From Oceanicella sp. SM1341 (lineage in GTDB: Bacteria; Pseudomonadota; Alphaproteobacteria; Rhodobacterales; Rhodobacteraceae): a stretch of DNA of 64,000 bases. This document shows, one piece after another, positions 1 to 64,000 of this stretch (position 1 is its first letter; every line of letters starts with the position of its first letter). The translations under genes were made by a program, and so were the position numbers. The notes below the pieces were generated by a model, which searched no databases, was not told where the DNA came from, and saw nothing but the letters and a program-made list of their open reading frames with translations. The stretch lies in contig NZ_QRGC01000001.1 of NCBI RefSeq assembly GCF_003448965.1, positions 62,001-126,000 on the forward strand. Reading direction: 5' to 3'.

Positions 1-1
1 C

Positions 2-280
2 GGGGTCTGCGGCGTGGTGCATGACGTGATCCCCCACGGGCTCGTGGTGGGCGACCGGGCGCGCCTGCAGGGGCTCAACCTCGTCGGGCTGAAGCGCCGC
101 GGCGTGCCGCGCGACGAGCTGCACGCCCTGCGTGCCGCCTACAAGGAGCTGTTCGAGGGCGAGGGCCCGCTGGCCGAGCGCGCCCGGGCGGTGTCCGAGC
201 GCTGGCCGGAAAACCCGCTGGTGGCCGAGATCGCCGGTTTCATCCTCGCGGACAGCTCGCGCTCCTTCTGCACGCCATGA
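2..280 (+). CDS. lpxA: LpxA, UDP-N-acetylglucosamine acyltransferase (C-terminal part)
   Basis: The gene is cut by the left edge of the window; only about 92 C-terminal residues are present. LpxA transfers a 3-hydroxyacyl chain from acyl-ACP to UDP-GlcNAc, the first step of lipid A synthesis in the cytoplasm. The visible part has the family's C-terminal helical region: the GLNLVGLKRRGV stretch that follows the left-handed beta helix in LpxA (compare GVNIEGLKRRGF in E. coli), then an AYKELF helix. Its stop overlaps the start of lpxI as ATGA, and lpxB follows, which fits a lipid A operon. The N-terminal hexapeptide repeats and catalytic His are outside the window. Confidence 0.9.
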   Translation, partial: GVCGVVHDVIPHGLVVGDRARLQGLNLVGLKRRGVPRDELHALRAAYKELFEGEGPLAERARAVSERWPENPLVAEIAGFILADSSRSFCTP

Positions 281-1110
281 GGCTCGGTATCCTCGCCGGC
301 ACCGGCGCGCTGCCCCGGCTGATCGCCGAGGAGGAGCGCCGCCAGGGCCGGCCGCCGCTGATCGTGACCTTCGAGGGCACCGAGATCGACTGGCTGGAGG
401 GCTATGAGCATGTCCACCTGCCCTTCGAGAAGGCCGGCCGGCTGTTCCGCGCCCTGCGCGCGGGCGGCTGCGAGACGCTCACCTTCGCCGGGGCCATGCA
501 GCGCCCGAAACTCAACCCGCTGCGCTTCGACATTCCCGCCGTGCGCATCGCCGCGAAGGTCTTCCAGCTGCTGAAATCCGGCGATGACGCCATGCTGCGC
601 GGCTTCGCCTCGGTGCTCGAGGCCGAGGGCTTCACCGTCGCCGCCCCGCACAGCTTCCTGCAGGGCCTGCTCGCGCCCGGGGGCGTGCTCACGCAGGCGC
701 AGCCCTCGGAGGCGGACCGTGCCGATGCCGCCCGCGCCGCCGTGCTCGCCAGCAGCCTCGGCGGGCTCGACGTGGGGCAGGGCGCGGTGGTGGCCCAGGG
801 GCTCTGCCTCGGGCTCGAGACCCTGCAGGGCACCGATGCGCTGCTCGACTTCGTGGCCCGCACCGGCGCGGGGCTGAGGCCGGACCCCGATGGCGGCCGC
901 GGCGTGCTCCTCAAGGCGCCCAAGCCCGGGCAGGACTGGCGTGTCGACCTGCCGGCAATCGGCGTGCAGACTGTGCGCGGTGCCCATGCCGCCGGGCTCT
1001 CCGGCGTGGTGGTGGAGGCGGGCGGCGTGCTGCTGCTGGGTCGGGACGCGGTGGTGGCCGAGGCCGACCGGCTGGGCCTGTTTCTCTGGGGCCGGCCGCG
1101 CGAGAACTGA
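277..1110 (+). CDS. lpxI: LpxI, UDP-2,3-diacylglucosamine pyrophosphatase
   Basis: A 277-residue member of the DUF1009/LpxI family, which hydrolyses UDP-2,3-diacylglucosamine to lipid X and UMP. LpxI replaces LpxH in most alphaproteobacteria. The N-terminus has the family pattern GILAGTGALPRL (residues 4-15), followed by the GAMQRPKLNPLRFD region and a C-terminal half ending in a VVEAGGVLLLGRDAVV segment. Its ATG overlaps the lpxA stop by four bases and lpxB starts 21 bp downstream, so it lies at the usual place between them. Length is normal for the family. Confidence 0.93.
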   Translation: MRLGILAGTGALPRLIAEEERRQGRPPLIVTFEGTEIDWLEGYEHVHLPFEKAGRLFRALRAGGCETLTFAGAMQRPKLNPLRFDIPAVRIAAKVFQLLKSGDDAMLRGFASVLEAEGFTVAAPHSFLQGLLAPGGVLTQAQPSEADRADAARAAVLASSLGGLDVGQGAVVAQGLCLGLETLQGTDALLDFVARTGAGLRPDPDGGRGVLLKAPKPGQDWRVDLPAIGVQTVRGAHAAGLSGVVVEAGGVLLLGRDAVVAEADRLGLFLWGRPREN

Positions 1111-1131
1111 GACGACGGGCGGGGAGGGCCT

Positions 1132-2337
1132 ATGGCGACGCGGATCATCTACATCGTGGCGGGCGAGCCCTCGGGCGACAGGCTGGGCGCCGAGCTGATG
1201 CGCGCCCTGCGCCGTCGCTCCGCCGACGAGATCCGCTTCGAGGGTGTCGGCGGGCCTCTGATGGAGGCGGAGGGGCTGCGCTCGCTGTTCCCGATCTCCG
1301 ACATCGCGGTGCTCGGCGTGTTCGAGATCCTGCCACGCCTGCGCCTGCTGCTGCGCCGCATCGACGAGACCGCCCGCGCCTGCGTGGCCAGCGGCGCCGA
1401 GGCGCTGATCACCATCGACGCGCCGGGCTTCTCGCTGCGTGTGGCGCCGAAGGTGAAGGCGGCGCGCCCGCAGATCCGCACCATCCACTACGTGGCGCCC
1501 TCGGTCTGGGCCTGGCGGCCGAACCGGGCGAAGCTGATGGCGCGGCACACCGACCACGTGCTGGCGCTGCTGCCCTTCGAGCCGCCTTACATGACCGAGG
1601 TGGGCATGGGCTGCGATTTCGTCGGCCACCCGATCGCGGAGCTGGAGCCGCCGGCGGCCGAGGCGGTGGAGGGGTTCCGCGCCGGCTTCCCCTCGCGCCC
1701 CATCCTGCTGGTGCTGCTGGGCAGCCGGCGCTCGGAGGTGGCCCGCCTGGGCCCGATCTTCGGTGAAACGGTGGCGCGGCTGGCGAAGGTGGTGCCGGGC
1801 CTGCAGGTGGTGGTGCCCGCCGCGGGATCGGTGATCGACGAGGTGGAGGCGATGGTGGCGGGCTGGCCGGTGCCGGTCACGCTGCTCGACCCCCGCGGCA
1901 TGGCGCCGGGCGAGGCGGAGGCGCGCAAGTTCCTCGCCTTCGCCGGGGCCGACGCGGCGCTCGCCGCATCCGGCACGGTGGTGATGGAGCTCGCCGCCAT
2001 GGGCTGCCCGATGGTGGCGGCCTACCGGCTCAACGGGCTCACCGCCTTCGTGGTGCGCCGCCTGCTGCGGGTGAAATCCGGCAACCTGGTGAACCTGCTC
2101 ACCAGATCCGAGGCGGTGCCGGAATTCTACCAGGAGGCCTGCACGCCCGAGGCGCTCTCCGGGGCGCTGCTGCCGCTGTTCATGCGCGGGCCGGAGCGCG
2201 CGGCGCAGCTTGCGGCCGAGGCCGAGGCGATGCGCGCCATCGGCCGGGGCGGCGAGCCGCCCTCCGACCGCGCCGCAGCCGCCGTGCTGCGCGTGCTCGG
2301 CGCGCCCCAGGACGCGGGCTTCATCCCAGCGGTGTGA
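1132..2337 (+). CDS. lpxB: LpxB, lipid-A-disaccharide synthase
   Basis: A 401-residue GT19 glycosyltransferase that joins UDP-2,3-diacylglucosamine to lipid X to give the lipid A disaccharide at the inner membrane surface. The N-terminus carries GEPSGDRLGAELM (residues 11-23), and the C-terminal half has the ASGTVVMELAAMGCPMV nucleotide-sugar binding segment near residue 278. The ATG is preceded by GGGGAGGG. It is the third gene of the lpxA-lpxI-lpxB run and shares its last 17 bp with the convergent ybaK-like gene. Confidence 0.95.
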   Translation: MATRIIYIVAGEPSGDRLGAELMRALRRRSADEIRFEGVGGPLMEAEGLRSLFPISDIAVLGVFEILPRLRLLLRRIDETARACVASGAEALITIDAPGFSLRVAPKVKAARPQIRTIHYVAPSVWAWRPNRAKLMARHTDHVLALLPFEPPYMTEVGMGCDFVGHPIAELEPPAAEAVEGFRAGFPSRPILLVLLGSRRSEVARLGPIFGETVARLAKVVPGLQVVVPAAGSVIDEVEAMVAGWPVPVTLLDPRGMAPGEAEARKFLAFAGADAALAASGTVVMELAAMGCPMVAAYRLNGLTAFVVRRLLRVKSGNLVNLLTRSEAVPEFYQEACTPEALSGALLPLFMRGPERAAQLAAEAEAMRAIGRGGEPPSDRAAAAVLRVLGAPQDAGFIPAV

Positions 2338-2785
2338 CCACGGCCCCGGTGGCCGCCACCAGCGCCGCCGGTGCGACGCGGAACACCGCGTTCGGCGCGC
2401 CTGCCGCGGCCCAGACCGTGTCGAATCCCATCAGCGTGGGGTCCATGAACACCCGCGGCGCCTCCAGGTGGCCGATGGGCGAGACGCCGCCGATGGCAAA
2501 GCCGGTGCGCCGGCGCACCTCCGCGGGGTCGGCGCGGCCGAGCGCGGTGCCGCAGGCGGCGGCGGCGATCTCGGGGTCCACCCGGTTTCCGCCCGCCACC
2601 AGCAGCAGCACCAGCGTGCCGTCGGCGCCACTGAAGATCAGCGATTTCACGATCTGGTTCACCTCGCAGCCGCAGGCCGCCGCGGCCTCCGCGGCGGTGC
2701 GGGTGCTCGCCTCCATCTCGCGCAGCTCGATGTCGAGGCCCAGGCCCTCCGCCGCCGCGCGCACCCGATTCACGCTCTTGCCCAT
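2321..2785 (-). CDS. YbaK/ProX-like aminoacyl-tRNA deacylase domain protein
   Basis: A 154-residue stand-alone YbaK / prolyl-tRNA synthetase editing-domain protein. Relatives hydrolyse mischarged aminoacyl-tRNAs such as Cys- or Ala-tRNA(Pro). The core CEVNQIVKSLIFSG segment carries the conserved Lys, and FAIGGVSPIGH with VFMDPTLMGFDTVWAAAG matches the substrate-pocket loops. The ATG giving MGKSVNRV was chosen because homology begins there; upstream sequence on that strand belongs to the gltA terminator. It converges on lpxB with a 17-bp 3' overlap. Which tRNA it proofreads cannot be read from the sequence. Confidence 0.85.
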   Translation of the reverse strand: MGKSVNRVRAAAEGLGLDIELREMEASTRTAAEAAAACGCEVNQIVKSLIFSGADGTLVLLLVAGGNRVDPEIAAAACGTALGRADPAEVRRRTGFAIGGVSPIGHLEAPRVFMDPTLMGFDTVWAAAGAPNAVFRVAPAALVAATGAVVTPLG

Positions 2786-2808
2786 GTCTTTTCCCTCTCC
2801 CGGACATG

Positions 2809-2838
2809 AAAAGGGCCGGGGCATCGCCGCCCCGGCCC
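2809..2838 (-). terminator. Rho-independent terminator of gltA
   Basis: Perfect 10-bp stem (GGGCCGGGGC / GCCCCGGCCC) with a six-base loop, followed on the minus strand by TTTT. It lies 25 bp beyond the gltA stop codon and just before the start of the ybaK-like gene on the same strand, separating the two transcripts. Confidence 0.85.
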
Positions 2839-2863
2839 GGATCCTTCACGAAGCGCGTCTGGC

Positions 2864-4159
2864 TCAGCGCTTCTCGACGTCCACGTAGTCGCGGAAGTCG
2901 GACCCGGTGTAGAGCTGGCGCGGGCGGCCGATCTTCTGCACCGGCTCCTCGAGCATCTCCTTCCACTGCGAGATCCAGCCCACGGTCCGCGCCAGGGCGA
3001 AGATCGGGGTGAACATCGCGGTCGGGAAGCCCATCGCCTCCAGGATGATGCCGGAGTAGAAGTCGACGTTCGGGTAGAGCTTCTTCTCCTTGAAGTACTC
3101 GTCCTCCAGCGCGATGCGCTCCAGCTCCTGCGCGGTCTGCAGCAGCGGGTTGTCGGCGACGCCGAGCAGGTCGAGCACCTCTTTCGCGGTCTGCTGCATC
3201 ACCTTCGCGCGGGGGTCGAAGTTCTTGTACACGCGGTGGCCGAAGCCCATGAGGCGGAAGGGATCGTTCTTGTCCTTCGCGCGGGCCACGTATTCGGGGA
3301 TGCGGTCGACCGAGCCGATCTCGCGCAGCATCTCGAGGCAGGCCTGGTTCGCACCGCCATGCGCCGGGCCCCAGAGGCAGGCGACGCCGGCCGCGATGCA
3401 GGCGAACGGGTTTGCACCCGAGGAGCCGGCGAGGCGGACGGTGGAGGTGGAGGCGTTCTGCTCATGGTCGGCGTGCAGGGTGAAGATCCGGTCCATCGCG
3501 CGGCTCAGGATCGGGTTCACCTCGTAGTTCTCGGCCGGAACCGCGAAGCACATGTGCAGGAAGTTCGACGCGTAGTCGAGGTCGTTGCGCGGGTAGACCA
3601 TCGGCTGGCCGACGGAATACTTGAACGCCCAGGCGACGATGGTCGGCAGCTTGGCGATCAGGCGGATGGTCGCCACTTCGCGCTGCCAGGGGTCGGAGAT
3701 GTCGGTGCTGTCGTGGTAGAAGGCCGACATCGCGCCGACCACGCCGCAGACCACGGCCATCGGGTGCGCGTCGCGGCGGAAGCCCGAGTAGAAGTTCTTC
3801 ATCTGCTCGTGGAGCATGGTGTGATGGGTCACACGGCTCTCGAAATCTTCCATCTGCGCCGCGGTGGGGAGCTCCCCGTAGAGCAGCAGGTAGCAGACCT
3901 CGAGGTAGTGGGACTTCTCGGCGAGCTGGTCGATCGGGTAGCCGCGGTACAGGAGCTCGCCCTTGTCGCCGTCGATGAAGGTGATGGCGGATTCGCAGGA
4001 GCCGGTCGACGTGAAGCCGGGGTCGTAGGTGAAGACGTCCATCTGGGCGTAGAGCTTGCGGATGTCGATCACATCGGGCCCGAGCGTCGGGCTCAGGATC
4101 GACAGATCCATCTCTTTGTCGCCGATCGTGAGCTTCGCGGTCTTGGCGGACTCTGTCAT
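2864..4159 (-). CDS. gltA: GltA, citrate synthase (type II)
   Basis: A 431-residue hexameric-type citrate synthase that condenses acetyl-CoA and oxaloacetate at the entry of the TCA cycle. Catalytic residues are in place: His267 in GPAHGGAN, His308 in GFGHRVYK, and the Asp of VDFYSG near the C-terminus. [10 protein letters not shown] is also conserved. The reading frame stays open upstream, but the ATG giving [10 protein letters not shown] is the homologous start. gltX lies immediately upstream on the same strand, an order common in alphaproteobacteria, and a strong terminator follows. Confidence 0.97.
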
Positions 4160-4248
4160 AAGTCGTTCCCCTGTCTGAAAGCGCCGGCGCCGGAGCGGCC
4201 GCCGGGAGCTGATGGCGTGGTGCCGCGCGGGGCGCGACACCTGAAAAT

Positions 4249-5664
4249 TCATTCCGCGGTGGCGTCGGCCAACCGGGCCAGACTTTCCTCGCGCCCCAGT
4301 GTTACCATTACGTCAAACACAGAGGGGGACACGGTGCGCCCGGTCAGCGCCACGCGAAGCGGTTGTGCAATCTTGCCGAGCTTGATGTCCTCGGCTTCCG
4401 AGAATGCCTTGCATTCTGTCTCAAGATCATCGCGGCCCCAGCTAGCATTTTGCAAACGCTGCGTCAATCTTGACAGTATACCACGGGATTCCGGTGTCAT
4501 TTGCTTCGCCGCCTTCTCGTCGGGAACGAAGGGACGGCTGCCGAGGAGATAGTGTGCCATGTCAATGAGTTCAAGGAGGGTCTTCGCCCGCTCCTTGAGC
4601 CCCGGCATCGCCTCCAGCAGCTGCGCCTGCACCGCCTCGGAGGGCGTCTCGCGGCCCTGCACGGCAAAGAGAGTGAGCAGGTGCCGCAAAAGCTCGGCAT
4701 CCTCGGCCGCGCGGATGTGCTGGCCGGAGAGATTCTCCAGCTTCTTGAAGTCGAACCGCGCGGCGGACTTGCCGATCTGCGGCAGGTCGAACCACTCCAC
4801 GGCCTGCTCCGTCGTGAAGAATTCATCGTCGCCATGGCTCCAGCCGAGCCGGGCGAGGTAGTTGCGCATCGCCTCCGGAAGGTAGCCCATGTCGCGGTAG
4901 GCATCGACCCCGAGCGCGCCGTGGCGCTTGGAGAGCTTCGCGCCGTCCGGCCCGTGGATGAGCGGGATATGCGCGAAGGCCGGAACCTCCCAGCCCGCGG
5001 CCTGGTAGATCAGCGTCTGCCGGGCGGAGTTGGTGAGGTGGTCGTCGCCGCGGATCACATGGGTGACGCCCATGTCATGGTCGTCGACGACCACGGCCAG
5101 CATGTAGGTGGGCACGCCGTCGGAGCGCAGCAGGATCAGGTCGTCCAGCGTCTCGTTCTTCCAGGTGACCGAGCCCTGCACCTTGTCCTCCACCGTGGTC
5201 TCGCCCTCCTGGGGGGCGCGCAGGCGGATGACATGCGGGGCGCCGGCGGGGGCGGTCGCGGGGTCGGCGTCGCGCCAGGGCGAGCGGAACAGCGGCGGGC
5301 GGCCCTCGGCCTTCGCCGCCTCGCGGAAGGCGTCGATCTCCTCCTTCGTGGACCAGCAGCGATAGGCGGTGCCGCGCGCCACCATCTCCTCGGCCACCTC
5401 GCGGTGGCGCGGGCCGCGCTCGAACTGGCTCACGGCCTCGCCGTCCCAGTCGAGCCCGAGCCAGCGCAGGCCCTCGAGAATCGCGGCCGTCGCCTCGGGC
5501 GTGGAGCGGGCGCGGTCGGTGTCCTCGATGCGCAGCAGGAAGGTGCCGCCGCAGTGGCGGGCGTAGAGCCAGTTGAACAGCGCCGTGCGCGCACCGCCGA
5601 TGTGCAGGAAGCCCGTCGGCGAGGGTGCGAAGCGGGTGACGACCTTTCCGGTCTGTGCGTTCAT
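4249..5664 (-). CDS. gltX: GltX, glutamyl-tRNA synthetase
   Basis: A 471-residue class I aminoacyl-tRNA synthetase that charges tRNA(Glu). It has the HIGH-type motif as HIGG at residues 21-24 and the KMSKS-type motif as KLSKR near residue 240, followed by [18 protein letters not shown]. Length fits a GltX. The start ATG is divergent from comEC, with about 80 bp between the two starts, and gltA follows 89 bp downstream. Confidence 0.96.
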
Positions 5665-5747
5665 GTTTGGTTAATCCTCGGGTCGTTCAGTTGGGGGTAT
5701 ATGGCCCCTTTTGGCCGGGAAGGACAAGGCCGCCGGTGGCGTTGACG

Positions 5748-7808
5748 ATGCGTTGGCTGGAGGAGGAGCGGCCGCAATGGCCGCTCTGGCTGCCCGTGCT
5801 CTTCGGGGGCGGCAGTGCCGTCTATTTCATGCTGCCGGCCGAGCCGCCGGGCTGGGCGGTGCCGCTCGGCCTGCTGGCCTGCCTCGGGCTGCGGCTGCTG
5901 CGCCTGCCGCTCTGGCCGGTCCTCGTGCTGCTGGCGGGGTTCGGCGCGGCGCAGGTGCGCGCGCATGCGGTGGGCGCGCCGGTGATCGGCTGGTTTTCCG
6001 AGGCCACGGTGGAGGGTCGGATCATCGACGTGTCGGATTCGCGCTCCGGCCGCACCCGGCTGCTGCTCGACGACATCGTGATGCATGACTGGTCGGGCGG
6101 GCCTGCGCCCGAGCGCCTGCGGGTCACGCTGATGGAGGCGGAGGCGGGGCGGATCTTCCTGCCCGGCACGCGGGTGATGGTGCTCACCGGGCTGATGCCG
6201 CCGGGCGCGCCGGTGGAGCCGGGGGGCTTCGACTTCCGCCGCAAGGCCTGGTTCGAGCGCATCGGCGGCATCGGCCTCGCGCGCGGGCGGGTTGTGAGCG
6301 CGGGAGAGGCGCCGCCGGAGGGGCTCATGGTACGGGTGGCGCGCTGGCGCCAGCAGATCGGCGAGGGGCTGCGCCGCGCCCTGCCGGGCGAGACCGGCAG
6401 CTTCGCCGCCGCCATCCTGGTGGGCGAGCGCGACGGCATCCCCGAGGACACCCAGGCGTCGTTGCGCGCCTCGAACCTCTCGCACCTGCTGGCGATCTCG
6501 GGGCTGCACATGGGCCTGCTCACCGGCTTCGTCTTCGCGGTGCTGCGCATCGGGCTCGCGCTGGTGCCGCGGCTGTCGCTGGTCTGGCAGACCCGCAAGG
6601 TGGCGGCGATGGGCGCCATCCTGGCGGGCACCGCCTATCTCGCGCTCTCGGGCGCCGCGGTGGCCACGCAACGCTCCTACGTGATGGTGCTGGTGGTGTT
6701 CGGCGCGCTCTTGCTGGGGCGCGCGCCGATCAGCCTGCGCGGGCTGGCGCTGGCGGCGGGCATCATCCTGGTGATGCGGCCCGAGAGCGTGGTGGAGATC
6801 GGCTTCCAGATGAGTTTCGCCGCCACGCTGGCGCTTGTGGCGACCTATGACGCGCTGCGCCGGCTGGGCCGGGCGCCGATGGCGATGGGGCCGGTGGGCG
6901 TGGTCTGCGGCACGGCGCTCACCTCGCTGGTGGCAGGGCTGGCGACCGGACCCTTCGCCGCGGCGGCCTTCAACCAGGTGGCGCGCTACGGGCTGCTGGC
7001 CAATGTGCTCGCCATGCCGGTGATGGGCTTCTGGGTGATGCCGCTGGCGGTGGTGGCGGCGGTGCTCGCGCCCTTCGGGCTGGCGGGGCCGGTGCTCACC
7101 GCCATGGGCGCGGGCATCGACGTGATCCTCGCCATCGCACATTGGGTGGCCGGGCTGGAGGGTGCGCTGCGCTACGTGAGCGAGCCCGCGGCCGGCGTGA
7201 TGGCGCTGATCGCGCTCGGCGGGCTGTGGCTGTCGCTCTGGCGCGGCCGGGTGCGGCTGCTGGGCGCGCCGGTGCTGCTGGCGGGCCTGGGCTGGTGGCA
7301 GGTCTCGGTCGACCGGCCGGAGCTCATCATCTCCGACTCGGGGCGCCAGGCCGGGATAACCGGGCCGGAGGGCAGGGCCATCCTCAGCGCGCGGCGCGAG
7401 AGTTTCGCCACCACCGAATGGCTGCGCTCGGATGGCGAGGCCCCGGACCCGGAGCGGGCCGCCGCCCGCCAGGGCTTCGCGCCGCTGGAGGGGGCCGGGC
7501 CGCTGGAGCCGCGCCATGTCTCGGCCGCGCGCCTCGGGCCCTGGGACATCGTGGTGGTGACCGCGCCGCGCCCCGATCCGGAGGCGGTGGCCAAGCTCTG
7601 CGCCGAGCACACGGTGCTGGTGAGTGCCGCCCTGCGCGCACCGCCCGACGGCCCCTGCCTGTTCTACAACCGCAGCCGACTGGCGCGCAGCGGGGCGGTG
7701 GCCTTCGATCTCGTGGGGGAGGAGCTGCGCCCGCGGGCGCCGGGCCAGGCGCGTCTGTGGACACGCCCGGCCGGGAGGGACGGCGACAGGGATATCGCCG
7801 ACGAGTAG
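5748..7808 (+). CDS. ComEC/Rec2-family membrane protein
   Basis: About 686 residues. ComEC proteins form the inner-membrane channel that imports single-stranded DNA in competent bacteria. After N-terminal membrane segments there is a DUF4131-like periplasmic domain, then the competence domain with the signature LLAISGLHMGLLTG and many hydrophobic helices. The C-terminal part is short and lacks an obvious metallo-beta-lactamase domain. An upstream in-frame GTG at 5736 has a better placed purine-rich AAGG, so the start could be 12 bases earlier. No other competence gene is in the window, so DNA uptake is only inferred from the family. Confidence 0.88.
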   Translation: MRWLEEERPQWPLWLPVLFGGGSAVYFMLPAEPPGWAVPLGLLACLGLRLLRLPLWPVLVLLAGFGAAQVRAHAVGAPVIGWFSEATVEGRIIDVSDSRSGRTRLLLDDIVMHDWSGGPAPERLRVTLMEAEAGRIFLPGTRVMVLTGLMPPGAPVEPGGFDFRRKAWFERIGGIGLARGRVVSAGEAPPEGLMVRVARWRQQIGEGLRRALPGETGSFAAAILVGERDGIPEDTQASLRASNLSHLLAISGLHMGLLTGFVFAVLRIGLALVPRLSLVWQTRKVAAMGAILAGTAYLALSGAAVATQRSYVMVLVVFGALLLGRAPISLRGLALAAGIILVMRPESVVEIGFQMSFAATLALVATYDALRRLGRAPMAMGPVGVVCGTALTSLVAGLATGPFAAAAFNQVARYGLLANVLAMPVMGFWVMPLAVVAAVLAPFGLAGPVLTAMGAGIDVILAIAHWVAGLEGALRYVSEPAAGVMALIALGGLWLSLWRGRVRLLGAPVLLAGLGWWQVSVDRPELIISDSGRQAGITGPEGRAILSARRESFATTEWLRSDGEAPDPERAAARQGFAPLEGAGPLEPRHVSAARLGPWDIVVVTAPRPDPEAVAKLCAEHTVLVSAALRAPPDGPCLFYNRSRLARSGAVAFDLVGEELRPRAPGQARLWTRPAGRDGDRDIADE

Positions 7809-7820
7809 GAGGCCGGGGCC

Positions 7821-7843
7821 GGGCCCGGCACGTGCCGTGGCCC
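7821..7843. terminator. Candidate bidirectional hairpin between comEC and lexA
   Basis: The perfect palindrome CGGCACGTGCCG is flanked by GGGCC and GGCCC with a one-base bulge. It sits in the 53-bp convergent gap between the two stop codons. There is no T-run, so termination is inferred from position only. Confidence 0.4.
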
Positions 7844-7861
7844 GAACCGCCCGCCTGCGCC

Positions 7862-8566
7862 TCAGTAGGTGCGAATGAGCCCCACCATGCGGCCCTGGAT
7901 GCGCACCTGGTCGGCCGGGTAGACCCGGGTCTCGTAGGCCGGGTTCGCCGCTTCCAGCGCCACCATGCCGCCCTTGCGGCGCAGGAACTTCAGCGTGGCT
8001 TCCTGTTCCTGCACGAGGGCCACCACGATGTCGCCGCTCGAGGCCTCGTCCTGCCGGCGGACGACGACGATGTCGCCGTCATGTATTCCGGCGTCGATCA
8101 TCGAATCGCCCTTGACCTCCAGCGCGTAATGCTCGTGCCCGCGGCTGAGCATGCTGCCCGGCACGCCGATGTGCTGGCTGGGCTGCTGGATGGCCTCGAT
8201 GGGCACGCCGGCGGCGATGCGCCCCATCAGCGGAACCGAGGTGCCGCTGGGGGCCGCGTCGAACGCGCCCTCGGGCCCTTCGGCGGCGGGGCTCTCCTTC
8301 TGCGCGGCGGGGGCCGGCGCCTTCTTACCGCTGCCGCCCCGCTCGGGGAAGTTCTCCGGCATGCGCAGGATCTCGATGGCCCGGGCGCGGTGGGCGAGGC
8401 GGCGGATGAAGCCGCGTTCCTCCAGCGCCGATATCAGCCGGTGAATGCCGGATTTCGACCTCAGGTCCAGCGCGTCCTTCATCTCGTCGAACGAAGGCGA
8501 AACTCCGTCGCGCTGCACGCGCTCGTGGATGAACACCAGCAGGTCGTATTGTTTCCTGGTCAGCAT
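7862..8566 (-). CDS. lexA: LexA, SOS repressor
   Basis: A 234-residue repressor-protease controlling the SOS DNA-damage response. The N-terminal winged helix (residues 1-70, [10 protein letters not shown]...) is followed by an Ala/Pro/Gly-rich linker (about 75-110) and an S24 peptidase domain. The RecA-stimulated cleavage site is Ala119-Gly120 in RIAAGVP, and the catalytic dyad is Ser155 (KGDSMID) and Lys193 (TLKFLRR). The ATG giving MLTRKQ was preferred to the upstream in-frame start because LexA homology begins there. A perfect alphaproteobacterial SOS box lies about 40 bp upstream, implying autoregulation. Confidence 0.97.
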
Positions 8567-8604
8567 GCTCGCTCTCGGCTCCTCCATGATCGTGCCATGC
8601 AGGT

Positions 8605-8619
8605 GTTCTACAAAAGTTC
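8605..8619 (-). promoter_or_regulatory. LexA operator (SOS box)
   Basis: GTTC-TACAAAA-GTTC is an exact match to the alphaproteobacterial LexA consensus GTTC-N7-GTTC. It lies about 40 bp before the lexA start codon, where LexA would repress its own promoter. Confidence 0.9.
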
Positions 8620-8656
8620 GCGTTTTGTGTCAATGCTTCCCGGAAAGCCCTGCAAA

Positions 8657-9829
8657 TCAGAGCGGAATGTATTCCATCCGTTCCCCCGCGTCACGCGGGC
8701 CGTCATGCGGCGGGCGCACCATCAGGGCCCCGGCCTCGGCGAGCACGCTCAGCAGCGAACTGTCCTGCCGGCTGGCGGGGATGAGCCGGCCGTTCTCGAG
8801 GCGTGCGCGCATGTAATGCTCGCGCGGGCCGTTGGCGGAGATGGCGATGCCGAGCGGTGCGCTGAGGCGCGGCAGCGGCCCGGCGGGCAGGCCCAGCATC
8901 CGGTCCACCGCCGGGCGCAGGAACACGTGGCCGCAGACCATGGAGGACACCGGGTTTCCCGGCAGCCCCACCATCACCATGCCGCGCAACCGCCCGGCCA
9001 TGAGCGGTTTTCCCGGCCGCATGGCGATCTTGTAGAAGGCGAGGTCGAGCCCTTCCTCGCGGAACACCTGCTGCACGAGGTCATGGTCGCCCACCGAGGC
9101 GCCGCCCAGCGTCACGAGCATGTCGCAGCCCGCAGCGAGGTCGAGGGCTGCGCGCAGCGCCTCCGCCCGGTCGCGCGCCACGGGGAGCAGCCGCGCCTCG
9201 GCACCCTGGGCCTCCAGCAGCGCCTTCAGGCCGAAGTTGTTCGACGAGACGATCTGGTCCGGCCCCGGCTCCTCGCCGGGCCAGACCAGCTCGTCGCCCG
9301 TGGGCAGCAGGCCGATCACCGGGCGGCGCGCCACCGGCACGCGGGCGACGTTCATCGCCGCGAGCAGCGAGAGCAGGGCCGGGGTGATGCGCATCGGCGC
9401 GGGGACCTCGGTTCCGGTGGCGAAATCGCCGCCGGCGGGGCGGATGTAGCGCTCGGTGTCGCGGCCCTCGCGCACGGTGATCGTGTCGCCCTCGCGCGTC
9501 GCGTCCTCCTGGATGAGGATGCTGTCGGCCCCCTCGGGCACCGGGGCGCCGGTGAAGATGCGCACCGCCTCGCCGGGGCCGAGGGCGCCGGCAAAGCGCC
9601 GGCCGGCGGCGGATTCGCCGATCACCCGCAGCGCCATGCCGGGCTGCGCCTCGGCCTCGCGAACCGCGTAGCCGTCCATCGCCGAGGAGGCGAAGGGCGG
9701 CTGGGTGCGGCGGGCGCGCACCGGCTCGGCGAGCACGCGGCCGGCGGCATCCTCGAGCGCCACGGTCTCGGTGCCGAGCGGGCCGACGAGCTCGAGAACC
9801 CGGCCGATCGCCTCTTCGGTGCTGATCAT
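8657..9829 (-). CDS. moeA: MoeA, molybdopterin molybdenumtransferase
   Basis: About 390 residues. MoeA inserts molybdate into adenylated molybdopterin in the last step of molybdenum cofactor synthesis. It shows the N-terminal SAMDGYAV segment, FTGAPVPEGAD, the PTGDEL motif, and the MPT-binding TLGGASVGDHD loop, then a C-terminal beta domain with GLPGNPVSSMV. The stop of moaC overlaps its start. A GTG three bases earlier is an alternative start, but the ATG has GAGG at better spacing. Last gene of the overlapping trp-moa run. Confidence 0.95.
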   Translation of the reverse strand: MISTEEAIGRVLELVGPLGTETVALEDAAGRVLAEPVRARRTQPPFASSAMDGYAVREAEAQPGMALRVIGESAAGRRFAGALGPGEAVRIFTGAPVPEGADSILIQEDATREGDTITVREGRDTERYIRPAGGDFATGTEVPAPMRITPALLSLLAAMNVARVPVARRPVIGLLPTGDELVWPGEEPGPDQIVSSNNFGLKALLEAQGAEARLLPVARDRAEALRAALDLAAGCDMLVTLGGASVGDHDLVQQVFREEGLDLAFYKIAMRPGKPLMAGRLRGMVMVGLPGNPVSSMVCGHVFLRPAVDRMLGLPAGPLPRLSAPLGIAISANGPREHYMRARLENGRLIPASRQDSSLLSVLAEAGALMVRPPHDGPRDAGERMEYIPL

Positions 9830-10296
9830 CACTTCGCCTCGTAACGCCCGGATTTACCGCCATCTTTCAGCACGAGGCGGATGTCGGTCACCTGCATCGC
9901 CTTGTCCACCGCCTTCACCATGTCATAGACCGTGAGGGCGGCCACGCTGACCGCGGTGAGGGCTTCCATCTCGACCCCGGTCTGGCCGGTGGTCTTCACC
10001 GTCGCCTCGATCTCCACCCGGTCGGCGCCCAGCGAGAGCTCGAGCGAGACCTTGGAGAGCGCCAGCGGGTGGCACAGCGGGATCAGGTCATGCGTCTTCT
10101 TCGCGCCCATGATGCCGGCGAGGCGGGCGACGGCGAGCACGTCGCCCTTCTTCGCCCGGCCCTCGGCGATCATCGCGAGGGTTTCGGGCGCCATGGTGAC
10201 CGCGCCGCGGGCCACGGCGACGCGCGCGGTGACCTCCTTGGCGGAGACGTCGACCATATGGGCCGCGCCCTTGTCGTCGAAATGGGTGAAGCTCAT
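9829..10296 (-). CDS. moaC: MoaC, cyclic pyranopterin monophosphate synthase
   Basis: A 155-residue enzyme that, after MoaA, makes cyclic pyranopterin monophosphate in the molybdenum cofactor pathway. The signature [20 protein letters not shown] and the [26 protein letters not shown] active-site region are both present. It overlaps trpC by four bases upstream and moeA downstream, so it should be translationally coupled within the tryptophan operon. No moaA is in the window. Confidence 0.96.
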
Positions 10297-11096
10297 GCGG
10301 GCACCGGGTTCTGCAGCAGGGTTCGGGTGGCGGCGGCGACATCGGCCTCGCGCATCAGGCTCTCGCCGATGAGGAAGGAGCGGCTGCCGCAGGCGGCGAG
10401 GCGCGCGAGATCGGCGGGGGTAAAGAGCCCGCTCTCGCCCACGATCATCCGCTCCGCCGGCACCAGCGGCGCGAGGCGCTCGGTGGTGGCGAGGTCGGTG
10501 GTGAAGGTGCGCAGGTCGCGGTTGTTCACGCCCAGGAGCTGCGATTTCAGGCGCAGGGCGCGCTCCAGCTCGGCCTCGTCATGCACCTCGATGAGCGCGT
10601 CCATGCCCCAGTGGGTCGCGGCATCCTCCAGCTCGGCGGCGAGGCTGTCGGAGACGCTCGCCATGATGATCAGGATGCAGTCGGCGCCGATGGCGCGGGC
10701 CTCGGTCACCTGCCAGGGGTCGTAGAGGAAGTCCTTGCGGATCACCGGCAGGGCGCTGGCCGCGCGGGCGGCCACGAGGAAGGCCTCCTCGCCCTGGAAG
10801 CTCGGCGCGTCGGTGAGCACCGAGAGGCAGGTGGCGCCGCCCGCCTCGTAGGCGCGGGCGATGGCCGGCGGGTCGAAATCCGGGCGGATGAGCCCGCGCG
10901 AGGGGCTGGCCTTCTTGATCTCGGCGATGAGCCCGTAGCGGCCCGCGGCCTCGGCGGCGGCGAGAGCGGCGTAAAAGCCGCGCGGGGCGGAGGCGGCGCG
11001 GGCCTCCTCCTCGAGGGCGCTCAGCGGCCGCGCGGCCTTGCGCGCGGCGATCTCTTCGAGCTTGTAGGCGCGGATGCGCTCCAGGATGTCTGACAT
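10293..11096 (-). CDS. trpC: TrpC, indole-3-glycerol phosphate synthase
   Basis: A 267-residue (beta/alpha)8 barrel that cyclises CdRP to indole-3-glycerol phosphate. Family motifs are visible in order: [47 protein letters not shown], and VGESGLFT. Its start overlaps the trpD stop by one base (TGATG), and its stop overlaps moaC by four bases. It is a stand-alone TrpC with no TrpF fusion. Confidence 0.97.
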
Positions 11097-12115
11097 CAGC
11101 TTGGCCTTCCGGTCACCTCGGCGAGGGCGCGCACCTTTGCGAGTGCCGCGCCGCTGTCGATGCTTTCGGTTGCGATTTCAACGCCTTCCCGGAGGGAGCT
11201 CGCACGCTGCGCGATGAGGAGAGCGGCAGCGGAATTGAGCAGGACGGCGTCGCGATAGGCGGATTTCGCGCCCTCCAGCAGGGCGCGGAAGGCGGCGGCA
11301 TTCTCGGCCGGCTCGCCGCCGAGAATGGCCTCGAAGGCATGCTGCGGCAGCCCGGCCTCCTCGGGATGGATCTCGAACTCGCGCACCGCGCCATCCTCCA
11401 GCGCCGCCACCGCGGTGGGGCCGGCGATGGAGATCTCGTCGGTGCCGTCGGAGCCATGCACCAGCCAGGCGCGTTCGGAGCCCAGCGCCAGCAGCGTCTC
11501 GGCCATCGGGCGGATCACCTCGGCGTTGAAGGCGCCGGTGAGCTGGCGCTTCACGCCGGCGGGGTTGGTGAGCGGCCCGAGGATGTTGAAGATCGTGCGG
11601 GTGCCGAGCTCGGAGCGCGCCGGCATCACATGGCGCGTGGCCGGGTGGTGCATCGGCGCCATCATGAAGGCGATGCCGCAGGTTTTCAGCGCTTTCTCAA
11701 CCACTTCCGGGCCGACCATCACGTTTACGCCCATGCCGGAGAGCGCGTCGGCAGAGCCGGATTTGGAGGAGAGGTTGCGGTTGCCGTGCTTGGCCACGGT
11801 GACGCCCGCGCCCGCCACCACGAAGGCGGTGGCGGTGGAGATGTTGAGCGTGCCCTTGCCGTCGCCCCCGGTTCCGACGATGTCCATCGCGCCTTCCGGC
11901 GCGCGCACCTTCGCGCATTTCGCGATCATCACCGCGGCTGCGGCGGCGTATTCGTCGACCGTCTCGCCGCGCACGCGCAGCGCCATGAGCAGCCCGCCCA
12001 CCTGCGACGGCGTGGCCTGACCCTCCATGATCAGCGTGAAGGCCGCCTCCGCCTCGGTGCGCGTGAGGGCGCGCTCCGCGGCATGGGCGATGAAGGGTTT
12101 CATGGCGTCGGACAT
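11096..12115 (-). CDS. trpD: TrpD, anthranilate phosphoribosyltransferase
   Basis: A 339-residue enzyme that joins anthranilate to PRPP. The PRPP-binding loop [14 protein letters not shown] and the [17 protein letters not shown] segment are intact, as is [35 protein letters not shown]. The ATG giving MSDAMKPF overlaps the trpG stop by one base. The frame stays open far upstream through trpG, but that is antisense-type coding noise. Stand-alone TrpD, not fused to TrpG. Confidence 0.97.
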
Positions 12116-12693
12116 CAGGCGGCCTCGGTCAGGTTCAGGAAGGTGCGCAGCATCGCGTGGCCATGCTCGGAGGCGATCGACTCGGGGTGGAACTGCACGC
12201 CGTGGATCGGCAGTTCGCGGTGGCTCAGCCCCATGATGGTGCCGTCCTCGAGCTCGGCCGTCACCTCCAGACAGTCGGGCAGGCTCTCGCGCTCCACCAC
12301 CAGGCTGTGGTAGCGCGTGGCGCGGAAGGGCGAGGGCAGGCCGGCGAACACGCCGCGCCCGGCGTGGCGGATCTCGGCGGTCTTGCCGTGCACGATCTCG
12401 TGACAGCGCACCACCCGGCCGCCGAAGGCCTGGCCGATGGTCTGGTGGCCCAGGCACACGCCGATGAGCGGGATGCGGGCCGCCGCCGCCGCCTCGGTGA
12501 GCGAGAGGCAGATGCCGGCCTGGTCGGGGTCGCAGGGGCCGGGGGAGAGCAGGATCGTCTCCGGCTTCAGGGCGAGGGCGGCCTGCACATCGATCTCGTC
12601 ATTGCGCTTCACGAGGCTTGAGACCCCGAGCTCGCCCAAATAATGTACGAGATTGTAGGTGAAGCTGTCGTAGTTATCGATGAGCAGCAGCAT
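12115..12693 (-). CDS. trpG: TrpG, anthranilate synthase glutamine amidotransferase subunit
   Basis: A 192-residue class I glutamine amidotransferase that supplies ammonia to TrpE. The triad is Cys80 (GVCLGHQ), His169 and Glu171 (QFHPES). The N-terminal [21 protein letters not shown] is typical of TrpG/PabA, so use in folate synthesis as well cannot be excluded. It heads the trpG-trpD-trpC-moaC-moeA run. Its partner trpE is about 1.5 kb upstream on the same strand, separated by an oppositely oriented gene. Confidence 0.95.
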
Positions 12694-12822
12694 GGCAGTC
12701 CGTTTCCTCGCCTGGGCGGGCGGCAGACGTGCTGGCGCGACCCGGTTCGGGCGTATACATGCTCGGGTGACTGTCCGAGGTCAAGCGCTGCAGCGGCGAC
12801 GGCGCCGGGAAGGTGAGGCGAA

Positions 12823-13962
12823 ATGAGCAGGCAAGACGGCCGGGGCAACGGATTCGGACGCGGGCTGGCAACGGGAACGGTGCTGAGCCTGGTGCTGGCC
12901 GGTGCGCTGGCGGTGCTGGGCCCGCCGCCCCCGGCGGAGGATGCGGCGGGGGACGGCACAGCCGAACGCGGGCCGGCTCCCGCGCCGGAAGCCTCGCAGG
13001 CCGGGGCGGCGGGGTCTGAGGCTGTATCACCCGCGCCGGAGACGCAGCAGGCACCGCCCTCGCCGGCGACCCAGGCCGGATCCGACGCCGCGCCGCCGCA
13101 GGTGGCCGCGGCGCCTGCCGGGCCCGCACCGGCGCCGGCCGAGGAAGCACCGCCCGAGGCCGCGGCCCCGGCCGACAGCCTCAATGCCCGCGCACCCGCG
13201 CCCGAGCTTCCCGGCGCGGATGCCGGCGCACAGGCGCCCGTGGCCCCTGGTGGCATGGACCGGGCGTCCGCTGCCGCGCCTTCGGGCGCGCAGCATGCCG
13301 CCGCCCCGGGCACGCCGGCCTGGCAGGCCTACGCCGCCGAGGCAGACGCCGCCGCCCCGGATGATGCGCCCGTGCTCTCGATCCTGCTCGAGGTGCTGCC
13401 CCAGGGCGGGGTGGCGCTGGAGGACCTGGCCGGCATGGGCCTGCCGGTGAGCTTCGTGCTGCCCTCCGACCTGCCCGGGCTCGCGGAGCGCGCGGCGCTG
13501 CTGCGCGGGATGGGTTACGAGCTGTTCCTGCGCCCGGCCGGCGGCAGCGCGAGCGACGGCACCGATGTCGCCGTGGCCCGGCTGGAGACCGCGCTTTCGC
13601 GGGCGCCCGAGGCGGTGGGCGTGATGTTGCCCGCGGGACAGGCCAGCGCCTTGCGCGGCCCTGTCGCGCGCCGCGGCCTCGCGCTGGTGGTGCTTGGTCC
13701 GGAGCGCGGGTCCGAGCCCGCCCAGGGGCCGGAGCTGGAGGTGGCGCGGATGCTCGACGCCGCCAAGGCCGGCGGGACGCAGGAAACCGGCGCCGTGCTC
13801 GAAGACGCGGCCCGGGAGCTCTCGGCCGCCACGGCGCGGAAGGGTGTCGTGCTGCTGGGACACACCTGGCCCGACACCGCGCGGGAGATCCTCTCCTGGG
13901 CGCTGGCGGGCAACGAGGGGCGGGTGGCGCTGGCCCCGGCCACGGCGCAGCTCCCGCGCTGA
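12823..13962 (+). CDS. Membrane-anchored divergent polysaccharide deacetylase-like (YibQ) protein
   Basis: A 379-residue protein with one N-terminal membrane segment (about residues 15-33), a long low-complexity Ala/Pro/Glu/Gly region (about 34-180), and a C-terminal globular domain starting near PVLSILLEVLPQGGVALEDLAGMGLPVSFVLPSDLP. That last stretch resembles the first strands of the divergent polysaccharide deacetylase (YibQ, DUF610) fold, but no metal-binding Asp/His triad is obvious, so it may not be an enzyme. It lies between trpE and trpG on the opposite strand. Assignment rests on fold-level resemblance and is moderate. Confidence 0.55.
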   Translation: MSRQDGRGNGFGRGLATGTVLSLVLAGALAVLGPPPPAEDAAGDGTAERGPAPAPEASQAGAAGSEAVSPAPETQQAPPSPATQAGSDAAPPQVAAAPAGPAPAPAEEAPPEAAAPADSLNARAPAPELPGADAGAQAPVAPGGMDRASAAAPSGAQHAAAPGTPAWQAYAAEADAAAPDDAPVLSILLEVLPQGGVALEDLAGMGLPVSFVLPSDLPGLAERAALLRGMGYELFLRPAGGSASDGTDVAVARLETALSRAPEAVGVMLPAGQASALRGPVARRGLALVVLGPERGSEPAQGPELEVARMLDAAKAGGTQETGAVLEDAARELSAATARKGVVLLGHTWPDTAREILSWALAGNEGRVALAPATAQLPR

Positions 13963-14115
13963 GCCAGCGCGCGAAACCGGGCCGGATTGCGCGGCAGGAG
14001 CGAGGGACCACAGGGGAGCGGAGCCACGGAGCTGCACCGCAGGAGCGAGGCCCCGCGACCGTGCGGCGGGCGCGCGGGGCCGCGCCATCGCGCCGGGAAC
14101 TCTCCGGGAAAGAGC

Positions 14116-14138
14116 GGGCCCGCGGCGAGGGCGGGCCC
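14116..14138 (-). terminator. Hairpin downstream of trpE
   Basis: Perfect 8-bp stem GGGCCCGC / GCGGGCCC with a 7-base loop, beginning 8 bp after the trpE stop. On the minus strand it is followed by GCTCTTTCC, a weak T-rich tail, so this is a plausible but imperfect intrinsic terminator. Confidence 0.55.
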
Positions 14139-14145
14139 GGGGCGC

Positions 14146-15657
14146 TCAGCGGTTGCCGCGGCCGGTGAAGCGCACGGCTTCCTCGGCGGCGCGCATCAGG
14201 GCGCGCGCCTTGTTCACGGTTTCCTGGTACTCGGCCGCCGGATCGCTGTCATGCACCACGCCGCCGCCGGACTGCACGTAGAGCGTGCCGTCCTTCACCA
14301 CGCCGGTGCGCAGGGCGATGCACACGTCCATCTCGCCCGCGGCGGAGAAATAGCCCACGCCGCCGCCGTAGACGCCGCGCTTCTCCTTCTCCAGCTCGTC
14401 GATGATCTGCATCGCCCGCACCTTGGGCGCTCCGGAGACCGTGCCCGCCGGCAGGCCGGAGAGCAGGGCGGCGAGGGCGTCGGTATCGCTCCGCAGCCGG
14501 CCGCGCACGTTGGAGACGATGTGCATCACGTGGCTGTAGCGCTCGATGATGAACTGCTCGTCGGGGTTCACCGTGCCGATCTCGGCCACGCGGCCCACGT
14601 CGTTGCGCCCGAGGTCGAGCAGCATCAGGTGCTCGGCGCGCTCCTTGGGGTCGGCGAGCAGCTCGGCCTCGAGGGCGGCGTCCGCCTCGGGCGTGGCGCC
14701 GCGGGGGCGGGTGCCGGCGATGGGGCGGATGGTCACCTCGCCGTCGCGCACCCGCACCAGGATCTCCGGGCTGGCGCCCACCACCTGGAAGCCGCCGAAG
14801 TCGAAGTAGAACATGTAGGGCGAGGGGTTGGTGCGGCGCAGCGCGCGGTAGAGCGCGAAGGGCGGCATCGGGAAGGGCACCGACCAGCGCTGGCTCGGCA
14901 CCACCTGGAAGATGTCGCCGGCGCGGATGTACTCCTTCGCCTTCGCCACGATCTCGTGGTACTCGGCCTCCGAGGTGTTGGAGACCGGGGCGAGATCGAA
15001 GGTCTCGGCCGACCAGTCGCGCCGCTCGGCGGCGGGCGAGCGGTCGAGATCGGCCACCACGTCCTGCAGGCGCTCGGCGGCGCGGGCATAGGCGGCGCGG
15101 GGCGAGAGCCCGTCCGCGGCCCAGACCGGGGCGACGATGGTCACCTCGTCCTTCACCCCGTCGATGATGGCGATGATGGTGGGGCGCAGCATGATCGCGT
15201 CGGGCAGGCCGAGCGGGTCGGGGTTCACGTCGGGCAGGTGCTCGACATGGCGCACCATGTCGTAGCCGAGATAGCCGAAGATGCCGGCGGCCATCGGCGG
15301 CAGGCCCTCGGGCAGGTCGATCCGGCTCTCCTCCATCACCGCGCGCAGCGAGGCGAGGGGGGCGCGGGTGTCGGGCTCGAAGGCGTCCGCGTCGTAGCGC
15401 GCCTGGCGGTTCACCTCGGCCTGCGCGCCCGCGCAGCGCCACACCAGGTCGGGTTTCATGCCGATGATGGAGTAGCGGCCGCGGATCTCGCCGCCGGTGA
15501 CGGATTCGAGGATGAACGTGTCCTTGCGCCCTGCCGCGAGCTTGAGCATGAGCGAGACCGGCGTGTCGAGATCGGCCGGCAGCACGGTCCACAGCACCTG
15601 GTTCTCGCCCGCCGCGTGCCGGGGCTCGAAGGCGGGGTATCCGGGAAACAGCTCCAT
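14146..15657 (-). CDS. trpE: TrpE, anthranilate synthase component I
   Basis: A 503-residue chorismate-utilising enzyme that, with TrpG, makes anthranilate. The N-terminal domain keeps the tryptophan feedback segment (FILES...GRYS, residues 48-63). The C-terminal domain has the chorismate-binding sequences EYIRAGDIFQVVPSQRW, RPIAGTRPRGATPEAD, and LMLLDLGRNDVGRVAEIGTV. The start lies 2 bp after the ppiD stop, so trpE is probably co-transcribed with ppiD. A hairpin follows the stop. Confidence 0.97.
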   Translation of the reverse strand: MELFPGYPAFEPRHAAGENQVLWTVLPADLDTPVSLMLKLAAGRKDTFILESVTGGEIRGRYSIIGMKPDLVWRCAGAQAEVNRQARYDADAFEPDTRAPLASLRAVMEESRIDLPEGLPPMAAGIFGYLGYDMVRHVEHLPDVNPDPLGLPDAIMLRPTIIAIIDGVKDEVTIVAPVWAADGLSPRAAYARAAERLQDVVADLDRSPAAERRDWSAETFDLAPVSNTSEAEYHEIVAKAKEYIRAGDIFQVVPSQRWSVPFPMPPFALYRALRRTNPSPYMFYFDFGGFQVVGASPEILVRVRDGEVTIRPIAGTRPRGATPEADAALEAELLADPKERAEHLMLLDLGRNDVGRVAEIGTVNPDEQFIIERYSHVMHIVSNVRGRLRSDTDALAALLSGLPAGTVSGAPKVRAMQIIDELEKEKRGVYGGGVGYFSAAGEMDVCIALRTGVVKDGTLYVQSGGGVVHDSDPAAEYQETVNKARALMRAAEEAVRFTGRGNR

Positions 15658-15659
15658 GG

Positions 15660-17537
15660 TCAGCGCATCTGGCTCAGCACGGTGTCGACGGCGTTCATGT
15701 CGACCCGCAGCCCGTCCTCGGCGTTCTCGAGCGCGTAGACATAGGCCTGCATCACGTCCTCGGTCATCGACTGGTCGATCTGCGTCTGGGCCTGGGTCAT
15801 CATCGCCTGGGCCTGAGGGGCGCCGGGGTCGAAGCTCGTCACGTTGCGCAGCTGCAGCACGTAGGAGCCGGTGTCGTCATCGGCCACCGCGACCCCGTTC
15901 GGATCGAGGGTGAAGACGGCGCTCACCGCCTCGGCCGGGAGGTTCTCCACCTGCTGGCTGCGCGTGACCGGGCCCGCGTCGCCCGGGGTGATGCCCAGCG
16001 AGATCGCGGCCCGGCTGAAGGCCTCGCCGCCGGAGATGCGGTCGGCCAGCGCCTGTGCGGCGGCGTGGGCGGACTGGCGCTTCTGCTCGGCCGTCCAGTC
16101 GGCCAGCACGCGGTCGCGCACCTCGTCGAGCGGCTGCACCGCCTCGGGGCGGATGCTGTCCACGCGCAGCACGAAGTAGCGCTTGTCGGCGGTCTGGGTG
16201 AGGTCGGATTCGACCTTCTCCTGCGCGCCGAGCGCGGTCTGGCGGAAGTTGGTGTCGGTCGCAAGGCCGGTGCCGGAACCGTCGGCCGGCACCTCGAGGG
16301 TGGCGAGCTCGAAGGGCGTCTCCTGCGCGATCTCCTCCACCGTGGCGCCGCCGGCGACGAGATCCTCCACCTCGGTGGCGATCCCGGTGGCCCGCTCCAC
16401 GGCATCGCGCGTGGCGAGCGCCTCGTGGATCTCGGCGCGGGCGTCCTCGAAGCTGGTGTGCTGCGGGGCGAGGATGGCGGAGATCTCGAACAGGGCGGGG
16501 CCGAGATCGGTCTCGACCGGGCCGACCACGCCGGGCGCATCGGTGCCGAACACCGGGCCGCGGGCGCTGGCGGCAAGCTGGGTCTCCGCGCGCTCGCCGA
16601 GGTCGATGTCCGAGGGCTCCAGCCCGCGCTCGGCGGCAAGGGCGGTGAGGGTGGTCTCGCCCGCGTCGATGGCGGCCTTCGCGGCCTCGGCATCGGCCTG
16701 GCTCGCGAAGGCGAGGCGGCTGAGGCTGCGGCGCTCGGGGATGTCGTACTGGGCGGCGCGGCGCTCGTACTCGGCGCGCAGGGCGTCCTCCGGCACGTCG
16801 ACATCGGCGGTGAGCTTCGCGGGGTCGAGCAGCGCGTAGGTCACTTCCCGGGTCTCGGGCAGGGTGTAGTCGGCGGAATGCTCGTCGTGCCAGGCCTGCA
16901 GGGTGGCGTCATCGGGGGCGTCCGGCGCCTCGCCGAAGCGGTTTGCCGGCAGCTTCACCCAGGTGAAGCCGCGCTGCTCGTTGCGCCAGGCGAAGATGGT
17001 CTGCAGCAGGCCCTGCGGCGCGGTGATGCCCGAGGCGACGGCGGCGGCGAGGATGTTCTGCTTCACCTCCGAGCCCACGTCCTCGCGCAGGTCCGCCTCG
17101 TCCATCCGCGACTGCTGCAGCACGAGCCGGGCCTGCTGGGCGTTGAACGTGCCGTCCGGGCCCTGGAACTCGGGGATCATCGAGATGCGCTTCTGCACGG
17201 TGGCCATGTCGGCGCCGATGCCGAGGCGCTCGGCCTCCGCGTCGAGTGCCGCACGGCGGGCGAGCTCGGCCAGCACCGCGCGGTCGATGCCGAACTGGCG
17301 CGCCTCGGCGATGGTGATCTGCCGGCCCGCGCGCTGCGACAGCCGCTGAAGCTGGGCGTTCATCGCGTTGGCATATTGCTCGCGGGTGATCTTCTGGTCA
17401 CCGATGCTGCCGATCTCGTTGGAGATCCCGCCGCGCAGCATGTCCGAGATGCCGAAGCCGGCGAGCCCGAAGATCAGGAGCACGAGGATGATCCAGACCA
17501 GGATGTTCGTCGCCTTGAAGCGCATGGAGCCGAGCAT
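15660..17537 (-). CDS. ppiD: PpiD-like periplasmic peptidyl-prolyl isomerase/chaperone
   Basis: A 625-residue SurA-N/parvulin-type folding factor anchored in the inner membrane. One helix is visible at residues 12-32 (ILVWIILVLLIFGLAGFGISD), followed by a SurA_N chaperone region (about 40-170) and a central rotamase-like domain. The rotamase region is divergent, so chaperone activity is safer than isomerase activity. It directly precedes trpE with a 2-bp gap. MLGSMRFKATN is the first in-frame ATG; an ATG four codons later is also possible. Confidence 0.9.
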   Translation of the reverse strand: MLGSMRFKATNILVWIILVLLIFGLAGFGISDMLRGGISNEIGSIGDQKITREQYANAMNAQLQRLSQRAGRQITIAEARQFGIDRAVLAELARRAALDAEAERLGIGADMATVQKRISMIPEFQGPDGTFNAQQARLVLQQSRMDEADLREDVGSEVKQNILAAAVASGITAPQGLLQTIFAWRNEQRGFTWVKLPANRFGEAPDAPDDATLQAWHDEHSADYTLPETREVTYALLDPAKLTADVDVPEDALRAEYERRAAQYDIPERRSLSRLAFASQADAEAAKAAIDAGETTLTALAAERGLEPSDIDLGERAETQLAASARGPVFGTDAPGVVGPVETDLGPALFEISAILAPQHTSFEDARAEIHEALATRDAVERATGIATEVEDLVAGGATVEEIAQETPFELATLEVPADGSGTGLATDTNFRQTALGAQEKVESDLTQTADKRYFVLRVDSIRPEAVQPLDEVRDRVLADWTAEQKRQSAHAAAQALADRISGGEAFSRAAISLGITPGDAGPVTRSQQVENLPAEAVSAVFTLDPNGVAVADDDTGSYVLQLRNVTSFDPGAPQAQAMMTQAQTQIDQSMTEDVMQAYVYALENAEDGLRVDMNAVDTVLSQMR

Positions 17538-17605
17538 GTCTTTCCCTTCACCGTTTCGCGGCTGCTTTTAGGGCCGCGTCCCGGCCCTGTCCAGTTACGC
17601 TTTGT

Positions 17606-18808
17606 TCAGCTTGCCGGCGCGGGCGTGCGCGCCGCGGTGAAGGCCGCCAGCCGGCGGATCATCTCGCCCAGGCCCGCCACGTCGGCATTGGCGAAGGCGA
17701 TGCGGAACTGCCGCTCGCCGCCCGCACCCTCGGGGGTGAACATGGTGCCGGGCAGCAGCAGCAGAGACTGCTCCTCCACCAGCGCCTCGGCCAGCGCGAG
17801 GGAGCTTTCGGGAAACGGGTGCTCGGCATAGGCGAAATAGGCACCGCAGCCGAGCAGCTTCCAGCCGGGCAGGGCGGCGAAGCCTTCCTCCACCGCGGCG
17901 CGGCGGGCCAGGATCTCGCGCCGCTCGCCGGCCACCCAGTCCTTCAGCGTGCGCAGCCCGTGCAGGGCGGCCATCTGGCCGAGCTGGGCGGGGCAGATGG
18001 TCATCGAGTCGAGGAATTTCTCCACCTGCGCGAGGCGCTCCGGGCTCGCCACCATCGCCCCCACCCGGTGCCCGGTGAGGCGGAACACCTTGGAGAAGGA
18101 GTAGAGGTGCACCAGGTTCTCGCGCCAGCGCGGGTCGGTGAAGAGGGCGTGGGGGGCGCCGGAGGCGGAGTGGAAGTCGCGGTAGGTCTCGTCCACCACC
18201 AGGGTGATGCCGGCCTCCTGCGCGAGCTTCAGGAACGCCGCGAGCACGCCCGCGGGATATTCCGCCCCCGTGGGGTTGTTGGGGGTGACGAGCACGATGG
18301 CCTTCACCTTTGCCGAGATCAGCGCGCGGGCCATCTGCGGGTCGGGCACCATGTCGGGGCCGCAGGGCAGGGGCACGGCCTCGATGCCGGCGGTGTCGAG
18401 CCACATCTTGTGATTGAAATACCACGGCGTGGGCAGCATCACCGCCTCGCCGGGCGCGGCGATGGTGGAGATGGCCGCGCAGAAGGCCTCGTTGCAGCCC
18501 GAGGTGATGCAGACGTCCTGTGCCGCGATGCTGCCGCCATAGGCCGCCGACCATTGCGTGGCGATCTCGGCGCGCAGCTCCGGCAGTCCCAGCACCGGGC
18601 CGTAGAGATGCGCCTGCGGGTCTTCGAGGGCCGCGCGGGCGATCTCCTCGCGCAGGGCCAGCGGCGGGCGCTCCACCGGGGCGGCCTGGCTGAGGTTCAG
18701 CAGGGGGCGTTCCGCGGGAAAGCTGCGCCCCGCGATCCAGCGCCGCGCCTCCATCACCGGGGGCGGGAAGGTGGCGTCGATGGTGCGCGAGAACGGGGCG
18801 GTGGGCAT
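17606..18808 (-). CDS. Class I/II pyridoxal-phosphate aminotransferase
   Basis: A 400-residue fold-type I aminotransferase. The PLP-binding Lys is Lys240 in YSFSKVFRLTGHRVG, with TPNNPTGAEYP near 175 and DETYRDF near 206. The ATG was chosen because AGGAG lies five bases before it; a GTG six bases earlier is weaker. The substrate cannot be told from sequence. The gene stands alone, divergent from uup and 68 bp downstream of the ppiD start. Confidence 0.9.
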   Translation of the reverse strand: MPTAPFSRTIDATFPPPVMEARRWIAGRSFPAERPLLNLSQAAPVERPPLALREEIARAALEDPQAHLYGPVLGLPELRAEIATQWSAAYGGSIAAQDVCITSGCNEAFCAAISTIAAPGEAVMLPTPWYFNHKMWLDTAGIEAVPLPCGPDMVPDPQMARALISAKVKAIVLVTPNNPTGAEYPAGVLAAFLKLAQEAGITLVVDETYRDFHSASGAPHALFTDPRWRENLVHLYSFSKVFRLTGHRVGAMVASPERLAQVEKFLDSMTICPAQLGQMAALHGLRTLKDWVAGERREILARRAAVEEGFAALPGWKLLGCGAYFAYAEHPFPESSLALAEALVEEQSLLLLPGTMFTPEGAGGERQFRIAFANADVAGLGEMIRRLAAFTAARTPAPAS

Positions 18809-18930
18809 GGTCACTCCTGCGTGTTTTTCCGCACCCTACGCGCCGTCACGGCGAATGCAACGAGGATCGGGCTCCGCGGGGCCACGCCCCCCGTTGACCG
18901 CGCCGCGCCGCCGCGCTACGGCCTTGGCGC

Positions 18931-20763
18931 ATGAACAGGCCACCGCTCCTCACCCTCGCCGACATCTCGCTCACCTTCGGGGGCAACCCGCTCTTCGAGG
19001 GGGTGCAGCTTTCCGTGCAGCCGGGCGACCGTGTCGCCCTCGTGGGCCGCAACGGCTCCGGAAAGTCCACGCTGCTGAAAATCATGGCCGGGCTGGTGGA
19101 GGCCGACCGCGGCACCCGCTTCGTGCAGCCCGGCGCGCTGGTCGACTACATGGCCCAGGACCCCGACCTCTCGGGCTGGGAGACGCTGGGCGATTACGCC
19201 GCCTCCGGCGTGCCCGAGGCCGAGCGCTACCGCGCCGACATCGTGATGGAGGGGCTGAAGCTCAACCCCGCCACCCGGCCCGAGGCCGCCTCGGGCGGTG
19301 AGCGGCGCCGGGCGGCACTGGCGCGCATCGTCGCGGCCGAGCCCGAGCTGATGCTGCTCGACGAGCCCACCAACCATCTCGACATCGAGGCGATCGGCTG
19401 GCTCGAGGAGCACCTCGCCCAGACCCGTGCGGCCTTCGTGCTCATCTCCCATGACCGCGCCTTCCTGCGCCGCCTCACCTGCGCCACGCTCTGGGTGGAC
19501 CGCGGCGAGGTGCGCCGGCAGGAGCGCGGCTTCGAGGGCTTCGAGGAATGGCGCGACAAGACCTTCGAGGAGGAGGAGCAGAGCCGCCACAAGCTCGACC
19601 GCCTGATCAAGGCCGAGGCCCGCTGGGCGGTGGAGGGCATCTCCGCCCGCCGCAAGCGCAACATGGGCCGGGTGCGCCGCCTGCAGGGCCTGCGCGAGGA
19701 GCGGCGCAACCAGATCGCCCGCACCGGCGTGGCACGCATGGAGATCGACAGCGGGCCGAAATCCGGCAAGCTGGTGGTCGAGGCCACGGATGTCGCGAAG
19801 GCCTTCGGCGAGCGCAGCATCATCCGCGATTTCTCCATCCGGGTGATGCGCGGCGAGCGCGTGGCGCTGGTGGGGCCGAACGGCGTGGGCAAGACCACGC
19901 TGCTCAACATCCTCACCGGCCAGGTGGCGCCCGACAGCGGCACCATCCGCATCGGGACCAACCTCTCCGCGGCACTGTTCGACCAGAACCGCGCCCAGCT
20001 CGCGCCCGAGAAGAGCCTCTGGGCCAGCCTCACGGAGGATCCCGAGCTCGGCGTCTCCGGCCGCTCGGACCAGGTGATGGTGCGCGGCACGCCGCGCCAC
20101 GTGGTGGGCTACCTGAAGGAATTCCTGTTCGACGAGCGCCAGGCCCGCGGCCCGGTCTCCGCCCTGTCGGGCGGCGAGAAGGCCCGGCTGCTGCTGGCGC
20201 GCATCATGGCGCGGGCCTCCAACCTGCTCATCCTCGACGAGCCGACCAACGATCTCGACGTCGAGACCCTCGACCTGCTGCAGGAGATCCTCGACGATTA
20301 CGACGGCACCGTGCTGCTGGTGAGCCACGACCGCGACTTCCTCGACCTCGTGGCCACCACCACCATCGCGATGGAGGGCGACGGCCGCGCCACGGTCTAT
20401 GCCGGCGGCTGGACCGACTACCGCTCCCAGCGCGCCGAGGGGCTGGCCGACGCGCCCGCCGCCGCGGCTGCCGCAGCGAAGCCGAAGGCCGCGGCGCCCG
20501 AGCCCGCGGCGGCGCCGAAGCCGCAGGACCGGCTGAGCTACAAGCAGTCGTTGCGGCTCGAGGCCCTGCCGGCGGAAATGGAGCGGGTGACCGCCGAGAT
20601 CGCCCGGCTGGAGCAGTTCCTCGCCGACCCCGAGCTGTTCACCACCGCGCCCGCGAAGTTTCAGAAGGCCACGGACGGGCTGGTGGAGCGGCAGGAGCGG
20701 CTGGCGGCCATGGAAGAGGAATGGCTCGAGCTCGAGGCGCTGCGCGAGGAACTGGAGGGCTGA
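18931..20763 (+). CDS. uup: Uup-like ABC-F ATPase
   Basis: A 610-residue soluble ABC-F protein with two ATPase domains and no membrane part; family members act on ribosomes or on branched DNA intermediates. First Walker A is GRNGSGKST (about 39-47) with signature SGGERRRAAL; the second is GPNGVGKTT (about 315) with LSGGEKARLLLARI. Both have LDEPTN Walker B motifs. An Ala/Pro-rich linker leads to a C-terminal coiled coil from about residue 530, which is typical of Uup rather than EttA. It ends 3 bp from a convergent lipoprotein gene. Confidence 0.9.
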   Translation: MNRPPLLTLADISLTFGGNPLFEGVQLSVQPGDRVALVGRNGSGKSTLLKIMAGLVEADRGTRFVQPGALVDYMAQDPDLSGWETLGDYAASGVPEAERYRADIVMEGLKLNPATRPEAASGGERRRAALARIVAAEPELMLLDEPTNHLDIEAIGWLEEHLAQTRAAFVLISHDRAFLRRLTCATLWVDRGEVRRQERGFEGFEEWRDKTFEEEEQSRHKLDRLIKAEARWAVEGISARRKRNMGRVRRLQGLREERRNQIARTGVARMEIDSGPKSGKLVVEATDVAKAFGERSIIRDFSIRVMRGERVALVGPNGVGKTTLLNILTGQVAPDSGTIRIGTNLSAALFDQNRAQLAPEKSLWASLTEDPELGVSGRSDQVMVRGTPRHVVGYLKEFLFDERQARGPVSALSGGEKARLLLARIMARASNLLILDEPTNDLDVETLDLLQEILDDYDGTVLLVSHDRDFLDLVATTTIAMEGDGRATVYAGGWTDYRSQRAEGLADAPAAAAAAAKPKAAAPEPAAAPKPQDRLSYKQSLRLEALPAEMERVTAEIARLEQFLADPELFTTAPAKFQKATDGLVERQERLAAMEEEWLELEALREELEG

Positions 20764-20766
20764 GCC

Positions 20767-21294
20767 TCAGCGCTGGTCCTCGCCCTTCGAAAGCCCCATG
20801 GCGCGGAACAGGGTGCGCAGCGAGCGGGTGATCGCCTCGCCGTCGCCGGCCGCGACCTTCTTTGCCACCATGTAGCCCGAGAGCAGCGGCTTTTCCTCGC
20901 GGCACACCACTGCGTGCACGGCATAGCCGGTCTCCTCCGCCGGCCGCGCGTCGAGCGGGCCCTCGGCCGTGCAGGCGCCGCGCAGGGCGGAGGCGCCGGC
21001 GCTGCCATTGAACACCAGCACCAGCCGGAACGCCTGGTGGGGGCCCGCCTGCCCGGGGCCGACGAGCGGCATGCGGATGCCGCTCGCCATGCTCTCGGGC
21101 AGCGCGATCAGTCCCGCCACCTCGCCCTCGCTCATGCCGGCGAAGGGCGTGTTGTGGATCTCGAGCGCCACGCCGCCGGCCCGGAAGATGCTCGGGTCGT
21201 AGCCCGCCTCCCGGGTGATGTGGGTGACGACCGTGCCGTCGGGGTCGTCACAGCCGGCGAGGAGCAGGGCGCAGGCGAGGAGGGCGCGTCTCAA
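20767..21294 (-). CDS. Small lipoprotein, diverged member of the three-gene paralogue family
   Basis: A 175-residue predicted lipoprotein: a signal peptide followed by the lipobox LAGC at residues 13-16. It has no recognised function. It shares with the two genes above it a segment of the type E(I/M)H-TP--G(M/L)(S/T)---------P-SM (here EIHNTPFAGMSEGEVAGLI), followed by an F(R/V)-type strand and a conserved C-terminal Cys context. The start is a TTG that overlaps the upstream stop as TTGA, implying translational coupling. Next in line after its closer paralogue. Confidence 0.75.
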   Translation of the reverse strand: MRRALLACALLLAGCDDPDGTVVTHITREAGYDPSIFRAGGVALEIHNTPFAGMSEGEVAGLIALPESMASGIRMPLVGPGQAGPHQAFRLVLVFNGSAGASALRGACTAEGPLDARPAEETGYAVHAVVCREEKPLLSGYMVAKKVAAGDGEAITRSLRTLFRAMGLSKGEDQR

Positions 21295-21797
21295 TAGCGG
21301 CGCCGCACGCCGTCACCATCGTCGGGCGAGTCGTTCGGCGGGGTGAGCAGCGTGTACATCAGCTGGTCGATCTGCGGCTGCAGCGGCTTGTCCGGCGTCA
21401 TGCGCAGCGAGGCGCGGCTGACCTGCACCGGGCCGTTGCACAGCGACATGGCGAGCACGTCGGGGTTTCCGCCGGGGGCGGCTTCCTCGCAGAGCGCGGT
21501 GTTCTGATCACGCCCGAAGGACACCACGAAGCGCCATTCGCGGGGCCCGGGGTTTGCCGGGGCGAAGGTCGTGGCCTGCATGCTCGGCGGGGCGCGCATG
21601 ATCTGGGTGAACTGGACATCCGTGAGCCCGCGCGGCGGCGTGCCGTGCATCTCCACCGGCTGGGTGCCGCCGAGCGGAACCATGCCGGCAGCAGCGAAGC
21701 TGGGGCGGTAATCGGTGTTGTAGACGAGGCTCTGCCCCGAGCAGGCCGCAAGGCCGAGAGCAGCAAACGTGGCCGCGAGATAGGCTTTCATGTTCAT
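21291..21797 (-). CDS. Small exported lipoprotein, paralogue 2
   Basis: About 168 residues of unknown function. A signal peptide ends in the lipobox LAAC (KAYLAATFAALGLAACSGQ), so outer- or inner-membrane attachment on the periplasmic side is likely. The body is closely similar to the gene 283 bp upstream: VPLGGTQPVEMHGTPPRG versus LPLGGTQAVEMHGTPPEG, and VSRASLRMTP versus VSRASLRVSP. Four Cys remain after the lipobox region. ATG codons at 21797 and 21791 are both possible starts; AAGG-type sequence favours the first. Coupled to the lipoprotein gene below. Confidence 0.78.
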   Translation of the reverse strand: MNMKAYLAATFAALGLAACSGQSLVYNTDYRPSFAAAGMVPLGGTQPVEMHGTPPRGLTDVQFTQIMRAPPSMQATTFAPANPGPREWRFVVSFGRDQNTALCEEAAPGGNPDVLAMSLCNGPVQVSRASLRMTPDKPLQPQIDQLMYTLLTPPNDSPDDGDGVRRRY

Positions 21798-21958
21798 CTC
21801 CACCTTCTGTGGGGGGTGCGGAGCGGCAGGATGGCCACCCGCTGGCCGGGGGCACCCGGTCCGGACATTGAGTGACTTAATATATATCCGGAGGTTCGCG
21901 GAAGCCCCTCATTTTCTCGCGCCGGTTGTGCACCGGTGCCGCGGTGCCCGCACGCAAG

Positions 21959-21987
21959 CGCGCCCCCGGGGGATGGCCGGGGGCGCG
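21959..21987 (-). terminator. Candidate hairpin between paralogues 2 and 3
   Basis: GCGCCCCC and GGGGGCGC form an 8-bp stem with an 11-base loop within the 276-bp gap between the two paralogue genes. The rest of the gap is GC-rich, except for a short AT-rich patch near 21880 that could hold a promoter for paralogue 2. No T-run follows the stem. Confidence 0.3.
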
Positions 21988-22079
21988 GGGCTTGCGTGGC
22001 GGGCCCGTGGGGCATGCCCTGCGGGCAGGTGGCGTGGGCGGTTGCCCGCCGCGCGCCGCCTGCCGGCGGGGAGGGTGCC

Positions 22080-22595
22080 TCAGTGGCGGGGGTTGGCCAT
22101 CTCGGTCTGGTCGGGGGTGAGCAGGGCCTGCATCAGCGTGTCGACCTGGGGCTGCAGCGACTCCTCGGGGCTCACGCGCAGCGAGGCGCGGCTCACGGTC
22201 ACCGGGCCGTTGCACACCGCCACCGAGACGAGATCGGCCGCACCGCCGTCCACCTCGCCGCCGCAGTAGTTTTCCGGGGCCTGGCCGCCGAAGCCGACGA
22301 CGAAGCGGAAGGCCTCCGGCCCGGGCTTCGCCGGCGCGAACCGGGTGGGCTGGTAGCTCGCCGGGGCCGACATCATCGCGGCGAACTGCGCGTCGGTCAT
22401 GCCCTCGGGCGGGGTGCCGTGCATCTCCACCGCCTGGGTGCCGCCGAGCGGCAGGCTGCCCGAGCTGGCAAAGGCGCTGGCGAAGTCCTTGTTGAACACT
22501 TCGCCCACCGGCAGGGAGAGGGTTTCCGCGCTGGCAACGGAGGCGCCGGCGAGCAGCGCGGCGACGGCGAGGGAGGCGAGGATGTTGCGTTTCAT
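22080..22595 (-). CDS. Small periplasmic protein, paralogue 3 (founder-like)
   Basis: A 171-residue exported protein of unknown function. It has a standard cleavable signal peptide (MKRNILASLAVAALLAGASVASA) without a lipobox, unlike the two paralogues below it. The mature part begins ETLSLPVGEVFNKDFASAF and contains PLGGTQAVEMHGTPPEGMT, FRFVVGFG, VAVCNGPVTVSRASLRVSP and LQPQVDTLMQALLTP, all matched in paralogue 2. Two Cys in the mature part could form a disulphide. It lies between parE and the lipoprotein pair on the same strand. Confidence 0.78.
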   Translation of the reverse strand: MKRNILASLAVAALLAGASVASAETLSLPVGEVFNKDFASAFASSGSLPLGGTQAVEMHGTPPEGMTDAQFAAMMSAPASYQPTRFAPAKPGPEAFRFVVGFGGQAPENYCGGEVDGGAADLVSVAVCNGPVTVSRASLRVSPEESLQPQVDTLMQALLTPDQTEMANPRH

Positions 22596-22716
22596 GTCTT
22601 CACTCCATGGTTAAGTCCATGCAGTGGGATATGGCCCGGCCACCGGCCAACTACTTGTACGCGTTTCCGTATTTTGGCCATGGCATGCCGCGCCGGCGCG
22701 GGCCGGCGCGGCCGTG

Positions 22717-24714
<1,998 letters not shown>

Positions 24715-24922
24715 ACTGTCCTCGAATCGTTCTTGCCTTGAGGGCCCATTAGAGCAGAGAGGGCGGAGGAGGTTCAATATCCGGTATGACCGCCCGCCCG
24801 GCACCGCATGTGCTTGGTGGCGCGCGCCGCCGCGGCAGTTGACATCGCCCCCCGGCGCGTCGGATGAGAGGGCCCGAGGCAGCAGCACCGCCCCCCGGCA
24901 GGCGGGGCCAGCGAGAGCAGGC

Positions 24923-26131
24923 ATGGACCCGGTATCCGAACAATACGAGACCTATCCCTATCCCGAGCGCGACCCGGCGGACGAGACGCGCCGGCTGGTG
25001 ACAGGCTCGCCCTCCGCACCGCGGGAAATCGACCACTTCCTGTTCCGCGGCGCGCGCGACTGGAGCCAGCCCTTCCGGGTGCTCTGCGCCGGCGGCGGCA
25101 CGGGCGACGGCACCATCCAGATCGCGCAGCTCCTCGCCGATGCCGGCTGCCCGGCCGAGATCACCTGGCTCGACCCCTCGCGCGCCGCGCGCGGCATCGC
25201 GGAGGAGCGGGCGCGCATCCGCGGGCTCGACATCCGCTTCGTCACCGGCCCGCTGGAGGAGGCGCCCGCCCTCGGCCAGTTCGACTACATCGACTGCTGC
25301 GGCGTGCTCCACCACCTCGAAACCCCGCAAGCCGGGTTCGACGCGCTGGCGAAGGCGCTCGCACCCGAGGGCGGCATGGGGCTGATGGTCTACGCGCCTT
25401 ACGGGCGCACCGGGGTGTATGCGCTGCAGAGCGCCTTCGGCCGGCTGCTGGGGGCCGACGCGGCCTCGGAAAAGCCCGCGCTCGCCCGCGAGGTGCTGAA
25501 GGCGCTGCCGGAGGCGAATTGGTTCCGCCACAACCGGTTCGTGACCGACCACCAGCAGTCCGACGCCGGGCTCTACGACCTGCTGCTGCACTCGCGCGAC
25601 GTGCCCTTCACCGTCTCCGCCCTGGGGGCTGCGCTGGAGGAGGCGGGGCTGGGCCTCGTCTCGATGCTCGAGCCCGCGCGCTATGACCCGCTGCGCTACC
25701 TGCCCGAGGGCGAGGCCTTCGCCGCGCGGGTGAAGGCGCTGGCCCCGCTCGAGCGCATGGCGCTGGCCGAGGAGTTGGCCGGCGACATCCGCCTGCACGT
25801 GGCCTATGCCACCCATGCGGAGCGGGCGGGCGCGGTGAGCGCGAAGGTCACCCCCGACGCGGTGCCGCGCCTCGTCGGCCTGCCGCCGAAGGCGCTGGCC
25901 GAGACGGTGGCGAAACGCGGCGGCATCACCATCGACTATGCCGGGGTGAAGCACAGGGTGCGCCTGCCGCCCTCGGCCGCGCGGCTGATCGCGCTGGCTG
26001 ACGGCCGGCCGCTGGGCGAGATTGCCCGCGCCGCCCGGCTCGACTGGTTCGCCTTTGCGCAGGCCTGGGCGCCGGTGCATGCCGGGCTCACCGGCTTCAA
26101 CAAGCTCAACTACTCGCGGACCTTCCGATGA
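24923..26131 (+). CDS. Class I SAM-dependent methyltransferase with C-terminal extension
   Basis: A 402-residue protein. The Rossmann methyltransferase domain occupies about residues 45-210: motif I VLCAGGGTGDG (53-63), acidic strand WLDPS, and the CCGVLHHLETP post-motif. About 180 further residues form an unassigned C-terminal region (AKVTPDAVPRLVGLPPK...). The N-terminus EQYETYPYPERDP resembles methyltransferases in cell-surface or natural-product contexts, but the substrate is unknown. The ATG is preceded by a GAGAGCAGG-like site, and its stop overlaps the next gene as ATGA. Confidence 0.8.
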   Translation: MDPVSEQYETYPYPERDPADETRRLVTGSPSAPREIDHFLFRGARDWSQPFRVLCAGGGTGDGTIQIAQLLADAGCPAEITWLDPSRAARGIAEERARIRGLDIRFVTGPLEEAPALGQFDYIDCCGVLHHLETPQAGFDALAKALAPEGGMGLMVYAPYGRTGVYALQSAFGRLLGADAASEKPALAREVLKALPEANWFRHNRFVTDHQQSDAGLYDLLLHSRDVPFTVSALGAALEEAGLGLVSMLEPARYDPLRYLPEGEAFAARVKALAPLERMALAEELAGDIRLHVAYATHAERAGAVSAKVTPDAVPRLVGLPPKALAETVAKRGGITIDYAGVKHRVRLPPSAARLIALADGRPLGEIARAARLDWFAFAQAWAPVHAGLTGFNKLNYSRTFR

Positions 26132-27042
26132 GCGCGCGCGCCCGGGCCGGATGGGTGCTCGGAGCGCTGGCGCTGGGAGACGTGGCGGCGCTGTCGCTCG
26201 GCTTCCTGGGCCACCTGCACCCGGCCTTCGACTCGCTCTCGGTGTTCCGCATGCAGGGCGGGCTGGCGGCATTGCTGCTGCTCGCCGCCGCGATGATGCT
26301 GCGCGCGCGCACGCCCGGGCTGATCGCCGCCGCGGCCTTCGTAATCTCGCTTGCCGGGGTGCTGCCCTATGCGCTCAACGGCGCGGGGGAGGATGCGGGC
26401 TCGGCCGCCACCGGGCGGCTGAAGCTGCTGAGCTTCAACCTCAACCTCGCCAACCGCGCGCCGGCCGAGGTGGAGGCCTGGATCGCCGCCGAGAGCCCGG
26501 ACGTGATCGCCCTGCAGGAGGTCTCGACCGACAATGACCGCGTGCTCGCGAACCTCGAGGCGCGCTACCCGGCGCAGTTCGTCTGCCGCTTCACCGGCTA
26601 CATCTCCACCGCCGTGCTCACCCGGCTGCCGCTGAAGCAGGGCAGCTTCGGCTGTGCCGAGCAGGAGGGCCTGGCCTGGGCCCGGGTGGAGGGGCCGGAC
26701 GGGCCGGTGACCATCGCCTCAATCCACCTGCGCTGGCCCTGGCCGTATGCGCAGGAACAGCAGCTCGACGCGCTGGAGCCGCTGCTCGAGGGGCTGGAGC
26801 GGCCGGTGCTGATCTCGGGTGATTTCAACGCCCTGCCGTGGTCGGAGGCGGTGGCGCGGGTGGCGCGGGCCAGCGGCACCCGGCGGGTGGGCGGGCTCGG
26901 CTTCACGCTTTTCAAGCCGCACTTCCTTCTTCCCTTGCCCATCGACCATGTGCTGGCGCATCCTGATCTCGCGGTCGGGGGAGTGTCGGTCGGTCCGGAT
27001 CTGGGGTCCGACCACCGCCCGGTGCGCGCCCTGTTCCGCTGA
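26128..27042 (+). CDS. Membrane-anchored endonuclease/exonuclease/phosphatase-family protein
   Basis: A 304-residue protein with two or three N-terminal hydrophobic helices (about 8-85) followed by an EEP fold. Catalytic landmarks are FNLNLANRAP, IALQEVST (metal-binding Glu), ISGDFNALPW, and GSDHRPVRA at the C-terminus (His and Asp). The catalytic domain would face the periplasm if the usual three-helix topology holds. Family members cleave phosphodiesters in nucleic acids, lipids or phosphoinositides; the substrate here is unknown. Start overlaps the methyltransferase stop by four bases. Confidence 0.83.
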   Translation: MSARARAGWVLGALALGDVAALSLGFLGHLHPAFDSLSVFRMQGGLAALLLLAAAMMLRARTPGLIAAAAFVISLAGVLPYALNGAGEDAGSAATGRLKLLSFNLNLANRAPAEVEAWIAAESPDVIALQEVSTDNDRVLANLEARYPAQFVCRFTGYISTAVLTRLPLKQGSFGCAEQEGLAWARVEGPDGPVTIASIHLRWPWPYAQEQQLDALEPLLEGLERPVLISGDFNALPWSEAVARVARASGTRRVGGLGFTLFKPHFLLPLPIDHVLAHPDLAVGGVSVGPDLGSDHRPVRALFR

Positions 27043-27087
27043 GCGTCCGCCGGGGGTGGCGGCGCTCCCTGTCCGAAGGTCTCCGCA

Positions 27088-27972
27088 ATGGATCCCACGC
27101 ATCTCGACCGCCTGCCGATTCTGCCCTTCATGGAAGCACGCACCGCCACGGCCCCGGGGGTGCAGCCGCTCGACCCGGCGGAATGGCTGCGGCGCGACGC
27201 GGCCTTTGCTCCGCAGATGGCGCTGCGCGACGGGCTGGTGACGGGCGCGCGGCGCGACGAGGTGTACCAGCAGGCGGATTGGGGCCGGCCTGCCTCGGAG
27301 GAACTGCTCGCAACCGTGCTCGGCGCCATCGCCGCCGACCCCGGCTATGCCCGCGAGGGCGACGTGGTGACCCGGCCGGACGGGGTGACCATCGACGTTA
27401 CCGCCGATGCGCCGCTCGCCACGATCGGCCGGCTGGTGCAGGAGGACTTCCTGGTGCTCGAGCGCCGCGAGGGCGAGGAGGAGCACCACCTGGGCGGCGG
27501 CATCCTGTGCTTTCCCTCGCGCTGGTCGTTGCAGGAGAAGATGCGGCGCGGGCTGCTCGCCATCCACGGGCCGGTGCCCTTCTACGAGGAGAGCCTGTCG
27601 AAGCGGGTGCAGCGGTTCTTCGACGCCATCCGCCCCGGCCGCCCGCTGTGGCGGGCGAACTGGGTGCTGCACACCTACCCGGAGCTGTTCCAGCCGATCT
27701 CCAAGGCCAACCGCCAGCGCAACTACGACCAGCCCGACCTCTGGCTGCGCGTCGAGCGCCAGACCCTCAGCCGCCTGCCGCAGAGCGGCGCCGTGATCTT
27801 CACCGTGAAGACCGATGTCGCGCATATCTCCAGCGTGACGCCGGAGGAAGGCACGGTGATGCTGGCCGAGTTCCGCAAGCTGCCGGAGAAGGAATTCACC
27901 TACAAGGGCGGCGCGCAGATGATCGCGAAACTCGCCGATCTCTTCCCCGAGGAAGCCCGCGTAAACGCGTGA
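27088..27972 (+). CDS. DUF3445 / haem-dependent oxidative N-demethylase (HODM)-like protein
   Basis: A 294-residue DUF3445 protein. The best known relative is the alpha subunit of haem-dependent oxidative N-demethylase, which acts on dimethylamine, though most members are uncharacterised. Typical stretches are HHLGGGILCFPSRWSLQEKMRRGLLAIHGPVPFY, LWRANWVLH, LWLRVERQTLSRLP, and VIFTVKTDVAHIS. None of the other HODM subunits is nearby, so an amine substrate is not supported by context. It follows the EEP gene by 45 bp on the same strand. Confidence 0.82.
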   Translation: MDPTHLDRLPILPFMEARTATAPGVQPLDPAEWLRRDAAFAPQMALRDGLVTGARRDEVYQQADWGRPASEELLATVLGAIAADPGYAREGDVVTRPDGVTIDVTADAPLATIGRLVQEDFLVLERREGEEEHHLGGGILCFPSRWSLQEKMRRGLLAIHGPVPFYEESLSKRVQRFFDAIRPGRPLWRANWVLHTYPELFQPISKANRQRNYDQPDLWLRVERQTLSRLPQSGAVIFTVKTDVAHISSVTPEEGTVMLAEFRKLPEKEFTYKGGAQMIAKLADLFPEEARVNA

Positions 27973-28016
27973 TTTCAATTGCATGGCGGGTGTTCTTCAT
28001 CCGCCGTGCGAAGTGA

Positions 28017-29168
28017 TCAGAAGAAGCCGGCTCCGCTGCGCGCGGCAGGCTCGCCGCTGACGGGCTGCGGCCTGGTGTCCAGCAGCCGCGGGATGTCGAG
28101 CGCGCGGATCGGCACGTCGGTGTCGGTGTGCAGCCGGGCGCGGACGTTGCGCGCGCTGCCGCGCAGGGCGGCGCGAAAGGCCTCGACGATCTTCCAGCGC
28201 TCCTCGGAGAACATGTCCTCGAGCTGGTCGTGGAAGCGCTCCACCCAGAGCGCGGCGGCCGCGGCCACCTGCGGCGTGGCGTAGGAGGTGCCCGAGGGCT
28301 CGCCCGCATCGGCGCGCGGGTCGTCGGCATAGGCGGGCACCGGCGGGTCGGTCTCCGGCAGGTAGCCGGCGCGGTTCAGCCGCTCGGCCCGGGCCCAGAT
28401 GTCGACTCGGCTCGGCTCGGCGTAGCCCGCGGGCGGGTAATGGTCGTAGAGGCCGCCGCGCCTGTCGAACCCGCCCACGGCGATGGTGCGCGGGTAGCGG
28501 GCGGGGTAGATCACCCGGTCGATCACCTGTCCCGCGGCGCAGCACAGGATGACGCCCGCCTCGTAGGCGCGGTCCACCGCGCGGCCGGTGACGCGCGACA
28601 TGCCCACGCCGCCGCCCGCCAGCCGCACCGCGAGATCGAACGGCCCCAGCCAGCCGGGGTTGCCCATCGAGATGGTGATGACCCGGATGGCCGGGCCGAG
28701 GCGCACCGCCTGGTCGATGGCGAGGCCGATCGCCTCCGTCGCCTCGCGCGAGCGCATCATCGGCCCGTCGCCGTTGCGGAACAGCGGGCCGTTCGACACC
28801 CGGTAGGGCACCACCTTCGCCCCCGGCGCCACGCCGCGGAAGGCCGGCTCGTGGCCGAGGATGACCGAGAGGGTCTTCACCCCGTGGTCGGGGAACTCGA
28901 GATAGCCCGCCAGCGGGTCGGAGCCGGTGCGCAGCGAGGTGAGCGGGCTGGGGTCGTTCTCCGGGTCGTAAAGGTTGGCGCCCTCGTCGATGAGGATGTT
29001 GGAGGGGGCGATCTCTCCGGCGAAGCCCAGCGAGGGATGCGGGGCGATGCCGGCATCGACATGCCCGATCATCACCCGCGTGGAGCGCCGGAGGGCGGCC
29101 ACCGCCTCCGGGTAGGCACCCTGGGGGTCTTCGGGCGCAAGATCGTGGATGTAGTCGATGGGGGCCAT
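28017..29168 (-). CDS. Cytoplasmic-type S8 subtilase family protein
   Basis: A 383-residue subtilisin-like protein with no signal peptide, membrane segment or prodomain. The triad appears to be Asp38 (GHVDAGIA), His95 (FPDHGVKTLS) and Ser295 (PSGTSYATPQVAA). The oxyanion-hole position, normally Asn in an AAGN motif, reads AAGQ (Gln214) just before the conserved YPARYPRTIAVGG. The ATG giving MAPIDYIHD is preceded by GGAGAG at good spacing. The gene is convergent with the HODM-like gene and stands alone, so its target is unknown. Confidence 0.85.
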   Translation of the reverse strand: MAPIDYIHDLAPEDPQGAYPEAVAALRRSTRVMIGHVDAGIAPHPSLGFAGEIAPSNILIDEGANLYDPENDPSPLTSLRTGSDPLAGYLEFPDHGVKTLSVILGHEPAFRGVAPGAKVVPYRVSNGPLFRNGDGPMMRSREATEAIGLAIDQAVRLGPAIRVITISMGNPGWLGPFDLAVRLAGGGVGMSRVTGRAVDRAYEAGVILCCAAGQVIDRVIYPARYPRTIAVGGFDRRGGLYDHYPPAGYAEPSRVDIWARAERLNRAGYLPETDPPVPAYADDPRADAGEPSGTSYATPQVAAAAALWVERFHDQLEDMFSEERWKIVEAFRAALRGSARNVRARLHTDTDVPIRALDIPRLLDTRPQPVSGEPAARSGAGFF

Positions 29169-29279
29169 GTTTCGCTCTCCGTCCCGAGGGGGGCCTCTGC
29201 CGGGCCGCGTCCCGCCTGCAGCATGGCAGACCGGGCCGCCCCGCGCCAAGCGCAACTCTGCGTGATCCGGCCCTGAAAC

Positions 29280-29304
29280 GAGAAACGGGGCCCGAAGGCC
29301 CCGT
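29280..29304 (-). terminator. Rho-independent terminator of glnA
   Basis: Perfect 8-bp stem ACGGGGCC / GGCCCCGT closed by a four-base loop, followed on the minus strand by TTTCTCGTTT. It starts 24 bp after the glnA stop. Confidence 0.85.
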
Positions 29305-29328
29305 TCCGTCCGCATGATCCGCGCGGGA

Positions 29329-30738
29329 TCAGCAGGAGTAGTACATCTGGTACTCGACCGGGTGCGGGGTGTGCTCGTAGGCGTACACCTCTTCCCACTT
29401 CAGGTCCATGTAGCCGGCGATCTGGTCGGCGGTGAACACGTCGCCCGCGGTGAGGAAGTCCATGTCCGCCTCGAGCGACTGCAGGGCCTCGCGCAGCGAG
29501 CCGCAGACGGTCGGGATCGCGGCCAGCTCCTCGGGGGGCAGGTCGTAGAGATCCTTGTCGGAGCTCTCGCCCGGGTCGATCTTGTTCTTGATGCCGTCGA
29601 GGCCGGCCATCAGCAGCGCGGAGAAGGCGAGGTAGGGGTTCGCGGACGGATCCGGGAAACGGGCCTCGACGCGCTTGGCCTTCGGGGACTCGGCCCAGGG
29701 AATACGGATCGCACCGGAGCGGTTGCGGGCCGAGTAGGCCAGCAGCACCGGGGCCTCGAAGCCCGGGATCAGGCGCTTGTAGGAGTTGGTGCCCGGGTTG
29801 GTGAAGGCGTTGAGCGCCTTCGCGTGCTTCAGGATGCCGCCGATGTACCACAGGGCTTCCTGGGAGAGGTCGGCATACTTGTCGCCCGCGAAGAGCGGCT
29901 TGCCGTCCTTCCAGACCGACATGTTCACGTGCATGCCGGTGCCGTTGTCGCCCTTGATGGGCTTGGGCATGAAGGTGGCGGTCTTGCCGTAGGCGTGGGC
30001 CACGTTGTGGATCACGTACTTGTACTTCTGGATCGCGTCGGCCTGGGCGGTCAGCGTCCCGAAGATGAGGCCGAGCTCATGCTGCGCGGAGGCCACCTCG
30101 TGGTGGTGCTTGTCGACCTTCATGCCGATGCGCTTCATGGTCGAGAGCATCTCGGAGCGGATGTCCTGGGCCGAGTCGGTCGGGTTCACGGGGAAGTAGC
30201 CGCCCTTGATGCCCGGGCGGTGGCCCATGTTGCCCATCTCGTACTCGGTGTCCGAGTTCCAGGCGCCGTCGATGGCGTCGACCTCGTAGCCCACCTTCTG
30301 CATGGTGTTCGAGAAGCGGACGTTGTCGAACAGGAAGAACTCCGCTTCCGGGCCCCAGAAGGACTGGTCGCCGATGCCGGAGGCCTTGAGGTATTCCTCG
30401 GCCTTCACGGCGGTGGAGCGGGGGTCGCGGTCGTAGGCGGCGCCGGTGTCGGGCTCGACCACGTTGCAATGCACGCAGAGGGTCTTCTCGGCGTAGAACG
30501 GGTCCATGTAGGCGGAGGCCGCGTCAGGCATCAGTTTCATGTCGGACTGGTCGATGGACTTCCAGCCGGCGATCGACGAGCCGTCGAACATGAAGCCTTC
30601 CTCCAGGAAGTCCTCGTCCACCTGGTCGGACATCACCGTGACGTGCTGCAGCTTGCCGCGGGGGTCGGTAAAACGGATGTCGACGTATTCGACGTCCTCA
30701 TCCTTGATGGTCTTGAGCACGTTCTTCGTGTCGCTCAT
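29329..30738 (-). CDS. glnA: GlnA, type I glutamine synthetase
   Basis: A 469-residue dodecameric glutamine synthetase that assimilates ammonium. It has the N-terminal [15 protein letters not shown] segment, FDGSSI, the ATP-binding [13 protein letters not shown] motif, and [16 protein letters not shown]. Tyr398 in [10 protein letters not shown] is the adenylylation site used by GlnE for nitrogen control. It lies 47 bp after glnB on the same strand, the usual alphaproteobacterial glnBA operon, and is followed by a strong terminator. Confidence 0.98.
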
Positions 30739-30785
30739 GTCCTGATTTCCCTTATTTTCATTACGTTCGGGGACTGCGCCGGTCG

Positions 30786-31220
<435 letters not shown>

Positions 31221-31264
31221 TTAAGCCGGGCGGACGCGGAAGGAAACGCATAATTCCGCGGACG

Positions 31265-31281
31265 TGCCGATTTTCTGTGCA
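31265..31281. promoter_or_regulatory. Possible NtrC-type binding site upstream of glnB
   Basis: A 17-base element that on the minus strand reads TGCAC-N8-GGCA. It matches the NtrC pattern TGCACC-N5-GGTGCA at 8 of 12 fixed positions. It lies about 140 bp before glnB and about 50 bp before the divergent NAD(P)HX repair gene. The match is partial and the call is tentative. Confidence 0.3.
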
Positions 31282-31330
31282 GGATGCCCGAGCCTCGGGC
31301 AGAGTGTAAAGGTAACGACAAGGTATCGAT

Positions 31331-32890
31331 ATGGAACTGCTGACCGCGGCCCGCATGCGGGCCGTCGAGGAGGAGGCCATCGGCCGGGGAACCGTGACCG
31401 GCGAGGCGCTGATGGAGCGGGCCGGGGCAGGCGTGGTGGCGGCCATCGCCGCGCGCTGGCCGCAGGGCGATGTGCCGGGGCGCGCGGCGGTGCTCTGCGG
31501 GCCGGGCAACAACGGCGGCGACGGGTTCGTCATCGCGCGGCTACTGGCGGAAAAGGGCTGGAACATCGACCTGTTTCTCCTTGGAGATGAAGGGAAACTT
31601 CCCCCCGATGCAGCGCTCAACTGCGCGCGCTGGCGCGCCATGGGCGGCACGGTGGCCGATCTCGCCATGCTCGATCTCTCCGGCATCGCGGCGGCGGGGC
31701 TGGTGGTCGACGCGGTGTTCGGAACCGGGCTGTCGCGGCCGATCTCGGAACATCTCTCGGGCCTTGCCGAGGGGCTCGCGGCGCTGGGGCGCGGCAAGCA
31801 CGTGGTGGCGGTGGACATGCCGAGCGGGCTCTGCTCGGACAGCGGCCGGGCGCTGGGGCGCGTGCCGTTTCGCGCCGATCTCACGGTGAGCTTCCACCGT
31901 CCGAAACCGGGCCATTATCTCGACCTCGGCCCGCAGCTCTGCGGGGCACTCGAGGTGGTCGATATCGGCCTGCCGCAGCTCCCGGTGGAGGGCGCCGAAC
32001 GGCTGGCGCGGCCCGGCGGCGCGCAGGGCCCGGAGCGGCTGGCGAAGCGGCACGGCGCGCACAAGTACACCCACGGCCACCTGCTGGTGCTGGCCGGCGG
32101 AGCCGGCCGCGGCGGCGCGGCACGGCTCGCGGCCCGGGCGGGGCTGCGCGCGGGGGCCGGGCTGGTCACCCTCGGGGTGCCGCCTTCGGCGCTGCAGGAG
32201 AATGCCATGCGGCTCGATGCCATCATGCTGCGGCGGCTGGCGGACGCGGAGGCACTGGCGGCGCTGCTGGAGGACGCGCGGGTGAACGCGCTCTGCCTCG
32301 GCCCCGGTCTCGGCACCGGCCCCGAACGGGCGGAGGGTACGCGCGCCCTGGTGGAGGCCGCGCTCGGCGCCGGCCGTGCCGCGGTGCTCGACGCCGACGC
32401 CCTCACCGCCTTCGAGGACGCGCCCGAGGTGCTCTTCGCCGCCATCGCCGCGGGGCAGGGCGAGACGGTGCTCACGCCCCATCCCGGCGAGTTCGCGCGC
32501 CTCTTCCCCGACATCGCGGCGCGGTTGAAGGGGGCGGCGGAGCGCGGCCCCGCCTTCTCGCGCATCGACGCGGTGCGGGAGGCCGCGGCGCGGGCCGGGG
32601 CGGTGGTGCTGCTGAAGGGGCCGGACACGGTGATCGGCGCGCCCGATGGGGCCGTTGTGGTGAACGACGCGGTTTATGCGCGCGCCGCACCCTGGCTCGC
32701 CACCGCCGGGGCGGGCGACGTGCTGGCCGGGCTCATCGCCGGGCTCATGGCGCGCGGGCTGCCCGCACCGGCGGCGGCCGAGAGCGGTGCCTGGCTGCAC
32801 GCGGAGGCCGCGCGCGGCTTCGGGCCCGGGCTGATCGCGGAGGACCTGCCGGAGCGGCTGCCCGCCGTTCTGGCCGCGCTGGGGCTCTGA
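31331..32890 (+). CDS. nnr: Bifunctional NAD(P)H-hydrate epimerase / ADP-dependent dehydratase
   Basis: A 519-residue fusion that repairs hydrated NADH and NADPH. The N-terminal YjeF_N epimerase domain (about 1-215) shows the CGPGNNGGDGFVIARLL motif and VDMPSGL. The C-terminal ribokinase-like dehydratase domain (about 235-519) shows GHLLVLAGGAGRGGAARLAARAGLRAGAGLVTL, LTPHPGEFARLF, LLKGPDTVI, and the catalytic ATAGAGDVLAGLIAGLMA segment. The arrangement is that of the bacterial fused enzyme. Divergent from glnB, with about 206 bp between starts. Confidence 0.95.
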   Translation: MELLTAARMRAVEEEAIGRGTVTGEALMERAGAGVVAAIAARWPQGDVPGRAAVLCGPGNNGGDGFVIARLLAEKGWNIDLFLLGDEGKLPPDAALNCARWRAMGGTVADLAMLDLSGIAAAGLVVDAVFGTGLSRPISEHLSGLAEGLAALGRGKHVVAVDMPSGLCSDSGRALGRVPFRADLTVSFHRPKPGHYLDLGPQLCGALEVVDIGLPQLPVEGAERLARPGGAQGPERLAKRHGAHKYTHGHLLVLAGGAGRGGAARLAARAGLRAGAGLVTLGVPPSALQENAMRLDAIMLRRLADAEALAALLEDARVNALCLGPGLGTGPERAEGTRALVEAALGAGRAAVLDADALTAFEDAPEVLFAAIAAGQGETVLTPHPGEFARLFPDIAARLKGAAERGPAFSRIDAVREAAARAGAVVLLKGPDTVIGAPDGAVVVNDAVYARAAPWLATAGAGDVLAGLIAGLMARGLPAPAAAESGAWLHAEAARGFGPGLIAEDLPERLPAVLAALGL

Positions 32891-32971
32891 GGCGGGCCTC
32901 GGGCGGGGCTGCGCGCGTCATTTTCCGCTTACTCTCGCGCGAAAGCTCTGTTAGAAGGCGCGCGGAATTCA

Positions 32972-32991
32972 CCGGCAGGTTCGCCTGCCGG
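32972..32991 (+). other. Perfect UUCG-tetraloop hairpin directly before tRNA-Leu
   Basis: CCGGCAGG and CCTGCCGG form a perfect 8-bp stem around TTCG, ending 7 bp before the first base of the tRNA. There is no T-run after it. It could end the upstream nnr transcript or act in 5' processing of the tRNA precursor; position alone does not decide. The rest of the 108-bp gap before the tRNA holds a moderately AT-rich stretch near 32930-32955 that may be the promoter. Confidence 0.6.
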
Positions 32992-32998
32992 CAGGGCT

Positions 32999-33083
32999 GC
33001 GGGCGTGGTGGAACTGGTAGACACGCGAGATTTAGGTTCTCGTGCCGCAAGGCGTGGGGGTTCAAGTCCCTTCGCCCGCACCA
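32999..33083 (+). tRNA. tRNA-Leu (anticodon UAG)
   Basis: An 85-base class II tRNA. The acceptor stem GCGGGCG pairs with CGCCCGC, and CCA is encoded. The anticodon stem CGAGA/TCTCG encloses TTTAGGT, giving anticodon TAG, which reads CUN leucine codons. A long variable arm (TGCCGCAAGGCGT) and the TTCAAGTCC T-loop confirm a leucine tRNA. It precedes tig, a common alphaproteobacterial neighbour. Confidence 0.96.
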
Positions 33084-33212
33084 GCTCCCGGGCCCCGATG
33101 CACTGATGTGAGGCCGGTCCTCCGGGATCGGACGGACGCAATCGCCGGCCCCGCGCCGGACCAGAGGCAAACCGGCCCCCGGTCGGACGAGACGAAGAAA
33201 AAGGGAACACTT

Positions 33213-34544
33213 ATGCAGGTCACCGAGACGCTGAACGAAGGTCTGAAGCGCGGCTATTCCATGACCCTGACGGCCGACGCGCTGGAGGCCAAGGTGAACG
33301 AGAAGCTCGACGCGGTGCGCGCCGACTTCCAGATGAAGGGCTTCCGCAAGGGCAAGGCCCCCGCCGCGCTGATGAAGAAGATGTTCGGCAAGTCCGTCAT
33401 CGGCGAGGCCATGCAGGAAGTCGTCGACGAGGCGATGAAGTCGCATTTCGAGGCGTCCGGTGATCGCCCGGCCCAGCAGCCGGACGTGAAGGTCACCAAC
33501 CAGGAGTGGAAGGAAGGCGAGGACCTCACCGTCGAGATGTCCTACGAGAAGCTCCCCGAGATCGAGCAGCCCGATTTCTCCACCCTCAAGCTCGAGCGGC
33601 TGGTGGTCGAGGTCGAGGACGGCGCGATCAACGAGGCGCTGGAAAACCTCGCCAACTCCGCGCAGAACTTCGCCGCCCGCGAGGAGGGTGCCGCGGCCGA
33701 GGACGGTGACCAGGTGGTGATCGACTTCGCCGGCTCCATCGACGGCGAGCTGTTCGAGGGCGGTTCCGCCGAGGACTACCCGCTGGTGCTGGGCTCCAAC
33801 TCCTTCATCCCCGGCTTCGAGGAGCAGCTCGTCGGTGCCAAGGCCGGCGACGAGGTCGAGGTGAAGGTGTCCTTCCCCGAGGAATACGGCGCGCCGAACC
33901 TCGCCGGTAAGGAAGCCTCCTTCGCCTGCAAGGTGAAGGAAGTGAAGGCCCCCGAGGCCGCGGCGATCGACGACGAGCTGGCCAAGAAGTTCGGCGCCGA
34001 GTCGCTCGACGACCTCAAGGCCCAGATCACCGAGCGCCTGGGCGCCGAGTACAAGGGCGCCGCGCGCTCCGTGCTCAAGCGCCAGCTGATGGACTCGCTC
34101 GACGATCTCGTGTCCTTCGAGCTGCCGACCGCCCTGGTCGATGCCGAGGCCCAGCAGGTCGCGCACCAGCTGTGGCACGAGGAGCACCCGGAAGTGCAGG
34201 GCCATGACCATGGCGCGGTCGAGGTGACCGACGAGCACAAGAAGCTCGCCGAGCGCCGCGTGCGCCTCGGGCTGCTGCTGGCCGACACCGGCGCCAAGGC
34301 CGGCGTGCAGGTCTCCGAGAACGAGCTGAACCAGGCGGTGATGCGCCAGGCGATGCAGTACCGCGGCCAGGAGAAGCAGTTCTTCGACTTCGTGAAGAAC
34401 AACCCCCAGGCCCTGCAGTCCATCCAGGCGCCGATCTACGAGGACAAGGTCGTCGACTACATCGTCGAGCTGGCCGAGGTCTCCGACAAGACGGTCACCA
34501 AGGAAGAGCTGCAGAAGACCATCGAGTCGCTCGACGAGGAGTGA
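33213..34544 (+). CDS. tig: Tig, trigger factor
   Basis: A 443-residue ribosome-associated chaperone and peptidyl-prolyl isomerase that meets nascent chains at the exit tunnel. The N-terminal ribosome-binding domain contains [17 protein letters not shown] (signature GFRxGxxP). An FKBP-like domain is in the middle ([21 protein letters not shown]...[17 protein letters not shown]), followed by the helical substrate cradle. The ATG giving [10 protein letters not shown] starts the homology. Downstream is a terminator with a T-rich tail; clpP and clpX follow within 1.5 kb, the classic tig-clpPX neighbourhood. Confidence 0.97.
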
Positions 34545-34583
34545 TCCCGTCGCCGGCGCCTCCGGGCGCCGGGCCATGAGTTC

Positions 34584-34621
34584 GGAGCCCCGTGCCGGCC
34601 GGCGCGGGGCTCCTTTCGTTT
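34584..34621 (+). terminator. Rho-independent terminator of tig
   Basis: GGAGCCCCG and CGGGGCTCC form a 9-bp stem, extendable by further G-C pairs into the loop, followed by TTTCGTTT. It begins 39 bp after the tig stop and lies in the gap to the convergent CopD/HemJ-like gene. Confidence 0.85.
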
Positions 34622-34625
34622 CGCC

Positions 34626-35030
34626 TCAGAACGGCTTGACCTCGACCAGGATCGCCACGATGGCGACGAGGCCGACGATGATCCGGCCGCCATGGCGCTG
34701 GATGGCGGAGAGCGGGCGGCCCTCGCCTCCGGCCGCGCGCCGCATGCCGGCCGAGAGCATGCCGTGCACGGCGGAGAGGATGACGACCAGCAGCAGCTTG
34801 CCGTGCAGCCAGCCGGCGACGAACCATCCGCCGTCCCAGGCCATCCACAGCCCCAGCACCCAGGCCGCGGCCATGGCGGGGTTGAAGGCCGCGCGGTCCC
34901 AGCGATGCACCCTCTGCGCGGCCTCGCGGGCCCGGCCCGCCACCGGCATGACGACGGCGAGGGTGAGCATGCCGCCCACCCAGAGCAGGACGGAGAAGAT
35001 ATGGGCTGCCTTGGCGATATCGTAGAGCAT
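34626..35030 (-). CDS. CopD/HemJ-like four-helix membrane protein
   Basis: A 134-residue integral membrane protein with four hydrophobic helices. Conserved-looking features are the N-terminal AAHIFSVLLWVGGML (His in helix 1), NPAMAAAWVLGLWMAW, and GWLHGKLLLVVILSAVHGMLS. These match both the CopD family and HemJ-type protoporphyrinogen oxidases, whose essential His and Lys lie in these helices. The sequence does not decide between copper-related and haem-related roles. It is convergent with tig and divergent from clpP. Confidence 0.7.
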   Translation of the reverse strand: MLYDIAKAAHIFSVLLWVGGMLTLAVVMPVAGRAREAAQRVHRWDRAAFNPAMAAAWVLGLWMAWDGGWFVAGWLHGKLLLVVILSAVHGMLSAGMRRAAGGEGRPLSAIQRHGGRIIVGLVAIVAILVEVKPF

Positions 35031-35195
35031 TCGGGGGCCTTTCCGCGGCGGGGCCGCACGGGCCCGGGGCGGGCAGGGCGACCGGTTGTGGTGTGCCGCT
35101 TATGACACGCGGGGGCTGCGGGCGTCCATTGCGGCCGGCGGACGCGGCGACAGCGGCACCGCTCGCCCCTTGAACCCCCCCGAGTCAGCCACTAA

Positions 35196-35216
35196 ACCTT
35201 GTGGTAACCCCAAGGT
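35196..35216. promoter_or_regulatory. Inverted repeat upstream of clpP
   Basis: Two 9-base arms, ACCTTGTGG and CCCCAAGGT, symmetric at 8 of 9 positions around a 3-base centre. The element ends 42 bp before the clpP start codon and is a candidate operator. The regulator is unknown. The remaining 160 bp of the gap to the CopD/HemJ-like gene shows nothing else clear. Confidence 0.45.
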
Positions 35217-35258
35217 GGTCCAAAGGACTTCCGGCACAGTCAGAAGGCAGGCGGCACG

Positions 35259-35888
35259 ATGAAAGATCCCTACGACGTTTACATGAATACCCTCGTGCCG
35301 ATGGTCGTCGAGCAGACGTCGCGCGGCGAGCGGGCCTACGACATCTACTCGCGCCTGCTCAAGGAGCGCATCATCTTCCTCTCCGGCCCGGTGCATGACG
35401 GGATGGCGACCCTGATGGTCGCGCAGCTGCTGTTCCTCGAAGCGGAGAACCCGAAGAAAGAGATCGCGATGTACATCAACTCCCCCGGCGGGGTGGTGAC
35501 GTCGGGTCTCTCGATCTACGACACGATGCAGTACATCCGCCCGGCGGTCTCGACGCTCTGCATCGGCCAGGCGGCCTCGATGGGCTCGCTGCTGCTCGCC
35601 GCCGGCGAGAAGGACATGCGCTTCTCGCTGCCCAACAGCCGCATCATGGTCCACCAGCCCTCGGGCGGGTTCCAGGGCCAGGCCTCGGACATCGCCCTGC
35701 ACGCGAAGGAAATTCTCGAGCTGAAGGACCGGCTGAACCGCATCTACGTCGAGCACTGCGGCCAGGACCTGCAGACGGTTGAAAACGCCCTCGACCGCGA
35801 CAATTTCATGACCGCCCAGCAGGCCAAGGAATGGGGTCTGGTCGACAAGATCGTTGAGAAACGCGATTTCTCGAGTGAGGAAAGCTGA
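35259..35888 (+). CDS. clpP: ClpP, ATP-dependent Clp protease proteolytic subunit
   Basis: A 209-residue serine protease that forms the double-heptamer chamber fed by ClpX or ClpA. The triad is Ser107 (IGQAASMGS), His132 (MVHQP) and Asp181 (DRDNFM). The N-terminal processing region and INSPGG substrate strand are present. clpX follows after 160 bp on the same strand. A short palindrome upstream may be involved in control. Confidence 0.98.
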
Positions 35889-36048
35889 CACACAGAGGTC
35901 ATTTTTTGGCGAGGAATCGCTCAATTCCGGGCTTTGAGCTTGTCAGGGCAACCATGACCGTGCTCCAATCGGGGGCGCGGTCTGAAGAGCGCAGGGCCAT
36001 CGGCTCTGCCAAACAGGGAAGGGCCCCAGGCCTTTCCGGGAGTGTTGA

Positions 36049-37317
36049 ATGAGCAAGTCGGGCACAACCGATTCCAAGAACACACTGTACTGCTCTTTCT
36101 GTGGAAAGTCGCAGCACGAGGTGCGGAAGCTGATTGCGGGTCCGACCGTTTTCATCTGCGATGAATGCGTCGAGCTCTGCATGGACATCATCCGCGAGGA
36201 GAGCAAGAGCACCCTGGTCAAGTCGACCGAGGGCGTGCCCACCCCCCGCGACATCTGCAACGTGCTCGATGACTATGTCATCGGCCAGGACACGGCCAAG
36301 CGGGTTCTCTCCGTCGCCGTGCACAACCACTACAAGCGCCTCAACCACGCGGCCAAGAACGCGGATGTGGAACTCGCGAAGTCCAACATCCTGCTCATCG
36401 GCCCCACCGGCTGCGGCAAGACGCTGCTGGCGCAGACGCTGGCGCGCATCATCGACGTGCCCTTCACCATGGCCGATGCCACCACGCTGACCGAGGCCGG
36501 CTACGTGGGCGAGGATGTCGAGAACATCATCCTCAAGCTCCTGCAGTCCGCCGAGTACAACGTGGAGCGGGCACAGCGCGGCATCGTCTACATCGACGAG
36601 GTCGACAAGATCTCGCGCAAGTCCGACAACCCGTCGATCACCCGTGACGTGTCGGGCGAGGGCGTGCAGCAGGCGCTGCTGAAGATCATGGAAGGCACCG
36701 TGGCCTCCGTGCCGCCGCAGGGCGGGCGCAAGCATCCGCAGCAGGAATTCCTGCAGGTGGACACCACGAACATCCTGTTCATCTGCGGCGGCGCCTTCGC
36801 CGGGCTGGACCGGATCATCTCCCAGCGCAACAAGGGCACCGCGATGGGCTTCGGCGCCGACGTGAAGTCGAACGAGGACCGCCGGGTGGGCGAGCTCTTC
36901 GCCGAGCTCGAGCCCGAGGACCTGCTGAAGTTCGGCCTGATCCCCGAGTTCGTCGGCCGCCTGCCGGTGATCGCGACCCTCACGGACCTCGACGAGGATG
37001 CGCTCATCACCATCCTCACCGAGCCGAAGAACGCGCTCATCAAGCAGTACCAGCGGCTGTTCGAGATGGAGGACACCAAGCTCACCTTCACCACCGAGGC
37101 GCTGCGGGCCATCGCCCGCCGGGCCATCGAGCGCAAGACCGGTGCGCGTGGCCTGCGCTCCATCCTCGAGGACGTGCTGCTCGACTCGATGTTCGAGCTG
37201 CCGGGCCGCGAGGGGCTGGAAGAGGTTGTGGTGAACGAAGAGGCGATCCGCGGAGAAGCCAAGCCCATGCTCGTCTACTCCGAGCAGAGCAGCGGAAAAC
37301 CGGCGTCAGCCTCCTGA
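36049..37317 (+). CDS. clpX: ClpX, ATP-dependent unfoldase subunit
   Basis: A 422-residue AAA+ unfoldase that delivers substrates to ClpP. The N-terminal zinc-binding domain has the four-Cys pattern YCSFCGKSQ...[10 protein letters not shown] (residues 13-45). The AAA+ core has Walker A GPTGCGKT near residue 121, IYIDEVDKI Walker B, the GYVGEDVE pore loop, and [19 protein letters not shown] sensor and IGF-loop regions. The stop codon falls in the loop of a strong hairpin, noted separately. Confidence 0.98.
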
Positions 37318-37329
37318 TGGAGGCTGGCG
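37304..37329 (+). terminator. Hairpin enclosing the clpX stop codon
   Basis: An 11-bp stem with one mismatch has the TGAT loop that contains the clpX TGA. The following tail is only TTCGG, so this is a weak terminator at best; it could be an attenuator or 3'-end stabiliser between clpX and the NDUFA12 gene 67 bp downstream. Confidence 0.5.
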
Positions 37330-37384
37330 TTCGGCCGCCGCAGGGGGCATAACCCCCCGCATAACCACCGTACGGAGCGTCGAG

Positions 37385-37762
37385 ATGAGCTTGCTTGCGC
37401 AGATTTTCACCTGGTGGAACGGCCAGACCGTCGGAACCCGCCTCTCCACCTGGAGATCGGGGGAGAAGGTAGGGACCGACGACCAGGGCAACACCTTCTA
37501 CCAGAGCGGTGGCGGCAAGCGTCGCTGGGTCATCTACAACGGCCCCGTGGAAGCCTCGCGCATCTCGCCGGACTGGCATGGCTGGCTGCATTTCACCTAT
37601 GACGAGGCGCCGACCGAGGCGCCTCTGAAGCACCGGGCCTGGGAGAAGCCGCATCTGCCGAACCTCACCGGCACCGATGCGGCCTACCACCCGCCCGGCA
37701 GCATCCTGACGCCGAGCCCGGCCCGCCGGCCGGAGTACGAAGCCTGGGCGCCGGAGGGCTGA
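37385..37762 (+). CDS. NDUFA12-type NADH:ubiquinone oxidoreductase subunit
   Basis: A 125-residue homologue of the mitochondrial complex I accessory subunit B17.2, found in alphaproteobacteria. The N-terminal [23 protein letters not shown], the GNTFYQ strand and [25 protein letters not shown] are typical, with the Pro-rich tail [10 protein letters not shown]...AYHPPGS. It lies apart from the nuo operon, as usual for this subunit, and 1 bp before the mlaD-like gene. Confidence 0.92.
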
Positions 37763-37763
37763 C

Positions 37764-38225
37764 ATGGCCAGTTCCGCAGCGGAAACGCTGATCGGCGCGG
37801 TTGTGCTGGTCGCGGCCGGAGGCTTCCTTGCCTTCGCGTCGCAGAATGCCGATTTCGGCCGTGGCGGCGGCTACGAGGTCGTGGCGAAGTTCCGCAAGGC
37901 CGGGGGGCTGAATGTCGGCTCGGATGTGCGGATCTCCGGCGTGAAGGTCGGCTCGGTGACCGGCATCACCCTCGACCCCACCACCTACCAGGCGGTCACG
38001 CACATGTCGGTGCGCGAGGGTGTGGAGCTGCCGGAGGATTCCGACGCCAAGATCGATTCCGAGGGCCTTCTGGGCGGCAACTATGTTGCCATCACCCCCG
38101 GCGCCTCGGAATTCATGCTCAACCCCGGTGACGAGATCACGATGACCCAGGGCTCGGTCTCGCTCATCGACCTGCTGCTGACCTTCGCCGGCGGCAGCGG
38201 CGGCAGTGGCGCAAGCCAAAACTGA
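37764..38225 (+). CDS. mlaD: MlaD-like MCE-domain protein
   Basis: A 153-residue protein with an N-terminal membrane anchor (about 5-25) and one MCE domain (about 38-115: VVAKFRKAGGLNVGSDVRISGVKVGSVTGI). It matches MlaD, the periplasmic hexamer of the phospholipid transporter that keeps the outer membrane asymmetric. The other mla genes are not adjacent, which is usual in Rhodobacterales where mlaD lies beside the NDUFA12 gene. One base separates it from that gene, so they are probably co-transcribed. Confidence 0.88.
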   Translation: MASSAAETLIGAVVLVAAGGFLAFASQNADFGRGGGYEVVAKFRKAGGLNVGSDVRISGVKVGSVTGITLDPTTYQAVTHMSVREGVELPEDSDAKIDSEGLLGGNYVAITPGASEFMLNPGDEITMTQGSVSLIDLLLTFAGGSGGSGASQN

Positions 38226-38282
38226 CCAGGCCGTGGGCCGGGCGAAGATCCCGGCCGCGGCCCCGTTTCTGGAAGACGAGCA

Positions 38283-38870
38283 GTGACACAGACCCTTCCC
38301 CGCCTCGCGCGCGCCTCCCAGCTGGCGCTGGCCGCCTGCATGGTGCTGTCTGCCGCCCTCGGCCCGGCCGTGACTCCGGCAGGGGCGCAGACCATCCAGA
38401 TCACCCCGCTCGACGACCTGCCCGGCGAGGGCGAGACGCCGGGGGCGGATACCGGCACGCCGGCCGAGGGCGCCACCGAGGAGCGCGCGCCCACGCGCGA
38501 GCTCACCAACGAGATCCCCTCCGTGCGGCCGCCGGTGACCTCGGTTGCCGCCGATATCGCGGTCTTGCGCGGGCTCGACAAGATGACCGGCGCGATCACC
38601 ACCTTCGAGATGAAGGTGGGCGAGGAGCGCGAGTACGAGCGCCTCGACCTCACGCTCGAGGCCTGCCGGCGCCCCGCCGAGGGCGATGGCGAGGACGCCT
38701 ACGCCTGGCTGCAGATCCGCGACCTGCGCCAGGAAGAGCCGGATTTCCACGGCTGGATGTTCGCCTCGAGCCCGGCGCTCTCGGCGCTGGACCACCCGCG
38801 CTACGATGTCTGGGTGCTGAGCTGCAGGATGGCCTCGGAGGAGGCGTCGACGGGCAGTTCCCAGAACTGA
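38283..38870 (+). CDS. DUF2155 exported protein
   Basis: A 195-residue protein of the alphaproteobacterial DUF2155 family, function unknown. It has a signal peptide (cleavage likely near AGA-QT, residue 35), a variable acidic/Pro linker, and the family core AVLRGLDKMTGAITTFEMKVGE...LDLTLEACRRP...AWLQIRDLRQEEPDFHGWMFASSPALSALDHPRYDVWVLSC. Start is GTG with GGAAG upstream. It follows mlaD by 57 bp. The last 70 bp overlap the convergent aat gene. Confidence 0.88.
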   Translation: MTQTLPRLARASQLALAACMVLSAALGPAVTPAGAQTIQITPLDDLPGEGETPGADTGTPAEGATEERAPTRELTNEIPSVRPPVTSVAADIAVLRGLDKMTGAITTFEMKVGEEREYERLDLTLEACRRPAEGDGEDAYAWLQIRDLRQEEPDFHGWMFASSPALSALDHPRYDVWVLSCRMASEEASTGSSQN

Positions 38871-39457
38871 GCCGTGCGCTCCAGCGCCGAGTCGAGCATG
38901 CGGTGATAGGTGTCCCGGCTCACCTCCACCGCGCCCATGCGGGCGAGGTGGTCGGTGACGAACTGGGTGTCGAGCAGGGTGAAGCCGCCGGCGCGCAGCC
39001 GGGCCACCAGCCACACGAGCGCGATCTTCGAGGCATCGGGGCGGTAGGAGAACATGCTCTCGCCGAAGAAGGCCGCCCCCAGCCGAACCCCGTAGAGCCC
39101 GCCCGCCAGGCCCTGCTCGTCGTAGACCTCGATGGAATGCGCGTAGCCCATGCGGTGCAGGGTGATGAACAGGTCGCGGATCTCGGGGTTGATCCAGGTT
39201 TCCTCGCGGCTGGCGCAGCCGGCGAGCGTGCCGGTGAAATCCTCGTCGATCCCCACCCGGAAGCGGCCGCGGCGGATGCGCCGGCGCAGCGAGGCGGAGA
39301 CGTGCAGCGCGTCGAGCGGCAGGATGCCCCGCTGCTTGGGATCCACCCAGAACAGGCTCGTGGCCCGTGCCGACTCGGCCATGGGAAACACGCCGGCCGC
39401 GTAGGCCCGCAGCAGCAGTGTGGGAGTGATTTCCAAGGGGTCCTGCGGTTTCGACAT
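38801..39457 (-). CDS. aat: Aat, leucyl/phenylalanyl-tRNA-protein transferase
   Basis: A 218-residue enzyme that adds Leu or Phe to N-terminal Arg/Lys of proteins, marking them for ClpS/ClpAP. Family motifs: LLRAYAAGVFPMAE, LFWVDPKQRGILPL, ETWINPEIRDLFITLHRMGYAHSIEVYD, GGLYGVRLGAAFFGESMFS, and LLDTQFVTDHLARMGAVEVSR. The ATG giving MSKPQDPLEI is the homologous start. Its 3' end overlaps the DUF2155 gene by 70 bp. Confidence 0.95.
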   Translation of the reverse strand: MSKPQDPLEITPTLLLRAYAAGVFPMAESARATSLFWVDPKQRGILPLDALHVSASLRRRIRRGRFRVGIDEDFTGTLAGCASREETWINPEIRDLFITLHRMGYAHSIEVYDEQGLAGGLYGVRLGAAFFGESMFSYRPDASKIALVWLVARLRAGGFTLLDTQFVTDHLARMGAVEVSRDTYHRMLDSALERTAQFWELPVDASSEAILQLSTQTS

Positions 39458-39584
39458 GGCCCTGACAGTGACACACTGCGCGCCCGCTTGCCAGATGAAC
39501 CGTGGTAGCATCGGACCGACCGGACAGAGGCTTGATCCGCGCCGCACGCTTCGCCAGAGTGGCGCCGCAACCGGAGGATCTTTC

Positions 39585-39878
39585 ATGCAATTTACCGTAA
39601 TCGCCCGCGACGACACCGCCCCGGGCACGCTCGACCGCCGCATGGCGCACCGGCCGGAGCATCTCGAGGGGCTGTTCGCCGGCAAGAAGGACGGCTCGGT
39701 CATCGACGGCGGCGCCATCATCGGCGAGGACGGCAACATGGCCGGCTCGGTGATGGTCTACGAGGCCGAGGACCGCGCGGCGCTCGACGCCATTCTCGCG
39801 GCCGAGGTGTTCTACCGCGAGAAGGTGTGGAAGGACATCGAGATCATCCCGATCCGCCGGGTGCCCTGGCCGGAGTGA
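39585..39878 (+). CDS. YciI-like protein
   Basis: A 97-residue YciI-domain protein (dimeric ferredoxin-like fold), function unknown. Visible are an N-terminal strand FTVIARDD, a conserved-type His in MAHRPEHLEGL, the GGAIIGEDGNMAGSVMVYEAEDRAALDAILAAEVFYREKVWKDIEIIPI core. GGAGG lies at good spacing before the ATG. It is divergent from aat and convergent with rpe. Confidence 0.88.
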   Translation: MQFTVIARDDTAPGTLDRRMAHRPEHLEGLFAGKKDGSVIDGGAIIGEDGNMAGSVMVYEAEDRAALDAILAAEVFYREKVWKDIEIIPIRRVPWPE

Positions 39879-39879
39879 G

Positions 39880-39894
39880 CCGGGCAGGGCCCGG
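39880..39894. terminator. Small hairpin between the YciI-like gene and rpe
   Basis: CCGGGC and GCCCGG form a 6-bp stem around AGG in the 19-bp convergent gap. No T-run; bidirectional termination is inferred from position. Confidence 0.35.
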
Positions 39895-39897
39895 GCC

Positions 39898-40599
39898 TCA
39901 CACCGGCTCGGGCGCGCGCAGCGCGGCTTCGGCCGCGGCGCGTATGGCGCGGATGTTGGCGCCGTAGGGGGCGGGGTTTGCCACCGAGCCGCCGCGGAAC
40001 ACCGCGGAGCCCGCCACCAGCACATCGGCCCCCGCCGCCGCCACCAGCGGAGCGGTCTCGGGGGTCACGCCGCCGTCGATCTCGACATGCACCGGGCGGT
40101 CGCCCAGCATGGCGCGCAGATGGCGGACCTTCTCGAGCTGCGAGCCGATGAAGCCCTGGCCGCCGAAGCCGGGGTTCACCGTCATCACGCAGACGAGGTC
40201 GATGTCGTCGAGCAGGTACTCGATGGCCTCGGCCGGGGTGGCGGGGTTGAGCGCCACGCCGGCCTTGCAGCCAAGCGCGCGCACCGCCTGCAGCGAGCGG
40301 TGCAGGTGCGGCCCGGCCTCGACATGGACCGTGAGCACGTCGGCGCCCGCTTCGGCGAAGGCGGCGAGGTAGGGGTCGGCCGGCGCGATCATCAGGTGCA
40401 CGTCCATCACGGTTTTCACATGCGGGCGCAGGGCCTTCACCATGGCGGGGCCGAAGGTGAGATTGGGCACGAAATGCCCGTCCATCACGTCGACATGCAC
40501 CCAGTCGGCGCCCTGCGCCTCGATCGCCTCGCATTCCGCGCCGAAGGCGGCGAAATCGGCCGAGAGGATGGAGGGCGCGATGCGGATCCGGTCAGTCAT
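39898..40599 (-). CDS. rpe: Ribulose-phosphate 3-epimerase (CbbE/Rpe)
   Basis: A 233-residue (beta/alpha)8 metalloenzyme that interconverts xylulose 5-phosphate and ribulose 5-phosphate, feeding RuBP regeneration. Motifs: [62 protein letters not shown], and [11 protein letters not shown]. It overlaps the end of cbbX by eight bases and is the last gene of the CBB operon, matching the cbbFPTALSX-E order known from other alphaproteobacteria. Confidence 0.95.
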
Positions 40600-41512
40600 G
40601 GGGTCTCTCCTGGTCGAGCCCGCCGGAGAAGACCCGGCTGGCGCGGATGTCCTCCGCCTCGATGGTCGAGAGGGTGGCGGCGTTCACCCGGCCGCCGGCC
40701 TCGAACAGCCGGCTCGCCTGGCGCAGGCGGGCGCGGTCGAGCGCGTTTCTGAGCGAGCGGGCATTCGCGAAATGCGGCTGGGCGCGGCGCAGGGCGATGT
40801 ACTCGGTGACCGCCGCCCGCGCCCCGGCCGAGAGGCGGTAGCTCTGCCCCTCCAGCATGCGCTCGGAGATGGTGAGCAGCTCGGCGTCGGAGTAGTCCGG
40901 GAAGTCGATGTGATGGGCGATGCGTGAGCGGAAGCCGGGGTTGGAGCGGAAGAACAGGTCCATCCGGTCGGCGTAACCGGCGAGGATCACCACGAGGTCG
41001 TCGCGGTTGTTCTCCATCACCTGCAGCAGGATCTCGATGGCTTCCTGGCCGTAGTCGCGCTCGTTGTCGGGGCGGTAGAGGTAGTAGGCCTCGTCGATGA
41101 ACAGCACGCCGCCCATGGCCTTCTTCAGGATCTCCTTCGTCTTGGGCGCGGTGTGGCCGATGTACTGGCCCACGAGGTCGTCACGCGTGACGGAGATGAG
41201 GTGGCCCTTGCGCACGTAGCCCAGCCGGTGCAGCAGGCCGGCCATCTTCAGCGCCACCGTGGTCTTGCCGGTGCCGGGGTTGCCGGTGAAGCACATGTGC
41301 AGGGTGGGCGTGTCCTGCGCGAGGCCGAGGCTGCGGCGCGCGCGGTCGACCAGCAGCAGGGCGGCGGTCTCGCGGATGCGGGCCTTCACCGGCTTCAGGC
41401 CGGTGAGCTCGCGGTCGAGATCGGCCAGCACCCCGGCGACGCCGGAGCTTTCGAACTCGGCGCGCAGGTCTATATCCCCGGGGGGGGCGGTCTCGGCGGT
41501 GTCCAGGCTCAT
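40592..41512 (-). CDS. cbbX: CbbX, red-type RuBisCO activase
   Basis: A 306-residue AAA+ protein that remodels inhibited red-type RuBisCO by pulling on the CbbL C-terminus; it is stimulated by RuBP. Walker A is GNPGTGKT (77-84), pore-region [15 protein letters not shown], and Walker [16 protein letters not shown]. The ATG giving MSLDTAET is the only start with CBB-type homology. It is 478 bp from cbbS because the mgtC-like gene lies between on the other strand; rpe overlaps its 3' end. Confidence 0.96.
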
Positions 41513-41554
41513 CGGGATCTCCTCTCGCAAAAACGGTTCAGGGGAGGCAGTCGC

Positions 41555-42010
41555 ATGGAACTTGAGACGATCGCGATGCTCGATCGGATGGAAACCCCGC
41601 TCGGCACGGCAGTGGTGCGGCTGGGCATAGCGGCGGCCCTCGGCGCGGTGATCGGCATCGACCGGGAGGCGCGGCAGCATTCGGCCGGCCTGCGCACCCA
41701 TATCCTCATCTGCCTCGCGGCCTGCCTGTTCACCCTCATCAGCGCCGAGCTCTTCGCGCGCTTCGCCGATGCGGGCGGCAACATGGACCCCACGCGCGTC
41801 ATCGAGGCGGTGACGGCCGGGGTGGCCTTCCTCGCCGCGGGCACGATCATCCGCGGCGAGGGAGGGGTGAAGGGGCTCACCACGGGCGCGGGCATGTGGC
41901 TTGCGGGCGCCATCGGCTGTGCCACCGGGGTGGGGCTGTACCTGCTCGCCATCATCGCCACGGTGCTCGCGGTCATCGTGCTCTCCCTCGTCAAGTTCTT
42001 CGAGCGGTGA
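41555..42010 (+). CDS. MgtC/SapB-family membrane protein
   Basis: A 151-residue protein with four or so hydrophobic helices. It has the MgtC/SapB core [39 protein letters not shown] and [33 protein letters not shown]. MgtC proteins help growth at low magnesium, inhibit F1Fo ATPase in pathogens, or act in membrane homeostasis; the C-terminal ACT-like domain of full MgtC is missing, as in SapB-type members. GGGGAGG precedes the ATG. It is nested in the CBB operon on the opposite strand, overlapping cbbS by 20 bp. Confidence 0.88.
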
Positions 42011-42383
42011 GCGTGTAGTTCATTCTCCGCCCGGCCACCTCGGTGCGGGTCATGAGGAAAGTGGGCTCCACGGTGGGCCGGTTCACGATGAAGGACATGG
42101 TGACCGTCTCGAGCCCGCGGGTGCTGTCGAAGGCGTTGAGGCGGATGTAGGCCTCGGGATGCGCCTTGCGGCAGTCCTCCAGCTCCATCATCACGCCCTT
42201 CGCGTCGCGCAGGTCGAACATCGGGTTGCCCCACATTTCCCAGTAGGTGTTCCGGGGGTGGGGGTCGTCGGTGTATTCCACTCCAATGGCCCAGTCGCGG
42301 CCGAGGCAGTATTCCACCTGGGCGGTGATCTGCTCGTCCGTGAGGTCGGGCAGGAAGGAAAAGCAGCCCTGGGTGATGCGCAT
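41991..42383 (-). CDS. cbbS: CbbS, RuBisCO small subunit (red type)
   Basis: A 130-residue small subunit of form IC ribulose-1,5-bisphosphate carboxylase/oxygenase. It begins [19 protein letters not shown], continues [22 protein letters not shown], and has the red-type C-terminal extension ([23 protein letters not shown]) that forms the central beta barrel in these enzymes. It starts 24 bp after cbbL, and its 3' end overlaps the convergent mgtC-like gene by 20 bp. Confidence 0.98.
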
Positions 42384-42407
42384 GGTCTCTCTCCTCGTGT
42401 CGCGGGG

Positions 42408-44962
<2,555 letters not shown>

Positions 44963-44974
44963 TGCGTGTCTCCT

Positions 44975-46978
44975 TCAGCTGCGGGTGAGCAGGGCGCGGG
45001 CGGCCTCGGCCACGCGCGCGGGGGTGAGGCCGAAATGGCGGTAGAGCTCGGGGGCCGGGCCGGAGGCGCCGAAGCCGGTCATGCCGGCAAAGCCGCCCTC
45101 GCAGCCGATCAGCGCCTCCCAGCCCTGGCGCACCGCGGCCTCCACCCCGAGGCGCGGGGCGCTGCCCAGCACCTCGGCGCGGTAGGCCAGCGCCTCCTCC
45201 GCGAAGCGCTCGAAACAGGGCGCGGAGACCACGGCGACGCGGATGCCCTCCGCCTCCAGCACATCCGCCGCCTCGAGCGCGAGCGAGACCTCCGAGCCGG
45301 TGGCGATCAGCGTGAGGTCGCGCGGGCCGATGCTCTCGCGCAGCACGTAGGCGCCGCGGGCGGTGAGGTTTTCCGCCTCGTGGTGGCGCCGCACCGTGGG
45401 GAGGGACTGGCGCGACAGGCAGAGCACCGAGGGCGTGCGGGCCGAGGCCATGGCAAGCTCCCAGGCCTCGGCGGTCTCCACCGCGTCGGCCGGGCGGTAG
45501 ACATGCAGGTTGGGCATGGCGCGCAGGCTGGCGATGGTCTCCACCGGCTGGTGGGTGGGGCCGTCTTCGCCGAGGCCGATGGAATCGTGGGTCATCACGT
45601 AAGCCACCGGCACGCCCATCAGCGCGGAGAGGCGGATGGCCGGGCGGCAATAGTCCGCGAAGGCGAGGAAGGTGCCGCCGTAGGGCCTGAGCCCGCCATG
45701 CAGCGCGATGCCGTTCATCGCCGCGGCCATGCCGTGCTCGCGGATGCCGTAGTGGATGTAGCGGCCGGAGAAATCGCCCGGTGTCACCGGCGCCATCCCG
45801 GCCGAGCGGGTGTTGTTCGAGCCCGTGAGATCGGCCGAGCCGCCGACCGTGTGGGGCAGGGCGGCGTTCACCACCCCGAGGGCGAGCTCGGAGGCTTTTC
45901 GCGTGGCATGCGCGGGCTCGGCCGCACTCACCTCCGCCTTGAAGGTGCAGAGCGCCTCGCGCAGGGCGGCGAGATCGCCCGGGCCATGCGCCTCGGCGAA
46001 GGCCGGGCCGCGGGCGTCGCCCGCCAGACGCGCCTCCCAGTCTGCCCGTGCGGCGGCACCGCGCCGGGCCACGGCGGCCCAGGCGGCGCGCACATCGGCC
46101 GGGATCTCGAAGGGCGGATGCGGCCAGTCGAGTGCTGCGCGGGCGGCGGCGATCTCCTCCGCCCCCAGCGGCGCGCCATGCACCTTGTGCGAGCCGGCGA
46201 GCGTGGGCGCGCCGCGGCCGATCTCGGTGCGGCAGGCGAGCAGCGAGGGGCGGGGGTCGGCCTTCGCGGCCGCAATGGCGGCGGCGATCGCCTCCGCGTC
46301 ATGCCCGTCCACCCGGGCCACGTGCCAGCCGAGGGCGGCGAAGCGCGCGCATTGATCGGCGGAGGAGGAGAGCGAGACCGGCCCGTCGATGGTGATGCGG
46401 TTGTCGTCCCACAGCACGATCAGCCGGCCGAGGCCGAGATGCCCGGCGAGGTCGGCCGCCTCGTGGGAGATGCCCTCCATCAGGCAGCCGTCGCCCGCCA
46501 TCACGTAAGTGTGGTGGTCGACCAGCCCGTCGCCATAGCGGGCGTTGAGCATGCGCTCGGCCAGCGCCATGCCCACCGCCGTGGCGATGCCCTGGCCGAG
46601 GGGGCCTGTGGTCATCTCGATGCCGCTCGCGTGGCCGTATTCCGGGTGGCCGGCGGTGCGGGCGCCGAGCTGGCGGAAGGCCTTCAGCTCCTCCAGCGTC
46701 ATGTCCTCGAAGCCCACGAGATGGTGCAGCGCGTAGAGCAGCATCGAGCCATGGCCGGCCGAGAGCACGAAACGGTCCCTGTCCGGCCAGTCGGGGCGGG
46801 CGGGGTCGAGGCGGATGAAGCGGTTGAACAGCACCGCCGCCACGTCCGCCATGCCCATCGGCATGCCCGGGTGGCCCGATTGCGCCGCCTCCACCGCGTC
46901 CATCGCCAGCACGCGCAGGGCGGTGGCCATGGCGGTCTCTGCGCTGGTGGCGGGGGCGATCTTCTCCATGGTGGTCAT
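44975..46978 (-). CDS. cbbT: CbbT, transketolase
   Basis: A 667-residue thiamine-diphosphate enzyme that transfers two-carbon units in the regenerative CBB phase. The N-terminal domain has [43 protein letters not shown] and the ThDP motif [13 protein letters not shown]...DDNRITIDG. The middle domain has [14 protein letters not shown] and [17 protein letters not shown]. Spacing is 15 bp from cbbP and 12 bp to cbbA. Confidence 0.97.
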
Positions 46979-46993
46979 GTCTGGGGTCTCCTC

Positions 46994-47866
46994 TCAGGCC
47001 CGGCGCGCCTGGTCGACCAGCCGCAGGATGAGCGGCGTGAGGATCAGCTGCATCGCGAGGTCGAGCTTGTTGCCGGGGATGACGATGGAATTCGCGCGGC
47101 TCATCCAGGAGCCGTGGATCATCTGGGTGAGGTAGGCGAAATCTATGCCGCGCGGGCTGCGGAAGCGGATCACCACCAGGCTCTCGTCGGCGGTGGGGAT
47201 CCACCGGGCGATGAACGGGTTGGACGTGTCCACCACCGGCACGCGCTGGAAGTTGATGTCCGTTTCGGTGAACTGCGGGCAGATCACGTGCGCATAGGCG
47301 TGCATGCGGCGCAGGATGGTGTCGGTGACGGCCTCGGTGGTGTAGCCGCGCAGCGCCCGGTCGCGGTGGATCTTCTGGATCCATTCGAGGTTGATCACCG
47401 GCACCACGCCGATCTTGAGGTCGGCCTCGCCGGCGATGTCGAGCGTGTCGGTCTTCACCGCGCCGTGCAGGCCCTCGTAGAACAGCAGGTCCGAGCCCTC
47501 CTCGAAGGGCGCCCAGGGGGTGAACTCGCCCGGCGGGGTGCCCCAGCGCGCGGCCTCCTTGTCGTCGTGCACGTAGTGGCGGGTGCGACCGCTGCCGGTC
47601 TCGCCGTATTCGCGGAAGATCGCCTCCAGCTCGCCCAGCACGTTGGCCTCGAGGCTGAAATGGCTGAAGGTCTCGTCGCCGGCGGCGAGGCGGGCGGCCA
47701 GCTCGGCCTTCATCTCGGCGCGGTTGAAGCGGTGGAAGGCGTCGCCCTCGATGGTGACCGGGGTGATGCCCTCGCGGCGAAAGATCTGGTCGAACGTGTG
47801 CTTCACCGTGGTGGTGCCCGCCCCGGAGGAGCCGGTGACCGAGATGATGGGGTGTTTTCTGCTCAT
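46994..47866 (-). CDS. cbbP: CbbP, phosphoribulokinase
   Basis: A 290-residue class I (bacterial) PRK that phosphorylates ribulose 5-phosphate to RuBP; such enzymes are activated by NADH. The P-loop is SVTGSSGAGTTTVKHTF near the N-terminus, followed by IEGDAFHRFNRAEMK and YEGLHGAVKTDTLDIAGEADLKIGVVPVINLEWIQKIHRD. The ATG giving MSRKHPIIS is the homologous start. It lies 11 bp after cbbF. Confidence 0.97.
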   Translation of the reverse strand: MSRKHPIISVTGSSGAGTTTVKHTFDQIFRREGITPVTIEGDAFHRFNRAEMKAELAARLAAGDETFSHFSLEANVLGELEAIFREYGETGSGRTRHYVHDDKEAARWGTPPGEFTPWAPFEEGSDLLFYEGLHGAVKTDTLDIAGEADLKIGVVPVINLEWIQKIHRDRALRGYTTEAVTDTILRRMHAYAHVICPQFTETDINFQRVPVVDTSNPFIARWIPTADESLVVIRFRSPRGIDFAYLTQMIHGSWMSRANSIVIPGNKLDLAMQLILTPLILRLVDQARRA

Positions 47867-47877
47867 GGTGTCGCCCT

Positions 47878-48894
47878 TCAGGTCTTGAACAGGCCGCGGA
47901 TGCCGAAGAGCGGCGAGATCTCGGCCTCCGGCAGGTCGTGGTAGGCGGCCACGCGGGCCACCTTCTCGGCGCTGCCGAACACGAAGGGGGTGCGGTCGTG
48001 CAGGCCGGAGGCGGCGAGCGACAGGATGGGGTCGGCGCCGTCGGTGGCGCGGCCGCCGGCCTGCTCGATCAGGAAGGCGATGGGCGCGCATTCGTAGACC
48101 AGCCGCAGCCGGCCGTGCTGGTAGCCGGGGCGCGCGTCGGCGGGGTAGAGGAAGATGCCGCCGCGCATCAGGATGCGGTGCGTCTCGGCCACCAGCGAGG
48201 CGATCCAGCGCATGTTGTAGTTGCGCCCCAGGGGGCCCGCCTCGCCGGAGAGGCAATCGTCGATATAGGCGCGCACCGGCTTGCTCCAGTGGCGGAAGTT
48301 GGAGGCGTTGATGGCGAATTCGGTGGCGCGCGGCGGCACGCGCACCACCTCGTTCACCAGCAGGAACTCGCCGCTCGCGGGCTCGAGCACGTAGTGGCTC
48401 ACGCCCGCGCCGCAGGTGACGAGCAGGGCGGTCTGCGGCCCGTAGATCACGTAGCCGGCGGCGAGCTGGTTTCGCGCGGGGGCGAGGAAACTCTCCTGCG
48501 GCGTCTCCCCGGCCGGGCGGATGGAGAAGATCGTGCCGATGGAGACGTTCACGTCGATGTTGGACGAGCCGTCCAGCGGGTCGATGGCGAGCGCGAGGGG
48601 GCCTCGCGGGTCGATCTGTGTCGCCCCCTCGCGCTCCTCGGACGCCAGCCAGCGGACACCCTTGCCGGGGAGGATGGCGGCAAAGGCCTCGTCGGCGATC
48701 ACGTCCAGAGCCTTCTGGCCGTCCCCGTCCGAGTTGCGCCCCACGGCGGCCCCGAGGGGAGAGCCGATGCCGCCGCGGGCGATGAGCCGGGAGATCTCCG
48801 CCGCCACCTCAGCCAGGGCGCCGATCAGCCCGGCCACGACGGGCTCGGCCCCGGTGAGCAGCAGATGCTCCTGCAATCTGGTGATGTGGATCAT
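47878..48894 (-). CDS. cbbF: CbbF, fructose-1,6-bisphosphatase class I
   Basis: A 338-residue Mg-dependent phosphatase used in the CBB cycle, probably also on sedoheptulose bisphosphate. The metal-binding motif [24 protein letters not shown], the EEREG acidic helix, GGIFLYPAD, and [24 protein letters not shown] are all present. It is the first gene of the CBB operon, transcribed divergently from cbbR with a 101-bp gap that holds a palindrome. Confidence 0.97.
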
Positions 48895-48921
48895 GGTTCC
48901 TTCCCGGCTGCGGCTTGGTTG

Positions 48922-48941
48922 CGCAATAATCTTTCATTGCG
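48922..48941. promoter_or_regulatory. Candidate CbbR operator
   Basis: Perfect inverted repeat CGCAAT-N8-ATTGCG in the cbbF-cbbR gap, 27 bp before the cbbF start. LysR regulators bind T-N11-A dyads between divergent genes. The element and a second AT-rich region near 48970-48995 suit CbbR recognition and activation sites. Confidence 0.6.
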
Positions 48942-48995
48942 GGAGGGCGGCGTGAAAGGGAATTGAAAAGTTTTGTGTATCCGTTAAGAAAAATT

Positions 48996-49913
48996 ATGGC
49001 TCATGAAAACGCGATCACCCTCAAGCAGCTCCGCGCCCTGGCCGCGATCGTGGAGGCGGGAACCCTCACCGCGGCGGCCGAGCGGCTGAGCGTCACGGCG
49101 CCCGCCGTCTCCACCCAGTTGCGCACGCTGGAGGGGCATCTCGACGTGCGCCTGCTGCACCGCAACGAGGGCGGCCCGGCGCTGCCCACGCCCGAGGGGC
49201 GCGAGGTGCTGCTCGCGGTGCAGGAGGTGGAAAGCGTGCTCGCCCGGTGCTTTGCTCGTATCGCCGCCATCCGCGCCGGCAAGGCGGGGCAGGTGGCGCT
49301 GGGGGTGGTGAGCACGGGGAAATACTTCGCCCCCGGCATCGTTGCTGCAGCGCGGCAAGCGCTGCCGGACATCGAGGTGTCGCTCTTCGTGGGCAACCGC
49401 GAGGAGGTGATCGAGGCGCTGCGCCGCCGCTCGGTCGACCTCGCGATCATGGGCCGCCCGCCGCGCGAGCCGGCGGTGGAGGCCAGCATACTCGGCCCGC
49501 ACCCGCATGTGCTGATCGCGGCCCCCGACCACCCGCTGGCCGGGCGCTGCGACATTACGCCCGAGGCGCTGCTGGCCCAGACCTTCCTCAGCCGCGAGCC
49601 CGGCTCCGGCACCCGCATCCTCGCGGAGCGAATCCTCGACCGGATCGGCGACGGCCAGCCCTATGCCACGGTGGAGATGAACTCGAACGAAACCATCAAG
49701 CAGGCGGTGATCGCGGGGCTCGGCCTCGCCATCATCTCGCGGCACACGGTGCTGCACGAACTGGAGGCGGGCCGGCTGGTGACCCTGAGCTTCGCCGGCC
49801 TGCCCATCGAGCGGCAATGGTTCCTCATCCATCGCGCCGGAGCGGCATTGTCACACCCCGCGGCGGCCGTGCACCGATTTATCCTGCAGAGCAAGGGCCT
49901 GCTGCCCGCCTGA
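48996..49913 (+). CDS. cbbR: CbbR, LysR-type regulator of the CBB operon
   Basis: A 305-residue LysR regulator. The N-terminal winged helix (ITLKQLRALAAIVEAGTLTAAAERLSVTAPAVSTQLRTLEGHL, about 8-50) precedes the co-inducer domain (GVVSTGKYFAPGIVAAARQALPDIEVSLFVGN...). CbbR proteins activate cbb genes in response to RuBP, PEP or NADPH. The ATG was preferred over an upstream TTG because LysR homology begins there. Divergent from cbbF. Confidence 0.95.
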   Translation: MAHENAITLKQLRALAAIVEAGTLTAAAERLSVTAPAVSTQLRTLEGHLDVRLLHRNEGGPALPTPEGREVLLAVQEVESVLARCFARIAAIRAGKAGQVALGVVSTGKYFAPGIVAAARQALPDIEVSLFVGNREEVIEALRRRSVDLAIMGRPPREPAVEASILGPHPHVLIAAPDHPLAGRCDITPEALLAQTFLSREPGSGTRILAERILDRIGDGQPYATVEMNSNETIKQAVIAGLGLAIISRHTVLHELEAGRLVTLSFAGLPIERQWFLIHRAGAALSHPAAAVHRFILQSKGLLPA

Positions 49914-50000
49914 TCGGAGGCAGTTTCCGTTCCAAAGCGACAAAAATCATGCAAATCCGCCGCAGTGCGATGGTATGTATCTGCCGTTGCACGAAAAAAA

Positions 50001-50028
50001 TTGACCGGCCCCGCAAGCGCGGTAACCT
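50001..50028 (+). promoter_or_regulatory. Possible promoter of the marR gene at 50065
   Basis: TTGACC and TAACCT are separated by 16 bp, a moderate sigma-70-like pair. A short palindrome GCAA-CAT-TTGC at 50037-50047, just downstream and before the start codon, could be the regulator's own operator. The rest of the 151-bp gap after cbbR shows nothing clear. Confidence 0.4.
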
Positions 50029-50064
50029 GAGGAAGCGCAACATTTGCAGAAAGGTAACAATTGC

Positions 50065-50559
50065 ATGAGTCATCCGGTTGCGGATCCGTCAAGGCTTCGT
50101 CTCGGGGCGCTGTTCGACCAGTGCCACGCCCTTGTCTCCTCGGAAATGTTCCGGCGGATGACCGACGACCAGCGCGGCCTCGAGCTTTCCTTCAGCCAGA
50201 TTCATGCCCTGATGCATCTCAATCGCCATGGCGCCGTGATCATCGCCGACCTGGCGGAGGCGGTGAAGCTCAGCTCCACCGCCGCCTCGCGCATGGTCGA
50301 GCGCATGGTGCGCGCCGGCCTGGTGCAGCGGCGCGAAAACCCGGAGGACCGGCGGCAGAAATACGTCGAGCTCACGCCCGCCGGCGTCTCGCATGTCGAG
50401 GAGCTGCGCAGCTCGATCACCCAGATCTACTCCGAGCTCTTCGTGCACGTGCCCGACAAGATGGTTCACCAGCTGATCGACACGCTGGTGAAGGCCCGCA
50501 GCTACATGCCGCCGGCCATCTGCACGCTGAACTCCCGGCCCGCCGAAACGGAGGGCTGA
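50065..50559 (+). CDS. MarR-family transcriptional regulator
   Basis: A 164-residue winged-helix regulator. The core is GAVIIADLAEAVKLSSTAASRMVERMVRAGLVQRRENPEDRRQKYVELTPAG, with the wing DRRQKYVELT. The ATG giving MSHPVADP has an AAAGG upstream. It sits between cbbR and the convergent ggpS, so its target is not clear; it may regulate itself or a distant gene. Confidence 0.88.
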   Translation: MSHPVADPSRLRLGALFDQCHALVSSEMFRRMTDDQRGLELSFSQIHALMHLNRHGAVIIADLAEAVKLSSTAASRMVERMVRAGLVQRRENPEDRRQKYVELTPAGVSHVEELRSSITQIYSELFVHVPDKMVHQLIDTLVKARSYMPPAICTLNSRPAETEG

Positions 50560-50570
50560 GGCAGGCGAGG

Positions 50571-50590
50571 GGCGGGCCCGGGGGCCCGCC
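50571..50590. terminator. Hairpin between marR and ggpS
   Basis: Perfect 8-bp stem GGCGGGCC / GGCCCGCC with loop CGGG in the 34-bp convergent gap. No T-run; it probably ends both transcripts. Confidence 0.5.
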
Positions 50591-50593
50591 GTC

Positions 50594-52096
50594 TCAGGCG
50601 CGTACCGTCTCGGCCACGCCGCGGCGGGCTTCCTCGAACACCTCGAGCTGGCCGCGCGTCCAGGCGCCCACGTCGAAGCGCTTGGAGGATTTGCGCAGCA
50701 GCGCCATGCGGCCGCGGGCTTCCTCGTCGTCCATGTCGAGCGCCTGGTCGATGGCCGAGTTCATCGAGGCATGGCTGAACGGGTTCACCGGGATGGCGCC
50801 GTTGAGCAGGATGGCGCAGCCGGCGAACTCGGAGAGGATCAGCCGGCCGGCGCCATCGGTGCGCGCTGCGCAGTATTCCGAGGCGACGAGGTTCAGCCCG
50901 TCGCAGAGCGGGGTGATCCAGCACACGTCGGCCACCCGGTAGTAGGCGATGAGGTCGCGGAAGGGGATGGCGGTGGAGATCAGCGACACCGGCTGCCACT
51001 CGAACGAGCCGAAGCGGCCGTTGATGCGGCCGGAGATCTCCTCGATCGAGCGCTGCACCTCCTCGTAGGCGGTCATGTTGCGGTTCGCGCCCACCGAGAC
51101 ATGCATCAGGCGGATCTTGCCGTGCAGCTCCGGCCGCCGCTCGAGCAGGCGCTCGTAGGTCTCGAGCTGCTCGATGTTGCCCTTGGTGTAGTCGGTGCGC
51201 GCGACGGAGATGATCAGGCTCAGATCGCCGATCTCGGCGCGGATCTCCTCCACCTTGGCCTGCACGTCCTCGGCGCTGGCGCATTCCTCGATATAGTCGA
51301 AGTTGGTGCCCACGGGGTTGGAGTGGATGATCACCTCGCGGCCCTCGTGCTCGAGGCGGATCGGCACGGTGCGCTCGGAGAGGGCGGTGCCCACGGGGGT
51401 CATCTCCTCGCCCACCTTCGCGTTGGCGGTGACATCGGCCGAGGTGAGGCTGCGCGCGGCGGAGGCGAAGTTCGCCGCGTAGCGCGGGATGTGGAAGCCC
51501 ACGATATCGCACGACAGCAGGCTGCGCAGGATCTCCTCGCGCCAGGGCAGCACGTTGAACAGGTCGGCCGATGGGAAGGGCGTGTGGTGGAAGAAGGCGA
51601 TCTTCGCGTTCGGCTTGAGCTGGCGCACGTAGCCCGGCACCAGCCACAGGTTGTAGTCGTGGATCCAGATGACCGCGTCGTCATCGGCCTCGGCGGCGGC
51701 AGCCTCGGCGAAGGCCCAGTTCACCTCGCGGAAGGCCGGCCAGTCCACCGGGTCGTAGTTGTACTTTTCCTTGAAGGAGTGGAGGATGGGCCAGAAGGCC
51801 TCCTTCGAGCTCACGTGGTAGAAGCTCGACACCTGCTCCGCGCGCAGCGGCAGGCGCGAGACGCGGTACTTCCCGTAGCTGTCCTCGATGGTGACCACGC
51901 GCTCGAAATCCGGGTTGGCGGTGTCCTCGGCCAGTTTCCACGCGATCCACGAGCCGCTCGACACCTGCCCGAAGAAGCTCTTCATGGTGGGCACGATGCC
52001 GTTGGGGCTCTTGTTCTCGCGGCGGACAATCTGGCCGTCGATCTCCACCTCCTCGTAGGGCTCGCGGTGATAGACGATGACGAGATCGGACTTCAC
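50594..52096 (-). CDS. ggpS: Glucosylglycerol-phosphate synthase (GgpS-like), GT20
   Basis: A 500-residue GT20 glucosyltransferase. Several stretches match cyanobacterial glucosylglycerol-phosphate synthase better than trehalose-6-phosphate synthase: YHREPYEEV at the start, the SPNGIVPTMKSFF loop (30-42), KEAFWPILHSF, AVIWIHDYNLWLVP, AKIAFFHHTPFPSADLFNVLPWREEI, and ITPLCDGLNLVASEYCAA near 400. GgpS joins a nucleotide-activated glucose to glycerol 3-phosphate. Start is GTG, 1 bp after the HAD phosphatase stop. The upstream phosphatase and gpsA support the assignment. Confidence 0.88.
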   Translation of the reverse strand: MKSDLVIVYHREPYEEVEIDGQIVRRENKSPNGIVPTMKSFFGQVSSGSWIAWKLAEDTANPDFERVVTIEDSYGKYRVSRLPLRAEQVSSFYHVSSKEAFWPILHSFKEKYNYDPVDWPAFREVNWAFAEAAAAEADDDAVIWIHDYNLWLVPGYVRQLKPNAKIAFFHHTPFPSADLFNVLPWREEILRSLLSCDIVGFHIPRYAANFASAARSLTSADVTANAKVGEEMTPVGTALSERTVPIRLEHEGREVIIHSNPVGTNFDYIEECASAEDVQAKVEEIRAEIGDLSLIISVARTDYTKGNIEQLETYERLLERRPELHGKIRLMHVSVGANRNMTAYEEVQRSIEEISGRINGRFGSFEWQPVSLISTAIPFRDLIAYYRVADVCWITPLCDGLNLVASEYCAARTDGAGRLILSEFAGCAILLNGAIPVNPFSHASMNSAIDQALDMDDEEARGRMALLRKSSKRFDVGAWTRGQLEVFEEARRGVAETVRA

Positions 52097-52097
52097 A

Positions 52098-52871
52098 TCA
52101 ATTCTCCAGATTTGTGAGGCCGAAGCGCTCCAGCGCCTCGGTGATGCCGCCGGCGCCGATGCGGCGGCAGGCCAGTGCGTTGGGGAGCTTGTCGGTATGG
52201 GCGGTGAGCGCGGGCTCGGCGCCGCCCACCACGGCGCCCTTGAGGCCGGTCTGGAACATGCTCAGGTCATTGAGCGTGTCGCCGGCCACCAGCACCCGCT
52301 CGGCGTCCAGGCCGAGATGGTCGATGAGCCGCAGCAGCGAGGGGCCCTTCGAGACCCCCTTGGGCAGCACGTCGAGATACTTGTTGTCGGAGATCAGCAC
52401 GTCGACGCCGTGTTCCTCGATCTTCGGCACCCAGGTGTCGTCGAAGGCCTGCGGGTCGTAATGGAAGCTCTGGCGGTAGCGGAAGGGGGTGGCCTGCGGC
52501 TCGAGCCCCGGCGCATCGGCCAGGAGCTCGCGGAAGAAGGCGCCGCGGTCGTCCCAGTTCTCGGCGATCTCGCGCTCCAGCTCCTCGATCATCTCGATGC
52601 GGCCGTCCGCCACGCGGGCGATGGTGGTGCCCACGTCGCCCACCACGTAGAGCGGCCAGGGCACGCCGCCGTCGCACAGCTCGCCGATGAACTTCGGGTC
52701 ACGCCCGGTGACGAAGATCAGGCCGAAATGGCGGCGGTTGGCCTCGATGTAGTCGTAGAGCTCACGCCGGTCCGCCTCGGAGCCGCCGAGGAAGGTGCCG
52801 TCGAGGTCGGTGGCGAGGATGCTCTTCCAGCCGGTGATGGCGGTGGCGGGGTTCAGGGTGTCGGTGGTCAA
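52098..52871 (-). CDS. HAD-family phosphatase, probable glucosylglycerol-3-phosphate phosphatase
   Basis: A 257-residue Cof/SPP-type HAD hydrolase: nucleophile motif ATDLDGTFLGG (19-29), FVTGRDP motif II, Lys in KYLDVLPKGVSKGPSL, and VAGDTLNDLSMF as motif IV. In several gammaproteobacteria an HAD domain is fused to the N-terminus of GgpS; here it is a separate gene just upstream. Likely role is dephosphorylating glucosylglycerol phosphate. The start is TTG overlapping the gpsA stop as TTGA; no ATG precedes the DLDGT motif. Confidence 0.8.
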   Translation of the reverse strand: MTTDTLNPATAITGWKSILATDLDGTFLGGSEADRRELYDYIEANRRHFGLIFVTGRDPKFIGELCDGGVPWPLYVVGDVGTTIARVADGRIEMIEELEREIAENWDDRGAFFRELLADAPGLEPQATPFRYRQSFHYDPQAFDDTWVPKIEEHGVDVLISDNKYLDVLPKGVSKGPSLLRLIDHLGLDAERVLVAGDTLNDLSMFQTGLKGAVVGGAEPALTAHTDKLPNALACRRIGAGGITEALERFGLTNLEN

Positions 52872-54004
52872 GGCAGTTCGCTCCCGTAATGGGTGAAGGC
52901 GGCTTCGGCGGCAGGATGGGCGATCTCGATGTCGAGGGCGCGCGGCTCTGCCTGCAGGGGCGAAGCCCAGTATTCGGCGAAGGCATGGCCGATGGGCACA
53001 TCGTCATGCAGGATAGACCGGGTCATCTCGCAGATCGGCATGAACACGCCGAGCGCGCGGGCGAGGTCGGTCACGGTGAGGGCGTTGCCATGCCCCTCCA
53101 CCACCACGGGCTTGCCGTCGAACACCGCGTCATGGGCGATGCCGGAGCCGCGCTGCTTGCCGTAGGAGAAGTTGCGCGACTTGGTGGAGGAACAGGTGAG
53201 CATCAGGTCGCCCATGCCGGCGAGGCCGGTCACGGTCTCGCGGGTGCCGCCCATGGCGACGGCGAGTTCCTTGATCTCGGAGAGGCCGCGGGTGATGAGG
53301 GCGGCGCGGGCGTTCATGCCGAAGCCGGCACCCTCGAGGATGCCGCAGGCGATGGCGATCACGTTCTTCACCGCGCCGCCGATCTCCACGCCCACCATGT
53401 CGTTCGACACGTAGGGGCGGAAGCTGTAGGTGCCCATCGACAGTGCCATGCGGGCGGCCGCGTGGCGCTCGATGTCCTTGTCCCACTCCGGCTCGTTGGA
53501 GGCGATGGTGACGGCGGTGGGCGCGTCGGCGGCCACTTCCACGGCGAAGGTCGGACCGGAGATCACCCCGATCACCCGGCCGGGGGCTGCATCCTCGGCG
53601 ATGCCGCTCATCAGCAGGTGGGTGCCCTTCTCCACGCCCTTTGCGCAGATGAACAGCGGCACCTCGGGGGCGGCAAGCGCATGGGCCTGCTCGGAAATCT
53701 CGCGGATCGAGGTGGAGGGCGTGACGATCAGCACGGCTTCCGCGCCCGCCATGGCCTCGCGCATGTCCGACACGGCGCGCAGCCGCTCGGGCAGGGGGAT
53801 GTCGGGCAGGTAGCGCTGGTTGCGGCGGGTGGAATTGATTTCCTCGGCCAGCTCGGGCCGCCGCGCCCAGAGGGTGACATTGCGCCCGGCCCGCACCAGG
53901 ACGGACGCCAGCGCCGTGCCCCATGCACCGGCGCCGATCACGGCCACGTTTTCGTATGGCCCCGTGTTCGAAGACTGAGAGAACTCGACTGAGCGGTCCT
54001 TCAT
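52868..54004 (-). CDS. gpsA: GpsA-like NAD(P)-dependent glycerol-3-phosphate dehydrogenase
   Basis: A 378-residue dehydrogenase, longer than the usual GpsA of about 320-340 residues, with a short N-terminal extension and about 35 extra C-terminal residues (EYWASPLQAEPRALDIEIAHP...). The NAD-binding GAGAWGTALASVL (24-36), ICAKGVEKGT, GPTFAVEVA, EIGGAVKNVIAIACG (catalytic Lys) and GLAGMGDLMLTC are intact. It makes glycerol 3-phosphate from DHAP. Overlap with the HAD gene makes it the probable acceptor supplier for GgpS. A strong inverted repeat lies beside its ribosome binding site. Confidence 0.9.
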   Translation of the reverse strand: MKDRSVEFSQSSNTGPYENVAVIGAGAWGTALASVLVRAGRNVTLWARRPELAEEINSTRRNQRYLPDIPLPERLRAVSDMREAMAGAEAVLIVTPSTSIREISEQAHALAAPEVPLFICAKGVEKGTHLLMSGIAEDAAPGRVIGVISGPTFAVEVAADAPTAVTIASNEPEWDKDIERHAAARMALSMGTYSFRPYVSNDMVGVEIGGAVKNVIAIACGILEGAGFGMNARAALITRGLSEIKELAVAMGGTRETVTGLAGMGDLMLTCSSTKSRNFSYGKQRGSGIAHDAVFDGKPVVVEGHGNALTVTDLARALGVFMPICEMTRSILHDDVPIGHAFAEYWASPLQAEPRALDIEIAHPAAEAAFTHYGSELP

Positions 54005-54021
54005 ACTGGGAACAAACTCCT

Positions 54022-54071
54022 GTTTTACTTATCGCGGACTACAGATGCGCCGCCCGTAACGTAAGTAAAAC
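54022..54071 (-). promoter_or_regulatory. Leader inverted repeat before gpsA (possible RBS-occluding hairpin)
   Basis: Perfect 10-base arms GTTTTACTTA and TAAGTAAAAC, separated by 30 bases. On the gpsA mRNA the promoter-proximal arm would pair with the arm that directly touches AGGAG, the apparent ribosome binding site, about 14 bases before the ATG. It could be an RNA switch or a protein operator. Confidence 0.6.
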
Positions 54072-54161
54072 GAAGCGGTGCACACTGTATGCCCGGACCT
54101 CCCGACAGCATCGGCTCCTTGCCGTTGCCGTCTGTCCGGGGCAGGATATGTAACGGTACGG

Positions 54162-54190
54162 TGCAATGTCAATGTTGCATCGCACAACAT
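54162..54190. promoter_or_regulatory. Overlapping palindromes in the gpsA-galU gap
   Basis: TGCAA-N8-TTGCA (54162-54179) and ATGTTG-N7-CAACAT (54172-54190) share a half-site. The arrangement is typical of a repressor or activator operator placed between divergent promoters. Confidence 0.45.
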
Positions 54191-54402
54191 TCTGTGCATT
54201 CTTGGCCGGAACACCCCGGCCGCCCCCGACATATGCCGCGCACAGCAGGCCGGTTAACGATATGGAAAATTTTTGTATTGTTTTTCGGAGCAAGCCTTCT
54301 ACCTGCTGATCGGCGAAGGCCGCTCCCGCGCCGCAGCAGGGGGCCGCGAAGACAACCCGTTCGCGTGGTAGATGTGGCCGAGTGAATGAAAGGAAAGTGA
54401 GA

Positions 54403-55290
54403 ATGGCAGACATGGCGACGAAACGCATCCGTACCGCGGTATTCCCGGTGGCGGGGCTCGGCACGCGCTTCCTTCCGGCGACCAAGTCGACCCCGAAGGA
54501 GCTGCTGCCGGTGCTGGACACGCCGCTGATCCAGTTTGCCATCGACGAGGCGCGCGCCGCGGGCATCGACCGCATGGTCTTCGTCTCGCACCCCGACAAG
54601 GGCAGCATCGAGGATTACGTGCGCCACGACCCCGAGCTCTGCGCCCACCTGCGCGCCGCCGGCAAGCACGACTTCGCCGACAAGCTCGACACGCTCTCGC
54701 TCGACGAGGGCGACCGCGCGCATTTCGTGATGCAGACCGAGCGCCTCGGCCTCGGCCACGCGGTGCTGCAGGCCCGGCCCTACGTGCAGGAGGAGGCCTT
54801 CGCCGTGATCCTGCCCGATGACCTCATCCTGGGCGAGAAGGGCTGCATCGGCGAGATGATCGAGGCGCATGCGCGCTGCGGCGGCCACCTGGTCGCCACC
54901 ATGGAGGTGGATGCGGACCGCATCTCGAAATACGGCGTGCTGGTGCCGCGCGGCGGGCAGGGCGAGCGGCTCACCCATGCCACCGGCATGGTGGAGAAGC
55001 CGAAGGCCTCCGAGGCGCCGTCGAACCTCGGCGTGGTGGGGCGCTACGTGCTCGACAGCGCGATCTTCGACCAGCTCGCCGTGCAGCAGAGCGGCCATGG
55101 CAACGAGATCCAGCTCACCGACGCCATCGCCGCCACCACCGGGGCCGTGGGCCTCGCCGGCTACCGCTTCTCGGGCATCCGCTTCGACTGCGGCTCGCAG
55201 GAGGGCATGCTGCAGGCCACCCTGCACGTGGCGAACATGCGCGGCCTGATGGCCGAGCGCCGCACCCCCGCGCTCGCTCTCGTGGGCTGA
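54403..55290 (+). CDS. galU: GalU, UTP-glucose-1-phosphate uridylyltransferase
   Basis: A 295-residue nucleotidyltransferase that makes UDP-glucose. The N-terminal FPVAGLGTRFLPATKSTPKELLPVLDTPLIQFAIDEA motif is intact, followed by LGLGHAVLQARPYV and FAVILPDDLIL, GGHLVATMEV, VEKPKASEAPSNLGVVGRYVLD, and ITDAI-type QLTDAIAATTG. The ATG giving MADMATKR was chosen for AGGAAAGTGAG at good spacing over an upstream GTG. Five bp from the alpha-glucosidase gene, so co-transcribed. Confidence 0.93.
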   Translation: MADMATKRIRTAVFPVAGLGTRFLPATKSTPKELLPVLDTPLIQFAIDEARAAGIDRMVFVSHPDKGSIEDYVRHDPELCAHLRAAGKHDFADKLDTLSLDEGDRAHFVMQTERLGLGHAVLQARPYVQEEAFAVILPDDLILGEKGCIGEMIEAHARCGGHLVATMEVDADRISKYGVLVPRGGQGERLTHATGMVEKPKASEAPSNLGVVGRYVLDSAIFDQLAVQQSGHGNEIQLTDAIAATTGAVGLAGYRFSGIRFDCGSQEGMLQATLHVANMRGLMAERRTPALALVG

Positions 55291-55295
55291 CGCCG

Positions 55296-56984
55296 ATGCA
55301 GGCGGGAATGCCCTTCGGCGCCATGAGCGCCAGCCCCGTGCAGACCGGACAGCTCGGCGGGGACCCGGACTGGTGGCGCGGCGGGGTGATCTACCAGATC
55401 TACCCGCGCTCCTTCGTCGACCTCAACGGCGACGGGGTGGGCGATCTCGCCGGCATCAACTCGCGGCTCGACCATGTGGCGGGCCTCGGGGTGGACGCGA
55501 TCTGGATCTCGCCGTTCTTCCCCTCGCCGATGGCCGATTTCGGCTACGACGTCTCGGACTACCGGGGCGTCGACCCGCTGTTCGGCACCATCCAGGATTT
55601 CGACAACCTGCTCTCCTCGGCGCATGAGAAGGGCCTGCGGGTGTTGCTCGACCTCGTGCTGTCGCACACCTCCGACCAGCACTCCTGGTTCCAGGAAAGC
55701 CGGGTGGACCGCACCAACTCCCGGGCGGACTGGTATGTCTGGGCCGATCCCAAGCCCGACGGCACGGCGCCGAACAACTGGCTCTCGATCTTCGGCGGCC
55801 CGGCCTGGGAATGGGACACGCGCCGGCGCCAGTACTACATGCACAATTTCCTCGCCGCCCAGCCGGACCTGAACTTCCACAATCCGCAGGTGCAGGAGGC
55901 GATGCTCAACGTGGCGCGCTTCTGGCTCGAGCGCGGGGTGGACGGCTTCCGCCTCGACACGGCGAACATGTACGCGCATGACCCCGCGCTCACTGACAAC
56001 CCGCCGCGCAGCCAGCCGGCGGTGCCGGGCGTGCCGGAGCAGAACCCCTACGCGATGCAGGAGCCGATCCACAACATCAACCGCCCCGAGACGCTGGAAT
56101 TCCACGAGCGGCTGCGCAAGCTCACCGACGAGTTCAGCGCCACCACGCTGGTGGGCGAGCTGGGCGTGGTGCCGGACATGTATGCCTCGCTCACCGAGTA
56201 TACGGCCCCGGGGCGGCTGCACATGGCCTACTCGTTCGATTTGCTGGGCGGTGAGTTCAAGGCCGGGTTCTTCCGCCGCACCGCCGAGCGGATGAGCCGC
56301 CGCGCCGGCGATTGCTGGCCCTCCTGGGCGCTGTCGAACCACGACGTGGCCCGGGCCATCTCGCGCTGGCGGCTGGGGCACAATTCCCAGACCGCGGCGC
56401 CGCTGCTGATGGCGGTGCTCTGCTCGCTGCGCGGCACGCCCTGCATCTACCAGGGCGAGGAGCTGGGCCTCACGGAGGCGACCATCCCCTACGAGCTGCT
56501 GCAGGACCCCTACGGCAAGCGCTTCTGGCCCGAGTACCAGGGCCGTGACGGCTGCCGAACCCCGATGCCCTGGGCCTCCGGCGCAGCACATTACGGCTTC
56601 TCCGACGCGACCCCCTGGCTGCCCACGGCGCCCGAGCACGGGCCGCTCTCGGTCAACGACCAGGACATGAACGAGGGCTCGGTGCTCAACCGGGTGCGGC
56701 GCTTCCTGCGCTGGCGCGGCGGCTTCGACCAGCTGCGCAAGGGCGACATCCGCTTCCTCGACTCCGACCCCGACGTGCTGGCCTTCCTGCGCCAGGGCGA
56801 GGAGGCGGACATGCTCTGCCTGTTCAACATCTCCGATCGCCAGCGCTCCTTCGAGACCGGGGAATTCACCTCCGTCGCCCCGCTCACCGGGCACGGGTTC
56901 GCGGGCGAGCTGCTCGGGCTGGGGGTGATCCTGCCGCCCTTCGAGGCCTTCTTCGGCACCGTTCCCTCCCGCAACTGGGACTGA
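55296..56984 (+). CDS. GH13 alpha-glucosidase (AglA-like)
   Basis: A 562-residue GH13 glycosidase. Conserved regions: VIYQIYPRSFVDLNGDGVGDLAGI, VLDLVLSHTSDQH, nucleophile Asp221 (GFRLDTANM), acid-base Glu288 (LVGELGVV), and Asp350 (ALSNHDVARA). It has no signal peptide, so it acts in the cytoplasm, and resembles alpha-glucosidases of the Sinorhizobium AglA type. Placed after galU and across from ggpS-HAD-gpsA, it could hydrolyse alpha-glucosides, including glucosylglycerol, but substrate is not decided by sequence. Confidence 0.88.
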   Translation: MQAGMPFGAMSASPVQTGQLGGDPDWWRGGVIYQIYPRSFVDLNGDGVGDLAGINSRLDHVAGLGVDAIWISPFFPSPMADFGYDVSDYRGVDPLFGTIQDFDNLLSSAHEKGLRVLLDLVLSHTSDQHSWFQESRVDRTNSRADWYVWADPKPDGTAPNNWLSIFGGPAWEWDTRRRQYYMHNFLAAQPDLNFHNPQVQEAMLNVARFWLERGVDGFRLDTANMYAHDPALTDNPPRSQPAVPGVPEQNPYAMQEPIHNINRPETLEFHERLRKLTDEFSATTLVGELGVVPDMYASLTEYTAPGRLHMAYSFDLLGGEFKAGFFRRTAERMSRRAGDCWPSWALSNHDVARAISRWRLGHNSQTAAPLLMAVLCSLRGTPCIYQGEELGLTEATIPYELLQDPYGKRFWPEYQGRDGCRTPMPWASGAAHYGFSDATPWLPTAPEHGPLSVNDQDMNEGSVLNRVRRFLRWRGGFDQLRKGDIRFLDSDPDVLAFLRQGEEADMLCLFNISDRQRSFETGEFTSVAPLTGHGFAGELLGLGVILPPFEAFFGTVPSRNWD

Positions 56985-57117
56985 CCGACCGGACGGCACC
57001 CGGGCGGGCGCGTGTGGCAGGCGGGGCGCGCCCGGGCCCCGCGCTTGACCTTGCCGGGGCGCTCCTGTCCTCATAGAAGCCTCAGCGAGTTGAGCGAGGA
57101 GGCCGGGCGGAACGCCG

Positions 57118-58560
57118 ATGCTGGAGCTTCAGATCCCCGGGCTGCGCGAGCGGTCGGTGCCCATCCAGTCGGCGCTGCGCCAGGCGCTGGTGCTCGCCAT
57201 CGGCGAGGGCCGGCTCACGGCCGGGCAGAAGCTGCCGCCGCCGCGCGCGCTCGCGGGCCAGCTCGGCGTGGCGCGCAACACGGTGACGGCGGCCTACGAC
57301 GAGCTGGTGGCCCGCGGCTACGTGAATTCCGTCGAACGGCGGGGGTATTTCGTGGCCGAGGGGCTCGATGCGCGGCCCGCTGCCGCTGCCGCCCCGGGGG
57401 TGGACTGGGGGGCACGGCTGCGGATCGCGCCGGGCGCCCTTCCGCAGATCGAGAAACCGGCGGACTGGCAGGCCTATCCCTATCCCTTCATCTACGGCCA
57501 GGTCGACCCCGGGCTGTTCCCGATCTCGGTCTGGCGCGGCTGCTCGCGCGCGGCCCTCGGCCGCTCGGCGCTCGATTACTGGGCGGCGGACCGGGCGATG
57601 GAGGACGACCCGATGCTGCTCGAGCAGATCCGCCGCCACGTGCTGCCGGCGCGCGGCATCTTTGCAGCGCGCGACGAGGTGATGATCACCCTTGGCGCCC
57701 AGCACGGGCTCTACCTGCTCTCGCGCCTGCTTGCCGGGCCGGGCACCGAGGTCGGCGTCGAGCTGCCCGGCTACCCCGATACGCGCAACGTCTTCCAGCT
57801 CGGCGGCGCGCGGTTGCGCCCGCTGCCGGTGGACGGCGAGGGGCTGCGGATGGACGACGCGGCGATGCGCGGCCTCGCGGCGCTGGTGGTCACGCCCGCG
57901 CATCACTGCCCCAGCATGGTGACGCTGAGCGACGCGCGCCGGGCGGAGTTGCTGGCCCTCGCCCGACGACACGACACGGTGGTGATCGAGGATGATTACG
58001 AGGGCGAAATCTGCTTCGGCGCGCCGCGCCCGGCGCTGAAGGCGGCGGACCGGGACGGGCGGGTGGTCTATCTCGGCACGCTCTCCAAGATCCTCGCGCC
58101 GGGGGTGCGGCTGGGCTACATGGTGGCTCCCGCGCCGCTGCTGGCCGAGGCGCGGGCGCTGCGCCGGCTGATGCACCGCTCGGCGCCGCTCAACAACCAG
58201 CGCACGGCGGCGATCTTCCTCGCCGAGGGGCATTACCTCGGGCTGGTGCGCAGCATGCGCGCGGCACTGGAGGAGCGCTGGCGGCTGGTGGATGCGGGGC
58301 TCGACCGGCTCCTGCCGCGCTTCCGCCGGGCGCCCGCCACCGGCGGCACCGCCTTCTGGCTCGAGTGCCCGGTGGATGCGCGGGCCTTCGCGGCGCGGGC
58401 GGCGGCACACGGGGTGATGGTGGAATCCGGCGATCCGTTCGTGGGTGCGGAGGCGCGGGGCCGCTTCATCCGCCTCGGCATCTCCTACATCGACAAGGCG
58501 CGCATCGGGCCGGGGCTGGAGCTGCTGGCGCGCGCGGCCGCCGAGCTCGGCGCGGGGTGA
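57118..58560 (+). CDS. MocR-family PLP-binding transcriptional regulator
   Basis: A 480-residue fusion of a GntR-type winged helix (about 10-75: QALVLAIGEGRLTAGQKLPPPRALAGQLGVARNTVTAAYDELVARGYV) to an aminotransferase-fold domain. The PLP Lys is near residue 324 in LGTLSKILAPGVRLGY, with DDYEGE ahead. MocR proteins control genes for PLP, GABA, taurine or amino acids, often divergently. The next gene downstream is a TauE/SafE permease, which hints at a transport-linked role only. Confidence 0.9.
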   Translation: MLELQIPGLRERSVPIQSALRQALVLAIGEGRLTAGQKLPPPRALAGQLGVARNTVTAAYDELVARGYVNSVERRGYFVAEGLDARPAAAAAPGVDWGARLRIAPGALPQIEKPADWQAYPYPFIYGQVDPGLFPISVWRGCSRAALGRSALDYWAADRAMEDDPMLLEQIRRHVLPARGIFAARDEVMITLGAQHGLYLLSRLLAGPGTEVGVELPGYPDTRNVFQLGGARLRPLPVDGEGLRMDDAAMRGLAALVVTPAHHCPSMVTLSDARRAELLALARRHDTVVIEDDYEGEICFGAPRPALKAADRDGRVVYLGTLSKILAPGVRLGYMVAPAPLLAEARALRRLMHRSAPLNNQRTAAIFLAEGHYLGLVRSMRAALEERWRLVDAGLDRLLPRFRRAPATGGTAFWLECPVDARAFAARAAAHGVMVESGDPFVGAEARGRFIRLGISYIDKARIGPGLELLARAAAELGAG

Positions 58561-58573
58561 CGGCCGGGGAACC

Positions 58574-58609
58574 AGCGCCTCAGGGGGCATCGAGCCCCCG
58601 TTCGGCGCT
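58574..58609. repeat. Palindromic element, copy A
   Basis: Two nested stems, AGCGCC/GGCGCT and GGGGGC/GCCCCC, around the loop ATCGA, 13 bp after the MocR stop. The sequence continues GCTCGCCACC. A second copy with the same plan and the same flanks lies at 63629. It may terminate transcription or be a dispersed REP-like repeat. Confidence 0.75.
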
Positions 58610-58719
58610 CGCCACCGCGCGGGGCGCGCGGCGGCGCGCTGGCCCAGCCGGTCAGACCCCGCTGGCCCTGTGCGCCGGGCCCGGCCAGGCCTAAGGTGCG
58701 GGCCTGCCGGTGCAGTCGG

Positions 58720-58869
58720 GCCCCGGCACGGGCGGTCAGGGCGCGGGCCATACCGGCGCGGGTAAACACGGTGCAAGCAAATACGATGCAGGCGAAAGCG
58801 GGGCAGGCGGTCACGGGGCGGGCAACTGCTGGCCAGCCGGTCAATGCGCGGGCCGGAACGCGGTCCAAC
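58720..58869. repeat. Degenerate 15-bp tandem repeat (about 10 units)
   Basis: Consecutive 15-base units, for example GTCAGGGCGCGGGCC, ATACCGGCGCGGGTA and GTCACGGGGCGGGCA, follow a loose pattern RTCACGGGGCGGGCR. The array fills the gap between the MocR regulator and the TauE/SafE permease gene. Units of 15 keep both strands open in some frames, so long spurious ORFs run through it. No protein could be supported in it. Confidence 0.65.
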
Positions 58870-58922
58870 GCGGTGATCGGGGGCCTGCGTCGGCGGGTCG
58901 GGTGCGCGGACCGGGGCGCGCC

Positions 58923-59681
58923 GTGCGGGGGCTGCACGTGCTGAGCCTCGGGACGCTCGCGCTGATCGCCGTCGCCACCTTCCTCGCCGCGGTGCTGCGC
59001 GGCATCACCGGCTTCGGCTTCGCAATGGCGGCGGTGCCGATGATCGGGCTGGTCCTGCCCCCGGAGCGGGCCATTCCCATCGCCATCCTGCTGCAATGCC
59101 TCGTGGGGGTGCGGGACTGCGTGGCCATGCGCCACCAGGTGCACCGCGGTTCGGTGGCGATGCTGTCGGCAGGCGCGCTCGTCGGCACGCCCTTCGGCCT
59201 CGCGGTGCTCGACCGGGCGGACCCCGCGACCATGCGGGTGCTCATCGCTCTGATCGTGAGTGCGGCGCTGGTGTTCCTCGTGCGCAAGCCGGCGCTGCCG
59301 GTGATGGGCGGGCGGCGCGTGGCGCTGCCGGCGGGGTTCCTCTCCGGCCTGTTCTCCGGCATCGCGGCCATGCCGGGGCCGCCGGCGGTGGCCTATTACC
59401 TCAGCGCGCCCACGCCGCCGGCCACGGCGCGCGCCTCGCTCATGGTGTTCTTCTTCATCACCTCGCTCTTCGCGCTGCCCGGGCTCGCCTGGCAGGGGCG
59501 GATCGACCGCGAGGCGCTGATCGAGACGGCCGTGGCGCTGCCCTGCCTGCTGGCCGGCACCGCGCTGGGGGCCTGGATCTTCCGCCGCACCTCGGACCGG
59601 GGCTACCGGGCCGCCGCCCTCGGCATGCTGGGCGTGATGGCCGCCGCCACGGGGGTGAAGGGCGTGCTGGAGCTGCTCTGA
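58923..59681 (+). CDS. TauE/SafE-family sulfite/anion permease
   Basis: About 252 residues with seven or eight predicted helices. Typical are AVATFLAAVLRGITGFGFAMAAVPMIGLVLPPERAIPIAILLQC and the second repeat GFLSGLFSGIAAMPGPPAVAYYLS. The family exports sulfite, sulfonates or other organic acids. The start is uncertain: GTG at 58923 or GTG at 58938 (with GGGGG upstream). The longer open frame upstream runs through the 15-bp repeats and is not family sequence. It ends 5 bp from the convergent amidohydrolase gene. Confidence 0.8.
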   Translation: MRGLHVLSLGTLALIAVATFLAAVLRGITGFGFAMAAVPMIGLVLPPERAIPIAILLQCLVGVRDCVAMRHQVHRGSVAMLSAGALVGTPFGLAVLDRADPATMRVLIALIVSAALVFLVRKPALPVMGGRRVALPAGFLSGLFSGIAAMPGPPAVAYYLSAPTPPATARASLMVFFFITSLFALPGLAWQGRIDREALIETAVALPCLLAGTALGAWIFRRTSDRGYRAAALGMLGVMAAATGVKGVLELL

Positions 59682-59686
59682 GCCCC

Positions 59687-60553
59687 TCACATGCCCAGCA
59701 GGCGGCGGGCGTTCTCCTTCAGGATCAGCGGGCGCACCTCCTCGCGGATGTCGATCTTCTCGAAATCGGCCAGCCAGCGGTCGGGCGTGATCACCGGCCA
59801 GTCGGAGCCGAAGAGCATCTTCTTCTTCAGGATCGAATTCGCGTATTGCACGAGGATCTTCGGAAAGTATTTCGGCGACCAGCCGGAGAGGTCGATGTAG
59901 ACGTTCGGCTTGTGCTGCGCCACGGAGAGCGCCTCTTCCTGCCAGGGGAACGAGGGATGCGCGAGGATGATCTTCATGTCGGGAAAATCCACCGCCACGT
60001 CGTCGAGATACATCGGGTTGGAGTACTTCAGCCGCATGCCCATGCCGCCGGGCATGCCGGAGCCGACGCCGGTCTGGCCGGTGTGGAACAGGCAGATACC
60101 GCCTTCCTCCACGATCGCCTCGTAGAGCCCGTAGGCCATGCGGTCGTTGGGGTAGAAACCCTGCATGGTGGGGTGGAACTTGAAGCCCTTCACGCCGAAT
60201 TCGCGCACCAGCCGCCGGGCCTCGCGGGCGCCGAGCTTGCCCTTGTGCGGGTCGATGGAGGCGAAGGGGATCATCACGTCGGAGTTTTCCGCAGCGATTT
60301 CCGCCACTTCCTCGTTTCTGTAACGACGGAACCCGGTCTCGCGCTCGGCGTCGACCGGGAAGATCACGCAGCCGATGCGCCGCTCGCGGTAGTAGCGGGC
60401 GGTTTCGACCACCGTGGGAGGATGATCGTACCAGGTCTTGAAATACTTCGACATTCCGGCCTGGAAGTCGTCGTAGCCGTCATCGGGGTGACAGCCGCAG
60501 GGCTCCTCGGCATGGGTGTGGATGTCGAGGGCGATGATGTCGTCGAAATTCAT
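59687..60553 (-). CDS. Amidohydrolase_2-family metal-dependent hydrolase/decarboxylase
   Basis: A 288-residue (beta/alpha)8 hydrolase: metal-site DIHTHAEE at residues 10-17, GFKFHPTMQG, FHTGQTG, ILAHPSFPW, and FGSDWPV near the C-terminus. Such proteins hydrolyse or decarboxylate aromatic acid derivatives (for example 2,3-dihydroxybenzoate-type or ACMSD-type reactions). It overlaps the marR gene upstream by four bases and belongs to an acyl-CoA gene set, so the substrate may be an aromatic or cyclic acid, by inference. Confidence 0.85.
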   Translation of the reverse strand: MNFDDIIALDIHTHAEEPCGCHPDDGYDDFQAGMSKYFKTWYDHPPTVVETARYYRERRIGCVIFPVDAERETGFRRYRNEEVAEIAAENSDVMIPFASIDPHKGKLGAREARRLVREFGVKGFKFHPTMQGFYPNDRMAYGLYEAIVEEGGICLFHTGQTGVGSGMPGGMGMRLKYSNPMYLDDVAVDFPDMKIILAHPSFPWQEEALSVAQHKPNVYIDLSGWSPKYFPKILVQYANSILKKKMLFGSDWPVITPDRWLADFEKIDIREEVRPLILKENARRLLGM

Positions 60554-61008
60554 GGGGTCTCTCCCTGCGTGCCGGCGAGCTTGCGCAACAGGCCGAGCAG
60601 CGTTTCTCGTTCGTTGTCAGTGAGTTCCGGGGAACTCTCGTCATCATGCGCGAAGAAGGCGCCCTCGCGAGCGGCCACGAAGGCGGCGCCCTCGGGGGTG
60701 AGGTTCAGCTCGATCGCGCGGCGATCATCCTCCGGCACATGGCGCGAGACGAGGCCGCGGTCGACCAGCGCGCGCACGATCTTGGCCATGTTGGCGCGCT
60801 TGATCATCAGAGCGTTCGCGAGCACGCCCTGGCGCAGGCCGGGGTTGTCGCGCAGCGCGAGCAGGATGGTGAAGGCGCCGGGCGTCAGGTCGAGCGGGCC
60901 CAGCGTGGCGAAGAAGCGCGCGAAGATCTTCTGCTGCGACAGGCGCAGGAGGAAGCCCAGGCTGCTCTCGAAGCGCGAGAGGTCGACCCCGGGCGCGGCC
61001 CCGCTCAT
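60550..61008 (-). CDS. MarR-family regulator of the acyl-CoA module
   Basis: A 152-residue winged-helix regulator: LTPGAFTILLALRDNPGLRQGVLANALMIKRANMAKIVRALVDRGLVSRHVPEDDRRAIELNLTPEG. The ATG giving MSGAAPGV was chosen by homology; it overlaps the crotonase stop as ATGA, and its own stop overlaps the amidohydrolase gene. MarR regulators of hydroxycinnamate catabolism (CouR, FerR types) are placed the same way next to crotonases and respond to the acyl-CoA. Confidence 0.9.
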   Translation of the reverse strand: MSGAAPGVDLSRFESSLGFLLRLSQQKIFARFFATLGPLDLTPGAFTILLALRDNPGLRQGVLANALMIKRANMAKIVRALVDRGLVSRHVPEDDRRAIELNLTPEGAAFVAAREGAFFAHDDESSPELTDNERETLLGLLRKLAGTQGETP

Positions 61009-61781
61009 GCCGGCCGGTCGAGCTTCGCCGCGCGTTTCTCGAGGAAGGCGCGCAGGCGCTCCTCCGCCTCCGGGCTGGTGGCGGTGAAGGAGGAGATGAA
61101 GCTCTCCACGAAGAGCCCGTCCTCCTGGCTCATGTCCTGGATGCGCGGCAGGGCGTTGATGACCGCGTAATTGGAGAGGAAGGCGTTGCCCGCGGCCTTG
61201 CGGGCGAGCTCGGTGGCCTTTTCCAGCGCGCCGCCCTCCGGCACCACGTATTGCACCAGGTTCCAGCGTTCGCCCTCGGCGGCCGAGAGCACCCGGCCGG
61301 TGAGCATCAGGTCTGTCATCCGCGCCACGCTCATCAGCCGGGCGATGCGCACCGAGCCGCCGCCGCCCACGTAGATGCCGCGCTGGCCCTCGGGCAGGGC
61401 GAAGAAGGCGCTCTCGTCGGCCACGCGCAGGTGGGTGGAGGCTGCGAGCTCGAGCCCGCCGCCCACCACCGCGCCGTGCAGCGCCGAGACCCAGGGGATG
61501 GTGCCGCGCTGGATGAGGTCGAACACCCGGTGCCAGCGGCGGGAGCCGTGCACGCCCTCGATGGGGGTTTTCTTCGCATGCTCCGAGAGGTCGAGCCCGG
61601 AGCAGAAATGCTTGCCGTGGCCGAAGATCACCGCCGCCTTCGCCTCCGCCTCGGCGCGCAGCGCGGCCTGGGCGATGGCCTCCACGAACCGGTCGGAGAT
61701 GGCGTTGCGCTTCTCGGGGCGGTTGAGCCCGACGAAGGCGATCTCGCCCTCCAGCGCATAGGTGAGAAACTCGTCCGACAT
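61005..61781 (-). CDS. Enoyl-CoA hydratase/isomerase (crotonase) family protein
   Basis: A 258-residue crotonase. The N-terminal IAFVGLNRPEKRNAISDRFVEAI, oxyanion-hole FGHGKHFCSGLDLSE, and HGAVVGGGLELAASTHLRVADESAFFALPEGQRGIYVGGGGSVRIARL are typical. The second catalytic Glu pair seems to be at ELAA and PEGQRGI. It is followed by the marR gene with a four-base overlap. GGAGG lies before the ATG. Substrate unknown; the context suits acyl-CoA side-chain degradation. Confidence 0.88.
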   Translation of the reverse strand: MSDEFLTYALEGEIAFVGLNRPEKRNAISDRFVEAIAQAALRAEAEAKAAVIFGHGKHFCSGLDLSEHAKKTPIEGVHGSRRWHRVFDLIQRGTIPWVSALHGAVVGGGLELAASTHLRVADESAFFALPEGQRGIYVGGGGSVRIARLMSVARMTDLMLTGRVLSAAEGERWNLVQYVVPEGGALEKATELARKAAGNAFLSNYAVINALPRIQDMSQEDGLFVESFISSFTATSPEAEERLRAFLEKRAAKLDRPA

Positions 61782-61832
61782 GGGGCCTCCGGCAGGTCTG
61801 GTCGCGGCGGTTGGTGTCTGTTTCCGCGTGGA

Positions 61833-61850
61833 TTGTTTCCATGTAGACAA
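61833..61850. promoter_or_regulatory. Candidate MarR operator
   Basis: TTGTTT-CCATGT-AGACAA is an inverted repeat with one mismatch, in the 128-bp gap between the divergent crotonase and acyl-CoA dehydrogenase genes. The marR gene of the same cluster is the likely binder. A CoA thioester could release it. Confidence 0.6.
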
Positions 61851-61909
61851 AATAGCGGGCGCATGTCAACGTCCCTCGCCAGGGAAACGCGATGCGGGAG
61901 AGGGCCGGG

Positions 61910-63604
61910 ATGTCCTTTGCAACACAGCTCGAGACCACATGCCTCATGCTGCGCCACACGCCGGGCTGGGCCCGGGTGGCGGCGCTGCACGGCGAGGTGG
62001 ATGACACGCTGGCCGAGGCGGTGATCGGCGAGGCGGCGAAGCTGGCGGAGGCGGTGATCGCCCCGCTCGACGCCGTGGCGGATCGCGAGGGTTGCCGGCT
62101 GGAGCAGGGCCGGGTGCGCACGCCGGCGGGCTTTCGCGAGGCGTTCCGCGCGCTGGGAGAGGGCGGCTGGATCGGGATGGACGTGCCGCAGGCGCTCGGC
62201 GGGCAGGGGCTGCCGCTCACCCTGCAGACCGCCTGCCAGACCTTCTTCGACCGCGCCTGCCCGGCCTTCGTGATGGCGCCGGGCCCGAGCCGCTGCGCCG
62301 CGGTGCTGCTGGCCGAACACGGCTCGGAGGCGCTGCGCGATGCCTGGGTGCCGGGGCTTGCGGCGGGAGACCGGGCGGCGACGATCTGCATCTCGGAGCC
62401 GGACGCGGGCTCGGACGTGGGGCGCATCCGCACCCGGGCGCGGCGCGGGCCGGACGGCAGCTGGCGCATCAGCGGCGAGAAGATCTGGATCAGCTTCGGC
62501 GACCATGACCTCGCGCCGCGCATCGGGCATTGCCTGCTGGCGCGGGCGGAGGGCGCGCCGGAGGGCACGCGCGGGCTGTCGCTGTTTCTCGTGCCCTCGG
62601 TGCGCGAGGACGGCAGCCGCAACGGCGTGGTCACCCGGCGGATCGAGGAGAAGCTGGGCCTGCACGGCTCGCCCACCTGCGCGCTCGGCTTCGAGGAGGC
62701 GGAGGGCTGGCTGGTGGGGGCGGAGGGGCGCGGGCTGGCGCAGCTCTTCACCATGATCGAGCGCATGCGGCTGCTCACGGCGAACCAGGGGCTGGGCATC
62801 GCCACCTCCGCCTGCGAGACCGCGCGCGCCTATGCCGCCGAGCGCCGGCAGGGCGGGCGGCCGGAGGCGCCGGCGGTGCCGATCGACACGCATCCGGACG
62901 TGCGCCGGCAGCTCGCCGGCATGGGCGCGCGCACCGAGGTGCTGCGCGCGCTGGTGCTCGAGCTTGCCACCACGCTCGACCTTGCGCGGATGGAGCCGGA
63001 GCCCGGAGCCCGGGCCGAGCGGGCAGCACTGGCCGGCTGGCTGCTGCCGCAGGCCAAGACCTTCGGTGCCGAGACCGGCTTCGACGTGGCCTCCGCCGCG
63101 ATCCAGGTGCTGGGCGGGGCGGGATATACGCGTGAGTGGCCGGTGGAACGGGGCCTGCGCGACAGCCGGATCTTCGCGATCTACGAGGGGACGACCGGCA
63201 TGCAGGCGCTCGATCTGCTCACCCGCCGGCTGTGGCGCGACGAGGGACGCGGCCTTGCGGCCTTCCGGCGGGCGATGGAGGCGGAGATCGCGGCCGCGCC
63301 GCCGGGGCCGGCCGCGCAGGCCCGGGCGCTGCTCGACGGGGTCCTGGCGCTCGCGGCCGACATGGACGCGCTGCGCGAGTGTCCGCGCGACGCGGAGGCG
63401 GGAGCCGACGGCTTCCTGCGCGCCGCCTGGTGTGCGACCTCGGCCTGGATGGCATTGCGGCTCCTGCGCCTCGGGGGCAGGGCGCCGCGGCTCGCCGCGC
63501 TCGGGGCGGTGCGGCTGGCGGCACTGCCGGGCGAACTGGCCCTGGCGGGCGCGAGCGCGCGCGGCGGCGCGGCGCTGGCCGACGCGGCGTTCGGCCCGCC
63601 CTGA
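61910..63604 (+). CDS. Acyl-CoA dehydrogenase (DmdC-like long form)
   Basis: A 564-residue FAD-dependent dehydrogenase of the long subfamily that includes DmdC. It has EGGWIGMDVPQALGGQGLPLTL, the FAD signature ICISEPDAGSDVG, WRISGEKIWISFGDHDL, the middle strand GLHGSPTCALGFEEAEG, and the catalytic Glu of AIYEGTTGMQALDLLTRRL near residue 426, followed by the extra C-terminal domain. Divergent from crotonase, so both are probably controlled from the same gap. Start ATG has GGGAGAGGG upstream. Confidence 0.9.
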   Translation: MSFATQLETTCLMLRHTPGWARVAALHGEVDDTLAEAVIGEAAKLAEAVIAPLDAVADREGCRLEQGRVRTPAGFREAFRALGEGGWIGMDVPQALGGQGLPLTLQTACQTFFDRACPAFVMAPGPSRCAAVLLAEHGSEALRDAWVPGLAAGDRAATICISEPDAGSDVGRIRTRARRGPDGSWRISGEKIWISFGDHDLAPRIGHCLLARAEGAPEGTRGLSLFLVPSVREDGSRNGVVTRRIEEKLGLHGSPTCALGFEEAEGWLVGAEGRGLAQLFTMIERMRLLTANQGLGIATSACETARAYAAERRQGGRPEAPAVPIDTHPDVRRQLAGMGARTEVLRALVLELATTLDLARMEPEPGARAERAALAGWLLPQAKTFGAETGFDVASAAIQVLGGAGYTREWPVERGLRDSRIFAIYEGTTGMQALDLLTRRLWRDEGRGLAAFRRAMEAEIAAAPPGPAAQARALLDGVLALAADMDALRECPRDAEAGADGFLRAAWCATSAWMALRLLRLGGRAPRLAALGAVRLAALPGELALAGASARGGAALADAAFGPP

Positions 63605-63628
63605 CCCGAAGCGGGCGCGGGGGGCACC

Positions 63629-63663
63629 AGCGCCGAGGAGGGCATCGAGCCCTCCCCGGCGCT
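63629..63663. repeat. Palindromic element, copy B
   Basis: Stems AGCGCC/GGCGCT and GAGGGC/GCCCTC around ATCGA, with one mismatch in the full arm, starting 25 bp after the acyl-CoA dehydrogenase stop. The loop and the following GCTCGCCACC are identical to copy A, and both copies are followed by GC-rich sequence. Confidence 0.75.
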
Positions 63664-63967
63664 CGCCACCGGCCGCGGGGCGGCCGGCGGCCCTGCGCGT
63701 CACCCGAGGTTGTCGCCCCCGGCGCCACGACGGCGGGGGGCGGCCGCGCTGCGCAGGAGAATCGACCGCCGTGCGCCGGGCGCCGGCGGCGTCCCTCCGG
63801 TGAGCAGCGGCTGGGGGCGGGCCCGGGGGGAATGACCGGAGGCCGCTGCGCGGCCCCGGAAGTGCTCGCCGGAGCGGCCTGCCGCTCGGCCCGAGGCTGC
63901 CGGGGGGCAGGATTCCGCCCGCGGGGACGCCGGGACGGACATAACGGGCTGGACAACGGTCACATTC

Positions 63968-63985
63968 AGGTCATCTTTCTGACCT
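63968..63985. promoter_or_regulatory. Inverted repeat near the right edge
   Basis: Perfect 6-base arms AGGTCA and TGACCT around TCTTTC, in a locally AT-rich stretch. It looks like an operator or the -35 region control site of a gene beyond the window. Confidence 0.4.
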
Positions 63986-64000
63986 AAGTTCGAAGCGCGC

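Follow-up and report, generated by a model that had tools for sequence, protein, structure and literature searches.

A predicted glucosylglycerol module with an unfused phosphatase and its own gpsA and galU genes in Oceanicella sp. SM1341

Five genes at positions 50594-56984 of the window (the whole stretch of 64,000 nucleotides that was analysed) are quite probably explained best as a glucosylglycerol (GG) osmoprotection module with UDP-glucose as sugar donor. In such a module GpsA would convert dihydroxyacetone phosphate to sn-glycerol 3-phosphate, GalU would supply UDP-glucose, GgpS would join glucose and glycerol 3-phosphate to GG-phosphate, and a HAD phosphatase would turn GG-phosphate into GG; our best guess for a divergently transcribed GH13_23-like alpha-glucosidase is that it splits GG into glucose and glycerol once salt stress ends. 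This reading is drawn from sequence, namely from family membership, operon-like packing, conservation, cluster-specific isoenzymes and the lack of glgC and glgA matches over cut-off. We hold it very probable that GG is the product, and salt induction of the island would be expected. The pathway is known, the layout is unfused, and we found no description of this layout in the open literature searched.

Gene layout and identity of the biosynthetic genes

All five open reading frames are intact; gpsA, the HAD gene and ggpS lie on the minus strand, galU and the GH13 gene on the plus strand. NCBIfam and Pfam models gave the family assignments:

50594..52096, minus strand: ggpS, predicted GT20 glucosylglycerol-phosphate synthase (TIGR02398 and grouping in the GgpS tree), 500 aa, GTG start
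52098..52871, minus strand: HAD-IIB (S6PP-type) phosphatase, predicted glucosylglycerol-phosphate phosphatase (PF05116), 257 aa, TTG start
52868..54004, minus strand: gpsA, NAD(P)H glycerol-3-phosphate dehydrogenase isoenzyme, predicted glycerol 3-phosphate supply (NF000942), 378 aa
54005..54381, no strand: intergenic region common to the two divergent transcription units (from the sequence)
54143..54172, minus strand: promoter-like site TTGACA-18-TATCCT, ~140 bp upstream of gpsA (consensus match only)
54382..55290, plus strand: galU, UTP-glucose-1-phosphate uridylyltransferase isoenzyme, predicted UDP-glucose supply (TIGR01099, below cut-off), 302 aa
55296..56984, plus strand: GH13 alpha-glucosidase (GH13_23-like), predicted glucosylglycerol hydrolase (PF00128, HaG 3wy1), 562 aa

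The gap between gpsA and galU measures 377 bp with the longest galU frame and 398 bp if the in-frame ATG at 54403 is used; its promoter-like site is the sole match within 50400-57200, where 0.5 (sd 0.9) would be expected. The gpsA stop and the TTG start of the HAD gene share 4 bp (TTGA); the GTG start of ggpS, preceded by GGAG, follows the HAD stop after 1 bp in a different frame, so that the HAD and GT20 parts are two genes here and not one polypeptide as in a fused GgpPS.

The window's GT20 protein scores 641 bits with TIGR02398 (glucosylglycerol-phosphate synthase), above the curated equivalog cut-off of 569, and 385 bits with TIGR02400 (OtsA), below the cut-off of 565. The genome's other GT20 protein, here called OtsA, gives 520 bits with the OtsA model (likewise under the cut-off of 565) and 240 with the GgpS model; its gene adjoins OtsB and TreY, and all three are sited away from the island. 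The first-pass annotation had read the window protein as GgpS and not as trehalose-6-phosphate synthase, and had proposed a phylogeny with GgpS and OtsA references. In a quickly built tree with 105 rows the protein indeed falls among 103 GgpS rows (itself and 102 others) and not with the two OtsA rows (the genome's own and that of E. coli), the separating branch being fully supported but very long, with the corresponding long-branch warning. To our knowledge, none of the GgpS rows is a biochemically characterised GgpS. Model scores, tree and the separate OtsA thus support the identification as a putative GgpS.

The HAD protein matches PF05116 (S6PP) with 131 bits over residues 16-252, and its translation shows the HAD motifs DLDGT, Lys and GDTLND. 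Identity to the HAD part of fused HAD-GgpS proteins is 37-42% across five loci. A fused protein of 752 aa, in L186 (S6PP 187 bits, TIGR02398 825 bits), has the HAD-GgpS order of the island. This homology supports the coupling of ggpS to a HAD phosphatase proposed earlier, and we regard the protein as the predicted phosphatase partner of GgpS, corresponding as a separate protein to the phosphatase half of proteobacterial GgpPS.

GpsA reaches 383 bits with NF000942 (cut-off 257) and is 47-64% identical to other cluster GpsA proteins versus 37% to the genome's other GpsA, which bears out the gpsA paralogue of the first-pass annotation. GalU, at 278 bits with TIGR01099 under the equivalog cut-off of 327, is considered a GalU-like paralogue of predicted function; it is 54-67% identical to cluster GalU proteins at other loci and 51% to two further GalU-like proteins of the genome. 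These identities support the view that both are cluster-specific isoenzymes.

Among 91 related loci with complete ggpS, the HAD gene lies upstream of ggpS in 90 and gpsA is present in 85, likewise the whole gpsA-HAD-ggpS triad (85/91), while galU is found within 6 kb of ggpS in 51; this co-occurrence goes beyond chance. The triad layout recurs in the window's family (Rhodobacteraceae), and at one locus of another family of the same class (L189) it is flanked on one side by betaine-synthesis-like methyltransferase domains and on the other by a sugar-type ABC transporter. The related-locus counts exclude nine loci that repeat the ggpS end of a named locus, as well as L109, a contig-end fragment. 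Neither of the genes flanking the island, a MarR-type gene (50044-50559) and a PdxR/MocR-type gene (57118-58560), is matched at the related loci under a threshold of E 1e-10 with coverage of at least 40%, and both were rejected as members.

Two further samples were used. A cross-table of glgC in 87 ggpS genomes leaves out L044, L065, L069, L071 and L094; L032, whose match is partial (264 bits), and L056, where glgC is broken into two pieces (239 and 219 bits), perhaps through an assembly split, are counted as lacking glgC. Since genomes reached through named loci have no completeness figure, some of the glgC losses may be draft gaps. The family set comprises 149 genomes, 22 ggpS-positive and 127 ggpS-negative.

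The divergent GH13 gene

The GH13 protein (PF00128, 393 bits) finds its best solved match in HaG, the Halomonas sp. H11 alpha-glucosidase (3wy1, 656 bits), which heads the PDB list before 6aav (XgtA) and QsGH13; these three top matches are the basis for calling the protein GH13_23-like, QsGH13 having been placed in subfamily 23 in the available part of PMC8928221. The catalytic residues Asp202, Glu271 and Asp333 of HaG (numbering as given there) are conserved and aligned in GFRLDT, VGELG and SNHD. The best NCBIfam name, 'beta-galactosidase BglA' (766 bits, cut-off 900), was discarded, since the score stays under the cut-off and the closest relatives of solved structure are alpha-glucosidases.

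The first-pass annotation gave this gene no pathway role; the GG hydrolase role is proposed in the present analysis. We consider it a possible function, at somewhat less than even chances. About evenly balanced is the alternative that the enzyme acts on maltose or sucrose as an alpha-glucosidase, or that it forms GG by transglucosylation of glycerol, as HaG, described as a catalyst for alpha-GG production in vitro (PMC6004087, in part), can do. The closest relative of the window's GH13 adjoins sugar ABC-transporter genes, which would fit maltose or sucrose as substrate, and GH13 proteins of this kind (E 1e-50 or better) occur in 96 of the 149 family genomes, far more than have ggpS, which suggests another usual role. 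Against this alternative, a GG synthesis route is already present in the cluster, and GH13 genes stand beside ggpS in lineages whose GH13s are not closest kin: the ggpS-linked genes take three places in a quickly built tree with 21 rows. A single inherited linked gene is not supported on this ground; repeated recruitment is suggested, and GH13 genes probably came to adjoin ggpS at least three times. All six genomes with a linked GH13 (the window's included; L065, a seventh linked case, stands outside this count) lack glgC, versus 11 of 81 unlinked ones (p 2.5e-5); linkage changes only four times on the tree, with a median p of 0.25 for independent pairs (range 0.125 to 1), so this association is suggestive only. 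Slr1670, the GG hydrolase of cyanobacteria, has homologues in alphaproteobacteria according to the accessible text of PMC5002435, which lowers the odds both for the GH13 as GG hydrolase and for the wider reading given at the end; another GG-degrading enzyme, Slr1670-type or a GH13_18 GG phosphorylase, may be present in this genome.

Sugar donor and alternative products

For the donor we lean towards UDP-glucose, which is made likelier by the draft genome (99.3% complete) having no match over cut-off to either glgC (best 32 bits, cut-off 425) or glgA (best 35 bits, cut-off 328); the absence of glgC, formerly visible in the window only, is thereby extended to the whole draft genome. Rather unlikely is a GG module in which GgpS uses ADP-glucose or is promiscuous, with galU serving other UDP-glucose needs and ADP-glucose coming from an enzyme missed by the glgC model. 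Synechocystis GgpS is reported to require ADP-glucose and not to use UDP-glucose (PMC6004087, in part). In the family set, glgC is commoner in ggpS-positive (16/22) than in ggpS-negative genomes (51/127; Fisher p 0.005, relatedness ignored); it is present in 70 of the 87 genomes of the cross-table, and at 4 of 100 loci searched it lies within the fetched ggpS flanks (up to about 9 kb). On the other side stand the lack of glgC and glgA matches in the window's own genome, the 17 of 87 ggpS genomes without glgC, six of which are 98% complete or better, and the cluster-specific GalU as a far commoner ggpS neighbour (51/91) than GlgC (4 loci). Among the 22 ggpS-positive family genomes, six, each at least 98% complete, have no glgC; it is likewise missing from all five genomes with fused HAD-GgpS proteins (one of them 71% complete), and the glgC state changes at least 15 times on the GgpS tree.

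The presence of galU had earlier been taken as an argument for UDP-glucose, and the data do not bear this out: galU beside ggpS does not accompany glgC loss (5/47 linked versus 12/40 unlinked genomes lack glgC, a direction opposite to compensation), and no association is left once relatedness on the GgpS tree is allowed for. Compensation of a lost glgC by galU linkage is thus not supported. Together with the higher frequency of glgC in ggpS-positive genomes, this weakens the earlier donor argument.

Nine donor-site residues of trehalose-6-phosphate synthase (TPS) were taken from the accessible text of PMC6642608 and mapped to E. coli numbers in this analysis. D130, H154, R262, D361, N364 and E369 are kept in 103/103 rows, M363 is replaced by Leu in the window protein and in 18 others of the 103, while G22 allowed no confident alignment; as aligned, these positions give no distinction between UDP and ADP use.

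Transfer of another hexose to glycerol 3-phosphate, for example galactose giving a floridoside-type solute, has a precedent in red-algal GT20 enzymes joining UDP-galactose to this acceptor (PMC6642608, in part). We consider it very unlikely, as no epimerase match is found among the five genes and the GH13 resembles alpha-glucosidases. Hardly credible is a trehalose-6-phosphate synthase with a trehalose phosphatase. The common fold family and the 385 bits to the OtsA model speak for it, but it was rejected on the scores against both cut-offs and the separate OtsA/OtsB locus. It is further opposed by the position of OtsA R300 (glucose-6-phosphate contact), which is Arg in 0/103 GgpS rows (an Arg occupies the next column in 92), and by the family listing of the HAD protein, 14 entries without a trehalose-phosphatase model.

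Comparison with known systems

As far as the cited texts go, GG synthesis is described with separate ggpS and ggpP in cyanobacteria and fused ggpPS in heterotrophs (Stenotrophomonas, Pseudomonas, Azotobacter, Marinobacter; PMC10873239), with ADP-glucose as donor, and the breakdown gene adjoining ggpS is GghA or a GH13_18 phosphorylase. With fused GgpPS the island shares two equal predicted activities, homologous HAD and GT20 parts and the order of the fused proteobacterial proteins found here; it differs by two separate genes, a cluster-specific gpsA and the divergent galU and GH13_23-like genes, whereas in Marinobacter a GH13_18 GG phosphorylase gene adjoins ggpPS (PMC10873239, in part). Separate synthase and phosphatase genes recall GgpS, GgpP and GghA of Synechocystis PCC 6803, and the placement of the GH13 gene is comparable to that of the cyanobacterial hydrolase gene, often adjoining ggpS (same source); however, the Synechocystis GG hydrolase Slr1670 is of GHL5 type (PMC5002435, in part) and not GH13, and the donor there is ADP-glucose, in contrast to the UDP-glucose predicted here. 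With OtsA and OtsB the island shares the logic of GT20 and HAD, at a different predicted acceptor.

The island would thus represent a third ggp gene layout, recurring in the window's family, a case for testing UDP-glucose as GgpS donor, and in its GH13 a candidate for GG-degrading enzymes of a further kind. If a GgpS does accept UDP-glucose, it would also be useful for GG production in hosts with little ADP-glucose. Tentatively, many marine alphaproteobacteria may possess a self-contained GG cycle uncoupled from glycogen. In it GgpS would draw on UDP-glucose and be served by a dedicated GpsA and GalU, the phosphatase would be a separate protein, and lineages lacking glycogen synthesis would have recruited a GH13_23 alpha-glucosidase, repeatedly, as GG hydrolase.

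Arrangement of the island and identity of the GT20 protein

All five reading frames proposed by the first-pass annotation are present in the translated window, and their family assignments stand, with the reservation that the galU product scores 278 bits, below the equivalog cut-off of 327. The island and its neighbours are laid out as follows:

42408-49913, Calvin-cycle genes: RuBisCO large subunit, aldolase, transketolase, phosphoribulokinase, bisphosphatase and a LysR regulator (identified from translations)
50594-56984, the island: gpsA, HAD phosphatase gene and ggpS (minus strand), galU and GH13 alpha-glucosidase gene (plus strand)
55296-56984, plus strand, the GH13 gene within the island

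The Calvin-cycle genes adjoin the island on one side. The minus-strand genes gpsA, HAD and ggpS are packed tightly: HAD shares 4 bp with gpsA and is separated by 1 bp from ggpS, whose GTG start is preceded by GGAG. The two divergent units lie 377 bp apart; the 398 bp given originally holds if galU starts at the ATG at 54403. A single promoter-like site, a match to consensus only, was found on the gpsA side.

The reading of the GT20 protein as glucosylglycerol-phosphate synthase (GgpS) and not OtsA is borne out by both profile scores and phylogeny. It reaches 641 bits against TIGR02398 (GgpS, cut-off 569) and 385 bits against TIGR02400 (OtsA, cut-off 565); the second GT20 protein of the genome, encoded next to OtsB and TreY, has the opposite pattern (OtsA 520 bits, also below cut-off; GgpS 240). 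A quick 105-row tree, which includes two pairs of identical rows, sets 103 GgpS rows apart from two OtsA rows across a very long branch, for which the program gives a long-branch warning. The column of OtsA R300, which we take to be a contact for glucose 6-phosphate binding, holds Arg in both OtsA sequences and in none of the 103 GgpS rows (Asn 91, Ala 6, Asp 5, Ser 1), but an Arg one column further on in 92 of these rows makes an alignment shift possible. R9, Y76 and W85, presumably further acceptor-site residues, are conserved in all GgpS rows. At another locus of this genome (L137:6379-11798), otsA, otsB and treY occur together, although nowhere in the genome does a glgA or glgC match exceed its cut-off.

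Spread of the cluster and fused relatives

Conservation was followed across 91 loci with a complete ggpS (80 found by similarity minus one fragment, plus 21 family loci, minus nine duplicates), and since a locus entered the set through resemblance to the window ggpS or through family membership, the fractions describe its relatives and not GgpS overall. HAD accompanies ggpS at 90 loci (the exception is L101) and gpsA at 85, one of the six remaining loci (L047) being too close to a contig end to judge; galU lies within 6 kb at 51 loci, several contigs being too short to reveal it. The relatives found by similarity belong mainly to genera of the Rhodobacteraceae, with others such as Oricola, Hoeflea and Cohaesibacter also included. 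The island gpsA is indeed a paralogue, as had been proposed, its product being 37% identical to the second GpsA of the genome and 47-64% to those of other clusters. Likewise, the window GalU shares 54-67% identity with its counterparts in other clusters and 51% with each of two GalU-like proteins elsewhere in the genome; being closer to other clusters than to their own paralogues, both proteins look like cluster-specific isoenzymes.

The HAD protein is S6PP-like by Pfam profile search, with sucrose-phosphatase 1s2o as closest PDB match (72 bits). GgpS exceeds the cut-off in 12 of 398 genomes sampled across the phylum, and at five loci of this sample a HAD part (37-42% identity to the window HAD) directly precedes the GgpS part. 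For one of them, L186, the fusion was confirmed, with S6PP (residues 2-233) and GgpS (residues 257-743) in the same frame of 752 aa; frame lengths and match positions suggest that the other four are also fused, L191 among them containing an internal stop codon. An N-terminal phosphatase and a C-terminal synthase are described for fused proteins in PMC10873239, and this domain order equals the gene order of the window operon.

Locus L189 (region 1628-12311) belongs to a different family of the class. Its gpsA-HAD-ggpS triad has on one side a single frame whose methyltransferase domains are of the glycine/sarcosine type (276 bits) and the sarcosine/dimethylglycine type (202 bits), each below its cut-off, and on the other sugar-type ABC genes (binding protein, two permeases, ATPase). 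These betaine-synthesis-like and transport neighbours fit an osmolyte role, and L189 is possibly a combined osmolyte island.

UDP-glucose or ADP-glucose as donor

The lack of glgC extends from the window to the whole 5.74-Mb draft (99.34% complete), in which the best match reaches 32 bits against a cut-off of 425; for glgA it is 35 against 328. Nor is this genome alone: glgC is missing from six of the 22 family genomes with GgpS over cut-off (these six at least 98% complete), from 17 of 87 ggpS genomes in a cross-table, and from seven of 11 in a further set, among them the five genomes that encode fused proteins. The presence or absence of glgC changes at least 15 times across the GgpS tree (98 rows with known state). 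This persistence of GgpS without GlgC argues for UDP-glucose. Against it counts that glgC is commoner in ggpS-positive (16/22) than in ggpS-negative (51/127) family genomes (p 0.005, kinship ignored), and that the Synechocystis GgpS does not use UDP-glucose (PMC6004087).

The joint argument from galU presence and glgC loss was not supported, because galU linkage is not tied to that loss: glgC is absent from 5 of 47 galU-linked and 12 of 40 unlinked genomes (p 0.03, the direction opposite to compensation), and independent pairs on the GgpS tree gave no association. Also counting against UDP-glucose, four of 100 loci (L049, L087, L107, L122) have glgC in the ggpS flanks, with glgB and glgC within 9 kb on either side and three of the four having no linked galU.

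Of nine donor-site residues given for TPS in PMC6642608, and mapped here to E. coli numbering, six (D130, H154, R262, D361, N364, E369) are invariant across the 103 rows, and L365 is conserved in 100. At M363, 84 rows have Met and 19, the window GgpS among them, have Leu, and G22 could not be aligned confidently; these positions do not tell UDP from ADP. On balance, we consider UDP-glucose the probable main donor of the window GgpS, with modest confidence.

The linked alpha-glucosidase

The closest solved structures to the GH13 protein are HaG (656 bits), 6aav (XgtA) and QsGH13, the last placed in GH13 subfamily 23 by PMC8928221; the catalytic residues of HaG, given in PMC8928221, are conserved in the alignment, and HaG is employed for alpha-glucosylglycerol production in vitro (PMC6004087). 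The best NCBIfam model is NF051899 'beta-galactosidase BglA', below cut-off and an unexpected name for a GH13. Two same-kind genes, 52% and 43% identical to that of the window, are near neighbours on a different contig (L198:9523-14196) of this genome.

Such genes occur in 96 of 149 family genomes (E 1e-50 or better), and in the ggpS flanks of the window and of six of 91 loci. In five of these six they share the divergent position of the window gene. Placing 1-1.6 copies at random in a genome of 4.2 Mb and allowing a span of 10 kb gives a rough chance expectation of 0.2-0.35 of 91 loci; the estimate also treats the genomes as independent, which related genomes are not. The linked genes take three places in a 21-row quick tree, in which only 11 loci represent the unlinked genes of other genomes, so recruitment beside ggpS was probably repeated. 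All six searchable GH13-linked genomes lack glgC (four changes on the tree, association not significant).

Among the best open-access matches listed, judged by title and start of abstract, we found no paper on an alphaproteobacterial cluster of the gpsA-HAD-ggpS or ggpS-galU type. The glucosylglycerol pathway itself is already known; what seems new is the arrangement of the cluster, how widely it occurs and its link to GH13. Published breakdown enzymes are the GHL5-type Slr1670/GghA (PMC5002435) and a GH13_18 phosphorylase (PMC10873239; PMC11787520); Slr1670 homologues are reported from alphaproteobacteria (PMC5002435) and from none of the examined heterotrophs with fused GgpPS (PMC10873239). 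Tentatively, the island GH13 may be a glucosylglycerol hydrolase that would act after stress.
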